In this document: one piece after another, positions 1 through 64,000 of the stretch | Layout: each line of letters opens with the position of its first letter | Numbering within the stretch: the stretch's first letter is position 1 | Assembly (NCBI RefSeq): GCF_019649055.1 | Contig: NW_026570464.1 | Location: 38,619 to 102,618 of the forward strand | Direction: 5' to 3' | Source of the DNA: Paramacrobiotus metropolitanus | Taxonomy: Eukaryota; Tardigrada; Eutardigrada; Parachela; Macrobiotidae | DNA: 64,000 bases | Translations under genes and position numbers: made by a program | Notes under the pieces: model-generated | Databases searched by the model: none | What the model saw: only the letters and a program-made list of their open reading frames with translations | What the model was told of the DNA's origin: nothing

Positions 1-2
1 CC

Positions 3-3000
3 AAAAAGGCTGGTCCAAAGGCACATGACCAGGGCCAACAGCCCGCGAGTCAGTCGCCACTCATGTTTGAGGACGATGGCCCAACCTACACAACGCCATC
101 GCCAACCAATGACGTCATCGGCGCGTCTGGCCCGTCCAAACCGGACGAAGAGCCAATTGTGGACCTGGCCCAACTTAGCAGGGCCACAGCCAGGATGGAC
201 CTAAACCGGCCTTCCTGGGACACAACCCGCGCCAGCGTCACCCCGCCAAAGCTGAACCAGGCAACCCGGCCCGAGGAGCTCGACGAAATCGACCAACTCA
301 GGACCACAGTACGGGACCTGACCAAACAGCTGGCGGATATTGCAGAAGCAACCCTGCTATCCGAACGTTGGATGCAGGACGAGATCTGCAGGCACAAAGA
401 CCTTGCGTTCCAATCGGACGCAGAGGCTAAACGTGTCTCGGCCATACTGGCCCAGACCCAACTTGAGCTAACTCAGCTCAAGTTGTCACCATGTCCTAAT
501 GCTGAGCGAGACCAGCTCTACACGACAATCCACAGCCTAGAAACGGCTGTGGCGGGCCTTGAAGCCCTGCTCACCTCTACGAGGACCGAGCTGGCCAAAG
601 CCAGGGACGACTTGGCTGCGGCCCGGGCCACTATTGATGACACTGACTCTGAGGCGGACCGCCTTCAGAGAGAAAACGAGCGTCTCACCGACGACTTGTC
701 CAATTTGCAGGACGAAATCAACCGCCTGCGGAATGGATACAACCTTCTTTATGAGAGTCACCAGAACCTCATGAAGACTATCCAACAAGGAGGACTGATG
801 AGCCAAACGGTTCAGCAGAAGGAAGCACAAAACGTGCAACTCCAGCAACAGATCGTTGCCCTCCAGAGCCAGCTCAACACCGAAGCAACCATTCGGGTCC
901 AACTTGAGCAAAACAGCGCCATTGGACATCAAAACTTCGTCCAATTGGAGCAGGCCTTCAATCAAGCCAAACAGGTGATCCAGGGCCAACAAGACCGGAT
1001 CATCGTTTTGGAGGCCAATAATGCCGGCCTGGTCAAAGACTACCAGGCGGCCACCCAACGTATAACTGAGCTAAACGAGGACCTGGAAAGGCTAAACATG
1101 GAAAACGCCTGTTTAGATGCGGAGAAATCACATCTCGCTGATATAAACTCCGAGTTGTCCGCAGGACCACCGTCCTACCATACCTTTCCGGACTCGGACA
1201 CACAACGTCGACAAGAAAAAGTCGACGAGGCTCTGCGGCAGGGCCAACGCTTCTACCGAGAGCCAGTGTATCACCAGCAGAACTATCAAGTGAATATGGC
1301 TGTGGAGGGACCATCGGTTGGAGATCTTCCAAAGGGGCCAACCATACCCGCGCCTCCCAGCCCGGTGGACCGCGGAACATCAACGGCGACAGTAACACTG
1401 CCGCCACCACCAGTCCCGGTCACCACAACAGCCACTACTGGTCCAACGACGATAGTGACGCCTGCAACGCAGACTTATCCGTCTACGTCAAGCGGGTCAA
1501 GCTTTGATCCGAGCCAGGCAACACCCAGCCACAGCTACTTCGGATCAAGGCCACCATACCCGTCCTTGTATCCGTCGATATTCCCGAACATGGACTTCAA
1601 TTTTAGTCCACAACCGGCCACAAGCCAGGCTCACACCAGCGCCATGGATCCAAACCGGACCAACCCAATGAGCCCAACGCTCGGGCCATCGGCCATGCAA
1701 GGACAGATAGGAGGCCAAAGTGGTACACCAACGGTGCAACCACCACTAGTAGGCCAACTAAGCCTATTTGGCCCTCCTATCACGGCGGCAGCCCAAACGG
1801 GCCAAGCTCAGCCACAGATGGGCCAAACCACGCCCACAGGCCAAAACGTGCCCCAACCACCAAGCATACCGCCAACAGCGGCCATGCCACCAGGACCAGC
1901 AGCCCAACCAGGCCAGGGCCAAAATGCGCCCATGTTGGTCCAGCTCCCGAATGGAGCATACGCATGGATGGCGTCCAACGGGGCTATCCAGATTGTACCG
2001 GGCCAACCATTGTGGGCCCAACCTCAGCAAGTGCCGCTAACACCACAGCAGCCAACACCTGCCCCATCACCACCGGTCAGCCCAGCTCTCTCAACCAGAG
2101 AGCAAATTAAAGAAATGGCCCAAGAGATGGGAAAAGCCACCGCGAGAGCTCAAGTCCGCACCGAGTTGCCAAAATTTGATGGCAACAAAACAATGGTGAA
2201 AGGATGGCTTGCACAGGTCCGACGAATCTGTAAGCAGTCGTTCGATCTGAAGAAACCAGATCCGGACTTTATGAGCCGCATTTACATGGCCGTATCAGAT
2301 CCTGTAAAGGAATGGTACACTGGCCAAGCCAATCGTGAAGACGAGGACGGTTGGACAGTGGAACAGTGGCTTCAGAAATTTGCCACTCGTTACGGCGATG
2401 ATAAGCAGCAGGCAACTGCCATGGGAGAAATCACACATCGGTACTACCAGCACCTGACCGAAACCCCTGAGCAGTATTACGACGCCATGCTGACCCTCCA
2501 GACGCGCGCTGGCTTGGACGACACCATGACCCTCCACTTCCTGAGGGAGAACGTGAAGGAGCCAGAACTGCGCCGCGCTCTGGACATCCGGATACCAAAG
2601 TCACCGGCAGAATTCCGGGACTATGTCCGGCAGTACACAATGGGAAAGCCGGAGTACGAAGGGAAAGCAAGCCGCGGATACCCAACAAGCCGAACGGCCA
2701 TACAAACGCCACCAGCCCAAGTCGTACCACAACAACCGGCACTCTATCCCCCGCAGGCTACACAAGCCCAAATTGAGGCAACATACGCCGCCATCGCGGC
2801 CTTGAACTTAGCCTCCCCACAACGTGGGTCTACACCGCCAAATGGCGGTAGTGGCGGCTATGGCCAGGCCCGAAACCAGGGCAACTATGGCTACAGCCAG
2901 GGCAACAGCGGCGGAGGACCAAAGGGCAAGTTCTCCAAGGGCCAAAACGCCAGCTTTAGCGGAAACCAAAGCGGCAACAGCCCTGGAGGACAAAACCGAA

Positions 3001-3509
3001 GCCCGGGAGGCCAGAGTGGCCAACGCCAGACTCTGAGCCCCGAAGAGGCCCGCAGACAAGAGGACATGTACATCGACCGGGTCGAGCGCATGTTCGAGCG
3101 ATGGGCCAAAGACGGGATAATTACCTGCAACCACCACCCAACCGACGGCTGTGGCTACGCGAACAGGCCATATGGCGAAAATCCAAACCGAAAATGGTAT
3201 TTGGATTGGCGAAATCGCTATCAAAAAGGCTACCCTACCGGGTCAGCCAATCCTAACCGCCTCGGCTTAGTGCCACCCAAACAACCCAGACCACCGCGTG
3301 GTAATGGAGGGACAGGCAGCCGAAGGCAGTCCACCGGCTCAGGAAGTGGGTCCGGTGGCGGCAACCGACAGAATGGTCCAAAGCAGGGATACCAGACGCC
3401 AGCCAACGAAAGGGCAGCGTTACCACCCATACCGGACCAGCTGGTGAAGCCAAATGGCAACAGCGGCGGCGGCCCTAACCGGGCCAGCCCAACCGCGGGA
3501 AACGCATAA
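3..3509 (+). CDS. gag: Gag polyprotein of giant Gypsy element (start may lie upstream)
   Basis: The frame is open from base 3, so the ATG at 63 is only the first one in view and the true start may be outside the window. Residues (from the ATG) about 70-370 are heptad-rich coiled coil (many E, Q, L, N). About 400-690 is a Pro/Gln/Thr-rich linker. About 700-880 holds a retrotransposon Gag/capsid domain (LPKFDGNKTMVKGWL, then the WTVEQWLQKFATRYGD and YYDAMLTLQ helices). The C-terminus is Gly/Asn/Arg-rich with an unusual Cys/His patch (CNHHPTDGC) instead of a CCHC knuckle. At 1,148 residues it is much longer than ordinary Gypsy Gag. TAA at 3507-3509 ends it; the protease is in another frame after a 92-nt gap. 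Confidence 0.88.
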   Translation, partial: KKAGPKAHDQGQQPASQSPLMFEDDGPTYTTPSPTNDVIGASGPSKPDEEPIVDLAQLSRATARMDLNRPSWDTTRASVTPPKLNQATRPEELDEIDQLRTTVRDLTKQLADIAEATLLSERWMQDEICRHKDLAFQSDAEAKRVSAILAQTQLELTQLKLSPCPNAERDQLYTTIHSLETAVAGLEALLTSTRTELAKARDDLAAARATIDDTDSEADRLQRENERLTDDLSNLQDEINRLRNGYNLLYESHQNLMKTIQQGGLMSQTVQQKEAQNVQLQQQIVALQSQLNTEATIRVQLEQNSAIGHQNFVQLEQAFNQAKQVIQGQQDRIIVLEANNAGLVKDYQAATQRITELNEDLERLNMENACLDAEKSHLADINSELSAGPPSYHTFPDSDTQRRQEKVDEALRQGQRFYREPVYHQQNYQVNMAVEGPSVGDLPKGPTIPAPPSPVDRGTSTATVTLPPPPVPVTTTATTGPTTIVTPATQTYPSTSSGSSFDPSQATPSHSYFGSRPPYPSLYPSIFPNMDFNFSPQPATSQAHTSAMDPNRTNPMSPTLGPSAMQGQIGGQSGTPTVQPPLVGQLSLFGPPITAAAQTGQAQPQMGQTTPTGQNVPQPPSIPPTAAMPPGPAAQPGQGQNAPMLVQLPNGAYAWMASNGAIQIVPGQPLWAQPQQVPLTPQQPTPAPSPPVSPALSTREQIKEMAQEMGKATARAQVRTELPKFDGNKTMVKGWLAQVRRICKQSFDLKKPDPDFMSRIYMAVSDPVKEWYTGQANREDEDGWTVEQWLQKFATRYGDDKQQATAMGEITHRYYQHLTETPEQYYDAMLTLQTRAGLDDTMTLHFLRENVKEPELRRALDIRIPKSPAEFRDYVRQYTMGKPEYEGKASRGYPTSRTAIQTPPAQVVPQQPALYPPQATQAQIEATYAAIAALNLASPQRGSTPPNGGSGGYGQARNQGNYGYSQGNSGGGPKGKFSKGQNASFSGNQSGNSPGGQNRSPGGQSGQRQTLSPEEARRQEDMYIDRVERMFERWAKDGIITCNHHPTDGCGYANRPYGENPNRKWYLDWRNRYQKGYPTGSANPNRLGLVPPKQPRPPRGNGGTGSRRQSTGSGSGSGGGNRQNGPKQGYQTPANERAALPPIPDQLVKPNGNSGGGPNRASPTAGNA

Positions 3510-3601
3510 GGTCGGGGAGTATCGGCAATTCACCCGACCTGAGACCGGAACCGAAACCGCCGGACATAACCCATACTATTACTAATCCGCACTTAACCTA
3601 C

Positions 3602-4894
3602 ATGGATCCCAAACTAACCCCTACGGCTCAACAGCCCACCAGTGGATCCAGGCTTTGCGCCAAACCAGCGCCTAAGCCACCTGGCTCTAAAAGCGATGCC
3701 AGGCCGACAGTCGTATTGCAAGCGACCAAGTCGATTTTCGGAGCCTCAACTAACCCCAAGGCCAACCGATCACCAAAACTCGGAGCCTCAACCAACCCTA
3801 AGGCCAACCGAATACGTGGCAAAGCGAGACGTCGCACCACGAACATGACGTATCCTAAATCGGCGTCAGACACATCCTCCGACAGCGCAACGGAAGGATG
3901 GTCCGTACAAGATACGGACAGCGAGGTCGGATCCTTAAAAGATTGGACAACCGAACCTCTTGAGGCGTCAAGTCCCCGTACCTGCTGGCCCCAGATCGGT
4001 GGACAACCCCTCGGCACCACACCAACGGTGCGAACTATAAACAGCTCACGGACCTTCCTTAACACCAAAAGTATGTTTTCCACCCTACGGGTTGCGGAAA
4101 CACCACCACAGGAAGAGTCTGTCCAACAGCAGCCACCTTCACCTCACTACGCTCCTGATGATCCAGGACCAGTGTCGCTAATCCCCATTGTACCAGTGAT
4201 GCGGGAAGTGACAGTTGGCCTGGATGAGAATCGCAAACCGAAAACCGTCAGAGCATGGACGCACAAAGTCCAAATTGGACCAGTCCACACGCTCGCCATG
4301 CTGGACACTGGAGCCGAGACATCCCTCATCAGCCAGCAATTCTGCACCGCCAATGGCATCAAAACAGAGCCGTTAGGACGGAACACCAAAATCCTTGGTG
4401 TCGGCGGACAAACCGCCTTCGTGGTCTCCCACTGCTGCACCGTACAAGTGACACTGCAGGGATACAAGAGCCACCACACGTTCTTCGTCCAACCGACGTT
4501 AACGGACGTGCGCGTATTACTTGGCTGTGACTATCTCCAATCCAAGTTTACCTTCATCCTTAAGCCAAACGAAGAAATCGTTTGGGACGCGGTAAAGTCT
4601 ATCCCGATACCAGAGGCACCGGGACCCGATGATGAAGTGAGAGTTAATCGGCTTGATCACCCGAAAGGTTCTCCTTCTACCTGTTGGGAATGCCTGGACA
4701 CCATTGAAAGCCTCATATGGGAGCTGCGCGTCCATAACGCAATCGAGCGTTATATGACTCAATTCCGTGCAGGCATACTCAAGCCAAATCACGGGATAGT
4801 AAAGACTATCCCGATACCAGAGGCACCGGGCCAACGGCCGGTGCCTGACAGAGAAACTAACGTACCGCTAACGTGGGCGCAGATAGCAGACTAG
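3602..4894 (+). CDS. Retropepsin-like aspartic protease
   Basis: A retroviral-type protease that would cleave Gag and Pol. Catalytic motif LDTGAETSLI is at about residues 234-243 (Asp codon at 4304), with a GVGGQ flap-like stretch and the conserved VLLGCDYL near residue 300. The N-terminal 190 residues are basic and Ser/Pro-rich and contain a direct repeat of ASTNPKANR. The C-terminal part carries two IPIPEAPG peptides encoded by short RNA hairpins (4602-4624, 4810-4830). TAG at 4892 ends the frame. The same frame is open again directly after it and meets a second TAG at 4979, so the gene probably once ran on into the connector. Confidence 0.82.
   Translation: MDPKLTPTAQQPTSGSRLCAKPAPKPPGSKSDARPTVVLQATKSIFGASTNPKANRSPKLGASTNPKANRIRGKARRRTTNMTYPKSASDTSSDSATEGWSVQDTDSEVGSLKDWTTEPLEASSPRTCWPQIGGQPLGTTPTVRTINSSRTFLNTKSMFSTLRVAETPPQEESVQQQPPSPHYAPDDPGPVSLIPIVPVMREVTVGLDENRKPKTVRAWTHKVQIGPVHTLAMLDTGAETSLISQQFCTANGIKTEPLGRNTKILGVGGQTAFVVSHCCTVQVTLQGYKSHHTFFVQPTLTDVRVLLGCDYLQSKFTFILKPNEEIVWDAVKSIPIPEAPGPDDEVRVNRLDHPKGSPSTCWECLDTIESLIWELRVHNAIERYMTQFRAGILKPNHGIVKTIPIPEAPGQRPVPDRETNVPLTWAQIAD
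4602..4830 (+). repeat. Two short hairpins with ACCAGAGGCA loop
   Basis: At 4602-4624 TCCCG pairs with CGGGA across a loop containing ACCAGAGGCA. At 4810-4830 CCCG pairs with CGGG across the same loop. The matching loop with a different stem occurs three times in Gypsy B (29928-30184). Each copy encodes IP(I/V)PEA in frame, so peptide-level constraint is the alternative explanation. Confidence 0.6.
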
Positions 4895-4993
4895 TACGGA
4901 CCATTCGCCCAAGAACTGGACGACTTGGTCCAAGAAGGAGCTTTATGGGAGGACGAACGTCTAGCCCTCGTGTGGGAATAGAGGGAGTACCAC

Positions 4994-6360
4994 ATGGAAA
5001 TGCCGAAAGCACTCCAAAAGATGTGCACGGATTTTTTCGACGACGTAATAACGCTTCGAAAACAAGTGGCCCAACATCCTGGCTTAAGCGTCAGCATACG
5101 GCCAAAGTACGACCTGAGCCTGACTAACGTTAGGACCATACCGGAACCATTGCCGGAAGCTGCACCGCATATAGCGACAAAAGTGCGCTTCAATGATGGC
5201 CCACACCCAGAACAGGGAGGCCATCGAAGGGACACCAGCCAGAACGAGCAGGACCCTTCATCAGAGGAAGTCCAACTGACTTGTCCTCTATGTGGAGACG
5301 GCGTTGAAGCGGTAATACGGGCCATACAAACCCGTTCGACTCAACGTTGGGCAAAAGGCCGACCAGCCTCGCCACTCCCAAATGGGGACCGTCCAACCAC
5401 TTTGGCGGAACCGGACGAACCTGAAAAACAGGGAATCGCAACCGGAGCGCCAGAGATCCAAGAAATGGATCCCGTGACCAAACCGGCACCAACAGTGGCC
5501 GGAGGAGCGCCAACCTCTAACGAGGGCAATGGCAAGCCAAAACCCGAGCAAGAAGACAAACCCGAGTCTACCGATTCGGACGTCCAAAGCTCAAGTGACT
5601 CACCGGACACGGACTCCGATAACCAATCATCGGAGGAGTCAAGCGATGAAGAAGAGGACACAGAAATTCTCCAACTCCGAGCCGAGGCACCGGTAATCCG
5701 CAAACTGCGGACCGAACGTCCAACGGACTGCCTCAAGGAAGAGAGAGAAGTCGTCTTCGTTCATCAGCGGTACAACTTACCAGCCTACTCAACTTGCTGG
5801 ATTAAGGTCCGGTCCTATCGGACTATGGACCCGGGACGGCCAATCCACTTTAAATCGCTGAGACGACCACACCGCTTGGTTATACCGATCGAAGCGGAGG
5901 TCCAAACTCGAAACAGCGAACACGCGTGGATTCAGGTCCAAAATAAGTCCCGACGCGACTAAATTCTCCGCAAAGGTGCAAAAGTTGGCCATATGTACTA
6001 CAGTGACATATATGAGCCAGACATCAAGGAGGACGGCGTAGATTGGTCAATTCCCAATGCCGACGCCTTACCATGGCCAAAAGCGGCAGGGAATAATCCA
6101 AACCGGTACCGCACTATTAACGACCATGCTATGGTCCGGGCAACTGTAAAAGTGGAGCTCCCACCGGAGTCCGTCACCCCGGTCCAAGTCAGCATCGACT
6201 TTCCTGTCGACCCGAGACAGAAACTCATGTACCTCGGAAGCCAAGATACCAAACGGAGTCTGGCCATGCTCGACGGACCAGTCCGGCATGATGGCAACAG
6301 TTTCACCATACTGGTGTCAAACTATTCCAAGAGCCCCACATACTCCGGAAAGGAGTCAAC
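4994..6360 (+). pseudogene. Protease-RT connector of Pol (acidic region plus dUTPase-like beta domain), broken
   Basis: This is the same frame as the protease. 4994-5962 encodes a charged protein with a long Ser/Asp/Glu tract (about residues 160-225) and ends in TAA at 5960. The frame reopens at once; 5993 onward encodes a beta-rich segment (VRATVKVELPPESVTPVQV and the following strands). This resembles the barrel domain found between protease and RT in several Gypsy Pol proteins. Near 6335, in a CCCC run, the coding frame moves to that of RT: the downstream frame reads HILRKGVNMGQVEPYEE upstream of the RT ATG. It is either a decayed copy or a frameshift site. I do not recognise the acidic part. 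Confidence 0.6.
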
Positions 6361-9300
6361 ATGGGCCAAGTGGAGCCATACGAGGAAATCTCGGATGAAG
6401 ACTACGCCAAGATCAACTCCCTCCAAACCGGAGAGGAAGATCCTGAAGTGGAACGCGAAATTCGCGCCCACATCGCCAACGCACATTTCGGTGACCACCT
6501 GACCGAAGAGCAGACCGCTCTACTCCGTCAGGACTTATGGGAACTCCGGGCCATATTCCCGACGTCCAAAAAGCCTTACGGCGACGTTAAGGGAGTGACC
6601 CACGTCATAGAAGTTGGCGACGCTGCACCAATTAAAATGAACCTAACTCGAACGAGTTGGAAGGGACGAGAGTTCATAAACAAGCACGTCCAAGAAATGT
6701 TGGACCAAGGCGTAATTGAACCGTCCATGGCAGCGTGGAGTTTCCCAGTGGTCCTCGCTTCGAAGAAAAACGGCGACGGGACCATGGGCACCAGGTTCTG
6801 CATAAACTACATAAAGCTGAACTCGGTGACCAAGAAGAATAATTACCCATTGCCCAATCCAGACGAACTTCTGGATCAATGTGCAGGCAACGCCTATTAC
6901 GGCAAGGTAGATTGTCAGTCCGGATTCTGGCAAATCCCTATGGATCCAGGGTCAATGGACTACACTACCTTCGTGACTCCAGATGGGATGTTCCGGTTCA
7001 AACGAATGCCGTTCGGCGTCTGCAACGGGCCAGCCACATTCCAAATGACAATGGACAAGATCATGGCGCCAGCACGCAAACAGGGCGGCGTCTTCGCATA
7101 CATCGACGACGTGATATTCTTCGGCAAGACATTCGAGGAATTCAGGAAAGCGTTTAGAAACACGCTCCTCTGCCTCCGAGACGCCGGAATCACGATAAAA
7201 CTGTCGAAGTGCGAATTTGGAATGGAAAAACTCCAATTCCTTGGACACATCCTCACCAAGGACGGTGTCCATACTGATCCCGAGAAGGTAGCGGCCATCG
7301 CCGATAAACTACCGCCCAAGACCGAGCGCCAACTTCGCTCGTTCCTTGGACTCGCAAAATATTACCGGAAGTTTATTCTGGGCTACGCCCAGAAGACTTC
7401 CAAGATGTATGAACTCCTGCGGAAGGAAAGTTCAGTGAAGAACGACTGGACCGACGCCCACACCGCAGAGTTCAATGAAATTAAAAAGGCCCTAACGGAA
7501 GCCCCAATATTGGCCAAATTCGATGCGACCAAACAGACCACCATCGAATGTGATGCAAGTGGCGCTGGCATCGGAGCCATACTCAGCCAGGACTCGAGGC
7601 CAATCGCCTACGCAAGCCGTGTCCTACATGGAGCTGAGAAGAACTACGGCGTAACCGAATGGGAATGCTTAGCCGTAGTGTGGGCCGTCCAGAAGTTTAA
7701 GCATTACATTGACCACGGACCTTTCACAGTAAGGACGGACCACAGAGCTCTAACCAATCTGCTCAGATGCGAGTCTAACCGGCCCGGCATCAATCCTCGT
7801 CTTACTCGATGGGCCCTCGCCTTACAGGGACGGGACATCACCATTGAGTACAAACCAGGCACATTCTGTGACAATGCCGACGCATCGTCCAGATGGCCAC
7901 TCGAACGGGACGATGACAAAGGCCCACACGAAGAGTTGGACCAAGTCCCTAACTTCGAGGATTACAAGGACGAGATTCCAGCACGCATCATAAAGGTGCG
8001 CAGGCTGCAAGTCACGGACGAGGACCCCGCAAATGAATGGGACAAGCCTCTCCTGCCCGATTGCAACGCAATCACAGATTGGGACCAGTTCAGCACGGCG
8101 GACATAAGGGTGATTAACGTACCGGCGCCCGTACCGGGAGAGCCAGAGCCCGAAGTCCCACCGTGTCCAGAAAAAGTTACGGACCGCACCGCGCAAGAAC
8201 TGCGACGGATGCAACACCGTGACCCAACTCTGGCCAAGAAAATCCATGAGCTGGAACACCAAAGCGAAATGGACAAGAGGTCCAAATTACCTGAACATTA
8301 CCAGATGGACAAAGGTGTGCTCTACCGACTCACCGACATCAATGCGAAACTCGAAAGGAGATTCGTTGTCCCTCTGTTCATGCAGAAGAATATCATCCAG
8401 TCCCTCCACGATGGAAAAACAGGGAACCACTTTGGATACCGCAAAACCATTGAAGCAGCCAAACTTCGGTACTACTGGGACCGCATGAGCTGCGACATAC
8501 ACGACTACATCGATCGATGTCAGACGTGTATTTTCGGCAAAGTACCGCAACGAGCTACCTACGGTAAGCTGCAACCGACCGAAGCTGTCGCACCTTGGTA
8601 CCGCGTCTTCGCCGACTTCAAAGGACCTCTACCGGTGACCCAAACCAAGAAATACCGGTATATTGCTGTGGTGGTCGACCAAATGACGAAGTTCACCATA
8701 GCCCGGCCGACCAAGACAAATTCGGCCAAAGAATTCGAGAAGTTCTTTGTCGAAGAAGTTGTACTAAAGTACGGCATGCCACATACAATGCATTCCGACC
8801 GGGGCACGCATTTTACGGCAAAATCCTTCGCCAAAGTGGCGAAAATCTTCGGCATCGAGCAGACCTTCGGATCCGCTTATCATCCAGAGGGCCAAGGCCA
8901 AGTCGAACGCCAGATGCAAACCATCTGGGATGGAATTCGAAACTTTGGCGGCGCCGGCGACGAACACCGTTGGCACCGGGCCCTACCTTACGTGATTTCC
9001 GGCATGAACCGTGCCGTGCACGCAACCACCGGATTCTCGCCATACCACATGTTGTTTGGACGAGAAATGACCATACCACAAGACGTCCTCGCTGGGACCA
9101 ACGTCCCAGAAACTTTTACGACTAACGAACGTTATGTCAAGAGGATGCAGCAGCGCCTGAACCGGGCGCATGAAATCGCCAAAACGCGGATCGAAGAAGG
9201 GTTCCTAAGGGATGCGGCCATCTACAACAAAAAGAAGTCGCAGGCCGAGTTCAAGAAGCGGGACTTGGTCACCCTGAAGAACATGGTGGACGACCCGACT

Positions 9301-9969
9301 AATCCAAACAAGTTCGAAGGCGTCTACATTGTTATCGGCATACCTAAGCCGAACACTTACTGGATCCGAGAGCGGGACACCGGTGTGGAACACACCGTAT
9401 GTGTTGACCGCCTAAAGCCGTACCTTAACCCGAACGGCCCGAGTCGCAGAATAAGACGCTCATCCAAGAAGAAGAGCGGCGACGCGGAACCTGAACCCAC
9501 AGAGTCGGAAAGGTGCAACAATAAGGCAGAGCCGGGACAAGATGCAGAGCTCTCACACGCCCAGAGCAAACTTGAGACGTTGCTGAAGAAGCAGAAGCCC
9601 GGAAAGGGCCCGTCCAAGAAACTTGTGGCGGAGCAACAAAAGACTTTGCGAATCCCTGGCTATGGCCCACCTGATCCAAAGACATCAGACCTAGAGCCAC
9701 CAGTGAAGCGTGGCCCCGGCCGACCTCGAAAGGCCAAACCGGATTTCGAGACACCGGCGCTGACAAAGCTTCAAAACCAGCCGTTAGCCGTCATTGACCC
9801 GATTTGGCTCCGGCGGAACCAGAAAAAAGGACATCCGTCACGGACAAGCCAGCGGCGACCGAAGAGCCAAAAGTGGCTCGGGCGCCTAAGGAAAAGCCCA
9901 AAAGACCAAAAACGCCCAAGAAGCCGAAGGCAACCCTTACGGCCCAGCAAGTCCTGGAAGAGGACGTAG
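6361..9969 (+). CDS. pol: Pol: reverse transcriptase, RNase H, integrase
   Basis: RT spans about residues 70-340 with RFCINYIKLN, FWQIPMDP, PFGVCNGPATFQ and the catalytic YIDD (about residue 247). RNase H begins at IECDASGAG (Asp about 398) and contains ECLAVVWAVQKFKHYI and RTDHRAL. The integrase has an HHCC zinc finger (about 683-727, ending CQTC) and a D,D-35-E core: FADFKG Asp 752, HSDRGTH Asp 813, GQVERQM Glu 849. The C-terminal GPY/F-like region and an AT-hook-like GPGRPRKAK follow. The last 50 residues are Arg/Ser-rich and probably out of frame: the next frame (9798-10154) continues a Lys/Pro/Glu-rich tail typical of the preceding sequence. Order RT-RH-IN places it in Ty3/Gypsy. Confidence 0.95.
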   Translation: MGQVEPYEEISDEDYAKINSLQTGEEDPEVEREIRAHIANAHFGDHLTEEQTALLRQDLWELRAIFPTSKKPYGDVKGVTHVIEVGDAAPIKMNLTRTSWKGREFINKHVQEMLDQGVIEPSMAAWSFPVVLASKKNGDGTMGTRFCINYIKLNSVTKKNNYPLPNPDELLDQCAGNAYYGKVDCQSGFWQIPMDPGSMDYTTFVTPDGMFRFKRMPFGVCNGPATFQMTMDKIMAPARKQGGVFAYIDDVIFFGKTFEEFRKAFRNTLLCLRDAGITIKLSKCEFGMEKLQFLGHILTKDGVHTDPEKVAAIADKLPPKTERQLRSFLGLAKYYRKFILGYAQKTSKMYELLRKESSVKNDWTDAHTAEFNEIKKALTEAPILAKFDATKQTTIECDASGAGIGAILSQDSRPIAYASRVLHGAEKNYGVTEWECLAVVWAVQKFKHYIDHGPFTVRTDHRALTNLLRCESNRPGINPRLTRWALALQGRDITIEYKPGTFCDNADASSRWPLERDDDKGPHEELDQVPNFEDYKDEIPARIIKVRRLQVTDEDPANEWDKPLLPDCNAITDWDQFSTADIRVINVPAPVPGEPEPEVPPCPEKVTDRTAQELRRMQHRDPTLAKKIHELEHQSEMDKRSKLPEHYQMDKGVLYRLTDINAKLERRFVVPLFMQKNIIQSLHDGKTGNHFGYRKTIEAAKLRYYWDRMSCDIHDYIDRCQTCIFGKVPQRATYGKLQPTEAVAPWYRVFADFKGPLPVTQTKKYRYIAVVVDQMTKFTIARPTKTNSAKEFEKFFVEEVVLKYGMPHTMHSDRGTHFTAKSFAKVAKIFGIEQTFGSAYHPEGQGQVERQMQTIWDGIRNFGGAGDEHRWHRALPYVISGMNRAVHATTGFSPYHMLFGREMTIPQDVLAGTNVPETFTTNERYVKRMQQRLNRAHEIAKTRIEEGFLRDAAIYNKKKSQAEFKKRDLVTLKNMVDDPTNPNKFEGVYIVIGIPKPNTYWIRERDTGVEHTVCVDRLKPYLNPNGPSRRIRRSSKKKSGDAEPEPTESERCNNKAEPGQDAELSHAQSKLETLLKKQKPGKGPSKKLVAEQQKTLRIPGYGPPDPKTSDLEPPVKRGPGRPRKAKPDFETPALTKLQNQPLAVIDPIWLRRNQKKGHPSRTSQRRPKSQKWLGRLRKSPKDQKRPRSRRQPLRPSKSWKRT

Positions 9970-10154
9970 TTGCTGAAGATGAGGCGGATACCCGCATAAC
10001 CACAGGACGGGAAAAATCTGAGAAAGTCTCAAAGGGCAAAAAGCAGAAGTCCAATACAGTCCCACCGGACGTATCGGACAAGTCCAGTACCGTCCCACCG
10101 GACGTACTGGACAAGGCGGTTGATAAGGCTGGACAGAATGACGCTCTAAAATAA
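9798..10154 (+). pseudogene. Probable true C-terminal tail of Pol, shifted frame
   Basis: This frame opens after TGA at 9795 and reads through a Lys/Pro/Glu-rich stretch of about 115 residues with a VPPDV repeat, ending TAA. It overlaps the last 170 nt of the Pol frame. Its composition matches the basic, Pro-rich tail upstream, while the overlapping Pol frame becomes Arg/Ser-rich. I infer a small indel near 9800-9840 (an AAAAAA run at 9832). A short independent gene is the alternative. Confidence 0.5.
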
Positions 10155-10465
10155 TATCCGACATGGTAGACTTAGAATTAGTCTAACTAACATAAAGTCC
10201 CACGATCGTCTCTGTGATACGCTACCGAAATTAACTAACCTAAATTTAACTAACCTAAATTTAAAAGACCAGTAGCTTAGAAGTAGCTTAATTTGGTCCA
10301 ATACCTGACAACCATATCTGACATGGTTTAACCATATCTAACCTTATCCGACATGATAGCCTAGGAGTAGCGTAAAACTATAAATTACCTACTGGTTAGT
10401 TCAAGAAAAAGTAGGTAGGAGTCTAACACCGCGTGATTCGTCTCGTGACAGCGCCCCATTCAACG
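10155..10465 (+). other. Intergenic spacer between pol and ORF-A
   Basis: AT-richer than the flanks. It contains short direct repeats (AACTAACCTAAATTT twice near 10230-10262 and TCCGACATG/ATCTGACATGG several times). It may carry a splice acceptor or promoter for the downstream ORFs, but no signal stands out. Confidence 0.4.
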
Positions 10466-11959
10466 ATGGAAGGACGCCGACGCACCGATCGCTCTGATGA
10501 CTCCGACCGCAGTAACCGAACACATCCATATTCACGACCGGAATCCCGGTCGGGCGGATCTTCCACCCGGTCGTCTAACCGGCCTCCGAGTGTACAGGTA
10601 CCGAACATCAGAGCTAACCTAACTGCTGAGCAGCTGGCAACTATGTCAGTCGGCCCCAGTTCACGGGCCGACACACCGCTACCGCGGTCCCAGCCTCTGC
10701 CACCTCGAGCCATTCCGCCACAACTTTGGCCGCCAGGGACATTCTCTGACGATACTGGACTCCTGGTGAATGCAGCAGTAGCCGGCAGCCAGCCAAGCTC
10801 AACATCGGACCCAACGATCCGACATTATCCTCATGGCCGCACCGGCCCACCTCAACCAATTTTGTATGGTGGCTTACCGACCACTTCGGCAAACCAGCCA
10901 GTCTTCACAACTGCGGCAGTCGGGCCAACGGTCACGACTACGCCGGTCCATACTGGACCGCGGCCACAGTACACTCCGCCGCCATACTACAGTCCACATT
11001 ATGGATATCCACCGTATCCGGCGCTTGGACCTTCAAACCAGCCGCAGCCGGACATAAACCCATGGCGATACCCACCACCGTGGATGTATCCGCCAGGACC
11101 ATACGGATATCCACCGCCTTATGGCGGATATGGAGCATATGGCCAACCGCCGTATAGCCCACCTTCAGCGGCACAGCCTGACCCTAGGGGCCAGACGCCG
11201 TCTGATTCATCCATTGAGCCTCCGCGAGCAGGACCGGACGCGTATCGAACTCCAGCGCCGCCGGAAACCCAGCCAAGCGCATCACAGCTCAACGAGCCAA
11301 GTGATTACCCACTACGGGTATTTGTGAATGGACGGCTCACAATATATAACCGGCCAGAAGAGGTTCCACCAGAATTGGCGGCCGAACTTGGCTTAGCCGA
11401 ACCGGAACCAGTAGCACGGCCACCACTGAACCCAGTGTGTGTAATCAGGCGTGACCAGACTGCCCCACCGACAGAACCTGTGTCATCGCCAGAGCCAGAA
11501 GGCGAAGGGGACTTCCAATGCGATCCAACTACACCGCCGATGAGGATTGAATCCCCTATTGAACCTTTGGCCGACGGCCGAACTCCACTCTACCAACTTC
11601 AGGACAATCTGAAGGAAGTAGAGAACGCCATCCAAGAACTGGAGGCCATGATTCGAGAACCGGACAGACGCAGCCCACACTACCGTGAGATGGCTCAGCG
11701 CATCATTCTCGATCAAGATGAATTCCGGCGCCTCGCTCATGAACTTAGCGAGGAAATTGCGACCCGCCAGGCTCAAAATGAGATAATCCCTTTGCATGAC
11801 CAAACCGGTCAGGCATTGCTGGCGGCATCTCGCAGGCTGAGGGACCAGCTGGAACAATACAGGACGGAAAGACAGCTGAGGACCGAAGGATCCGCAGCAC
11901 AAACACGTCCAGCACCAGCGCCATCAGCAGCACCTCCCCCACTAATCCAACAGTCGTAG
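10466..11959 (+). CDS. Post-pol ORF-A: Pro/Tyr-rich protein with PPPY motifs and coiled coil
   Basis: ATG at 10466; the frame is open slightly upstream from a GTG. No recognised family. Residues about 1-60 are Arg/Ser-rich. About 160-260 is a Pro/Tyr/Gly-rich tract with YPP repeats and two PPPY motifs (TPPPYYS, YPPPYGG), the form of PPxY late domains that bind NEDD4-type ubiquitin ligases in retroviral Gag. About 370-480 is a charged, heptad-rich helical segment. It ends at TAG 11957-11959. In copy 2 the equivalent sequence does not stop there and leads into ORF-B, so this stop probably reflects a lost base in copy 1. Confidence 0.7.
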   Translation: MEGRRRTDRSDDSDRSNRTHPYSRPESRSGGSSTRSSNRPPSVQVPNIRANLTAEQLATMSVGPSSRADTPLPRSQPLPPRAIPPQLWPPGTFSDDTGLLVNAAVAGSQPSSTSDPTIRHYPHGRTGPPQPILYGGLPTTSANQPVFTTAAVGPTVTTTPVHTGPRPQYTPPPYYSPHYGYPPYPALGPSNQPQPDINPWRYPPPWMYPPGPYGYPPPYGGYGAYGQPPYSPPSAAQPDPRGQTPSDSSIEPPRAGPDAYRTPAPPETQPSASQLNEPSDYPLRVFVNGRLTIYNRPEEVPPELAAELGLAEPEPVARPPLNPVCVIRRDQTAPPTEPVSSPEPEGEGDFQCDPTTPPMRIESPIEPLADGRTPLYQLQDNLKEVENAIQELEAMIREPDRRSPHYREMAQRIILDQDEFRRLAHELSEEIATRQAQNEIIPLHDQTGQALLAASRRLRDQLEQYRTERQLRTEGSAAQTRPAPAPSAAPPPLIQQS

Positions 11960-12023
11960 TTACCGCTACGACAGGGGAATCTTCCGCGCCACCAGTGCCC
12001 AGCCTACGTCTACCGACGAGGCA

Positions 12024-15000
12024 ATGTTGACAGCCACTGGTTTGGAATTGCGCGAACCAGCATCTTCTCCGTATGATCTGAGGGCTTACCCAGACATACC
12101 GCCCTTGGAGCGTGAACTACACGCCGCGGAACTCCTTGAAGAGGAAATCCGCAAGGCTATCACCAGCCTGATGGGGGTGGACATCGCCACCTTACGGAGA
12201 AAAGTCGCGTTGGACCTGGAATTCCAACGCGTCCTGGAATACATAACCAGGATTAGACGGGCCATGCTTCGGTTTATGGATAAGCCGTTGGATACGGCCA
12301 ACGACGCACCATCATTGCGCGATTTCCGTAACCGGCAGTACCAGCTTGGCCTGATCGACGAAGCACTTAGGCGCGTGTTACCCAAACCCCGACCGGGGCA
12401 GCCAACACGCGTCGGACAAACTGGACCTCTCGTACCGACACGTTCCTCAACACGCCAACCGGCGGAAGAGTTGAGGATGCGAGTCTCGAGAATCATGCGG
12501 ATCTCGGCAGAACGGTTCGCAGCCGGACCAGCACTTAGTCGACCAGCCAGCGCGTCGGACACAGAAACCGACAGCGATATTGAATGGTTCGACATGCCGG
12601 ATCCGATCCCAGTACCAGGCTTAACAGCTCCGCCTGATCACTTGGTTGCGCCAGAACGACAGGTCCACCCTAGACCAGGTTCACTGGCGCCACCACCAGA
12701 CATAGCGGAACGCCTGGGACTGATAATGAGGGGTGACGTCACGCGAAGCAGACCAGCTTATACGGACGATTTCCCAGTACTGAACGAACCGGCCAATGCC
12801 AATCAACCGGCCCCCAGGACTTTACGTCAACAATGGGACGAAGATCAAGCAGCAGCGGACCAACGGTTACGCGAAGCTGACACGGGGCCAAGGCAGATGA
12901 CAGTACCTCAAATGGTGAGGCAACGGCACTTGATCCAAGACGCCGAAGACATTGAACGCCGTCTAACCAATCGGATCCGAGAGCTCAGCCCATTTGACCC
13001 AGAAGCGGCCAAGCTGACAAAACAGCAGCAGAGCCTAGCCCAACGGGTGGCTCTGCTCAAGGGCCTTACCTCTAACCACACGATGCCTACCGGTTCATCG
13101 TTAGTGGCTATGGACCACACTATAAGATGGATCCGTGAATTCATCGAAGATTACTGGAAGGTCCACCGACCTGGCCCGTCAACCACGGCACGCTCCAGTG
13201 ACTTCGATCCAGTAAACGAATGGCGACCATCACCAGTGTCCGAGCCAGCACTTTTGGCCCTGACATATGAACCGGCCGCCCCAATATCAGTTGGACAGCC
13301 AATTCCAACTGAGTTGGCCCAGGCCCTACCGGTGCCTGGTCCAACATCAAGCCAAACAACGGGCACTGCTGGACCTGCCCCAGCGGACAGCAGTAAAGAA
13401 GTCCCACAGCAGGACGTCGAAATGGACGTGAGCCTGCCTGACAATACCCTTGAGCTCTGCTCGGAGAAGCCAGCCGAAGCAGAGCCGACACCGGTCCAAC
13501 CGACTGGTGAACCGACAAGTCCAATGGCTGTTGATGCGCCAACGGCGTCGTAACAGCCTACGTCGAAGCCAACTGAAGGCGACACATCAAGTAGAACCCC
13601 TGTTGTACGGCCAACGCCCAGGAAATCGACAGGAGGACGGCCAGAACCAGCCACTCCTGCTACAACAGGCGGCCCACAGTCGCCCAGGTTCAAGAAGAAG
13701 AAGAGGACTCCCCCAGAAGCAGAGGAGCCTCCTTCACAACGGTCACTCCCACCTTGGCGAGGGCCAAGAGAAAACTTGGAGCTGAACCGCCCAACCAGGC
13801 CCACTCTACCAGCGTGGAGTGGCCCGCCAACGGACTTAGATGTTCCTGGCCCTACCAGGCCAGGCCGGTCCATACTCAAGCCGAAGAAGGCGGAACCACC
13901 GACTTTGACGCTTCGCGGCCTACCGACCAAGAAGAAGAAGTCGCCGCCAAAGAATTTTCCTGGTAAACGACATGTGCTTTCACCACCGGAAGCACCAAAG
14001 ATTCCGTCAGGAACAACTCAGCCCTTGCGGGACGAACCTCCAACGAGGCATCGAATCCGACTGACTCAAACAGAGTCAGGGGACGACCCGCACAACCATG
14101 TTGTAAGCGAGATCATAGAACTTGATCTTCGCTTAAACCTTACTGAGGAGGATATGCGCCAGCGACTACGCGCCGGCGATCCAACACTAACGGACCGTGA
14201 GATTGACCGCATCAACCGCGGTTGTCAACAGATGGTCCAAGGACGCACAATTCTCATCAGAAAACTGATGGCTATGCGGAGCAAGAGCCAGGCACTTCGC
14301 CAACGCAAGTTGCCCAGCGAAATAATCGAGCATGCCATCTACATCCGTGGCCCTCACATTAACCCAAGGGCATGGACAGTTGAACCGCGCCCACGACCAG
14401 GCCAGCCAGTGGAAGACGAACTTCCACCGGAGGAAGCAGCAAGTGAGGACGAACATCCTCAACTGCCAGCGGCCTTCTGGGGCGTCTCCTCTAGCGAGGA
14501 GTCGGAGATCGAGGAAGACTTGGACGAAAATGTCCAAAGGGCGTTATATGAGACCAGTCAGGTCCGGCTACCTTCAACGAAGGAATCGCCACGCCGAAGC
14601 CGATCTCCATCAAAAAGGACTTCTCCTGGACGCGCCACATCAACTCCGGCGCGAATGCCCAGTATGCCGGCCATCGAACCGGCGCCTGCCAGGTTCACAC
14701 CGAGCCGGCCAGGCAAGTCCCAAACCAAAGAGAGGATGGATACAACACCTCCTCCAGAGCCAACGATGACCATTACGGTGGAACGAATCGCAGCACCTAC
14801 GGTGTCCGCAGATTCAACACTTGAGCCAGTAACGGTCACGGTTAGGACTCCTGCACCAGTGGTCGCAGAATCGGCCAGAATGACGGTGCGGATAACTCCG
14901 GCTGTCTCGGCCCAAGAAGTGGAAGCTGACGCGGCCTTGATGCCCATGAGTGCTCTCACTCCTATCGAGCAGAGACACTTACTGATCCATGCTGACCATA

Positions 15001-16793
15001 ACGAGCGCCGGCAATATCCGTTCCTGCTCACAAAGAGACAGGAGGCCAAGGAGCAGAATCGTATGGAAGAATACGACATGATAACCGAAATGCTCCTATC
15101 CTTGGTCCTACGGATGATAGACGATTACCGGCGCCGTCGCAACCAGAAAGCCTTTCCCCCACCGGAGGAAGACTTTAGAATGGCTGAAACCCTGTCGTCA
15201 AACGCGCCACCAACCGTGGTATCGCCAAAGACGCAGGCACAACCACCAGCGGCTTCAGAGCCAATGGACACTTCTCCGTCTGGACCTGTGGCCATTGTGC
15301 CACAGCCAGAACCAGCCCAACTGGAGGAGCCACCGAAGGCCATTTCGTCGGCGCAGGATACAACGGGCCAAAGTCAGTCCGGAACAGGGCCAACGGCCGC
15401 TGCTCCGATAAACTTGACGAACATGCCCGCCAGCATCGACGACATACCTTTCGGCCGTCCGGTTACTTTCCCAGCAACAGGGACAATGGAGAATTTTGCA
15501 CTCGGCCTGGGTGTAATTCACTCAGCTTACTCCCAACGGAGTAAGCAGCCGAGAAAAGCCAAAAACCCAGAGAGGGCCAAACCGGCCTCTCGTCCAACTT
15601 CTCCACAACCGAGGACCAAACCGGCCACTCGTCCAAACTCCCCTCAACCGAGTGGAAGTCAGGCGACCGTATCACGGCCAACATCTAATCCAGAGGCCGA
15701 ACGGAATCGCCAGAAGAAACAAGCGGCCAAAGACAAGAAAAGTCATGAGGCCAAGATCGCCCAGCTCGAAAAACGGCTGTCAGGCGATGAAGACGTCCAA
15801 GTCCTATCGGACAGTATGGACAAGTCACAAGAGCCAGCACAATATCGTCCATGGCAAGAAGAGGAATACGAGCCAGTTCCCGAAGGTGAACCGCCTTCGG
15901 AGGAGACAATGCTCCCCGCGCCTGGAGACGATGAAGCTGAACTCCCGGACCCTGGACCGGAGGCCACGCACATTGAGATCCCAACGGGTCCATATGTGCG
16001 CCAATGGGTGGCAGCGGCCAGGATCATGAGACGCACAACAGGAAGAGACATGTACCAGTGTCTCGTCCGAGTTCTCCGAGCCAGAATGGTACATGGAGAA
16101 GAATTCAGAGGGCTACCGCCAGCGGACCGTGTACTAACGGCACCCTTTATGCGGCGAGTAGTAACTCTCATCCTGGATATGGGACTTCTGGTCCGCACAC
16201 ACCGTGACTGGACCAGCATGATGGAGCTTCACGTGCCTCATCGGCCAGCAGGGCTTTCCCGTAGCCGGAATTACCCCTTCCACCAGATATGCAGGACCAT
16301 CGCTTACCTGCATAACCCAAAAGGCTCCAATTTAGTCGACATCGTTAGGACCCTTAATGCTCTCTATTACAAAGGAGAGGGTGACCTGGAAGAACTAGAG
16401 CGCATCATACTCGACGAGTTGTTAGCGCTGGTTAAGGATGGAACCTTGGAGACGACCAACGCCTACCGGGCGGAAGCTATCCGCTTCACCATTCCCGGGT
16501 TCATCCCGCAGAAGACCCAACGGTCTCTGTACGTGTCACACGATGTGGGCACAAAATGGGACCCGGATAGGAAGAAAGCGGTCGGACCGCCGAAAGACAA
16601 GTTGACCGGCAGCCAAGGAGGCATACTTGATCTCCCAAGTGGCCAAACTGCCTGGTCCAAAGAACTTGCCGGTAGAAAAGCCTCCTCGACCATCCGTTAC
16701 AAGAAGAGAATTGGCTGCACGCCAAGAAGCGGAGGACGAGATGCGCGCAGCCGGAATTCGACCTGCGTCCAGGGACACAGTGTCACTGCCTAA
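12024..16793 (+). pseudogene. Post-pol ORF-B: very long structural-type protein, interrupted by one stop
   Basis: One frame runs from ATG 12024 to 16793 with a single TAA at 13551-13553. The copy 2 equivalent codes for serine there. The N-terminal 510 residues are helical and charged. A basic Pro/Lys-rich linker (about 13560-13970) follows, then a helical domain (EIIELDLRLNLTEEDMRQRL at about 14110) and a long Pro/Thr/Ala-rich disordered region. At about 15990-16560 lies a compact, conserved domain (QWVAAARIMRRTTG through AIRFTIPGFIPQ) with repeated helix-turn-helix-like segments ending VVTLILDMGLLVRT and ILDELLALVKDGTL. I recognise no family; winged-helix is a guess. A 2-nt deletion near 16611 relative to copy 2 throws the end out of frame. 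Confidence 0.65.
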
Positions 16794-17262
16794 CGCAGCT
16801 GGCCGGTCCAGACCTCCTTCGCCAGCCTTATCGGCCACATCCACAAAGAGCCGAAAGGCCACGGCTACAAAGGAAAAGAGGGAAAAAGATCCCTCACCGC
16901 AGCCAAGCGATTCGGACTCTGAGGACTCACAACCGGAGGACTCAGAGGATGACGAACAAGAAGAGCCGGACCAGGACCAAACCATGGAGTCCCAAAAGTC
17001 TGACTCTGATGATGATGATGACCAAAGCCCTGGTAAACTTACCATGGACCTCCCACCGGACCATGACATGGAAACCCCACCCGGTGACGAGAATCAGCCA
17101 CCTAACGGTGACCAGGACATGGAGGACCAGGGTGGCGCAGAAGGCGCCAACCAGGAACAAGGCAACGCAGAGGGCGCTAGCCAAGAAAGTCCAGCCAGCG
17201 TGGACAACGCTGAGCCAAGTGGAAGCGCTGCATCGCCCGAACGGAAAGGATGCGCGACTTGA
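16627..17262 (+). pseudogene. C-terminal part of ORF-B, acidic tail, in shifted frame
   Basis: Copy 2 reads straight from the conserved domain into this sequence (LISQVAKLPGPK...). Copy 1 lacks 2 nt near 16611 and changes frame. The tail is Ser/Asp/Glu-rich with an Asp run (about 17005-17020) and Asn/Gln/Gly-rich repeats. It ends TGA at 17260-17262 and overlaps the ATG of ORF-C by 13 nt. Confidence 0.6.
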
Positions 17263-18047
17263 CCTCATCGGAATCAGATGACGGTGAGATTCCATGGACT
17301 TTACCTGACCCGTGCCCGGCCATACCGCGGATCGACTATGTCTCGCCACCAACACCAAAGGTGGCCAGGAAATGGCCCGGCGGCCCTTCTAAAAAGCCGC
17401 GGATCTCCAACTCTGATAAGCGATGGGCATACATCAAGGCGGCCCTTAAGGCGCTGTCCCAAACGGGTACAACCCTTGCTACAGGGGGCTTGGCCTTCCA
17501 ACTCATCAAGAAATGGAATGGCCCGCCGCTGACCAAGTCCAAAGTGATGAAGTACATACAGATGGCCTACCATGAAGGAGCCATATTACGGACCCATCTG
17601 CCCAATACGCAGATCTTCTACACTTTTCCACCGGAAAAAGTGGATAAGGCTCCTCAAGGTTACTGGGAATGGCGTAACGCCGTCCTCACAGTGCTGACCA
17701 CCACTCAGCACCCATTAGGCCTCACACGAGGCGAAATAGCCAACCAGCTCCTGGGCCGATACGACCTGAACGTCATCTCGCACCATCCACAACTTATCGA
17801 TGGGATAGCATACATGCCGAACCAGGGCCGCCCTAGCGGGTTGTACCCTATTTGCGAGGACGTCAGATACGTCGTACGGAAGATGTTAAACGAAGGATGG
17901 CTCGTGCAAACTGTTGACGAGCCCGAGGCCCAGCAGCGGTACAGACAACATAACATCCCACCGGATCGTTACGGCCCTCGTCCCACCGAATCCGACTCCT
18001 TGGCCTCAACCAAGTCCAAGAAGAAGCGGCGTACTTACCATCAGTGA
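17250..18047 (+). CDS. Post-pol ORF-C: probable winged-helix-type nucleic-acid-binding protein
   Basis: ATG at 17250, 265 residues, intact here and recognisable in copy 2 (58454-57663, broken). After an acidic, Pro-rich start come two helical modules of similar layout: WAYIKAALKALSQTG through KVMKYIQMAYHEGAILRT, and NAVLTVLTTTQHPLGLTRGE through VRYVVRKMLNEGWLVQT. The pattern (helix, LTRGEIANQLL-type helix-turn-helix, then a hydrophobic strand) is what tandem winged helices look like. No family is identified. The basic C-terminus (KSKKKRR) could be a nuclear signal. Its start overlaps the ORF-B stop, so reinitiation or splicing may be used. Confidence 0.65.
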   Translation: MRDLTSSESDDGEIPWTLPDPCPAIPRIDYVSPPTPKVARKWPGGPSKKPRISNSDKRWAYIKAALKALSQTGTTLATGGLAFQLIKKWNGPPLTKSKVMKYIQMAYHEGAILRTHLPNTQIFYTFPPEKVDKAPQGYWEWRNAVLTVLTTTQHPLGLTRGEIANQLLGRYDLNVISHHPQLIDGIAYMPNQGRPSGLYPICEDVRYVVRKMLNEGWLVQTVDEPEAQQRYRQHNIPPDRYGPRPTESDSLASTKSKKKRRTYHQ

Positions 18048-18237
18048 CCTAGGCTTAGAATTCGCATAGGGTCTAGGGGGTGATCCCGAAATAATTAACC
18101 GGGCAAGAAAAGCCTAGTTAACAAATCACACGTAAAATCATAGGGACGTAAAACATAGGGCGTAATTATTATAGGGACCCGTCATAGAAAGCGGACTTAA
18201 CCTCATTCTGCAAGTTTCATTTCTGTTACCACAGAGA
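18048..18237 (+). other. Spacer between ORF-C and ORF-D
   Basis: No ORF. It contains repeated short motifs (ATAGGG, GGGACGTA). It is conserved in copy 2 (57474-57660), so it may carry a promoter or splice site for ORF-D. Confidence 0.35.
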
Positions 18238-20196
18238 ATGGGACTTACATCGCAGCAGAAATACGAACCGCGATGCTCGGACTGCAGACGCAACAGCGGC
18301 TATAGCATGACACATCCTCACCGCCGGGACAATTCCTCACGGGAGTTGTTCCCCTGCGCATACCACCTGCGGCCGGGCTTCCGCGACGAGAGCGAACGAG
18401 CCTACTGCTTCTACCTGGAAGTGGTGAGAGGCAACTTTGATGCATATATACACATGACCAGCCGCGACGGAAGCCACCTGATTCCCCTACTGAGGGATCA
18501 TGAGCAGATAGAGATCTACGATCTCTACATGCAACGTAGTGGCGCCCGACAACCTGGCTGGTGCAGTACCGGAACTCCAATTCCTCCACTCAGCCAATCG
18601 GCTCGAGAACGGAAGGACGAGCGGGACCGGGAACGTCGATCCCGCAACTCAGGATCTGACCAGTCCTCAGGGCGTGGCCCAACGGCCGCCCCGAGAAATT
18701 ACGACCGTCAGCGGCCACCATCAGGCTCTCGATCCTACGGACACGAGTTGCCCATACCCATGGAATACAACCAGGGGTTCGAAAAAACGATCCTGGAAAA
18801 CATCAACAAAGCTATGGTTGACCAGGTGGCCCGACAGCTGATGGAAGGTGGATTGCTGGATGCCTTGAAAAGCCAGCCAGCGCGCACCGAGCAGCGCACG
18901 CCACTGGCACCGCTACCGCGGAACCCAGATGACTTACGTCATCAGATCCAGAGCCGCAACCAGGACCAAAGTGGCCGTCAAAGCCGTAGCCAGCCCGAGC
19001 GCCAACCGCGCACATCACCCGGGAAGCGTAACGAGACCGAGTCCAGCCTGGTTGTCGCACAGTCCACCAAGCGACCAGAACGAAGTGTCAGCTCAGTGGC
19101 CCACAACATCAGTATCCAAATACCAATGGACACTGAGGCCACACTGCCAGCGGCGGACCTACCGGTCCAGCCTGCACCAACTGGCAGCACTTCGGACTTC
19201 GATCCTTACAAGTATGCTGAGGACCAGGGCATCAACATCCGGCCACTTCCCCACCGGGTTGTGACGGATTATATTATGGGCGTCATCCCATACCCCAGGG
19301 ACAGATTGGCCCAAGTGGATGCCATGGTCCAGAACCTGCAAACCTTCGTCACCCGGTCCGGACTTGAAATGGAAATGCAGCGGAAAGATTGGCCTCGTGA
19401 TTTTAGCATGGCCGAACACATACAGAACCGCGAGGGCTACCCAAAGGTCCGTGACAATGCTCTATCGAGCATCACGGACGTGAACTTACTTGGACAGCCC
19501 ATCACCAGACCGGACTGGAACGACTTGTGCCAACTGCACATTAAGGACGACCAACTTGATGTTGTCAAATACCTGGCTCAGTTCGTCCTACCGGACGCAA
19601 ACGCCAGTTTCATCATCGCAGCATGCAGAGCCGCCATAGACATCCCATGGAAACCGGCTGACCACAAGGATGACCCAGAAACACAGAAATACTCCTATAA
19701 CGGCACGATGATACGCATCTTTGCCGTCAGGCTTGGTCATTTACACTGCCACTGGGAACTGGAAGTTGCCTACCGGCAAGGACAGATCGTTCCTCGACTA
19801 TTGACCCAAGTGGCCCTTCTCGGAAACCAAATCCACGAGATCGAAGCGGGAGTCAAAATCCAGAGTGCCCTGAATGTATTCAGGAGCCACGTCAAAGATT
19901 ACCGCTATAAACGTCCAACGGACTTCGACGACAATGCGGAAGTGTTCGTCAACCGAACAGCAACGAGGAAACTTCCAACGAAGTTTCGAACTCAGCGATC
20001 CTCAACAGGATCGTCCACACATGTCCAAACCCAGGCCGTCCAACCAGACCAAGATCCTCAGCCGACCAGCACCTCCAGCCAACACCAACAAAACCTGACA
20101 GAACAGGAATTGGCGGCCATGGAGGAAAGCGTCGTCGACCCACTCAACCCTGGGTTGGGCGACGGCGACCAAGCCGGACAAGGAGGGCAGGGATAG
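18238..20196 (+). CDS. Post-pol ORF-D: Cys-motif protein with long helical C-terminal domain
   Basis: ATG 18238, 652 residues, intact in copy 1. Residues about 1-110 form a compact region with CSDCRR and further Cys/His residues, possibly zinc-binding, and aromatic-rich YCFYLEVVRGNFDAYIHM. Residues about 115-320 are Arg/Gln/Ser/Pro-rich. Residues about 320-580 are a well-conserved, mostly helical domain (FDPYKYAEDQGINIRPL through DYRYKRPTDFDD), with WNDLCQLHIKDDQLDVVKYL and FIIAACRAAIDIPW. No transmembrane segment, signal peptide or envelope feature is seen. I do not recognise the family. In copy 2 it is shattered by several frameshifts. Confidence 0.72.
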   Translation: MGLTSQQKYEPRCSDCRRNSGYSMTHPHRRDNSSRELFPCAYHLRPGFRDESERAYCFYLEVVRGNFDAYIHMTSRDGSHLIPLLRDHEQIEIYDLYMQRSGARQPGWCSTGTPIPPLSQSARERKDERDRERRSRNSGSDQSSGRGPTAAPRNYDRQRPPSGSRSYGHELPIPMEYNQGFEKTILENINKAMVDQVARQLMEGGLLDALKSQPARTEQRTPLAPLPRNPDDLRHQIQSRNQDQSGRQSRSQPERQPRTSPGKRNETESSLVVAQSTKRPERSVSSVAHNISIQIPMDTEATLPAADLPVQPAPTGSTSDFDPYKYAEDQGINIRPLPHRVVTDYIMGVIPYPRDRLAQVDAMVQNLQTFVTRSGLEMEMQRKDWPRDFSMAEHIQNREGYPKVRDNALSSITDVNLLGQPITRPDWNDLCQLHIKDDQLDVVKYLAQFVLPDANASFIIAACRAAIDIPWKPADHKDDPETQKYSYNGTMIRIFAVRLGHLHCHWELEVAYRQGQIVPRLLTQVALLGNQIHEIEAGVKIQSALNVFRSHVKDYRYKRPTDFDDNAEVFVNRTATRKLPTKFRTQRSSTGSSTHVQTQAVQPDQDPQPTSTSSQHQQNLTEQELAAMEESVVDPLNPGLGDGDQAGQGGQG

Positions 20197-20214
20197 GCCA
20201 ATGGCCATTCCTGC

Positions 20215-20241
20215 ATGTTGGCCCTAAAAAGGGACCAACAT
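20215..20241 (+). repeat. Conserved hairpin after ORF-D
   Basis: ATGTTGG-CCCT pairs with AGGG-ACCAACAT across an A-rich loop, with one bulged base. Copy 2 has the same hairpin at 55510-55536 with a loop change only. It begins 18 nt after the ORF-D stop. Confidence 0.6.
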
Positions 20242-22271
20242 CACCTGAAACCGGACTTGAACACCATAATGGGTGCAATCCAACGGTTGTTACCCTCGCC
20301 CAACAAACGTGGCTTACGGCCATGTACCGTCCACCTCACCGGACCTAAATCTCTGGATCTTAACCGGATTCCCCGGATAGGCTCTGGCTTAGCGGCTGGG
20401 ACCATGAATTTGGCTCGGCCATCCCAGACCATCCGACGGAGTCCACCGGACCGAACTTGGCACAACGCCTAAGTTCACCGGCATGGAAGGGATCCAGCGC
20501 CCAGAAGGCGGCGACGGCCCGCATAGAAGTTGCGACAAGCCGTGGATCAGCCTGGCCCGCATACAAGTTGCGACAAGCCAAGGCCAAGTCCTGGCCCATA
20601 GAAGTTGGACCAGGCCCACTATGCGTCTAACCGACCATACGTGGCTCACGAGTCTAGTTGCCATACCAAGCAACTGGGACAAGTGAGTTTGGGAGCCACA
20701 TAGAAGTTGTGGTACACCCACTTTGCATGCCATGTCCAACATCCTCACCACGGACCGCCCAGTGGCCCATCCAAAAGATGCACCGCCCCGAGGCCAGAAG
20801 AGGATGTTCCTAGTCAGCAGACCGACTCCTTTGTGGAAAACGCCTACCGGCGCCCACAACTTAATTTTTTTGGAGTTTGGCCCGGCCAACCTGATGTTTT
20901 CGTCAGACGCCACTTAATTTTGTTATGGCCACGGTCTCAGGGAAACCTACCCTGCCAATTGGACATGGTAGCCAACTCATGGCCTACGGCCAGTGAGGCG
21001 GACCAGACTTAACCAGTCTGCAATTTTGGACCGTCGACAAAACGACTAAGTCCTTTTGGCCCGCCATTAACCTTGGACCGTCGACAAAACGACTAAGTCC
21101 ATTTGGCCCGTCCAACGACGTGGCCGACCGAAAATTTTCTAAGTCTTTTGGCCCGTCCAACGACGTGGCCGACCGAAAATTTTCTAAGTCTTTTGGCCCG
21201 TCCAATGACGTGGCTCATCAAAAAAAACGACTAAGTCCACATCGGAGAGCCAAACCCGGTTATACAGGACCCACACCACAGCAAAGGCCTGAAGCAAGGC
21301 CATACTATTTTGGAACCCTGTATCCCGGCCCAGAGCATGTCAGAGACCGAGTTTGGACCGCCCCAACGGGTTTGGTCCATTACACCACTTGGTCCTCGGA
21401 CTTAGAAATTTTTCCATTATGGCCCTCCTGGACTCAGAAGATTTTTGGACCTAGGCGCATGACCAAACCGGCATGCAAGGCCAAAACCGGTCCAAGTTAG
21501 AGACCCTTATGGGCCATCCAAACGGAATCGGTCCAAGCATACCATTTCGGTCACAGGAGCACCTCTCCTGTCCAGAGACATCACTCTGGCCCACCATGGA
21601 CCGCCCAATTGGGCTTGGTCCACCATAATCAGGAAGGGGACAACCTGTCCTTGCGCATGCAACCGTGCCTTCCATACACCGCACCGCTGGATTTACTTCA
21701 CTGGACCCCTGTGGATATCTCTGGGAACCGTCGCCCCGGATTCACAGGACCAGACATATCCTACCGGATAAAGCGGACCGTTGACTAGGACCCGTGTGGA
21801 CATTGGCCCTGTGGTAACCCTAGTCGGAATAAGCCTTTCTGTTTTGTCTAGTTTTTTAACCAAACCTGGTTTTTCTAGACTTTATTAACAAAAGATGATG
21901 TTTTTATTTAGCCATTAACCAAAGGAATTGGCTTTGGGATCTCTAACTATGATCTTATTTTCTTTAATTCTCACCGGAATTGTGATCTTTTTTATTTCGA
22001 TGTTTAACCTACGAGCCTTATAAACTTTATTTTTTTACTTGTTCGACCAACCAAGCCTTCAAACCCCACTGGAACCCCCTGCAACCAGAGTGCACTCCAG
22101 ATTTCGGCCGTTCGGTGCACTGCACCGCGGGTCTGGAGGAAGCGACCCTATCGGGTTTAGAGACAAAGTGGCATCCGGCCCTACCGGGTATCGGATCCTG
22201 GCACCCTACCGGGTTGGCCAGGGGCAGAGTCGGAAGGTGCTCGCAGGAGCTCCCACTCCCGCCCAGAGGCA
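20242..22271 (+). other. Long repeat-rich 3' non-coding region of giant element
   Basis: About 2 kb with no convincing gene. 20520-20720 holds imperfect repeats around AGAAGTTG(CGACAAGCC). 21029-21235 is a tandem array of about five units. 21250-22270 has repeats of GTTTGGACCG/TTTGGTCC type. TGTCAGAGACCG occurs at 21338 and again at 22272. The region is present in copy 2 (53474-55535) with different repeat numbers. It may be extended 3' UTR or part of a long LTR. Confidence 0.6.
21029..21235 (+). repeat. Tandem repeat array, unit about 45-60 bp
   Basis: About five units built on GACTAAGTCC(T/A)TTTGGCCCG followed by a variable stretch. Two central units (about 21115-21200) are near identical. 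Copy 2 carries about six units at 54625-54890. Confidence 0.75.
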
Positions 22272-22660
22272 TGTCAGAGACCGCTCACTCGAGGCGGTAG
22301 ACACCTCTCGTGGCTTTCTCTGTCGCCCGCCCGCACACGGCAACGCCGTTCGTGCCGCGCTATTACGCTGCTTACTCAGCGTATACTTTGTCTACGCTGA
22401 CCAATCAGCGCATTTCTCTGCACTCTTGGGGGCGGAGCCCTGCGCCTACGGGCGATTCCATGCTTTGCAGCATCAGCTGTTGCACACCGGCAGCACGCGG
22501 AATCATTATCACGATTCCTAGCTAGCGCACTGCAGGCACTTTTTCCACAGCTTTTTCCCACATCGGGTTTTCCGTTGGTTTTGTGTTGTTGTTGCTTTAT
22601 TGTTATCACAATAAAGGCTATTGGCCCCATTTACCATCTGCTTCTGTGTCATATCTGACA
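22272..22660 (+). repeat. Candidate 3' LTR (or its 3' part) of giant element, copy 1
   Basis: It begins TGTCAG and ends CTGACA, a perfect 6-bp terminal inverted repeat with TG...CA ends. Copy 2 has the same limits (53081-53473). It contains a CCAAT box next to a GC box and an AATAAA near the end. The weak points are that no polypurine tract precedes it and that TGTCAGAGACCG also occurs 934 bp upstream. The end at 22660 is firm, because the two copies diverge there; the start is not. Confidence 0.5.
22398..22440 (+). promoter_or_regulatory. CCAAT box plus GC box in LTR
   Basis: CTGACCAATCAGCG is followed 20 nt later by GGGGGCGGAGC. Both are kept in copy 2 (about 53306-53348). This is consistent with a TATA-less LTR promoter. 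AATAAA follows at 22610. Confidence 0.55.
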
Positions 22661-22873
22661 GTTTTCTGTTCGATGTAGCTATGCGAGATATGTAGCGCCA
22701 TATTATATGCATGTTCGGGGCGAGCTGCGGCAATTTGTTGCATCGAGTTTCGCCAAGTGCGTAGCCGAAGTCAATAATAGCTTTGATCAGGCCTTGATCT
22801 GCGCGGAACTCTCATGCTATACGCGGAACTCCTTGATACTGCAAAGTCTTCTCATGATAGGTAAATGAATGAA

Positions 22874-23503
22874 TTACGATAAGGACTGTTTCAGCAAAAA
22901 AGGAGTTACAAAAAAGGACTTAATTAATGTAGTCTCGGTGTGAGAGCTGGCGACGGTTGCGATGGTTCGCAGCAACGGTACCATCGCATCGCCGACGAAC
23001 CCGTGCTCAGTAATGTCGCAATAAACATGCACAACACGACTCTGTTTGCCCGGTCGTAAGTGGTACGTTTGACCACCGGCACCGGCGAAAAAGTGCTTTT
23101 GCAATAAACCCAGCGCCCTCGCATACTCTGATCCCTGAAACGTGAGCTCGGCATCAGGATTTACCACCTGCTGTGCGGAGCTACCAGTCACGTCAATATG
23201 TCCAAAGATGGTGTCTTTGTAACGCAGTAGAAGGTTTATTTTCCGAATTAGTTGATTCTCGTCATTGTATGACTCTTTATTTAAATACCGACTTTGTCTC
23301 AGCGTAGTCGTGGTTTTAACTAGCACTGCCAAACCCACAGTAAACCTGAGACGCATCGGTGGTAAAATAATTTCGGAAAGACCGACTTCCCAGTTTCCAT
23401 CAAGATCAATACCTTTGGCTAGCAAAGTTGTAAATTTCCCACAACGATTTGCGGGATAAATACTGTGAGTTGCGGAAGACAGTAGTGTCATATAGAAACT
23501 CAT
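22874..23503 (-). CDS. Polinton penton-like (minor capsid) protein, truncated C-terminus
   Basis: ATG at 23503 overlaps the upstream TGA as ATGA. The N-terminal FYMTLLSSATHSIYPAN and GNWEVGLSEI match the Polinton minor capsid/penton family in its start region, as does the related gene at 40388. The later VVHVYCDITEHGFVGDAMVP is the family's conserved C-terminal half. The expected closing part (YVP...IEI...VKLHFRP in the B copy) is missing, so it is truncated or frameshifted near 22900. It would form part of an icosahedral capsid. Confidence 0.75.
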   Translation of the reverse strand: MSFYMTLLSSATHSIYPANRCGKFTTLLAKGIDLDGNWEVGLSEIILPPMRLRFTVGLAVLVKTTTTLRQSRYLNKESYNDENQLIRKINLLLRYKDTIFGHIDVTGSSAQQVVNPDAELTFQGSEYARALGLLQKHFFAGAGGQTYHLRPGKQSRVVHVYCDITEHGFVGDAMVPLLRTIATVASSHTETTLIKSFFVTPFLLKQSLS

Positions 23504-24184
23504 TTTAGATCTTCTTTGTTTTCCCAAGAGTCGTAAGCGGGACCGTAACCGTACCAACGTATAAGGTATTGCTGTTTTCCCTTGTACATTCTCTCCCTTA
23601 ATATACGGTGAAACGGTCGCTCGGTCATAATAAATTTTGACAGTTCGCTGGCATAAAGATCTCCATCAATTTTCTCACCTCCTAGGTCCCCTAAAGCGTA
23701 GATGTAATGATTCTGTCGTTTTTTAACTTGTACAATTTTAAAAATTTCTTCAGTGTAATTGGTTTCGTACGTATTGTACAACTGGTTCACGTTCGATATA
23801 CTGCACAACGAGATCGCGCTCGATATACTGCACAATAGGTTCGCGTTCAATATATTGTATTGTGGGCTCACTTTGGATAAATACCGGCTCACTTGGTAGA
23901 TACTGAATAACCGGAGGTTCGGTCGCTTGTGTTGATCCATCAGTAAGAAGATGCGCAGCTTGAGTACCATAGTTCCTTTGCGAAGTTACGTTTGGTTTGT
24001 GTTCGTTAACTTCAGATTCCTTAACGCGTGGTTCATAGTCTGCAGACTTAGTCTGGTACGCGGCCCGAGCCAGCAAATCATGAGTCATGGCACTACGAAT
24101 TTCTTCAGCTTTTTTCCATGATGTGGCTTTGGTCTTGCCGGGTGCAGAAAATTCGGACTAAGGTACAAGAACGTAGGTCTTCAT
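23500..24184 (-). pseudogene. Chromodomain protein resembling a Polinton integrase C-terminus
   Basis: ATG at 24184 overlaps the upstream TGA. A TAG falls at codon 9 (24160-24158), then the frame is open to about 23760, where it shifts. Residues about 95-135 contain four repeats of (E/D)P-x-(I/V)QYIERE. After the shift comes NYTEEIFKIVQVKKRQ, like the SH3-like tail of Polinton integrases. A chromodomain (YLIRWYGYGPAYDSWENKEDL) closes the protein. No DDE core is present, so it is either an integrase remnant or a separate chromatin-reading protein. It ends in TGA overlapping the penton ATG. Confidence 0.65.
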
Positions 24185-24501
24185 TTTGTTATAAATGATG
24201 CAACTAGTGTTCCTAGAATTGGAAGGAGAGCAGCTAAGAATCCTCCTTTTTGCGCTAAAATTGTTCGCTTTTTAACGTGTGAAAGTTTTCTGTCGGCTAA
24301 ACGCTTAATTATCGGTGCAAAACGTTGTGCTCTGGCTAAATCAACTTTACTCAAAGCCGTTGGTTGCTTCACCAAATTTAAACAAGCTTCTTCAATTGCT
24401 AAAATTTGTTTTTTAGAAGCAACCTGTAAAACATATCTACGCAGTCGTGGATTCATAATTTCCAAAGCGCGTAGTATACTGAGAACGTCTTCTGGATTCA
24501 T
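24181..24501 (-). CDS. Small basic core-like Polinton protein with hydrophobic C-terminus
   Basis: 106 residues, intact. The N-terminal helix-rich half (VLQVASKKQILAIEEACLNL) is followed by a basic segment (KLSHVKKRTILAQKGG) and a hydrophobic tail (FLAALLPILGTLVASFI). Small proteins of this layout sit beside capsid genes in Polintons and resemble adenovirus-type core/membrane-lytic peptides. Both its start and its stop are ATGA overlaps with its neighbours. Confidence 0.7.
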   Translation of the reverse strand: MNPEDVLSILRALEIMNPRLRRYVLQVASKKQILAIEEACLNLVKQPTALSKVDLARAQRFAPIIKRLADRKLSHVKKRTILAQKGGFLAALLPILGTLVASFITK

Positions 24502-25133
24502 TTTTCCACGTATATTTTCCAGTAGTCGAATATGTTTGACTGTAGCCTTAGCTTGTCAGGTGTATCATGACGGAGATTTATTACCAAATAACCAAAAGGT
24601 TCCTTTATAGCTTTTTTGTATGCATCACACAAATGCGGCATACCTAGCTGGCGAGAAAGTAGTTTAATCTGTTGTACATCACGTACAGATTTAAATGAAA
24701 TTAAATATTGGGAGTTAAGAGAGATATCTCTTATGCTTTTACCTTGTTTGTATAAATTTTGCGATATAAAGATAACGGAAACATTTTTATGATGCACATC
24801 TCTAGTACATATTGTCGAACACGTTGCGTTTTTTGATATTTCTTCCATGAGATCATCAAGAATAAGTAGCGTAGGCGTATTTCTATCAAAAAAATTTTCA
24901 TCTTCCAAGATTTTATCCATTCCAGGCAGCAGCTCGATGGACTTATCAAAATTACTGCATGTCTCTTGCCATGTACCGTACGCATATACTATACGTATGG
25001 GCGCGGGTGTGAAATTATCGGGAATACTCCGTAAAAGTTGCACTGTAAATGTCGATTTTCCGGACATAGTTGGACCAGAAATATAAAGTGAACAAGGAGT
25101 TTTAAATCTGAAATCAAAAGTCACCTTTTCCAT
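24498..25133 (-). CDS. FtsK/HerA-family genome-packaging ATPase
   Basis: 211 residues, intact, ATG at 25133. Walker A is SGPTMSGKST (about residues 19-28). Walker B is TLLILDDLMEE (about 89-99). The later SVIFISQNLYKQGK matches the sensor region of A32-like ATPases of Polintons and large DNA viruses. It would pump DNA into capsids. The stop overlaps the next ATG by ATGA. Confidence 0.88.
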   Translation of the reverse strand: MEKVTFDFRFKTPCSLYISGPTMSGKSTFTVQLLRSIPDNFTPAPIRIVYAYGTWQETCSNFDKSIELLPGMDKILEDENFFDRNTPTLLILDDLMEEISKNATCSTICTRDVHHKNVSVIFISQNLYKQGKSIRDISLNSQYLISFKSVRDVQQIKLLSRQLGMPHLCDAYKKAIKEPFGYLVINLRHDTPDKLRLQSNIFDYWKIYVEK

Positions 25134-25276
25134 TTTAAAAAATTATGTTTTCTAAGCGCTATTTGTATGCTTTACCTATGAGAAATTTTTCTCAAAAAAC
25201 TCCTGATTTTGACTTTGAAAAATTCCGTTATCGATTCAGATTTTGGAGTTTTCAGTTGCAGAATCTAGGAGTTTCA

Positions 25277-25813
25277 TTATAAATTCAAACCTTCTTGAGT
25301 TTGTTTCGAAGAAGTACAACCAAGGACTACACAGCTACCGGTATGGAAAATATGAATGGTGGCGTACGAAAGCCTTAATTTTAATGCTGGAAACAGCTCT
25401 GGTTCTAGTAGACGTTGCACGGAGAAGTTTTTCGCTTTCTCGTAAAGCTTTACCAAGTTAACGTTGTGTGTATGTTTGTACGTGCAAACGGTATTTGCGA
25501 CACTGCTATCCTTAATGTTTAACTCTATGCCTTGAGTATAAAGCATCATTTGATAACATTTTAAAATTGAATACGATCCTGTAATACTTTTAGCACCGTT
25601 TATTATAGCCTTACCATTAGGGAATAATTGACAGAACGTTTTGTTTTGTAAACTTAAAGTGACAGCATTAAATCCTTTAACGGACTTTGTATTAAGTGGA
25701 AATGACTTCCAAACTTTCTCCAAACGAATCGCTTTGTCGAGTTGGACGGAAAGAATGACGTTACGGATATCCAAGGCTACGAGCAATAATTGCGACAGTG
25801 TCAACTTGGAACC
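25277..25813 (-). CDS. TATA-binding-protein-like (TBP) protein, Polinton A
   Basis: The frame has no ATG near its start (TTG at 25804), so the N-terminus is uncertain. Two TBP repeats are visible. Repeat 1 is LDIRNVILSVQLDKAIRL ... FPNGKAIINGAKS, matching the TBP strand pattern and its F-x-x-G-K-x(4)-G-A-K-S signature. Repeat 2 is ELNIKDSSVANTVCTY ... LEPELFPALKLRL ... FHTGSCVVLG, matching the TBP EPELFPGL signature with a degenerate GK-GAK. Repeat 2 ends at GCTSS with little after it. Its role would be promoter recognition in the nucleus. A TATA-like ATATAAAG lies at 25816-25823 on this strand. A second TBP-like gene is at 38957. Confidence 0.8.
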   Translation of the reverse strand, partial: GSKLTLSQLLLVALDIRNVILSVQLDKAIRLEKVWKSFPLNTKSVKGFNAVTLSLQNKTFCQLFPNGKAIINGAKSITGSYSILKCYQMMLYTQGIELNIKDSSVANTVCTYKHTHNVNLVKLYEKAKNFSVQRLLEPELFPALKLRLSYATIHIFHTGSCVVLGCTSSKQTQEGLNL

Positions 25814-25935
25814 TTTATATGCCTTTCAAGTTAAGACTGTCACAAATAATGCCTTCTAAGCCTTTTTTTTTGACACAACAAACAGAACAGAGTAAATGCT
25901 AAGTAAGATGTGCTAATAAAAACTGAAGCATCCAG

Positions 25936-26382
25936 TCAGACAACAATATCCCGTCCCCAGTGCTGGATGTAGATTTCCTCCATGAGAATGATGAATCCCT
26001 GATATGGTAGTTGAACGGTGCGTCGGGGTTGAGAGAAACGAATCATGCGTCCATATTTCGGGTGGATGCTGACAGTAACGTCCACACAGCCCTGACCCGG
26101 AAGTGAGAACTTCTCAGCGCTTTTATCAACAATGGACCGGTCCATACAGTCCTGCAGCGTGCCGTTTCGAATCATGCCCAACAAACAGTTGATATCGGCA
26201 TATGCCAGACGAACTCCTTTGTCCATGGCCTTCTTCAGCCCAGAACCGTCCGGTTTGGCATCGAACACTAAAAAGAAGCAAACGTCCTTGGGGTTCCAAA
26301 ACATACTAACTACAGCGTTGATTTTCTAGATGGTAAAATCTTCATGCACCCCCAAAACTTTCAAAGCGCATACTGAAGCCAT
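25936..26382 (-). pseudogene. Unknown Polinton A protein with one TAG
   Basis: ATG at 26382 opens a frame of 149 codons interrupted only by TAG at 26328-26326 (codon 19). The rest, from MFWNPKDVCFFLVFDAKPDG to the end, looks like a folded alpha/beta protein with balanced composition. No family is recognised. It lies upstream of the TBP-like gene on the same strand. Confidence 0.5.
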
Positions 26383-26439
26383 TTTGATGTGAACAGTAGA
26401 CCGGTTGACACCAAACTAAATGTTTTTTTTGAAATGTAG

Positions 26440-26715
26440 TTACGCTTGAAGACTTACGATATTGAAATTCCACTGGCAAAAGAACTCGACTGGCGATGGA
26501 GCGCCAGTGAAGTCATAGGAGCTGTATTTGGACAGTGTATCGATGTACTTCGTTTCTAAGCGGTAAAGCAAAGACTCGTCCTGTGCAATTTTCCGCACGT
26601 CACCATTCGTTTGGTCGTTGGCAAGCGAAACAATGGCCGAGGCGCATTCGTGATGGAATTTCAAGGGTAACGGATGAAAATTAAGTTCTGAATGGATGCC
26701 AGTGAACGACGTAAA
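26440..26715 (-). pseudogene. Unknown ORF fragment
   Basis: The frame is open from about 26715 with no ATG (TTG at 26664). It encodes about 90 residues including CASAIVSLANDQTNGD and SPVEFFCQWNF. It may be the continuation, after a frameshift, of the ORF ending at 26721. No family is recognised. Confidence 0.35.
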
Positions 26716-26720
26716 TCATC

Positions 26721-27200
26721 CTACGTTAGATCCCTCAATAAAGTAGTTCCTTTCTTGGGAATTCTCGCGCGACTATCAGAATTCGCATCGGTACTTGTAA
26801 AACGGTCGATTTGAATGACAATCACCCCGGTAACAGTTATGCGTTTCGCCAATAAGCCACTGCCGAAATCCTTCCTGATCGAGGATTTGTTGTGACAACG
26901 ATCGCCGTCAACAGAAACAGGTATGTTGTACGAATCATCACGCACAAATCTGAAAATCTGCAAAAATTCCGCGATCGAAAGTGACAAAGACTTTTCGTAA
27001 CAACGAAAGCGGATGATTTGAATTTTTCCAGAATCTTGAAACTTTAAACGAAAAGATCCAGAAGAGTATTCCCGTTGCGCTGGAGTAAAAGTTAATTCCG
27101 AAAGGTCAAAATCCATTCTGAAAGCGCAGTACCGAAACACTAACTGTCGACAGCAACTATCTTGTGGAGAATTCGTAATAACTGAAGAAAACGTGGTCAT
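26721..27200 (-). CDS. Unknown Polinton A protein
   Basis: ATG 27200, with an internal ATG at 27116 before a better-looking domain. FRLKFQDSGKIQIIRF, then SLSLSIAEFLQIFRFV, gives a beta-strand pair and an amphipathic helix. This is loosely like PC4/Sub1 coactivators, but the match is too weak to call. It ends at TAG 26721. Confidence 0.4.
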   Translation of the reverse strand: MTTFSSVITNSPQDSCCRQLVFRYCAFRMDFDLSELTFTPAQREYSSGSFRLKFQDSGKIQIIRFRCYEKSLSLSIAEFLQIFRFVRDDSYNIPVSVDGDRCHNKSSIRKDFGSGLLAKRITVTGVIVIQIDRFTSTDANSDSRARIPKKGTTLLRDLT

Positions 27201-27535
27201 CGCCAGTGTGGATTAGCCATTGTCAAATCAGAGAGAATAAGACAGAATGTGGGTCATCGCCAGTGTGGACTAGCCATTGTCAAACGAGAGAGAACGAGAC
27301 AGAATGTGGGTCAGCGCCAGTTTGGATTAGCTAAGGAACAAAGAATCTAGATCAGCGCCAGTTTGGATTAGCTAAGGAACAAAGAATCTAGGTCAGCGCC
27401 AGTTTGGATTAGCTAAGGAACAAAGAATCTAGGTCAGCGCCAGTTTGGATTAGCTAAGGAACAAAGAATCTAGGTCAGCGCCAGTTTGGATTAGCTATTG
27501 AAAAATGAGAGAGAATGTGGGTCAGCGCCAGTTTG
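27197..27535 (+). repeat. Minisatellite, about 8 units of roughly 40-55 bp
   Basis: Units share GTCA(G/T)CGCCAGT(T/G)TGGA(T/C)TAGC. The central four are about 41 bp and almost identical (TAAGGAACAAAGAATCTAG). The first two are longer (GAGAGAA...GACAGAATG). The array lies between divergent genes. Confidence 0.85.
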
Positions 27536-27602
27536 ATTTCTGAAAACGACGTGGTCTATCTTAGCTGTCCGGAATAGGAATTCATTCGCAATTCTGAACG
27601 CC

Positions 27603-28673
27603 ATGGATCAGTACAAAGGTTGTTTATTAGGCGCTCTGATCGGAGAATGCATCGGAACACCCCTGAGACGCGCTACCTCCTGCCACATGAACTTGGCGGG
27701 AGTGCGGAGCAGGGTCTCGACTTACTGGGAGAAATTCTTATTAACGCACGCTTACGCCAAGTCTCTACTGGATACCGGCTTCTTTTCTTTGGAGAATGCC
27801 GCACGGCAATGTAGCCAAACATTTTACCACAACTACACTAGACGCCGAGCTTTTGGTGAACTGACCACCATTATTGCCAGTTAGAAACATTCTCCCCAAA
27901 AAGAATGGACCGCTGCTGCTACAACAGTCCGTAACCGGGGCACAGAGTGTAACGCTGCCACTTGGAGAACAGCGTTTCCCTTGTACTTTTACAATCGTAC
28001 GGAGCAGATGAATTTCTCTGTAGACCGTGTAGCCCGACTCACCCACTCTTCTCATGACGCCGCCGCTGGAGCACAGTTGCAGGCCTACGCCATCAATCTG
28101 GTTCTAAAGAATAAAATGATGAAGGAGCTTGAGTTTCTCTCCGCTCTTGTTGACTACAGCAATAAATCTCTCCCCGATTATGTGCGTCGGAAATTTTATA
28201 CACGTGTCATGATGGTGCTGGACTACGCGCAACGCGATGAAACAAAGGAAAAATTGTTCAAAGCCACTGGCGTCGGCACCAGCCCTTTGGACGTAGTTCC
28301 AGTTGCCATTTACTGTGCTGCTATTGGTCGCCGCAGCGATTGCCCCTTTGAAGCCACCCTTCATGCGGCAATGTTAACCGGAGGATGCACTGATGCCATT
28401 GGGACCATGGCTTGTGCCATTGCAGGAGCCTGGTCCGGATTCTCAGGTATACCTGACGAAACGGTGGGCATGTGGGACGGGCAGGAGCAAGTATATGCCT
28501 TAGCCGAAGATCTGTACAAGTACGTTTCCACACTGCACGGCCCAACGGACCGCTCAGCACTTTTGAAAACTGGCCACACCTCCTGCCTTCTGCCGGCGCC
28601 ATGGCGAGGACAGGACTGTACTACACCGGATCTGATGATACAGTTAAATGTCATTTCTGTCGGTTTACAATGA
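27603..28673 (+). pseudogene. ADP-ribosylglycohydrolase (ARH/DraG family), Polinton A
   Basis: One frame from ATG 27603 is broken only by TAG at 27882-27884. The start YKGCLLGALIGECIG matches the ARH N-terminus. THSSHDAAAGAQLQAYA (about 28035) and GGCTDAIGTMACAIAGAWSG (about 28377) are family motifs. The enzyme class removes ADP-ribose from protein or other targets. The usual GGDTD is GGCTD here, so one metal-binding Asp is lost, and no clear N-terminal TDDT is visible. Activity is doubtful. After about 28535 the frame runs over a BIR domain encoded one frame away. Confidence 0.82.
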
Positions 28674-28711
28674 GCAACTGGACACCGGGAGATCCATACA
28701 ATGACCATTAG
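28553..28711 (+). pseudogene. BIR (IAP-repeat) domain, truncated, probably fused to the ARH
   Basis: Frame 2 relative to the ARH encodes LSTFENWPHL ... ARTGLYYTG ... VKCHFC ... WTPGDP..DH, the BIR fold with C-x2-C and the following His. The last zinc-binding Cys (His-x6-Cys) is lost because of a stop right after the His. There is no start codon of its own nearby, so an ARH-BIR fusion broken by a small indel at 28535-28560 is likely. Confidence 0.75.
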
Positions 28712-28945
28712 AAATATAACCGAAATTGTATTTTTGTCAAAGATTGTACTGCTACTCCTGCGTATGTTCTTGCGGTATGATTTGTTTTACTTTGTTCGTT
28801 GTTATTCGGTGAAAACAAAATAAACGAGGGTGGGGAAAAATAAACAAAAGAAAGGGAAAAGTAAGACTCGGTCGGTCTCGGCCCGGTTCGGTTCGGTCGG
28901 TCTCGGTTCAGTCTCGACCTTGTTCAGACCGTTCGGCTCGGCTCT

Positions 28946-29035
28946 GGCCAATCAGAGCGAGGGGCGTGTCTGACCAATCAGAGCGGGGGCGTGTCTGACC
29001 AATCAGAGCGGGGGCGTGTCTGACCAATCAGAGTG
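28946..29035 (+). promoter_or_regulatory. Array of four CCAAT boxes with GC-rich boxes
   Basis: GACCAATCAGAG (first copy GGCCAATCAGAG) recurs four times at about 25-bp spacing, with GGGGGCGTGTCT between. NF-Y-type CCAAT boxes with GC/CACCC-like boxes suggest the U3/promoter of Gypsy B. GTCGGTCTCGG/CGGTTCGGT repeats precede it (28865-28915). The giant element's LTR has a single related CCAAT-GC pair. Confidence 0.7.
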
Positions 29036-29287
29036 TCCCTGCTATTCTAGCTAACATACTACTTGCACTCCGTCCGTGTTGAAAATCATCCGCCCTGAAG
29101 TATTTTTGGCCGCCTTTCTGCGCAGAGAAACTTTTTTAAATTACTATACCGTTAAAACTGGAGGAGCAGACGCAGCGGAACAGTCCTGTTATCGGTGGCT
29201 GGAGTGTCTGAACCCGGCTTAGGTCACCGGACTTAGCGCAAACTCCGCAGAAGGAGAAGTCGAATAACATGACTGAAGCAATCCGGA

Positions 29288-32203
29288 ATGACATCGAAAG
29301 GTCACCACCCAGAACTGACGGATTGTCATCTCAAATCGATCCCACTCCCACGAATAACGAAGTTGCGAAAAAGATTACAGAAATGGATGAAAGAAAACGA
29401 CCATAAGATTGTTGTGTATGAAAGGTCACCAGACGAATCGAAAAACAGCGAGGACGACGAGATTGCCCTTGCAGATGAGATCACGCAAGAAATCATGGCA
29501 AAGTTGCAGGAAAAGCCGTCCAAAGACGTACACAATGAAAGGTCACAATACGAAGTTGTCGCGCAAGTTACGAAAAGTCACGAGAACGCACAAGACAAGG
29601 GGTTAATGTGCGAGGCGGCAAAGGTCACGGGCAAAGAAATCGCTGCGAAGGAGCAGACGGATGCCTTACCGAAGTCAAAGCGGATTGGAAAGTTCTCAGA
29701 TGTGCGACCCGACGTACCGAAACGGATAGGTCGATGGAGCTCAAAAGGTCTGATAGAGAGCAAGCACGCTGCGCCGATCCCAGTTAAGTGTCGAATAAGA
29801 GGATGACGAGGATGACGAGGAAGAACGAGAAACTGAAGCTGAAGATGATGAGCCGAAGTACTCTGCAAAAGTCAATGCAGGAAATGTCACCGAACTTCAA
29901 CCAAGAAATGATTCGGGGCAAACGGCTATCCCAGTACCAGAGGCACAGGGATCGGAGGATAATAAGCAAAATGAGAATGGTGGAAGGCTAATCCCAGTAC
30001 CAGAGGCACAGGGATTAGAAAATGCTGAAAGAAGCAAAAGGTCACCGAAGTTGAAAAGAAAACAGAGATAGCCAACGATGAAACAGATCAAGATAATGCA
30101 AGCAGAAGCGCTAATTGCAAAGAAACAGTCGCTAGTGCCAGGAATGGAGTGGTCAAGGCTAATCCCAGTACCAGAGGCACTGGGCACGAGAATGGTTGGG
30201 CCCAGGAAAGAGCCAGGACTGATGAATAACGACGGAAGAGCACTATTCTCGGAAATACGAGACCAGGCCAGGAAGCAACTGGATACGAAGAAAGCGGAAC
30301 ATGGTTCTCAGCATATCCTCGAAAAGATGTGGCAGAGCATAGCCGTCAGATTACTTCCGAACCACGCTCTGCAGATGAAATCGAAGTCATCGAAATATCA
30401 TCAGATAACAGCGTAATTGAAATCGAAAAAGATGACGAATGGACAGATACGGATTCGGGAGAAAAAGATAAAAGCGTTATCATCCGCCCCAAACCAAGGG
30501 AAAGGATGCCAGAAGGGAATAACCGCGTCGTGTCCCGTAAGCCAAGAGAATGGACGGCGGAAGAGAGAGCAACCTCTTGCCATCACGACTGGCACGACAG
30601 CGATGACCTTTCGATAGCACGCCCTCAAGAAAGATGTGCAAAATGCATGCAAGAAATGACGCAAGATGACCTTTCGGAATGGCCGAAATGCAATGCAGCA
30701 ATTGCACGCCACAAAAGACAAGAAGAGAAAGAGGTTAAGTCGATTATGAGAACACTTCCCATGCCGGAATTGTCAAAAGCAACTTATCTCTGGCAATGTT
30801 CCCGAGAATGGTTATCTGTAGTCAAGAATTACATCGTTTCCAGAGGGAAGTGGCTCCATCATTGGCAGCAAGAAGCTGATAACTTCATTCCCGAAAAGGC
30901 GGATAAAAAATATCCATGGTACACAAACCCCATCGCAAAGCTCGACAGAGAAAGGCGACGAGCAAGGGAAGAAAACGAAATATGGGAACAAGCTAGAGTC
31001 GACTTATTCTGGGAATTCCGAGTTAACTACCTATGGAAAGGTCAAGGAAGAACGGTCACTTTCCCAATTGGACTCGGCACAGTAGTGTACGAATTATTTG
31101 ACCTTTACCAGGCTTGCCTCAAAAAGGGGAACTTACGAGAATGGAACAAACAATGGGGCGAAATCCTCGAAGAAGTACCGATATTCACAGGAGAAATCCC
31201 GGAGTTACATGTCACGCTAAAAAGACGCGAACTTGGATTATTTGGTTACCCAAGAAAGAAGAAGGTGACCTTTGCAGCAGATCCAGATGGAGTAGAGTAC
31301 CCCGAAAGAGGCGGAGATACTTGGTGCATGTATGAAACGGTACCAGAAAATGACCGGACAACAGAAGAGTTGATGGCAAATTGCGTCTTTATCGGCGATA
31401 AGAGACCTAAAGGTCACGGCACAAGCGCTGAAAAAGAAAGCGGCGTAAGTGCCGAAGAAATTAAAGAAAAAGGACAAGAAGTCAGAACAAGCGGTGTTCA
31501 AGAAAACGGCACAGGCGCCGAAGAAGAAGAACCTACACACACGGCGTATGAGCTGTCTCAGATGACCAAGGAACTGAACCAAGCGATTCGGGATAAGGAA
31601 AATGGAATCCCGGTAACAGAGGCAAAAAAGGCTCAAATGTCTCCGAAGGAGAAAAAGGAGAAAAAAGCAGCAGCGTTGGTTGGATCACTTCAAAGGTCAC
31701 TCGGCAATTGTGAGGAACGGCCACCAACCGAGAAGAACGAAAGGTCACTAAGCGCGATGCTGAAAGAAAAAGAGCCAGAAAGGTCAGTTCCTAAAATTGA
31801 CGAAAGGTCACCCGAAACTGGTGAGGAAGGGCCACCAGTTGGAAAAGCAGAAAGGTCACGGAATACTGCTGAAGCAGTCGATAGCTCGGAAGACGGGGAA
31901 AGGGATAGGTCACGAGCAAGGATTCGCACGACACGAACAAATCTAAGGATAACTGCACGAAACGGACGAAAGTCCAAGGAATCGGACAAACCTCTGCCCG
32001 AAAAACGGAAAACGAAAAAACTTAGCGCTTCCAAGGATAAAAGCGATGACCTTTCAGCAGAAAGTGAAGACAAAGGCGTCGATAAGCGACCGCTCGAGAA
32101 AAGGAGCAAAGATCAAGCGCTTCAGGCTAATAAAGCAGCGAATCCGACTCGGAATTCTCGAGTTCGAGCGATAACTCAACCACTTCTGAAGATTCCGGAG
32201 TGA
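29288..32203 (+). pseudogene. gag: Gag-like polyprotein of Gypsy B, frameshifted
   Basis: 29288-29806 and 30329-32203 share a frame. Between them coding moves to another frame (acidic EDDEDDEEERETE, then two IPVPEAQG peptides). The protein is very rich in Lys, Glu, Arg and Ser. About 30750-31370 is the most protein-like region (LWQCSREWLSVVKNYIV, WYTNPIAKLDRERRRARE, DLFWEFRVNYLWKG, ELFDLYQACLKKGNLREW). It is probably the capsid domain, though I see no firm match. Recurrent ERS and DLS peptides are encoded by the octamer AAAGGTCA read in either orientation. Confidence 0.55.
29928..30184 (+). repeat. Three hairpins with ACCAGAGGC(A) loop in Gypsy B
   Basis: ATCCC/GGGAT at 29928-29952 and 29991-30015, and CCCAGT/ACTGGG at 30164-30184, all enclose AGTACCAGAGGCAC-type loops. 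The same loop is found in the giant element's protease gene. Confidence 0.6.
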
Positions 32204-32436
32204 GTGACCTTTCAGATCAAGAAGATCTGCTTGACCTCGACGAAGACGATGAAAAGAACGAACAACAAGAGAAAGAGATCATTGTTCGAAGGATAAAAGT
32301 GCAAAGAGCAGGAATCCCAGAAGGAGCAATTATAGTTTACAGTGACCAACGAGTCAAGTTAAGACCAAATCTTGCAACGCGTGTAAAGGTCAAGATGGTA
32401 GCTCATGTACCCCGGAATCAGAAGCTGATGTATTAA
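32200..32436 (+). CDS. Pre-RT segment of Gypsy B Pol (beta domain), partial
   Basis: The ATG overlaps the gag-like stop by 4 nt (frame change). An acidic start is followed by VRRIKVQRAGIPEGAIIVYS, a beta-rich segment like that before RT in the giant element. TAA at 32434 ends it; the sequence up to 32571 continues the domain in broken frames. Confidence 0.5.
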   Translation: MSDLSDQEDLLDLDEDDEKNEQQEKEIIVRRIKVQRAGIPEGAIIVYSDQRVKLRPNLATRVKVKMVAHVPRNQKLMY

Positions 32437-32571
32437 GCAACTCCTCAAAAGGATAACGAAGTCCGACCGAGAACGGGAGTCACGGACCATAACGGCACAC
32501 GGTTTGAAATCGTAATAGAGAACCGAAGCAAAAGCCGAAAGACTGTAAGAAAGGGCCAGTTCCTCGGCTAC

Positions 32572-34216
32572 GTGAAACATTACGAACACCTTGAGAACGT
32601 AAAGGTCAACTCGGCTGCCGTCGTGAAAAATATACTAAAAGATCCCGAAGTGGACGCAAAGACGAAAGAAGAATTGAATGATATCATCGAAAGACTAAAG
32701 TTAGCACCATACCTAACTGAAGAACAAAAGAATGACGTGCGAAATGCATTTTGGGAGTTTTGGAAAGTTCTCCCCACATCAAAGCAACCGTACGGCGATG
32801 TCAAAGGGGTAACGCACACTATTGACACAGCCGATGCAAAACCGGTTAAATGCAACCCGGCAAGAACAAGCTGGAAAGGTCGCGAATTCATCACAAAACA
32901 CATCGAAGAGATGTTGCAGCAAGATGTCATTGAACCATCCGATGCGGAATGGAGTTTCCCGGTCGTATTGGCCGCGAAGAAAAATGGCGACGTAACTATG
33001 GGAACAAGATTCTGCGTCAATTACATTTTGCTGAACAAGTTTACGAAAAAGAATAACTATCCACTGCCGAACCCGGATGAACTGCTTGACGCATGTGCGG
33101 GAAACAAATATTACGACAAGATGGACTTACAAAGTGGCTTCTGGCAGATCCCAATGGATCCTGCCTCGAAAGGCAAGACGACCTTCGTCACGCAGGACGG
33201 AATATTCCGTTTCAAAAGAATGCCTTTTGGAGTCTGTAACGGACCTGCGAACTTTCAACTTTGCATGGATAAATTCTTGCCGAACGCAAAGCGAATGGGG
33301 TGCGTTTTCGGCTACATAGACGATGTCATCTTCGCAGGGAAGACCAGGGAGATCTTTATGCAGAACTTAAGGAATGTCTTTCAAAGTCTAGTTGACGCAG
33401 GTTTCACAATTAAGCCGACGAAATGCGAATTCGGCATGCGCGAGATGGGATTCCTGGGGCACATCCTCAGCGAGAATGGCATTAGAATGGATCCCGAAAA
33501 AGTCATGGCAGTTAACGGCCAAAAGAAACCGACAACTGAACGGCAGTTGAGGTCATTCCTCGGATTAGCGAACTATTACCAAAAGTTCGTCCTTTGATAC
33601 GCGCAGAAGACGGCGCATCTTTACGAATTGCTAAGACACGACATGAACATCAAAAGAGATTGGTTAGCGGTCCATGACCAAGAATTCAATGACCTCAAAG
33701 AAGCACTATGCAAGGATCCAGTACTGAAGAAGTTCGATCTGACGAAGCCGACAGTGATCGAGTGCGACGCATTAAAGGAAGGCTAGGTGCGATCTTGTCC
33801 CAAGATGGACATCCCATCGCATACGCAAGCCGCGTTTTGCATGGAGCAGAAAAGAATTACGGAGTAACAGAATGGGAATGCCTGGCGGTAGTCTTCGCCG
33901 TCAGAAAGTTCAAGTCGTACATCGACTACTCCGAATTCACAGTAAGAACGGATCACAAAGCTTTGACGAATCTTCTAAGATCGGAGTCGAACAAGTCATG
34001 TATGAGTCCAAGATTGACAAGATGGGCATTGGCACTTCAAGGTCACCGATTCAAGATTTAATATAAGCCGGGAAAATACTGCGACAACGCGGATGCCCTT
34101 TCAAGAGCGCCAACTGAAGGTCCCACTTGCAACGAAGAAGGGTATGATGAAATTCCAAACTTCGAAGATTACAAGAACGAACTCAACAGAGAAGAACCTC
34201 CGATTGAAGTTTGGTA
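32572..34216 (+). pseudogene. pol: Gypsy B reverse transcriptase and RNase H
   Basis: RT at 32572-33597 has RFCVNYILLNKFTKKNNYPL, FWQIPMDP, PFGVCNGPANFQ and catalytic YIDD (about 33316). TGA at 33596 falls in FVL|YAQK. The frame then continues to about 33770 and shifts into RNase H (GAILSQDGHPIAYASR, WECLAVVFAVRKFKSYI, RTDHKAL, 33790-34061), with TAA in FKI|YKPG. The tail to 34216 reads IPNFEDYKNEL as in the giant element (PNFEDYKDEI). No integrase follows, so the element is cut there. Confidence 0.88.
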
Positions 34217-35756
34217 ACTCTTCCTACAGTTAAGCGAGGAAAGGGAAGAAAGGCTAAAGGCCGACAGCGAGTTCATATCCGGGCAATGATCTAACCTCAC
34301 CTTTGGGATGGGTCTCACCTAGATTACTCGTTTACACTAACAGCGCCCACACGCATTGGTTACAGATCACGCGAATGTGTAAATGTCGTTACACAAGGGA
34401 CTGTTTCATTTTCAGGAGCATACAACACGAGAACGCGGTAATGTTGCAGGCTTCAGCGCTTGCATCTACGTTAAAGGTTTCCTCAGCCAGCACTATTTTA
34501 ATAATTTCACAATAGATAAGTCCCATATGGTCAGTACCAAGCGGGAAAAAAACAAGCATTGGTAGACCGATGACCCATACATGTGAACGCATTAATATTT
34601 CAGCATACTACAACATAAACCGATTTGCACCCACTAGAAACAATCACACAGTAGCGAATCAGCGGAATTATCGACGCTTAATTATTCAACCTAAAATGAA
34701 TTCAAATTTTCACGCATACTACAAAGGCCACCGGTGTGAGGCTATCAACCTCATAACGACTGACTGAGGTCGCCGCTTTAAACGTCTGATCTGGTCTTCA
34801 TTCGTCAGATCTTCTGGAAGAGAATGTATGATGTCAGATAATGCTGAAAAAAATATAGCAGAGTCCAGGCAAAATAAGTCGGAAACGGCACGCTATCCAT
34901 GTGGTAACTTCGGATTAACGCTATAAGTTATAACAAATGTTTAACATAGCGCTTTATAAATCAGGAGAGAAGAACATGGCCGTGCCGATGGCCGTGCCGT
35001 TCCTGCGGTCGGAAGTTCTGCAATCTAAAAGTGTACAGTGCGCGCCTTTGCCGTAGATAATTCTCTTTTTTGGCGCCATCCATGTGATAAATGATAGTCA
35101 AATCGTGATCACCCTGTTTCGCGGACTTACTTTTTGGAGTTAATATAATATATATTTTCGTTGACGGCGCGCGTGCGTCAAGTTTTAGCCAAAGTAAAAG
35201 CAAATAATCAAGGCCACCAACTTTGAGCTTCTGAGCTATGAAATAAAATCTCTCAACAGAAAGAACACCGGGAGGTTGTATCCTCTTACAAATACGAGCA
35301 AGTGCACGAGAAGAGATGCCATTATTCACTACTGTATCAATGGGAAGGCAAAATCAGTCCACCTGATATTCTGACAGCGGCGGTATGCCTGCCTGAAATT
35401 TGGCGGTATGCCTCGTGCCCCGTTGAGGCCTTAATCATGTAGCCGCCAGTTGTTGACCGGGTGTCGGTCACATTCAGCCTAACTACTAATATTGCAGGCC
35501 CGGAGGCAAAGATGGCCGCAAACGTCATGATGGGCAACGGAAGCACCTTGGCCGACCCGGTGCGCTCCGAAGACACTGGGCTTGCACGGCCCAGACGGCA
35601 GTCGCCGCCCGTCCTGTTCAGCTGGGGAGCATAGTTTCATATAATTGCTCTATCGCCCCTTCGACGAAGGAGAAGCAAATTATATGGCGGCACCAAGACA
35701 ACACGATACGCGAGGGCGCTGCGATCTACTCTGTAAAGGGGCATTATTAAACCCAC
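34217..35756. other. Unassigned sequence
   Basis: No convincing gene. A minus-strand ORF at 35329-34961 (122 codons, no family) and one at 35576-35337 are the longest. A GGCGGTATGCCT(G/C) direct repeat lies at 35381-35411. Probably decayed mobile-element or host intergenic DNA. Confidence 0.4.
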
Positions 35757-36269
35757 ATGTCGATTAACACCAGCAGCACGCTATCTTTGCACGATGTCAA
35801 CCGCGACTCGGTAGATGGCAGGACGGTAGATTGTTTGGAGTCTTGTAGGAGCAATGGCGACATAATGTTTTACATTAATACATACATCTTGCGGCCGGAG
35901 CTGCTTAGCACAAGCGACGCTTTTATCACACCCCTTTACAATGTGTCCTCAATAAACAGAACCTTTTCTATGACTTGCAGCGGACGGATGGACTGCAGCT
36001 GGACGGATCCAGCACTGTATTTCTTTTGGCAGCTTGATGGGCAAAACGTTTCGGCGTCATATCCTGGTTTTAACAGCAGTGGCACCACCGTGCCCGGTCT
36101 TGGTAAGTGGGATATGGAAACAACCTTCATTGCGTCTGTGGCCGGAGTTTCAAATACTTTCTGCTCTATCACATTGCACGTGTTTATTAGGGAGAAGGCC
36201 AAGCCGCAGGTGGCCCGGGTTGAGTGCTGGTTCCGCCCTGATCTTCTCAGCAAAATGGGCTTGCCCTAG
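35757..36269 (+). CDS. Possible Ig-like extracellular domain protein
   Basis: 170 codons from ATG 35757. FSMTCSGRMDCSW ... YFFWQLDGQNVS ... METTFIASVAGVSNTFCSITLHV has the Cys, Trp and Cys spacing and alternating strands of an immunoglobulin-like fold. Several N-glycosylation sequons are present (NRT, NVS, NSS). No signal peptide or membrane segment is visible, so it may be an exon or a viral or host fragment. The match is by pattern only. Confidence 0.4.
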   Translation: MSINTSSTLSLHDVNRDSVDGRTVDCLESCRSNGDIMFYINTYILRPELLSTSDAFITPLYNVSSINRTFSMTCSGRMDCSWTDPALYFFWQLDGQNVSASYPGFNSSGTTVPGLGKWDMETTFIASVAGVSNTFCSITLHVFIREKAKPQVARVECWFRPDLLSKMGLP

Positions 36270-36308
36270 ACGCTTACGCGCACTACCCGCAGGCTGGGGA
36301 TTACAACT

Positions 36309-36336
36309 AAAAGAGCACCTGTCGGTGCAGCTTTTT
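36309..36336 (+). repeat. Stable tetraloop hairpin flanked by A and T tracts
   Basis: AAAAG, then GCACC-TGTC-GGTGC, then CTTTTT, 40 nt after the Ig-like ORF. It looks like an intrinsic terminator, but its role in nuclear DNA is unknown. Confidence 0.35.
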
Positions 36337-37710
36337 GTTTTTCTGAAATGCATTTATGACAGTTGTAGCTGTCATGCATCTAGCGAAATTTATCGTATTA
36401 ACCCCAAGTGGGGGTGTTCGATGGTCTGTTGGAATGTTTTTCATGAAGAAATGCTATTGATTAACCGCAAAAATGGTTTCAAGAGGATGTTTATTAGCGG
36501 AACGCATAGTAAGACTGAACAGCTTACCGTTGTGAAAATGCGACGACACCAGCGGAAGCGTTTTTAAACTGGTGTAACGCGCCCTTAGAAGGCCGCTGAA
36601 AGCGCGCTAAAACATTTTGAGGAAAGCAAACGGAATTAATGCCATGTGCTTAATCCAAGCACAATTCACGGGCAGATAACCAGACAGAGCGCAATTTTTC
36701 AGTAATGAAATATGGGTTCGGGGTACGATTTTTGTCCGGGCAATTTGGTCAAGACAGGGTTAACAGTCGCACACTTTGGTCGGGATGCCGGGGCACCGGT
36801 GTGGGAAATGATGCGCATCGAACGCTTCTGTCAAAAGACGGTTGACGTTCGAAATTTGCATTTCCAACGCGATTTACGGCCGAACGCTTGTAATTTCGCG
36901 CGAATTCCTTACCAGCACTTTCGAGGAAACATACGTAATCTGTGCCCTGAAGCTTTAGTGGAAACGTCATGGTTAGTCGTCGGACACGCTTTGTAAATAC
37001 AGTCGGTACGTGAACTGCGCCTGGACATCATGTTCGAAGCATAAAATGGTCGGATTTGGCCGATGATTCTCGTTTCTAAAAATCGAAGGTCAGAAAAAAC
37101 GGAGAAATTTACTGGTGTCCAAATTATGTTGATGTCTTCCGCAGCAAAAGATCAATGCCTAATTCCGAGGAGGTTTTCCTCCATCTCCGAGACCAGCAAT
37201 CTTGAACGAAACAGATCCATATATGAACTGCAACATTTTCGAGAGCACTGGTTGGCCAGAAGGGCATCATTGATGATTCAGTGTAACACGAAGTTCCTAG
37301 ACTTGGTGTCCTTGGTACGGAAATTCTGTTTTTAGAATGCTTTCGTAGCAGTTCACTCGGTATATTTTTTAAAAATCTCCGTTTCTGTTACAGCTGCCGG
37401 CAGTTGCACATGGCTGCACTGTTGGACACGGTGCTTGAGTCACGAGCCAAGTTGGTGCACTAAACTTCTTGTTCCGTTTAACATCAACTTCTGGATTCCC
37501 TAACCCACAACAAACCTGAAGATCGAAACACTGACGCGACTGCATGCCATTTTTCGCTTTAAAGAAAGGATTTAAGACGATATTCCGAACAAGGCTTCAC
37601 CTGGTCTCGTAACGCAGATTATTGAATTTTTTAATCAACTCTCATTTTTGATGCTGGTCAAACGGTTGAACCATTACCGTGTGCATGGTATGTTCGTTAC
37701 CATTCAACAA
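36337..37710. other. Unassigned AT-rich sequence
   Basis: No ORF with recognisable composition; short ORFs on both strands look random. No repeat, RNA gene or promoter could be supported. Confidence 0.4.
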
Positions 37711-38268
37711 TTAATACGACACGCAAAACCTTAAGGACTCATCTCTCTTCCGTGCCAGTATCGCATTGGCACAACGTTCCGAAATTTCACATGGATTGAT
37801 CACACCCTTTCGTAACATGTCCTGAATCTGTTTGAACGGGCAGAAACAGAATCCTGAATGCTCGAACGTTTGCGCGCTAGGAACCTTATTGTAGGGTTCG
37901 TGAATCCCCGAAACCTCAGTAACGATTTCTTTGGTCACGGATATCGTAATCCCCGGGACCTCAACTTCATTCACGTTCTAAATCCCCGCGACTTCGGTGG
38001 CGGGTTCTTGGGTCTCCGGGATCGGAATCCCCGGGACCTCGACCTGACTTCTCCAACTTCTTTTGATCTCGTTGCGCTTAAGCAACACAAAACTAAAAAA
38101 CTTTTCGCGATCGGATAATGCCCTTATCATATCAACTTTTCTCACTTCCTTCCCACCTTGGGAAAAACCCGGTTCTAACAACTTTAACCCGTCGAGTCCT
38201 GCGGGATCTGTATCATCATATGCCCTTGCGGTCTGTTCTCCAGTAAATTGCAGCCAGGCGAATTGCAA
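37711..38268 (-). pseudogene. Relic of a Gypsy Pol (linker and RT start)
   Basis: 37974-37711 encodes IQDMLRKGVINPCEIS ... RDESLRFCVSY, a degenerate copy of the Gypsy RT entry motif (M-x-x-GVI-x-PS ... LRFCVDY). Upstream in the same direction are two copies of a roughly 70-bp unit encoding EVPGI(P/T)I(P/S)(E/V)T. This recalls the IPVPEA peptides of the other Gypsy elements here. Confidence 0.55.
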
Positions 38269-38766
38269 GATTCTCCAGTAAGCTCAACAAGGTCTGTTCC
38301 ACCGCAAGTACCGGACTCAGTTTCAGTACCAACCGCTGGAACCGGAGCGTCACCAGCCACGCCAACTCCGCCACAACCACCGCTACGGCCGGAATCAGGA
38401 ACTACGTCGACATCAGCGCCTGCTGCGGATTGGCCATATCGTCTTCCATTGGGTGCTTTGAGTGGATACACGTTGGTTTGGTTGGATCCCCCGGGAGCGC
38501 CTCCCAGAAGAACAGACACAGCGACCCCTGGGCGTGCTGCAGCAGGCTATCGGCTGCAACATGAATTCAGACGGTTCGTATACCGTCTGCACTCGTTTCA
38601 ACACCGGAACTGGACACTGCGTACCGCGTCAGCGGCGCGTTTTGCGAGAGCCGGCTTCTTTTACACGGGATTGCGGGACCTACTGAAGTGTATTCATTGT
38701 GGACTAGATTTGGAAAACTGGGAGCCGCATGATGACCCACAAGCTGAGCACGACTGGCATAGTTGA
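38248..38766 (+). CDS. BIR (IAP-repeat) domain protein, Polinton B side, C-terminally cut
   Basis: The frame has no ATG; a TTG and a possible splice acceptor (TTGCAG) sit at its start. Residues about 1-95 are Pro/Thr/Ser-rich. The BIR is at 38563-38766: RLHSFQHRNW ... AGFFYTGL ... LKCIHC ... NWEPHDDPQAEH, with the C-x2-C-x16-H spacing. As in the A copy, a stop falls a few residues after the His and the final Cys is missing. BIR proteins of insect viruses block caspases. Confidence 0.78.
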   Translation: MQPGELQDSPVSSTRSVPPQVPDSVSVPTAGTGASPATPTPPQPPLRPESGTTSTSAPAADWPYRLPLGALSGYTLVWLDPPGAPPRRTDTATPGRAAAGYRLQHEFRRFVYRLHSFQHRNWTLRTASAARFARAGFFYTGLRDLLKCIHCGLDLENWEPHDDPQAEHDWHS

Positions 38767-38956
38767 ACTTCCTGCTGACCAGATCGCCCGCCGCAAGAAA
38801 ACTGATGTTAAAACTGACGTTTTTGTTTAAAAAAAACAGAATATCGTTTTTTCGTATGTTTATTAGTTTATGGCAGAGCAGTGGTCTATTAAAGCGGAGA
38901 AGACTTAATCAAAAAAAAACAAACAAATTTAACTTTGATAAAGATCCATGTGAAAA

Positions 38957-39292
38957 TTAAAACAGTAGCAAGCGAAGTTCGGGTGCCGTAGTACGCACAG
39001 CCAATTCCGACTTTGCACCCAAAATATTAACTTTACCAGAGGTAAAAATTACACAAGTTGCTTCGGGTAGATGGACGCTTAGACCAGGAAACAGTTCAGG
39101 TTCATAACAAGGCCGGTAGCAGTGCAGCTTTTTAAAGACGTCATTTAGTTTCAATGGTCTATACACATCCCAAGACGCTACTACATTAACTATTTCGAAG
39201 TCGGTAACGTACGCATCGGTATAGCCTACCATGTGCATATCGTGTATATCAGCCGTTAAGCGGTGAAAACAGCCAGTACGCAACGCCTGCAA
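38957..39292 (-). CDS. TBP-like protein, second repeat only, Polinton B
   Basis: About 111 residues. The match to the C-terminal half of TBP is strong: VTDFEIVNVVASWDVYRPLK, CYEPELFPGLSVHL and FTSGKVNILGAKSE, in the right order and spacing. It opens at TTG 39292, right after a CTTGCAG acceptor-like sequence. It may therefore be the last exon of a gene whose first half is lost or not recognised. It lies 190 bp from the BIR gene, convergent with it. Confidence 0.82.
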   Translation of the reverse strand: MQALRTGCFHRLTADIHDMHMVGYTDAYVTDFEIVNVVASWDVYRPLKLNDVFKKLHCYRPCYEPELFPGLSVHLPEATCVIFTSGKVNILGAKSELAVRTTAPELRLLLF

Positions 39293-39336
39293 GTTCCGTT
39301 TCTAGGTCACAAGGAAAACGGAAAGTGTATGAGGAC

Positions 39337-39531
39337 ATGATCACGCCAAGCAAAATCGGCCATCCAAAATCAAGAAAACGACTTCGAACAACGTTAAACA
39401 TAATACATAATTTAGGAAATCGAGATCGGGTAGATTATTACGCAGTTGAAAATAAATATGCTGATCCACAGCTGGGCTTTAGAAAAAGAAAACTTCAGCA
39501 ACATAAGCGCTTAAAGTGGTTAGTTATTTAA
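39337..39531 (+). CDS. Small basic ORF, unknown
   Basis: 64 codons from ATG 39337, rich in Lys and Arg (KSRKRLRTTLN, RKRKLQQHKRLK). No family recognised. It lies between the TBP-like gene and the integrase part. Confidence 0.3.
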   Translation: MITPSKIGHPKSRKRLRTTLNIIHNLGNRDRVDYYAVENKYADPQLGFRKRKLQQHKRLKWLVI

Positions 39532-39542
39532 GAATATCAGGC

Positions 39543-39751
39543 ATGGCGGGGTGCATACCAGTCAGTCTGAACTTTGGAGAGGGCATGAAGCTGACCTTTA
39601 ATTCGTCATGCTGTGCTGGAGATAAAGATTCGGAAGACTCAAACGTCAGTAAAGACAATAGCTTTGGTCAAAACAAAAACAAAGTTGACGTCAGTGTCCA
39701 GGTTGACCTAACTAAAGATGGGAGAAGCGGAGTACGTGAGTGCGGCTCGTG

Positions 39752-39808
<57 letters not shown>

Positions 39809-40356
39809 ATGGAACCGTCGTAAGCGTCGCAAACTAACTGTATTATTCGTTCACAGGGCGTGAATTTTACAGCAAACCAGTTCAAAACTACATGAAACAG
39901 AACGGCGTCGTTATGTTTTCTGAAGAGAACTGTGGAATTAAGGCTAACATGGCAGAACGATTCATCCGAACGTTACGAGAGCGTCTCATGCGACTGATAA
40001 CCGCTCGTGATGGGAGTGTAAAATATTATGACAAGTTACAGGACATTATTGACAGCTACAACAGCACACCTCACACGGCGCATGGATTGGCGCCGAATGA
40101 CGTCAATCGAGAAAATTCGCTTTTGGTGTTTCACCGATTACAGTCCAACGATAAAAACAAAAGCAAAGCCAAGGTACCGCTATTTAAGGACGGAGACACA
40201 GTGCGTCTTCGTTTGCAAAAGCAGCTTTTTAAAAAAGGCGCTGATGTGAAGTACACAAAAAAGCTATATCGAGTGAACAAGGTAATCAAGCATCGCGTAC
40301 CTGTGTATGAAGTGGAACCTGCCGACGGTGGACCCAGTGTAATTGGAAAGTTTTAG
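39543..40356 (+). CDS. Polinton integrase C-terminal half, with a candidate spliced upstream exon
   Basis: From 39857 the frame encodes REFYSKPVQNYMKQNGV and ANMAERFIRTLRERLMR (catalytic Glu region of the DDE core). The tail is LFKDGDTVRLRLQKQLFKKG, ending GKF without a chromodomain, typical of Polinton integrase. The N-terminal two thirds is missing. An intron 39736-39856 (GTGAGT...TTCACAG, 121 nt, containing a CA microsatellite) would join it in frame to 39543-39735, an unrecognised acidic/Lys-rich segment. Splicing is inferred from signals and phase only. Confidence 0.7.
39753..39806 (+). repeat. (CA)n microsatellite inside candidate intron
   Basis: About 26 CA dinucleotides interrupted once (CACACCCACA). 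Confidence 0.95.
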
Positions 40357-40387
40357 GAGCAAGAGCTATCAAAAGTAGCTGACGGAA

Positions 40388-41415
40388 ATGGCTAGTGTTA
40401 TTGGAAACAGTACACCGTTTTACGTAACATTACCAAGCAATGCGTCAATGGACATGTATCCCAAGAACAGTGCGCAAGTGTGGAAGACAAAACTCAAAAT
40501 TCCAAGATCTTTATCGGGCCGGTGGGAAGTAGGTTTGGTGGAATTGCAATATACAAACTCAATCTACAACATACCAAAAGAGCAAGAACTAACTGATAAC
40601 GAGTACGATGTCATCAGTGACACCTCCCTGTGATCGGTTCAGAATACGATCATCATTCCACCGGGTCTATATATACATTGAAGGCGCTAATTGACCGAAT
40701 TGAGCGACAGTCGCCAAACTCGGTAGACTTAAAAGGTCGCAATGTTACTCCCTCACGCCTTCGCACAAATAACAGTACCACAAAGGTGTTCAATATACGT
40801 TATAATCCTGTAACGCTCAAGACGGAAGTAACGTTCAATAGCTTGCGTGGCAAGCTGCGTTTTTCGGAAAACGATGACCGATTGAAAGGGTTACTTGGTT
40901 TTGTGCAGACTCAGCACGATATAGACCCTTTAGACTTTAAAGATCTTGACGGTGTTCCTTCAAAATTTCGTTACTATATTGAGGAAATGATAGAAGAAGA
41001 TGGGACGCCAGCTGAACCATTCGGAAGAATTCCTAGTACTTTTATTACTCCTCGACCTTATCTATAGTACCTACTTAAAAGAAAACAACCGCTGAAAGCT
41101 GATACGTTGGACGTACCAATGGTGGTAGCGTCCAATAAATCTGCCAACATGCAACATAACAACACAACAATGTATGTCTATTCGGACATTGAGTTTTCAG
41201 CGTTAGGCGATCAAACCGCACAAGTTTTACGTTCTATGCCTATTAAAGGAGAACCGTTTGATCTCGTAACGGAACGATTCGACCAACCACATTATGTACC
41301 ACTAGTACGCAATTTCATCGAAACCATCGAAATCAACTTGAGCTCCGAAGACGAAGATTTTAAATTTCAGGCGGGAAAATCATTAGTGAAACTGCATTTT
41401 AGGCCTGTTCGTTGA
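40388..41415 (+). pseudogene. Polinton penton-like (minor capsid) protein, three breaks
   Basis: ATG 40388. FYVTLPSNASMDMYPKN and GRWEVGLVEL are the family start. TGA at 40631 and a lost base near 40668 lead to YTLKALIDRIERQSPN. TAG at 41065 interrupts before the conserved end: MYVYSDIEFSALGDQ, FDQPHYVPL, IEINLSSEDE and VKLHFRP. It is a distant paralogue of the gene at 22874. Confidence 0.85.
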
Positions 41416-41439
41416 AACGTTATAGCTCTAGCTGTTATC

Positions 41440-41910
41440 ATGGCTGCGCCCCATAACCTTGTGCTCTTTGAACCTGATTCAAGTCTATTTGAGGAGCTGT
41501 CTGAACAGAATCAGATTGGTTATGGACCATTAGGCAGATATCGGAGTTCAGGTCTACAAAGCGGTTCAGGCTTAGCAGACTTTTTCCGAACAGTGTTTTC
41601 GCGAGTTTCCAAATTCACTGCCCCGTTCGTTCAAAGTGCTCTACCCCACGCCAGAGCAGCATTAGAGTCAGCAAAACCTCACTTGAAGCAAGCCGCTCAA
41701 AGTGTAGCCACCAGTGCTGCGGAAAAGGTGACTGAAAAGCTAGGGAAAATATTGGAGCCGGCTCAGCCTTCAGACGCAGCAGTAACCTCTACTGAAGCCC
41801 CTCAACTAGCGACTGTTAAACAGCAAACTGGTAGCGGGAGTAAACGCAAACGCCCAACTAAACATTTAAAAAAAGAGAAAGAACACGAAACGACAAAAGC
41901 ACCGTACTAA
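41440..41910 (+). CDS. pVI-like/core minor virion protein
   Basis: 156 residues, intact. An aromatic/acidic start is followed by GSGLADFFRTVFSRVSKFT, the pattern seen in Polinton proteins compared with adenovirus pVI/pX. An Ala-rich amphipathic helix and a basic C-terminus (SKRKRPTKHLKKEK) follow. It sits between penton-like and major capsid genes, as expected. Confidence 0.75.
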   Translation: MAAPHNLVLFEPDSSLFEELSEQNQIGYGPLGRYRSSGLQSGSGLADFFRTVFSRVSKFTAPFVQSALPHARAALESAKPHLKQAAQSVATSAAEKVTEKLGKILEPAQPSDAAVTSTEAPQLATVKQQTGSGSKRKRPTKHLKKEKEHETTKAPY

Positions 41911-41960
41911 TAACGGTTCTTTTGATAAGTATCCCGATATTTTCTAAACAAACTACAAAA

Positions 41961-43242
41961 ATGCCTGAATATCTGCTACCACACTCAGAGCCGGCCATGT
42001 CTAGTGACATGAACCTGTTCTCCGTACCGGCATCGTTAGCGGAACGTTTCAGCTATGAGACACAAGAGTATGGACCAGAATCGGCGCCTCCAGAAAACTC
42101 ACCATTAAGCGGTAACTTATCTTTCTTTATCCTGCCGTCATCCAACGGTCTGCTTTCGCTCACGGATACGTGTTTTGAGTGTGAATTAAGTATAAAGAAA
42201 AGTACGCCACAAGTGCATGGGTGAACCTAGAGATCAATGATAACGTAGCGCCTGTTAATTATATTGTGCATAGTTTGTTCAAACAAATTCATTTTACTGT
42301 GGCGAACAAGGTGATCTCTGACTGTTCACCTTATTATCCCTATCGAGCTATAATGGAGGTTCTAACAAGTTATACTGAAGATGCCATGAAAAGCCAGCTA
42401 ACGAGCGGCGGATTTTATTTCGACACACCAGGCAAGATGGAACATGCCACAGAGAACGCTGGTAAAGCAAAGCGCAAGGAGCTATTTGCTTTAACTGCTA
42501 GCGCTCAGTTATCGGGAAAGATTTTCACCGACTTATGCGTACAATCAAAACCTTTGCTCACAGGCGTCTCCGTGCACGTTAGCCTATACTTTAACAATTC
42601 AGAATTTTATTTACGATCATGGAATACTGGTGCGGCGGCTGCAACAGAATACAAGGCATTTATGAAACATCCACGCATAACCGTACGACGCTATATCCCA
42701 TCACCGGATTTCATGAACGCTGTTACACAAAAAATACAAACCACAACAGCCAAATACCACATTGAACGCGCAGAATTAAAGGCGCGTGCTATTCCTGCTG
42801 GCACCCAAACTATAGCATTTTCCGACTCAAGTACGGCCAACTACCTAAGGTGGTATTTATTGCTTTTGTGCAATCGGACCGCTTCCATGGCACAGCAAGC
42901 CTCAATCCGTTTGTATTTGATCATTGTCGCGTTCGTCAAATCTGTATTAATGTGGATGGGAAGCAATACCCAACGATACCCTACATGTGTGACTTTCCAA
43001 ACAACCGCTATTTACAGTGTTATGACGGCTTCCTGGATGTTTTGAATCAAAAAAACCAGCCAGCTGGAGCCCATATTCTGGATCGTCATACATACGCAAA
43101 AGGATACACAGTGTTCGCTTTTGACCTGACGCCAACGGCTACAGGCTTAGGACCCATGACGCTAATTCGATCAGGGACAGTGGGCCTGGAAGTAACTTTT
43201 GACACACCACTAACTATTCTTATCAAATGCTGGCTTGGATAA
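41961..43242 (+). pseudogene. Polinton major capsid protein (double jelly-roll), two frameshifts
   Basis: ATG 41961. SGNLSFFILPSSNGLLSL then a shift near 42195. VNLEINDNVAPVNYIVHSLF and YYPYRAIMEVLTSYTEDAMK are the strongest family matches. A second shift near 42825 leads to GQLPKVVFIAFVQSD, NPFVFDH and YAKGYTVFAFDLTP, ending at 43242. Length and motif order fit the Polinton capsid family. Without the two indels it would be about 425 residues. Confidence 0.9.
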
Positions 43243-43324
43243 CGTGCGACCATTTAATAAAATTCACCAATTTACGCCAGGTTATTTGCGACTTTGCGTC
43301 GTAATTAAACAAAAAATCGTCACA

Positions 43325-43879
43325 ATGAACGAACAGGAAATTCGGAATATCACGTGGTCACAGTACAACCCCGCTTCGCACATGCTGAGATCGGTGTTTC
43401 GCGGCGTTTACGCCCTAGATGAGCTACAGCAGCAGCATCTTACAGAGGTGGACCTACCTGCTGCGTTTATTGTAAACAATGATCCAGCCAGCGAACCCGG
43501 AACACATTGGATCGCCGTCTACGTTGAGTGCCCCTCATTTATTGACGTTTTCGATACCTACGGCAAACCCGTGGCCTATTATAGTCAGTCACTTGAAAAT
43601 TTTCTGAGAACGCAACTCATCGGCCAGCCTGCGCCATCACCACCGTTGCCCTTATACGAACAGCGAGCTGTTTTAAAACAGCCATTGTCCCCTACCTGCG
43701 CTCAACACTGCATGTTTTTTATAGTAATGCGATCAGCATGTCGCTTTTCCTATTCCTACATCATTCATAACCTATATCGAATTGATAATCAATTTCAAAA
43801 CGACTTGATGGTTCGTAACTTTATTAATGACTTTTTCAATGCAAAAACACGTGTGTATAATTTTGAAGCATTCTACTAG
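43325..43879 (+). CDS. Adenain-like capsid maturation cysteine protease
   Basis: ATG 43325, 184 residues, intact. Catalytic His is in GTHWIAVYVE, Asp in FDTYGKP and Cys in SPTCAQHCMFF: the order and spacing of adenovirus/Polinton C5/C48-type proteases. It follows the capsid gene directly. Confidence 0.9.
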   Translation: MNEQEIRNITWSQYNPASHMLRSVFRGVYALDELQQQHLTEVDLPAAFIVNNDPASEPGTHWIAVYVECPSFIDVFDTYGKPVAYYSQSLENFLRTQLIGQPAPSPPLPLYEQRAVLKQPLSPTCAQHCMFFIVMRSACRFSYSYIIHNLYRIDNQFQNDLMVRNFINDFFNAKTRVYNFEAFY

Positions 43880-43894
43880 CAATTAAATTGCAAC

Positions 43895-43957
43895 ATAGCC
43901 CTCGCAAAATCAAAGGGAGGTGCGCTGCGCGCACACACCTTTGGTTTTGCAGAGGGC
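43895..43957. repeat. 60-bp imperfect palindrome between convergent genes
   Basis: GCCCTC-GCAAAATCAAAGG...GGTGCGC mirrors GCGC...CACACCTTTGGTTTTGCAGAGGGC with about 26 of 31 positions pairing. It lies 16 nt after the protease stop, between convergent transcription units. It may be a terminator, processing hairpin or old repeat. Confidence 0.6.
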
Positions 43958-44145
43958 CCGCGTGGCAATTAAAATGACAAATCGACTTGGGGCCGCCAAC
44001 GCGAATCAAAAATATTTGCAAATAGCAGAAGTAATAAATGATTACGAATATACTGAAACTGATATAGCGATTAAAATTACCTAGACGAGTTAAGATGATG
44101 GCTTGAAAAACCAAACAGGCACACACACAAATAGAAACATTCATA

Positions 44146-45498
44146 CTAGTTCAGTTTGAACTGCTCTTTGAAACGCTGCAGCATTTCAGCACACAGTCGA
44201 TCTCCGTGCATTACCAGAAATTCGTCCGGCTTGAAGTGGTATGCCTTTAGCAAGTTGCGTTCCGCATTATGATGCGAGTGCGCTGCTTCGTCAGCATAAC
44301 GGTACGGGTGTTGCTTGAGAAACAGCCCCAGCAGAGTCTTTTCCACATCCTTTCAGACATAGCTTCGCATACGGTCCGTTAGTTGTATACGATCCGAGTA
44401 GCGGCATGCAGTATGGCCATCATGAGCTCCGGGTTGCAGCGGATCAGCAAAGGTATCCTCCATAAGGTGGCAAAGCTTGCATTCTTGCGTCAGGCGTTTG
44501 CAAAAGCGCTCCATCATAGGCCACGGTAGCTTCTCAAAAATATCCTGGTAGTCGGCTTGGCAGACTTGCATGGTATGGTACCCAGATCGTCCCTTCAGCA
44601 CCTCATACGTATGCTTAAGGATGGTTCTGTTGTCCAAAAGTTCACAGAACGCCGTCCAGTTCTTTTCACTACAATTGCAACAACCATAATAATAATATCA
44701 ATAAGCTAAACGGTTATGAAACAACCAAAAAAAATTAAATTTGTTATTAACTATGTTGCTGTCACTAGAACACAACACTCACTTCATCGCAAGTCGTTTC
44801 TCACTGGGTGAGCCGATGACCACCTTTGTTCCCGGCTCTTTCAGGCAGTTTGCTTCAAGGTAAACCCGAATGTTGGCAATGGGTACTTCGTCAAGCCTGA
44901 GGAGAAGCAACCGCCGAAATATAATAATAATGTGCCATAGAAACAAGCGCACAAGATTGTTATATAAATGGCTTTCTTACCATCCCCAGTTACAGAAGTA
45001 ACCTCCGCCCAGGTCATGCATTGCCGTAATGGGTGTAGAGCCTTCGTCATAGTTGATCAATCTTTTCAGCTGTCCACACAGTTGTAAACCCATGAGCTTG
45101 GCAAACTGCTTCGCATCAAACTCGACATGCTTGGACGCTAAACTCGGAACCCACTGACCCTCCTGATTTTTATCAAACTCCCCAATAATGTATCGCAAAC
45201 GGTTGTTCATCGAATAAATTGCATTGAATTTTTCTCCTCCAAATTTAATTACCGGCCCGCCTTCGTACTGAAATGCAACCTGCCCCTGGGTAAACCCACG
45301 CCGTGCTAAGCTAACTGCATCGGTTTTGGGCTTATACGAGTCCGCGGTGACCTTACGTTTCTTAGTACTAGTAATAGTTAATGCCCTAACAGGCTGAAGG
45401 GATGCCGGAATAGTCGACAACGATGGTGATGGCGACAAGGCAGCCAAAAGGTCACTGTTATCACCTGATACACTATCTACGCTTCACGTTGCAGCCAT
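44146..45498 (-). pseudogene. Unknown three-exon Polinton B gene
   Basis: ATG 45498; TGA at codon 5 (45486-45484). Exon 1 runs to 44981 (donor GTAAGA), exon 2 is 44896-44783 (acceptor CTCCTCAG, donor GTGAGT) and exon 3 is 44668-44146 (acceptor AATTGTAG). Introns are 84 and 114 nt, and phases join perfectly. TGA at 44355-44353 interrupts exon 3, which then reads on to 44146. Exon 1 has a Ser/Pro start, a basic patch (TKKRKV), then FTQGQVAFQYEGGPVIKFGG. Exon 3 is Cys/His-rich. A TATAAAA lies at 45664-45658. No family recognised. Confidence 0.6.
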
Positions 45499-45657
45499 TG
45501 CGGTGAAAATTTAAAAATATTCACAAATAACGGTAACAGTACGATAACGCTTTAAACTCAAAGCAAACAAACAGAATAATGGACAACTAAGTCAAAGTGA
45601 AGGCAGGAATACGCAAACTGTATGCACTAACATCAGAAACACGAGCCGACCTAATCA

Positions 45658-45664
45658 TTTTATA
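45658..45664 (-). promoter_or_regulatory. TATA box for the unknown three-exon gene
   Basis: GGGCTATAAAATG reads on the minus strand, 160 nt upstream of the ATG at 45498. Confidence 0.5.
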
Positions 45665-45714
45665 GCCCACTAAATAGGTTAAAACGGCAGCATGTTTATT
45701 CTTGCTTTTTTTAT

Positions 45715-46566
45715 TCATCGGGTGGACACCCTTTATACAATGCATCAGCTAAAGTACTAGCATTGTTGGCTTCCGTTATCTTTGGCATCGCTTCAAACTC
45801 ACGTTGGTCAGACGAAAGTCCATAGAACGCGTCCATACAATGCGCCTGCAATGAACGTGCGACCATCCGTGTCACCTCCAAGGGCAATGCAGCTCTGGAC
45901 CATTCGCTTCCAAGGTGACATGATGTTATATCCAGACCACCACTGCAGGTTTCCGCCCACGAATGCCATGACCATAGCCAGCGGAAAAAAGTCCTGTGCT
46001 GCGCGCGAGCTAACATTCGGATACAGTCGGATAATGTCTGCCGGCGAACGCAGTACGCTATGGTTTACGTATAACGCATTGGCAGCTATCATGTTCTCTC
46101 CAAATGGTGGTTCGAGAGTTGAAGCATAATCCTCTAACCGTTTCAAAAAGGTCGTCACTGAAGCAGTGCGGGCGCTATCACACGCTTCCTGTAAACTAAA
46201 GGCAAACAGCACAGCTCCATCAATCCCCAAACGATGCGCATGTGTGATGGCTACACACTTCTCGACTTCTCTCCGGAGGAAGCAACTAGGTTCGCGCCAG
46301 TAGTACAAAGCCACCGCTGTAGCCATCACTGCTCCGTGATACCCGTGAGAGCCCTGTCCGCCGTGCGCACTTCTTGCAGGCCCACAAACGTAAGCTTCGT
46401 CATCTCGTCGAAGAGCAAAGTTGCTCTGGCTGCTTGTAGCATTCCATCGCCGATGAAACTCTTTCAATAAACGCTCCATGTGCTTACTACCTTCAAAGTA
46501 GTTGGATGATCCTGTAACATGATTTATCATGTGTACATGCACAACGTACGAACTGGTCGTTGGCAT
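45715..46566 (-). pseudogene. ADP-ribosylglycohydrolase, C-terminal part, Polinton B
   Basis: The frame from 46566 contains GPARSAHGGQGSHGYHGAV, AITHAHRLGIDGAVLFAFSL and CIALGGDTDGRTFIAGALYG, the three core ARH motifs, with the metal-binding GGDTD retained (unlike copy A). A one-base shift near 45833 leads to the end AFYGLSSDQREFEAM..., closing at 45715. The N-terminal part seems to be at 48520-48154, separated by an LTR-element fragment. Confidence 0.85.
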
Positions 46567-47187
46567 AACAGTAACAGTGAGTTATTACACAACTCACTGG
46601 CCAACAGAGTTGTTACACAATGCATAAGTGCCGGTTGGCGTTCGAACTACAGTGCGTTGCTGTACAACGTACTGGCCAACAAAGCCATGTTACGCAACAC
46701 GGAAGTGCATCCGTTTGAATGTCATAACTTCTATTCACTAAACGCCAATAACGTTGTGTAACTGGACGTTGTCTTGTCCATCTGTCCTCATATATAAGTC
46801 CTATGTTTTCTACACAAAAAGTCGTTGATAGTTTCAGTCAGTCTTAGATCAATAAAGACTTATACCATCTAGCCAGCTTTGAGTTACAGTTAGTAAGAAC
46901 CTACGTTACAAATGGTGGCTCCAGGGGGGATTAAAGTGTTTACTATCAACCTCCATTGACCTTTCCACACTGATCCCACTGTATCTACCGATCTTTATGG
47001 ATTACAATGGATTACATTTGACCTTTATGTACCAAACTGACATCATAGTTCCATACAGCTTATAACATAAGTGAACTATCGGTTCCGATCCAGCTGTCTA
47101 CATCTGACATTTCAGTCCGATTCCTGTTTCTGCTATAACCCTGACCTTTCCATATTTGTCCACCATATGTACTGAACGGATTACTCT

Positions 47188-47742
47188 GTGACCTCTTATC
47201 AGTTGATGCCGAACACTCGTAGTAACACCGACATACCGGATAAGAATTTTGAGCAAACTGACATCGAGATGCGCCTTGCCAACCAGGCAGGTAAGACACA
47301 CAATACTGACAATAGAGCGACAGACCCAGACAGTGACCTTTCCACAACATCAACGCCAAATCCAGCAACAATGACCACTATCACATTTGAGGATACCCAA
47401 ATGCAAGCAATCCATACCGGACTACAACCACTGATTTCAAAACACGACATCCACAGACGGTTTAGCCTAAACGACATCCCAATCCTAATTGACCTTTACA
47501 ACGTGATCACTGTTACTGACGAAGCTGACGCACTATCCCAACTCCAAAATGGAACTTTTCCATTCAAGATGTCCAAGGCAAACCTTAAAGCAGTGTATCT
47601 AGCAACAAAGGATAGGGCCTTCCAGTCATTAATCAGCACAAACAATGTGTACGGAAGAAAGATCGACCAACTTCTTCAAGAAATGACCTCACTTAAACAA
47701 CAACAACAGCAACAACAACAGCACCAACAACAGCAACAACAA

Positions 47743-47789
<47 letters not shown>

Positions 47790-48018
47790 ACAACAACAGC
47801 AACAAACTGGATCAACTCCCATTACTACCATTCTTCAAACGTCCGGAATGCAACTTTCTCCTAAAGATTTCCCGAAATCTGGCGGTGATTCACACGAAGA
47901 TGTACGCGAGTTTACCGAACGCTGCGAAAGTTTTACCCGAGTTTATGGATGGACGAAAGCGACAAAACTGACGAATCTTAACTTGTGCTTCATCAACAAT
48001 GCCTTAAGATGGTGGTAA
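47188..48018 (+). pseudogene. gag: Truncated gag with polyglutamine tract
   Basis: The frame is open from 47188; the first clear ATG is at 47206. It encodes an acidic N-terminus, helices (LSQLQNGTFPFKMSKANL) and 36 Gln-type codons (47698-47805, one His). LSPKDFPKSGGDSHEDVREF and a capsid-like AlaLeuArgTrpTrp follow. TAA at 48016 interrupts; the same frame continues HVTWISAKNALLKIFGP to about 48130. Confidence 0.65.
47698..47805 (+). repeat. CAA/CAG trinucleotide repeat (polyQ)
   Basis: 36 codons, mixed CAA and CAG with a single CAC. Confidence 0.95.
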
Positions 48019-48137
48019 TCGGAGCAAACCAAACATGTGACCTGGATCAGCGCGAAGAACGCCCTGCTTAAAATTTTTGGCCCTACTGACCTGGACTATG
48101 ACCTGAAGAACGCTTTACCTAAAGAAGAACGCTTTAC

Positions 48138-48520
48138 AATCCTAACGCTTTACCCAGTCCATCGGCTGTATAGTCACGCTCGACTGTATAGCAACCTATA
48201 GTTACTTCGAGAACCACCAAAGCAACTGCTCCACTAAACCCACAATGCACATAACAAGGATTCTTGGCCACGTCAGCACACCGCTCATGGACTTCTCTCA
48301 AGGTTGGTAAATGGCTTCTGTAGAAGGGTGTATTGAACAGACGACTAAAGCTGCTGGCAACAACACTCCCCACGAGGCAACCTTTTAACCTATCGTGCAA
48401 TCCACCTTGCCAGTCACCTTGCCAGATAATGTGCTGAATGGCATTTATTGTTCCGGGCGATGGTGGTGGCGATGTCGATGTTGATGATAAACAAACATTT
48501 TCGGGTTCACATCCAGACAT
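48138..48520 (-). pseudogene. ADP-ribosylglycohydrolase N-terminal part, Polinton B
   Basis: ATG 48520. After a Ser/Pro-rich start, LHDRLKGCLVGSVVASSFS matches the ARH N-terminal helix (KGCLLGA in copy A). CGFSGAVALVVLEV and the tail GLGKALGL follow. A donor-like CTGG|GTAAAG lies at 48154. The motif part of the enzyme is 1.6 kb downstream (46566). The intervening LTR-element fragment either sits in an intron or broke the gene. Confidence 0.6.
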
Positions 48521-48534
48521 GTTCTATCGACTAC

Positions 48535-48542
48535 TATATAAA
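48535..48542 (+). promoter_or_regulatory. TATA box in a divergent gene interval
   Basis: TATATAAA, 98 nt upstream of ATG 48640. The ARH start at 48520 is on the other strand. Confidence 0.5.
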
Positions 48543-48639
48543 CTGCAGCAAAACTGACAAAACTTCAGTTGCACGTTTGGTTTTCCCTAACTGTTCCTTA
48601 GTTGTCTAAATTGCGTCCGTTTATATATCCTGCATTACC

Positions 48640-48912
48640 ATGGACCCTGCTGAGGAAAGGCGTCGAGCGATATGCATTGTCACTACGATTGCTTTTTTTG
48701 GTAGTCTGCTAGCACTTGTTCTGATTTTATCGGGCATTACTCTTGGAACCGCCACCACTTTTCTACCCTATCGGCCATCAGCCGCTGCCAGTATCGACGA
48801 AGCCAACACCACCCTGGACTTTACTTACAATAACGACACAATGCCAACATTCAAGTTCATGATCAAAGGGCTTTGGTACGTAACTGTATGGCACAGTAGT
48901 AAAGTCATCTAA
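48640..48912 (+). CDS. Small single-pass membrane protein, unknown
   Basis: 90 residues. A short charged N-terminus (MDPAEERRR), one transmembrane helix (about residues 11-35, IVTTIAFFGSLLALVLILSG) and an outer part with NTT and NDT glycosylation sequons. A TATA box precedes it. The 3' half overlaps the end of polB on the other strand, so one of the two 3' ends may be wrong. Confidence 0.45.
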   Translation: MDPAEERRRAICIVTTIAFFGSLLALVLILSGITLGTATTFLPYRPSAAASIDEANTTLDFTYNNDTMPTFKFMIKGLWYVTVWHSSKVI

Positions 48913-51900
48913 AATGCGACGTTTGTCGTACGTCTTTTTGAACCGCTTTGTCATAGGCACATCTTGGATTTCATATGTCCGTTTCTTCCGGCGAATACTA
49001 CTACCATATGTGACGGAAAGGGACTCGGGCTGAACGTTACCATGAGCGCTATCGGAGGCGGTCTCATCTTCGAGAGGTTGGGTTGCAATTTTCAACATCG
49101 AATCAAAATTCAACACCGTTCCTGTAAGTTTATTAATTTCAAATCCTTTGATTTTACAGACCTCCTGCCCAGATGCCGTAACATAGCTGTAAGATTTTGG
49201 ACCAGTACTACAGAAGCGCGTAATGAAGTCGTCCTCGGCCAGCTCATTACTTAACATCCCCAGAGTGGACCCGGTTTCAAACGGCTCATCACCTGGACGC
49301 TGAACAAAGATAATGCTGTCCTGCGATTTAAAAACTATGTTTTTTTTCTCGTTTCTTCTAGTTTAATAATGCTTTACGCTAATGCTTCAGCTCTTACCGT
49401 ATCAAAGTATAGTAATCGCTCGCCCGCTCTTTGCATAAATTTCAATAAATGTAATCTTGCGTTTGCCGTTGTAAACCTGACAGCAAAATATAAGAACAAG
49501 TCTAATTTACCTGATTTAAATGAAGCACTAAAATTGAAACTATTATCACTTACGCTGCTAGAACCACGTTCATTTTCGGGTTAGTCGGAACCATAGCATC
49601 CTTCCTCTTGTACATTATTTGTACAACGTCATCCGAAAATACGTCATAATCATGGATTTCGAATTCTGAAGACGTTAAATAGTGCAGAAAATCCTTCACA
49701 GTGTTCACAAAAACTGTGCTGAGAAGGTTATTTCTCATTCCCAGCCGGCCCCAAAAGCTGTAAACACCATAGCCTAAATTACTACTACTACTACTACTAC
49801 AACTACTCTTAGTGTATTACCGACACGAAAACAAACAAATAATAATAAGCACCAACCTATTCAGGCATAACTTAGCAAGCTGTGGCAGTCCCGGATTCCA
49901 GCTTATTTTGGAACCGTCCAACCGAATGCCTTCCGTTTGGAAAAAGTGGTCCAGAAACGCATCTCGCTGCTCTGAAGTTTTAATATCAGCCGGCCAGCCA
50001 GAAGCTTGCACTTTAAGCGCCAGGAACAAATCAATATAATCAGCAAAAATGCGCTCTCTGCTGTCGGGATAGTGCCATACTTCGTGAATTACCATTAGTT
50101 CATAACCATTTTTCACGGCTTCTTGTGGTTCTAGTGTGCACCAAGTCCCCGTCAGAACTCTTTGCACCGGATCCTCGTGCGTGCAAACTTGCTGATTCTT
50201 TTCTTCAGCGCAAGTGCGGCATAACGTGAAAATCAATTTATCGAAATGCGCCGGTAATATCGGTATCATCAGGTTGCGAGGCGGTAATATTTTGCAATGC
50301 ATAATTCCAAAATAGTTATCCAAGGTTTTAAAATTATTAGTAATTCTTTTATGCTTGCCAACCGGATAGCGCTTGTTTTTATTGACATATGGATATTCGG
50401 ATACAACATCCAAGTACACTATCTTCTCTCCAGGCTTGACCTTATAGTCTAACACTAGGGCATTTACTCGTCCTCCGAACAATGCTTTTCTCGGGTCAAG
50501 CGGTTCAACAATCCGTATGTTTTTTATAGCAGTAGCAAAATTAGCGTCGTTGTTAATGCGACTGTCATATTCACATTCCCAAACGCTCACAATATTGATT
50601 TTAAGCTTCTTCAACATTTCTTCGCGCCGTACGGTTCGTTCGTACAACTCACCCATTGTGGCGTCCTGATGCGGGTGGCGTGTACTTGGATTCGTGCATA
50701 TTTGATGGCCATGGTGCACGCACCCATAAAATTCATATGCAGTTCGACTTTCCAGATGGTACCCATCAATGAATAACGCAACAATTTTGAATTCTCGCTC
50801 AAGTTCAATGCCTTGGCTCTGGCTTATACATTGTAACCATGAATTGGCCTTATTGGAGGATACTCTGTTACTGGGCATATGAATAACTTCAACTTCCAAA
50901 GGCTTTAGGAGCCTGGACCTCCAAAAAAAATGACAAACACTTGGAATGGTTAAACCTGATTGAAAAATACACAGTCCATCCGTAATTTTGAAAAAAAGTT
51001 CGCGCAGCTGCATTGCCCAACAACGTAGCGTGGTCACGTCTTGGTGGTAATAGGCAGCCAGTTCCTTGTTGACGTCAAACAATCCTTTTTCTAAAGCTTC
51101 GTCTTCATTATAAAACTCCATAAAAGCATGCTTTTCTTTATCGCATATAAATCGGTAGTTGAACTTTTCAATATCCGGATAGTCAATAACTGTGTTCCAA
51201 AATTGTGGTCGGTTCAGGACATGTGGAAATTTACCTTTAGTTTCCTCAACGGCGAATGATTTCGCCCAGTTGTCCAATGACAAAGGAACATAATTGAGCA
51301 TATCCCGAAAGTTAATGCCAAACTCCCGATCGCGCAAGTGCGTTATTTGGGAACCTTTCATGATAACGTCAGGCGATTGACCTTTCTGAAGCAGCCATTT
51401 GAAAATAAAATAAACATCGAACCTAGAAAGCCCACCGCTTTATCCGTAAGCTGTATACTTTCAACGTATTTTATGTTGTTCGAAACAGAAGAAGAACAAC
51501 AATTTCTTACCCTCTAAAGTTATGTGCCAGACAAAAAAATCCAGCATGCTTTTCTTGGAAAATAAATTCACAGACTTCGCCTGCAATGTCTTTGCCAATG
51601 TTGCTGATGTCCTCGGGAAATTGGCGGGTCTCAATGGGCTTTCCATCTTCCTGCACTTGTATTACACAAAAATTTGGGACGTGCTTTCCATTAACATCGG
51701 GGTACGTCTCGAAATCAAAGTACATGAAACTAGCAGATTTGTGCTTGGCTAATACTGTGTCGTCAAGTTTCTCTGGTTTATTACAGCAGTCATGTTGCTC
51801 CGGTAATACATAACAAAGGCAAACCGAACAATAAATCTCACCGCATACATGGCCTGGCCCGTATCCGCTTTTCACGTTCGTCTTTATGAATGCCGAGCAA

Positions 51901-52088
51901 TCTATGCAGACCTTGAATTTTTCGCAAATGCTTTTCTTTTTTTTATGGTTTGCGTTTTTCGCTGTCGTTGCAAGGTGGTGGTTAAAACACTCGTTGTTTC
52001 TAAAGCCCGTTCGATTGCATCCCGCACAGTATCGCGCAGGGTTGGCTTCGAGCTCACACCTTTCGCGCAGCAAAGCTTGCAGGTACAT
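48778..52088 (-). CDS. polB: Protein-primed DNA polymerase B, five exons in view
   Basis: Exons: 52088-51511, 51422-49857, 49757-49554, 49476-49398, 49320-48778. Introns of 88, 99, 77 and 77 nt all have GT...AG, and every phase fits. Exon 1 has zinc-finger Cys clusters (CEKFKVCIDC, HVCGEIYCSVC), Exo I (FMYFDFETYPD) and Exo II start (FCLAHNFRG). Exon 2 has motif A DVVSEYPYVNK. The exon 2/3 join makes motif B (KLCLNSFWGRLG). The exon 3/4 join makes AAFTTANARLHLL. The exon 4/5 join makes motif C YFDTDSII. Exon 5 has GPKSYSY and the TYDKRR..PYSY end. The first ATG of this frame is 52088; an N-terminal piece upstream (52371) is in another frame. Confidence 0.9.
49776..49805 (+). repeat. (ACT)n microsatellite inside polB intron
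   Basis: About eight ACT units, wholly within the 99-nt intron 49758-49856. Confidence 0.9.
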
Positions 52089-52122
52089 TTACAGCGATGA
52101 TGATTTGATTAAATGAAAACGC

Positions 52123-52371
52123 TTAGTATTTTTGAAAAGTCTCTGCGTCGTCCAGGCTGTAGCGCCGCTCCGTCAGGCCTGCAGCTATTACCAGCTGTTT
52201 CGCCAATAATGTCTGCTGATCCTTATGCTGCTTTTCTGGGGGTTTATGTGCCCTGGTGTCACGTAGCGTTGAATATAGTTGCAGATCTTCATCTGCTAAG
52301 GCTTTAGCCGTTACTAGGAACCGATGGTAGGAACATAAATTGTCGTCGTTCTTTATACGAACGATGGACAT
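52123..52371 (-). pseudogene. polB N-terminal piece, out of frame with the rest
   Basis: ATG 52371. LYSTLRDTRAHKPPEKQHKD, then AKQLVIAAGLTERRYSLDDAETFQKY, matches the usual N-terminus of Polinton polB (IRDSR ... A..L...AGV ... FQ). TAA at 52125-52123 ends it and the next exon is in another frame. No good splice pair was found, so a deletion of about 30 codons or a missed intron is likely. Confidence 0.6.
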
Positions 52372-52762
52372 TTTTCTTCAGTAGCCTTTAACGCTTTCAG
52401 GAATCACTATATTGTCATTACCTCCACCATCCGGCGTTTCTGTGTACTGGACTTCAATCCTGAAACTTTCATCCAAGCGAAAGCTTGTTGAACTTCATCA
52501 CCCGTTCAACGCGCGCCATGATACGGTCCACAGTTAGTTCATCTCGCCTCATAAGAGGCGTCTAGATTGGAAATTTTTTTTGCGAAGATGATCGCTATAC
52601 AATTGCACGCGTACCATAAACCAAAGGCTTGATTGTCTCGACCAGCGTTCTGTTTAATATTTCTTCGAATATATCCTCTATCACATTACAAAGTCGAGAA
52701 AACGGTACTTGGAATAAATCTGATGCAATGCGGCATTGAAAAACACTCAGAGAAGTTTTTCA

Positions 52763-52873
52763 TTTTCCAGAATACGTATCAGCTACTTTTTCTAACAATA
52801 GACTTTCTTCCGATATCTGTGGTAGATCCTGTTCTTCCATATCATCCCCGTTAGAAGCGTTATCCTCAGCCAT
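52763..52873 (-). CDS. Short acidic ORF upstream of polB
   Basis: 37 codons from ATG 52873 (MAEDNASNGDDMEEQDLP), ending TGA in an ATGA overlap with a further 25-codon ORF. TATATAAT at 52956-52949 lies 76 nt upstream. It is too small to assign. Confidence 0.3.
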
Positions 52874-53080
52874 TTTATCGTTCAAAAACGCCTCAACAAA
52901 AACCAGTTTACTAATTGTAGGCACCAACTTTACGCCAGCCACGACGAAATTATATACCACACAATTTTATTGGACCTCACTTTTTATAAGCAAGTTTGGG
53001 CACGCTTAAGTTAAAGCAACCAATAACCAAAAAAATGTACGTACAACTAGAACACAATTAAGCGACTTTGACCTTTCACC

Positions 53081-53473
53081 TGTCAGATATGACACAGAGG
53101 CAGATGGAAAATGGGGCAAATATCGCCTTTATTGGTACAATAAAGCAACAACAACAACACAAAAACCAACAGAAAACCCAATGCGGGAAAAGCTGGAAAA
53201 AGTGCCTGCAGTGCGCTGGTGAGGAATCGTGATTAATGATTCCGCGTGCTGCGGAGTATGCAACATGCTGATGCGGCAAAGCATGGAATCGCCCGTAGGC
53301 GCAGGGCTCCACCCCAAGAGTGCAGAGAAATGCGCTGATTGGTCAGCGTGGACAAAGTATACGCTGAGTAAGCAGCGTAATAGCGCGGCACGAATGGAGT
53401 AGCCATGTGCGGGCGGGCGACAAACAAAAACCACAAGAGGGTGTCTACCGCCTCGAGTGAGCGGTCTCTGACA
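53081..53473 (-). repeat. Candidate 3' LTR of giant element, copy 2
   Basis: Same TGTCAG...CTGACA limits as 22272-22660, with the CCAAT and GC boxes conserved. A TGACCTTT octamer lies 4 bp outside its end (53069-53076). Confidence 0.5.
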
Positions 53474-55553
53474 TGCCTCTGGGCGGGAGTGGGAGCTCCT
53501 GCGAGCACCTTCCGACTCTGCCCTGGCCAACGGTAGGGTGCCAGGATCCGATACCCGGTAGGGCCGGATGCCACTTTGTCTCTAAACCCGGTAGGGTCGC
53601 TTCCTCCAGACCCGCGGTGCAGTGCACCGAACGGCCGAAATCTGGAGTGCACTCTGGTTGCTGGGGGGTTCCGAGTGTGGTTTGAAGGCTTGGTTGGTCG
53701 AACAAGTAAAAAAATAAAGTTTATAAGGCTCGTAGGTTAAACATCGAAATAAAAGATCACAATTCCGGTGAGAATTAAAGAAAGTAAGATCATAGTTAGA
53801 GATCCCAAAGCCAATTCCTTTGGTTAAATGGCTAAATAAAAACATAATTCTTTGGTTAATAAAGTCTAGAAAACCAGGTTTGGTTAAAAACTAGACGTAA
53901 AATGGCTTATTCCGACTAGGTTTACCACAGGGCCAATCTTGTCCACACGGGTCCTAGTCAACGGTCCGCTTTATCCGGTAGGATTGGTCTGGTCCTGTAG
54001 ATCCGGGCGACGGTTCCCAGGGATGTCCACAGGGGTCCAGTGGAGTAAATCCAGCGGTGCGGTATAAGGAAGGCACGGTTGCATGCGCAAGGACAGGTTG
54101 TCCCCTTCCTGGTTTAAGTATGGTGGACCAAGCCCGGTTGGGCTGTCCATATAGGGCCAGAGTAATGCCTCTGGACAGGAGAGGTGTTCCTGTGACCAAA
54201 ATAGTATGCTTGGACCCGTTCCATTAGGATGGCCATGCTTTGGTCTGACATGCCTCTGTTGGACCTGACCCGTTAGGGTTGTCCCAGGTGTGGCGGGATG
54301 GGAGTCCTGTAGTTCCTTCCCGTGGCCAAAGTTGGTGCTTTGGACCAGTCCCGTTAAGGTGGTCCCTTTTGGTCAGGTTTGGCCTTCATGCTGGTTTGGT
54401 CGTGCACCTCGGGCCAAAATCTTCTAAGTCCAGGAGGCCATAATGGAAAAATTTTCTAAGTCCCAGGACCGAGGTGGTGTGATGGACCAAACCCGTTGGG
54501 GCGGTCCAAACTCGGTCTCTGACATGCTCTGGGCCGGGATACGAGGTTCTATTGTGATATGGCTCACCTCCGGCTGGTGTGGGACGTTTGGGTCCTGTAT
54601 AACAGGTTTTGGCTCTCCGGTGTGGACTTAGTCGTTTTTTGATGAGCCACGTCGTTGGACGGGCCAAAAAACTTAGTCGTTTTTCGGTGGGCCACGTCAT
54701 TGGACGGGCCAGAAGACTTAGTCGATTTTTGGTGGGCCACGTCGTTGGACGTGCCAAAAGACTTAGTCTTTTTCGACGGTCAATTGATGGCGGGCCAAAT
54801 GGACTTAGTCGCTTTTTCGACGGTCCGAAGTGTATGGCGAGCCAAAAGGACTTAGTCGTTTTTTCGACGGTCCAAGGTGTATGGCGGGCCAAAGTTGGTC
54901 CGTCTCACTGGCCGTGGGCCATGAGTTAGCTACCATGTCCGATGAGTCAGGTAGGTTTCCCTGAGACCGTGGCCATAACAAAATTAAGTGGCGTCTGACG
55001 AAAACATCAGGTTGGCCGGGCCAAACTCCAAAAAAATTAAGTTGTGGGCGCCGGTAGGCGTTTTCCACAAAGGAGTCGGTCTGCTGACTAGAAGCATCCT
55101 CTTTTGGCCTGGGGCGGTGCATCTTTTAGATGGGCCTCTGGGCGGTCCGTGGTGAGGATGTTGGACATGGCATGCAAAATGGGTATACCACAACTTCTAT
55201 GTGGCTCCCGAACTCACTTGTCCCAGTTGCCTGGTATGACAACTCGTGAGCCATATGGTCGGTTAGACGCATAGTGGGCCTGGTCCAACTTCTATGGTCA
55301 GTTAGACGCAACTAGTGGGCCTGGTCAACTTCTATGGGCCATGGACTTCATGGTCCCAGCCGCTAAGCCAGAGCCTATCCGGGAATCGGTTAAGATCCAG
55401 GGATTTAGGTCCGGTGAGGTAGACGGTACATGGCCGTAAGCCACGTTTGTTGGGCGAGGTAACAACCGTTAGATTGCACCCATCATGGTGTTCAAGTCCG
55501 ATCCAGCTAATGTTGGTCCCTGTTTAGGGCCAACATGCAGGAATGGCCGTTGG
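53474..55553 (-). other. 3' non-coding region of copy 2
   Basis: Equivalent to 20197-22271. A tandem array of about six units with GACTAAGTCC lies at 54625-54890. The AGAAGTTG repeats are at 55190-55340 and the conserved hairpin at 55510-55536. No gene. Confidence 0.6.
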
Positions 55554-57473
55554 CCTATCCCTGCCCTCCTTGTCCGCTTGGTCGCCATCGCCCAACCCGG
55601 GTTGAGTGGGTCGATGACGCTTTCCTCCATGTCCGCCAACTCCTGTTCGGTCTGGTTTGCTTGTTGTTGGCTGGAGGTGCTGGTCGGCTGAGCTTCTTGG
55701 CCAGGTTGTGGCCTGGGTTTGGACGTGTGCGGACGATCCTGTTGAGGATCGTTGGGTACGGAACTTCGTTGGAAGTTTCCTGGTCGCCGTTCGGTTAACG
55801 AACGCTTCCGCACCGTCATCGAAGTCCGATGGCTGTTTGCGGTAATCTTTAGAGCGGTTCCTGTAAATGTTCAGGGCGCTTTGAATTTTGACTCCCGCTT
55901 CAATCTCGTGGATCTGGTTTCCCAGGAGAGCCACTTGGGTCAACAGCCGAGGACGATTTTCCCTTGCCGGTAGAACTTCCAGTTCCCAATGGCAGTGTAG
56001 ATGACCAAGTCTGGAGGCAAAGATGCGTATCATCGTGCCGTTATAGAGTATTGCGTTTCTGGGTCATCCTTGTGATCCGCTGGCTTGCATGGGATTTCTA
56101 TGGCCGCTCTGCAAGCTGCGATGATGAAACTGGCGTTCGCGTCCGGTAGGACAAACTGGGCCAGATATCTGACAACATCCAGTTGGTCGTCTTTGATGTG
56201 CAGTTGGCACAAGTCGTTCCAGTCCGGTCTGGTAATGGGCTGTCCAGTAAATTCACGTCCGTGATGCTCGATAGAGCATTGTCACGGACCATTGGGTAGC
56301 CTCGCGGTTTTGTATGTGCTCGGCCATGCTGAAATCACGAGGCCAATCTTTCCGCTGCATCTCCATTTCAAGTCGGACCGGGTGACGAAGGTTTGTAAAT
56401 TCTGGACCATGGCGTCAACTTGGGCCCATCGTCCCTAGGGTATGGGATGGCCTCTAATGTAATCCGTCACCCGGTGAAGTGGTCGGATGTTAATGCCTTG
56501 GTCCTCAGCATACTTATATGGATTGAAGTCCGTGGCGCTAACGCTTGTGCTTGTCGGGCCGGTGGGTCCGACGACGGCGGTGCGGGCTCCGTTCCATCGG
56601 TATCTGAATGCTGATGTTGTGGGCCACCGAGCTGACGCTTCGTTCTGGTCGCTTGGTGGACTGCGCGACAACCAGGCTGGACTCGCTCGTTTCGCTTCCC
56701 GGTGATGTGCGCGGTTGGCGCTCGGGCTGGCTACGACTTTGACGTCCACTGGTCCTGTTGCGGCTCTGGATCTGGTGACGTAAGTCATCTGGGTTCCGCG
56801 GTAGCGGTGCCAGTGGTGTGCGCTGTTCAGTGCGCGCTGGCTGGTATTGGCCTTTAAGGCGTCCAGCAATCCACCTTCCATCAGCTGTCGGGCCACCTGG
56901 TCAACCATAGCTTTGTTGATGTTTTCCAGGATCGTTTTTCGAACCCCTGGTTGTATTCCATGGGCGTGGGCAACTCGTGTCCGTAGGATCGAGAGCCTGA
57001 TGATGGCCGCTGATGGTCGTAATTTCTCGGTCGGCCGTTGGGCCACGCCCTGAGGACTGGTCAGATCCAGAGTTGCGGGATCGACGTTCCCGGTCCCGCT
57101 CGTCCTTCCGTTCTCGAGCCGATTGGCTGAGTGGAGAATCGGAGTTCCGGTACTGCACCAGCCAGGTTGTCGGGCGCCACTACGTTGCATGTAGAGATCG
57201 TAGATCTCTATCTGCTCATGATCCCTCAATAGGGAATCAGGTGGCTTCCGTCGCGGCTGGTCATGTATATAAGCGTCGAAGTTGCCTCACCACTCCAGGT
57301 AGAAGCAGTAGGCTCGTTCGCTCTCGTCGCGGAAGCCCGGACGCAGATGGTATGCGCAGGGAACAACTCCCGTGAGAATTGTCCCGGCGGTGAGGATGTG
57401 TCATGCTATCGCCGCTGTTGCGTCTGCAGTCCGAGCATCGCGGTTCGTATTTCTGCTGCGGTGTAAGTCCCAT
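55554..57473 (-). pseudogene. ORF-D of copy 2, several frameshifts
   Basis: ATG 57473 is kept. Fragments in different frames (57473-57261, 57229-56435, 56292-56098, 56033-55554) follow copy 1 ORF-D in order, including the CSDCRR motif and the YKYAEDQGINIRPL domain. The stop is at the position equivalent to copy 1. Confidence 0.8.
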
Positions 57474-57662
57474 TCTCTGTGGTAACAGAAATGAAACTTG
57501 CAGAATGAGGTTAAGTCCGCTTTCTATGACGGGTCCCTATAATAATTACGCCCTATGGTTTACGTCCCTATGATTTTACATGTGATTTGTTAACTAGGCT
57601 TTTCTTGCCCGGTGAATTATTTCAGGATCACCCCTAGACCCTATGCGAATTCTACGCCTAGG

Positions 57663-58454
57663 TCACTGATGGTGAGTACGCCGCTTCTTCTTGGACTTGG
57701 TTGAGGCCAAGGTCGGATTCGGTGGGACGAGGGCCGTAACGATCCGGTGGGACGTTATGTTGTCTGTACCGCTGCTGGGCCTCGGGCTCGTCAACAGTTT
57801 GCTCGAGCCATCCTTCGTTTAACATCTTCCTTACGACGTATCTGACGTCCTCGCAGATAGGGTACAACCCGCTAGGGCGGCCCTGGTTCGGCACATATGC
57901 TATCCCATCGATGAGTTGTGGATGGTGCGAGATGACGTTCAGATCGTATCGGCCCAGGAGCTGGTTGGCTATTTCGCCTCGTGTGAGGCCTAATGGGTGC
58001 TGAGTGGTGGTCAGCACTGTGAGGACGGCGTTACGCCATTCCCAGTAGCCTTGAGGCCTTATCCACTTTTCCGGTGGGAATGTGTAGAAAATCTGCGTGT
58101 TAGGCAGATGGGTCCGTAGTATAGCTCCTTCATTGTAGGCCATCTGTATGTACTTCATCACTTTGGACTTGGACAGCGGTGGGCCATTCCATTTCTTGAT
58201 GAGTTGGAAGGCCAAGCCCCTGTAGCAAGGGTTGTACCCGTTTGGGACAACGCCTTTAGGGCCGCCTAATGTATGCCCATCGCTTGTCAGAATTGGAGAT
58301 CCTTGGCTTTTGGAAGGGTCTCCGCCAGGCCATTCCTGGCCACCTTTGGTGTTGGTGGCGAGACGTAATCGATCCGCGGTATGGCCGGGCACGGGTCAGG
58401 TAAAGTCCATGGAATCTCGCCATCATCTGATTCTGGTGAGGTCGAGTCGCGCAT
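57663..58454 (-). pseudogene. ORF-C of copy 2, frameshifted
   Basis: The ATG at 58454 and the stop are conserved. The central winged-helix-like part (IKKWNGPPLSKSKVMKYIQM to VRYVVRKMLNEGWL) is open within 58392-57658. Shifts occur near 58390, 58270 and 57700. Confidence 0.75.
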
Positions 58455-61400
58455 CCTTTCCCGTTCGGGCGATGCAGCGTTCCACTTGGCTCAGCGTTAT
58501 CTACGCTGGCCGGACTTTCTTGGCTAGCGCCTTCCGCGCTGTCTTGTTCCTGGTTGGCGCTTCTGCGCCACCCTGGTCCTCCATGTCCTGATCACCGCTA
58601 GGTGGCTTGTTCTCATCACCGGGTGGTATTTCCATGTCATGGTCCGGTGGGAGGTCCATGGTAAGTTTACCAGGGCTTTGGTCATCATCGTCGTCAGAGT
58701 CGGACTTTTGGGACTCCATGGTTTGGTCCTGGTCCGGCTCTTCTTGTTCGTCATCCTCTGAGTCCTCTGGTTGTGGTCCTCAGAGTCCGAGTCGCTTGGC
58801 TGCGGTGAGGATCTTTTTCCCTCTTTCTTTGTGGCCGTGGCCTTTCGGCTCTTTGTGGATGTGACCGATAAGGCTGGCGAAGGAGGTCTGGACCGGCCAG
58901 CTGCGTTAGGCAGTGACACTGTGTCCCTGGGCACAGGCCGAATTCCGGCTGCGCGCATCTCATCCTCCGCTTCTTGGCGTGCAGCCAGCTCTCGTCTTGT
59001 GACGGATGGTCGAGGAGGCTTCTCTACCGGCAACTTCTTTGGACCAGGCAGTTTGGCCACTTGGGAGATCAAGTATGCCTCCTTGGCTCTGCCGGTCAAC
59101 TTGTCTTTCGGCGGTCCAGCCGCTTTCTTTCTGTCTGGATCCCATTTTGTGCCCACATCGTGTGACACATACAGAGACCGTTGGGTCTTCTGCGGGATGA
59201 ACCCAGGAATAGTGAAGCGGATCGGCTCCGCCCGGTAGGCGTTAGTTGTTTCCAAAGTTCCATCCTTGACCAATGCTAATAACTCGTCAAGTATGACCTT
59301 TTCCAGTTCGTTCTGGTCCGCCTCTCCTTTGTAGTAGAGGGCGTTAATGGTCCTGACTATGTCGACCAAGTTGGAGCCTCTTGGGTTGTGCAGGTAAGCG
59401 ATGGTCCTGCATATCTGGTGAAAGGCGTAATCCCGGCTACGGGAAAGCCCTGCTGGCCGATGAGGCACGTGAAGCTCCATCATGCTGGTCCAGTCACGGT
59501 GCGTGCGGACCAGAAGTCCCATGTCCAGGATGAGAGTTACTACACGCCGCATGAAGGGTGCCGTCAGTACACGGTCCGCTGGCGGTAGCCCTCTGAATTC
59601 TTCTCCATGTGCCATTCTGGCTCGGAGAACTCGGACGAGACATTGGTACATGTCTCTTCCTGTTGTACGTCTCATGATCCTGGCCGCTGCCACCCATTGG
59701 CGCACATATGGACCCGTTGGGATCTCAATGTGCGTGGCCTCCAGTCCAGGGTCCGGGAAGCTCAGCTTCGTCGTCCGCCGGCGCGGAGCATTGTTTCCTC
59801 CGAAGGCGGTTCACCTTCGGGAACTGGCTCGAATTCCTCTTCTTGCCATGGACGATATTGTGGTGGCTCTTGTGACTTGTCCATACTGTCCGATAGGACT
59901 TGGACATCTTCATCGCCTGACAGCCGTTTTTCGAGCTGGGCGATCTTGGCCTCTTGACTTTTCTTGTCTTTGGCCGCTTGTTTCTTCTGGCGGTTCCGTT
60001 CGGCCTCTAGGTTCGATGTTGGCCGTGATACGGTCGCCTGACTTCCCTCGGTTGAGGGAGTTTGGACGAGTGGCCGGTTTGGCCCTCGGTTGTGGGGAAG
60101 TTGGACGAGAGGCCGGTTTGGCCCTCTCTGGGTTTTGGCTTTCTCGGCTGCTTACTCCGTTGGGAGTTAGCTGAGTGAATTACACCCAGGCCGAGTGCAA
60201 AATTCTCCATTGTCCCTGTTGCAGGGAATGTAACTGGACGGCCAAAAGGTATATCGTCGATGCTGGCTGGCATGTTCGTCAAGTTTATCGGAGCAGCGGC
60301 CGTTGGCCCTGTTCCGAACTGACTTTGGCCTGCCGATTCTTGTGCCGACGAAGTGGCCTTCGGTTGCTCCTCCGGTTGGGCTGGTTCTGGCTGTGGTGCT
60401 GTGGCCACAGGTCCGAGACGAGGCTGTCCATTGGCTCTGAAGCCGCTGGTGGTTGTGCCTGCGTCTTTGGCGGTACCACAGTTGGTGGCGCATTTGACGA
60501 CAGGGTTTCAGCCATTCTAAAGTCTTCCTCCGGTGGGGAAGGCTTTCTGGTTGCGACGGCGCCGGTAATCATCTATCATCCGTAAGACCAGGATCGGGCA
60601 TTTCGGTTATCATGTCGTATTCTTCCATACGATTCTGCTCCTTGGCCTCCTGTCTCTTTGTGAGCAGGAACGGATATGCCGGCGCTCATTATGGTCAGCA
60701 TGGATCAGTAAGTGTCTCTGCTCGATAGGGTGAGAGCACTCATGGGCATCAAGGCCGCGTCGGCTTCCATTTCTTGGGCCGAGACAGCCGGAGTTATCCG
60801 CACCATCATTCTGGCCGATTGTGCGACCACTGGTGCAGGAGTCCTAACCGTGACCGTTACTGGTTCAAGTGTTGAATCTGCAGACACCGTAGGTGCTGCG
60901 ACCTCTTCCACAGTGATGGTCATAGTTGGCTCTGGAGGTATTGTATCCGTCCTCTCTTTGGTTGGAGACTTGCCTGGCCGGCTCGGTGTGAACCTGGCAG
61001 GCGCCGGTTCGATGGCCGGCATGCTGGGCATTCGCGCCGGAGTTGATGTGGCGCGTCCAGGAGAAGTCCGTTTTGATGGAGATCGGCTTTGGCGCGGCGA
61101 TTCCTTCGTTGAAGGTGGCCGGACCTGGCTGGTCTCATATAGCGCCCTTTGGACGTTTTCGTCCAAGTCTTCCTCGATCTCCGACTCCTCGCTGGAGGAG
61201 ACGCCCCAGAAGGCCGCTGGCAGTTGAGGCTGTTCGTCCTCACTTTCTGCTTCTTCTGGTGGAAGTTCATCTTCCACTGGCTGGCCTGGTCGTGGGCGGG
61301 GTTCAACTGTCCATGCCCTTGGGTTAATGTGCGGGCCACGGATGTAGATGGCATGCTCGATGATTTCGCTAGGCAACTTGCGTTGGCGAAGTGCCTGGCT

Positions 61401-63610
61401 CTTGCTTCGCATAGCCATCAGTTTTCTGATGAGGATTGTACGTCCTTGGACCATCTGTTGACAGCCGCGGTTGATGCGGTCAATCTCCCGGTCCGTTAGT
61501 GTAGGATCGCCGGCGCGTAGTCGCTGGCGCATATCTTCCTCAGTCAGATTTAAGCGTAGATCAAGTTCTATGATCTCGCTTACAAGCCGGTTATGCGGGT
61601 CATCCCATGGTTCCGTTTGGGTTAATCGGATACGATGCCTCGTTGGAGGTTCGTCCCGCAATGGCTGTGTCGTTCCTGACGGAATCTTTGGTGCTTCCGG
61701 TGGGGAGAGCACGTGTCCCTTGCCAGGAAAAGTCTTTGGCGGCGACTTCTTCTTGGTCGGTAGACCGCGAAGTACTAAAGTCGGTGGTTCCGCCTTCTTT
61801 GGTTTAAGTATGGACCGGCCTGGCCTGGTAGGGCCAGGAACATCTGTGTCCGTTGGCGGGCCTCCGCTCTGGTAGAGTGGGCCTTGTTGGGCGGTTCGAC
61901 TCCAAGTTTTCTCTTGGCCTCGCCAAGGTGGGAGTGACCGTTGTGAAGGAGGCTCTTCCGCTTCCGAGTCCTCTTCTTCTTCTTAAATCTAGGCGACTGT
62001 GGGCCACTTGTTGTGGCAGGAGTGGCCAGTTCTGGCCGTCCTCCTGTCGATTTCCTAGGCGTTGGCCGGACAACGAGGTGCCACTTGATGTGTCGCCTTC
62101 AATTGGCTTCGGTGTAGGCTGTGATGACGCCGTTGGCGCATCAACAGCCATTGGACTTGTAGGTTCACCGGCCGGTTGGACTGGTGTTGGCTCCGTTTCG
62201 GCCGACTTCTCTGGCGAGAGTTCCAGAGTTTTGTCTTGCAGGGCTACGTCCATTTCGACGTCCTGCTGTTGGACTTCTGTACTGTTGCCCGCTATAGCGG
62301 TTCCAGAAGTGTCCATAAGTTGGTCAGATGTTGGACCAGGCACCGTTAGGGCCTGGGCCAACTCAGCTGGAGTTGGTTGTCCAACTGATGTTGAGGCGGC
62401 CGGTACATATGTCAGGGCCAGAGGTGTTGGCGCAGACACCGGTGATGGTCGCCATTCGTTTACTGGATCGAAGTCGCTCGAGCGTGCCGCCGTTGGCGGA
62501 CGTGGGACTTTCCAGTAATCTTCGATAAATTCTCGGATCCATTTTGTGGTGTGGTCCATAACCGTTAACGATGGACCGGTAGGCATCGTATGGTTAGAAG
62601 TAAGACCTTTAAGCAGAGCCACCCGTTGGGCCAAGCTCTGTTGCTGTTCCGTCAGCCTGACCGCTTCTGGGTCGAACGGGCTGAGTTCTTGGATCCGGTT
62701 GGTTATGCGGCGTTCGACATCTCCAGCATCGCTGATAAGGTGCCGAATGCTCAGTGCTTGGACAACCGTCATTTGCATGGGCCCAGTGTCAGCTTCGCGT
62801 AACCGTTGGTTCGCTGCTGCCTGTTCATCATCCCATTGCTGACGTAAAGTCCGAGGGGCCGGTCGATTGTCGTCATCCGGTTGGTTTGATACCGGAAAGT
62901 CATCGGCATAGGCCGTTCTGCCTCGCGTAACGTTGCCCCTCATGATTAGTTCCAGGCGTTCCGCTATGGCTGGTGGTGGCGCCAGTGAAGTTGGCCTCGG
63001 GTGGACCTGTCGTTCTGGCGCGACCAGGTGATCAGGCGGAGCTGTAAGTCCTGGTACGGGGGTTGGGTCTGGCATGTCGAACCACTCAATGTCGCTGTCG
63101 GTTTCTGTGTCCGACGCGCTGGCTGGTCGACTTAGTGCTGGTCCGGCTGCAAATCGTTCAGCCGAGATCCGCATAATTCTCGAGACTCGCATCCTCAATT
63201 CTTCTGCCGGTTGGCGTGTTGAGGACCGTGTCGGTATGAGAAGTCCGGTTTGTCCGACGCGTGTTGGCTGCCCCGGTCGGGGTTTGGGTAACACGCGCCT
63301 AAGCTCGTCGATCAGGCCAAGCTGGTACTGCCGGTTACGGAAATCGCGCAATGATGGTGCGTCGTTGGCCGTATCCAACGGCTTATCCATAAACCGAAGC
63401 ATGGCCCGTCTAATCCTGGTTATGTATTCCAGGACGCGTTGGAATTCCAGGTCCAACGCGACTTTTCTCCGTAAAGTGGCAATATCCACTCCCTTCAGGC
63501 TACTGATAACCTTACGGATTTCTCTTCGAGGCGTTCCGCGGCGTGGAGTTCTAGCTCCAAGGAGGTATGTCTGTAAGCCTTAGGTCATACGGGAAGATGC
63601 TGGTTCTCGC
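58455..63610 (-). pseudogene. ORF-B of copy 2, frameshifted
   Basis: 63489-61804 covers the N-terminal part and reads through the codon that is TAA in copy 1. 61712-60705 covers the middle, 60572-60007 the Pro-rich region, and 59705-58524 the conserved helical domain. The last runs without a break into the acidic tail (no 2-nt deletion). Breaks lie at about 61960, 60715, 60000 and 58790. Confidence 0.8.
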
Positions 63611-64000
63611 GGTTCCAATCCAGTGGCCGTCAGCATTGCCTCGTCGGTAGACGTAGGCTGGGCCACTGGTGGCGCGGAAGATTCCCCTGTCGTAGCGGTA
63701 ACTACGACTGTTGGGTTCAATGGTGGAGGCGGTGCTGATGGTGCTGGTGGCGGATGTTGGTGCTGCGGATCCTTCGGTCCTCAGTTGTCTCTTCCGTCCG
63801 ATACATTCCAGCTGGTCTCTCAGCCTGCGAGATGCCGCCAACAGTGCCTGACCAGTTTGGTCATGCAAAGAAATATCTCGTTTTGAGCTTGGCGGGTCGC
63901 TATTTCCTCACTAAGTTCATGAGCGAGGCGCCGGAACTCGTCTTGATCGAGAATGATGCGCTGAGCCATCTCACGGTAGTGAGGGCTGTGCCTGTCCACT
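63611..64000 (-). pseudogene. ORF-A C-terminus of copy 2 leading into ORF-B
   Basis: The coiled-coil end of ORF-A (QTGQALLAASRRLRDQLE) is present and runs off the window. From about 63755 to 63595 one frame joins ORF-A-type Pro/Thr sequence to the ORF-B start without a stop, unlike copy 1. Confidence 0.65.

What the first reader, a model, noticed from the sequence alone, without database searches (positions are those of the whole stretch)
25277..39292. TBP-like proteins encoded in both Polinton remnants
Two genes (25813-25277 and 39292-38957, both minus strand) match TATA-binding protein. The A copy has both saddle repeats, including FPNGKAIINGAKS and LEPELFPAL. The B copy has the second repeat with YEPELFPGL and FTSGKVNILGAKS. 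The motif order and spacing are those of TBP, not of a random match. A mobile DNA virus-like element bringing its own promoter-recognition factor is unusual. TATA-like sequences sit upstream of several Polinton B genes (45664, 48535, 52956), which would fit self-directed transcription. I do not know of a described Polinton TBP, but novelty cannot be judged here.
Basis: partly seen in the sequence, partly recalled or inferred. Interest (0 to 1): 0.92.

Follow-up and report, generated by a model that had tools for sequence, protein, structure and literature searches.

The report
Polintons carrying their own TATA-binding protein
Virus-like Polinton elements scattered through a tardigrade genome carry their own divergent version of TBP, the protein that marks where genes start to be read, and they likely use it to switch on their own genes with the host's transcription machinery.

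The parts
25280..25825 (-). TBP-like gene, copy A (open frame; family-homologous part begins near 25774). Both TBP repeats. No ATG at the family start; 3' end shortened relative to several relatives.
25814..25819 (-). TATA box (TATAAA within ATATAAAGG), 45 nt before the family start of TBP copy A; 10 of the 11 related loci read (L032-L042) have a TATA match at -44 to -47 before their TBP start
24501..25133 (-). Polinton-type DNA-packaging ATPase (A32/FtsK-like), directly downstream of TBP copy A
   Evidence: Pfam Pox_A32 4.9e-4, 20.1 bits, below the 22.8 cut-off; some environmental homologues carry PF04665; same order in the 12 best ATPase loci, the window's own included
24184..24507 (-). small conserved ORF after the ATPase, same order in related loci
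23503..24157 (-). conserved ORF (23753-24157) overlapping an open frame that ends in a chromodomain (23503-23985); chromodomains of Polinton integrases are recalled
   Evidence: Pfam Chromo 5.2e-9
25939..26715 (-). two conserved ORFs (25939-26325, 26443-26715) upstream of TBP copy A, kept in related loci
38960..39301 (-). TBP-like gene, copy B: repeat 2 only; 5' half lost. Complete 173-aa relatives exist elsewhere in the genome
39838..40353 (+). integrase C-terminal part (retroviral-type), weak
   Evidence: Pfam rve_3 0.039, below cut-off
42185..43239 (+). capsid-like gene in two overlapping frames (broken here); label from gene order and a sub-threshold double-jelly-roll hit
   Evidence: DJR-like 0.093; open relatives; Pfam and PDB give no confirmation
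43214..43876 (+). adenovirus-type cysteine protease
   Evidence: Pfam Peptidase_C5 0.0015, below cut-off, here; 7.4e-5, above cut-off, in relative L045
44980..45483 (-). N-terminal part of a PC4-like protein; the PC4 domain itself is missing from this frame
   Evidence: alignment A9; PC4 domain in relative L003 1.9e-8, profile of the family to PDB PC4 5.4e-5
49820..52088 (-). family B DNA polymerase, organellar/viral type (49820-51439), with an upstream frame 51510-52088 that is probably its 5' part
   Evidence: Pfam DNA_pol_B_2 2.7e-37
48781..49362 (-). conserved ORF next to PolB; in relatives it lies beside the TBP gene
38188..38763 (+). BIR (inhibitor-of-apoptosis) domain gene, neighbour of TBP copies of this type
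   Evidence: Pfam BIR 1.4e-15

Best explanation
These are two decayed copies of a TBP homologue that belongs to a large Polinton family in the tardigrade Paramacrobiotus metropolitanus, and the intact protein likely acts as the element's own promoter-recognition factor in the host nucleus. Steps. (1) Shown: a two-repeat TBP-fold protein is encoded inside Polintons and kept by purifying selection. (2) Inferred: it inserts its aromatic residues into the minor groove and bends TATA-like promoters of the element. (3) Inferred: because no TFIIB gene was found near the listed TBP genes, and I noticed no RNA polymerase gene (not searched for), it hands the bent promoter to host TFIIB and RNA polymerase II. 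(4) Inferred: the PC4-like protein made by some of the same elements helps opening or initiation. (5) Predicted: the Asn/Leu pair that replaces the two Thr of eukaryotic TBPs shifts base preference away from host TATA boxes, so that the element's genes are read selectively.
For: TBP identity. Linkage to Polinton genes: of the 30 best-scoring TBP matches given loci, two are the host gene; 28 of the other 28 (27 genes) carry another window-element ORF, 23 of 28 an ATPase, PolB or protease; 101 of 121 places within 10 kb of a hallmark, ~5 expected; the 12 ATPase loci most like the window's, its own included, all have this TBP directly upstream, broken in two of them. Selection: dN/dS 0.07-0.20 in the 26 of 31 pairs that gave a ratio; 0.09-0.20 in the 13 pairs with dS under 1. 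Separate lineage: 97/99 branch; host origin rejected, p-AU 1.7e-89 and 0.0026. DNA-inserting aromatics kept: Phe 14/14, Phe or Tyr 14/14 (4 Phe, 10 Tyr), Phe 15/15, Phe 15/15 in P. metropolitanus rows with a letter. PC4-like genes: 8 of 9 non-host PC4 hits lie within 2 kb of a scored TBP gene. TATA-like sites: TATAWA in 6 of 45 non-redundant upstream regions, shuffled mean 1.5, 0 of 300 shuffles as high. Only three TFIIB-family places in the genome, on contigs without a listed TBP gene. Precedent: KSHV ORF24, a viral TBP mimic that selects viral late promoters and uses host Pol II (PMC12529657, passages).
Against: No expression, binding or promoter data. TATAWA is absent from -90 to -21 in 25 of 25 regions that I class as internal genes, and the first/internal split was made after seeing the data; in an unbiased 6-mer ranking TATAAA was only 13th of 15 listed. 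TATA boxes would also serve host TBP. The TFIIB-contact 'stirrup' is not strictly kept: first Glu in 7 of 15, second Glu in 13 of 15 rows. Viral TBPs mostly come with a viral TFIIB (PMC7221094, passages); none was found here. Both window copies look broken.
Confidence: 0.68

Rival explanations
1. The protein is an anti-host factor: a TBP decoy that binds host TFIIB, TFIIA or promoters and turns down host transcription or silencing, rather than driving the element's genes.
For: Conserved TBP surface with partly kept TFIIB stirrup; some elements also carry BIR genes, a host-manipulation type.
Against: At least eight TBP places also have a PC4-like positive cofactor nearby; the DNA-inserting aromatics are kept although a pure decoy would not need all of them.
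Confidence: 0.14
2. It is an architectural DNA-bending protein for replication, transposition or packaging, not transcription.
For: The gene sits beside the ATPase or PolB in several layouts; PC4-like proteins can also be single-strand DNA binders in replication (recalled).
Against: TBP-specific features beyond bending (two unequal repeats, EPELFP-type stirrup) persist, in part; TATA-like boxes occur about 43-56 nt before some gene starts.
Confidence: 0.12
3. The genes are captured or pseudogenised copies of the host TBP gene that merely lie next to Polintons.
For: Both window copies are damaged.
Against: Host TBP groups with human TBP (99/95) and union with the Polinton TBPs is rejected; more than a hundred linked places; purifying selection; the repeat-1 signature differs from eukaryotic TBP in every row with a letter.
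Confidence: 0.01

Closest known systems
Cellular TBP (TFIID subunit; Pfam PF00352)
   Different: 24-27% identical in the TBP rows; no long N-terminal extension; Asn and Leu replace the two Thr found in 8 of 8 eukaryotic rows (in five archaeal-type rows: Thr 5 of 5, and Thr 3, Val 2); separate branch
KSHV ORF24 and related herpesvirus TBP mimics
   Same: Viral TBP-like factor; the paper reports essential Phe and extra Asn in the DNA face and selective use of viral late promoters with host Pol II (PMC12529657, passages)
   Different: ORF24 has further domains and works with other viral proteins; here the protein is a nearly bare ~175-aa TBP core, in a Polinton
TBP-like proteins of giant viruses and mirusviruses
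   Same: DNA-virus-encoded TBP; BFVD hits include Heterosigma akashiwo virus and Terrestrivirus; a megavirus encodes TBP and TFIIB (PMC11464507, passage); mirusviruses have TBP in 59% of genomes (PMC10132985, passages)
   Different: Those viruses have large genomes, and for almost all viruses with a TBP a TFIIB-like protein was detected (PMC7221094, passages); none was found near these elements
Polinton/Maverick elements and adintoviruses
   Same: PolB, ATPase, cysteine protease, integrase-like and capsid-like genes; Polinton gene set and 15-20 kb size from PMC4028283 (passages)
   Different: No TBP gene of Polintons showed up in the listings of eight searches or the passages opened

Membership tests
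TBP (PF00352) | Profile match above the curated cut-off | tested here: met
   72.7 and 58.8 bits against 22.9; four open relatives 72-124 bits
TBP (PF00352) | Two tandem repeats forming one saddle | tested here: met
   Copy A and open relatives: yes. Copy B in the window: repeat 2 only
TBP (PF00352) | Four DNA-inserting Phe | tested here: met
   All four Phe in copy A; in the family one of the four is Tyr in 10 of 14 P. metropolitanus rows with a letter
TBP (PF00352) | Binds and bends TATA DNA | not testable with these tools
   needs protein and DNA
cellular TBP orthologue (host TFIID gene) | Groups with eukaryotic TBPs in a tree | tested here: not met
   Host TBP does, these do not: branch 97/99; AU p 1.7e-89 and 0.0026 (tested after a first tree had been seen)
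viral TBP-TFIIB pair as in giant viruses | A TFIIB-like gene in the same element | tested here: inconclusive
   Pfam TFIIB matches only at three genomic places, none on a contig with a listed TBP gene; a very divergent TFIIB could be missed
[quoted passage not shown]
   DNA_pol_B_2 2.7e-37 in element B
Polinton/Maverick | FtsK/A32-like ATPase | tested here: met
   4.9e-4 in element A, 20.1 bits against a cut-off of 22.8; PF04665 assigned to some environmental homologues; PDB profile search gave nothing
Polinton/Maverick | Adenovirus-type cysteine protease | tested here: met
   0.0015, below cut-off, in element B; 7.4e-5, above cut-off, in relative L045 and 4.1e-4, just below, in L052
Polinton/Maverick | Retroviral-type integrase | tested here: inconclusive
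   rve_3 0.039; chromodomain frame 5.2e-9 in element A
Polinton/Maverick | Double-jelly-roll major capsid protein | tested here: inconclusive
   Conserved capsid-like gene in place, DJR-like only 0.093; no Pfam or PDB support; single-sequence model too poor, pLDDT 33
Polinton/Maverick | Terminal inverted repeats and target duplication | not tested
   both window elements are remnants; ends not sought in relatives

The most novel reading that the evidence does not exclude
Animal Polintons run an orthogonal core-promoter system: a TBP with rewired base contacts (Asn and Leu in place of the two conserved Thr), helped by an element-encoded PC4-like factor, defines element-only promoters and recruits host Pol II without TFIID or a viral TFIIB. 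This would be the smallest known virus-like genome with its own TBP-based initiation system, on a TBP lineage that split off before the eukaryotic TBPs diversified.
Probability: 0.35. Interest if true: 0.92.

Novelty: new variant of a known kind. Interest (0 to 1): 0.8.

Why it matters
TBP is the shared starting point of archaeal and eukaryotic transcription. A mobile virus-like element (Polintons are typically 15-20 kb, PMC4028283) that has kept its own TBP under selection, in more than a hundred genomic places and apparently in environmental relatives, means that Polintons can carry a general transcription factor; in the papers seen here viral TBPs are those of larger DNA viruses. It gives a concrete handle on how Polintons choose their promoters. 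The family-wide residue signature predicts a changed DNA preference that a simple binding assay can test, and a nearly bare ~175-aa TBP with altered specificity would be a clean comparison with cellular TBP and with the herpesvirus TBP mimics.

Tried and rejected
Rejected: chance match; captured host TBP; unlinked pseudogenes. Tried without result: single-sequence protein search with copy A, no hit; IMG/VR viral contigs with three TBP alignments and one ATPase alignment, 0 confirmed of 176, 97, 55 and 112 pattern matches; PHROGs for five proteins, no hit; PDB profile for the gene that overlaps the TBP start in several elements, no hit; PDB for the ATPase and the capsid-like protein, no relevant hit; single-sequence fold of the capsid-like ORF, pLDDT 33, not used. 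A first tree (60 rows) held one misframed row (L009); it was rebuilt with L009 corrected and L027, P0104, P0105 and P0107 left out (56 rows). In one search P0048 was left out of the environmental rows (60 used). The uniform chance estimate ignores clustering of repeats in the genome. The TBP search scored 150 of 493 candidates, the ATPase search 150 of 441, the capsid-like search 136 of 375 and the PolB search 80 of 663, so copy numbers are lower bounds. The three environmental TBP+ATPase pairs rest on equal source and contig length (14236, 20036, 14660); the contigs themselves were not read, and the ATPase list showed 120 of 578 hits. The organism rests on the name and contig length of P0039 (449,093 bases, as contig C112) and on its alignment to the C112 gene (residues 1-127 at 90% and 114-131 at 94%, as a spliced gene model would give). 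Labels 'archaeal-type' for tree rows, and the roles of stirrup and DNA-contact residues, are recalled. Papers: passages seen of PMC10675990, PMC11071308, PMC10132985, PMC4028283, PMC7221094, PMC12529657, PMC12220804, PMC11464507; outline of PMC13419823; all others only as search listings. PMC12220804 names TATA only in its reference list (an author name).
Full report

Where it is. The window is part of a 170-Mb genome, contig C244. A protein returned by the database search is named 'TATA-box-binding protein-like [Paramacrobiotus metropolitanus]' and lies on a contig of 449,093 bases, the exact length of contig C112; it aligns to the TBP gene there. The host TBP (C4) is a separate gene, apparently split by introns, with a long N-terminal part.

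The surroundings. Element A has a chromodomain frame (5.2e-9), an A32-like ATPase directly downstream of the TBP, and further conserved ORFs. Element B has a viral-type PolB (2.7e-37), a C5-type protease, a capsid-like gene, an integrase fragment, a PC4-like fragment and a BIR gene. These are Polinton remnants; the capsid-like and integrase labels are the weakest (membership test).

Genome-wide linkage. The Pfam TBP search scored 150 of 493 candidate stretches, which merge to 122 places including the host's. Of the 121 others, 101 lie within 10 kb of an ATPase, capsid-like or PolB hit (67, 84 and 30 respectively; about 5 expected under uniform placement), and 59 within 10 kb of two or more. 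The converse is weaker: 66 of 149 ATPase, 85 of 126 capsid-like and 36 of 77 PolB places have a scored TBP within 12 kb, against a capped TBP list. Among the 30 best TBP matches, which were given loci, two are the host gene; 28 of the other 28 (27 genes) carry another ORF of the window's elements and 23 of 28 an ATPase, PolB or protease. The 12 ATPase loci most like the window's, its own included, all have a copy-A-type TBP directly upstream on the same strand, split between frames in L038 and L041. Other layouts exist: TBP head-to-head with the ATPase (L043, L047) and TBP overlapping the end of an unknown gene (L003, L011, L014, L030).

State of the copies. Copy A has no ATG at the family start and ends early; its nearest relatives (85-93% identical, several open over the whole gene) have one. 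Copy B is the second half of a gene that is complete (173 aa) in L043 and L048. Open copies of several lineages read in one frame over about 165-205 aa, one with a C-terminal extension (L044). dN/dS is 0.07-0.20 in 26 of 31 pairs; five pairs gave no usable dS, and several others have saturated dS; in the 13 pairs with dS under 1 it is 0.09-0.20. The gene has therefore been maintained by selection while the elements spread.

Origin. In a tree of 56 rows, the 15 P. metropolitanus Polinton TBPs and 26 of the 28 environmental rows lie on one side of a branch (97/99) against 15 others (eight eukaryotic, five archaeal-type and two environmental rows). The host TBP pairs with human TBP (99/95). Holding the Polinton TBPs together with the host TBP is rejected (p-AU 1.7e-89), also when those environmental rows are included (p 0.0026). 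These tests were named after a first tree, and long branches are present, so the deeper placement is open.

Beyond this genome. A profile of nine P. metropolitanus Polinton TBPs found 112 proteins, about 60 of them close to the family, mostly on unnamed metagenome contigs. A profile of the Polinton ATPase found 578, of which 120 were listed. Three contigs appear in both lists with the same source and length (14,236; 20,036; 14,660), which I take as TBP and ATPase on one contig; I could not read them. IMG/VR gave none.

Residues. At the DNA-facing floor, eukaryotic TBPs have Thr in both repeats (8 of 8 and 8 of 8 rows; five archaeal-type rows have Thr 5, and Thr 3 with Val 2). The Polinton family has Asn in repeat 1 (14 of 14 with a letter, and 60 of 60 environmental rows) and Leu in repeat 2 (15 of 15, and 53 of 56 with a letter). 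The DNA-inserting aromatics are kept, with Tyr for one Phe in 10 of 14 rows; the two contact Asn are kept in 13 of 14 and 15 of 15. The TFIIB stirrup is partly kept. That these Thr contact the central TATA bases is recalled knowledge. In KSHV ORF24 the four Phe and several extra Asn are required for late promoters (PMC12529657, passages), which makes the Asn change here suggestive.

Partners. The genome has 10 PC4-domain hits; one is taken as the host gene (C41, best score) and 8 of the other 9 lie 1.2-1.8 kb from a scored TBP gene. A profile of the PC4-like family of these elements matches PDB PC4 at 5.4e-5. TFIIB-family matches occur at three places only, on contigs without a listed TBP gene. 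Viral TBPs mostly come with a viral TFIIB (PMC7221094, passages), so these elements would depend on host TFIIB or bypass it.

Promoters. Over 45 non-redundant 120-nt upstream regions, TATAWA at -90 to -21 occurs in 6 (shuffled mean 1.5; 0 of 300 as high) and TATTWAA in 3 (0.83; 10 of 300). All six TATAWA cases are upstream of copy-A-clade TBP genes, the gene before TBP, or PC4-like genes; none of the 25 regions classed as internal has one there, but I made that grouping after looking. Counting near-duplicates and overlapping loci, TATA-like sites (TATAWA or TATTWAA) sit at -43 to -56 in 16 of 27 starts of the gene before TBP, in 9 of 17 PC4-like starts (-49 in five, -77 in three, -112 in one) and in 11 of 47 TBP starts (-44 to -47 in ten, -73 in one). 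In an unbiased 6-mer ranking TATAAA came 13th of 15 listed. This fits, but does not show, promoter use by the element's TBP.

Conclusion. TBP in these Polintons is supported by sequence, structure prediction, synteny, selection and phylogeny. Its use as the element's own promoter factor is the likeliest reading. Literature searches (seen as listings; passages of eight papers and one outline, named under Tried and rejected) showed no Polinton TBP; many subscription papers are not in that library, and the adintovirus paper (PMC8502044) was not held.

Noticed in passing
window 27537-28670 (+) and 45811-46581 (-): ADP-ribosylglycohydrolase-like genes lie beside both Polinton remnants (best Pfam E 2.6e-24 and 3.5e-16); whether they are cargo or host genes was not examined.
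   Followed up: partly
window 38188-38763; L003:675-1274; L048:1826-2305: BIR (inhibitor-of-apoptosis) genes sit near TBP in several elements (Pfam 1.4e-15 in the window, 2.1e-21 in L003; L048 by 90% identity), suggesting a Polinton anti-apoptosis cargo.
   Followed up: partly
L003:1743-2177, L014:1739-2194, L030:1062-1562, L011:816-1289: An unknown conserved gene overlaps the start of the TBP gene by about 10-65 nt in several elements; no Pfam family above cut-off, no PDB profile match, and no PHROGs match for the one tried.
   Followed up: partly
L043:604-1122 and 1121-1822: TBP and ATPase genes are head to head with start codons overlapping by 2 nt, so each promoter would have to lie inside the other gene.
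   Followed up: no
window 21744-22680 and 53061-53998: Inverted repeat arms of nearly 1 kb, in blocks 70-100% complementary, flank the 31-kb Polinton-bearing stretch. A Gypsy-type polyprotein (RT, RNase H, integrase) lies at 6292-9969, and AT skew reverses between the two outer parts of the window.
   Followed up: no
G000 whole genome: At least 149 Polinton ATPase places and at least 126 capsid-like places were scored in this 170-Mb tardigrade genome: a heavy Polinton load.
   Followed up: partly
L044:493-1461: One TBP lineage carries a C-terminal extension of roughly 140-160 residues after the TBP core, function unknown.
   Followed up: no
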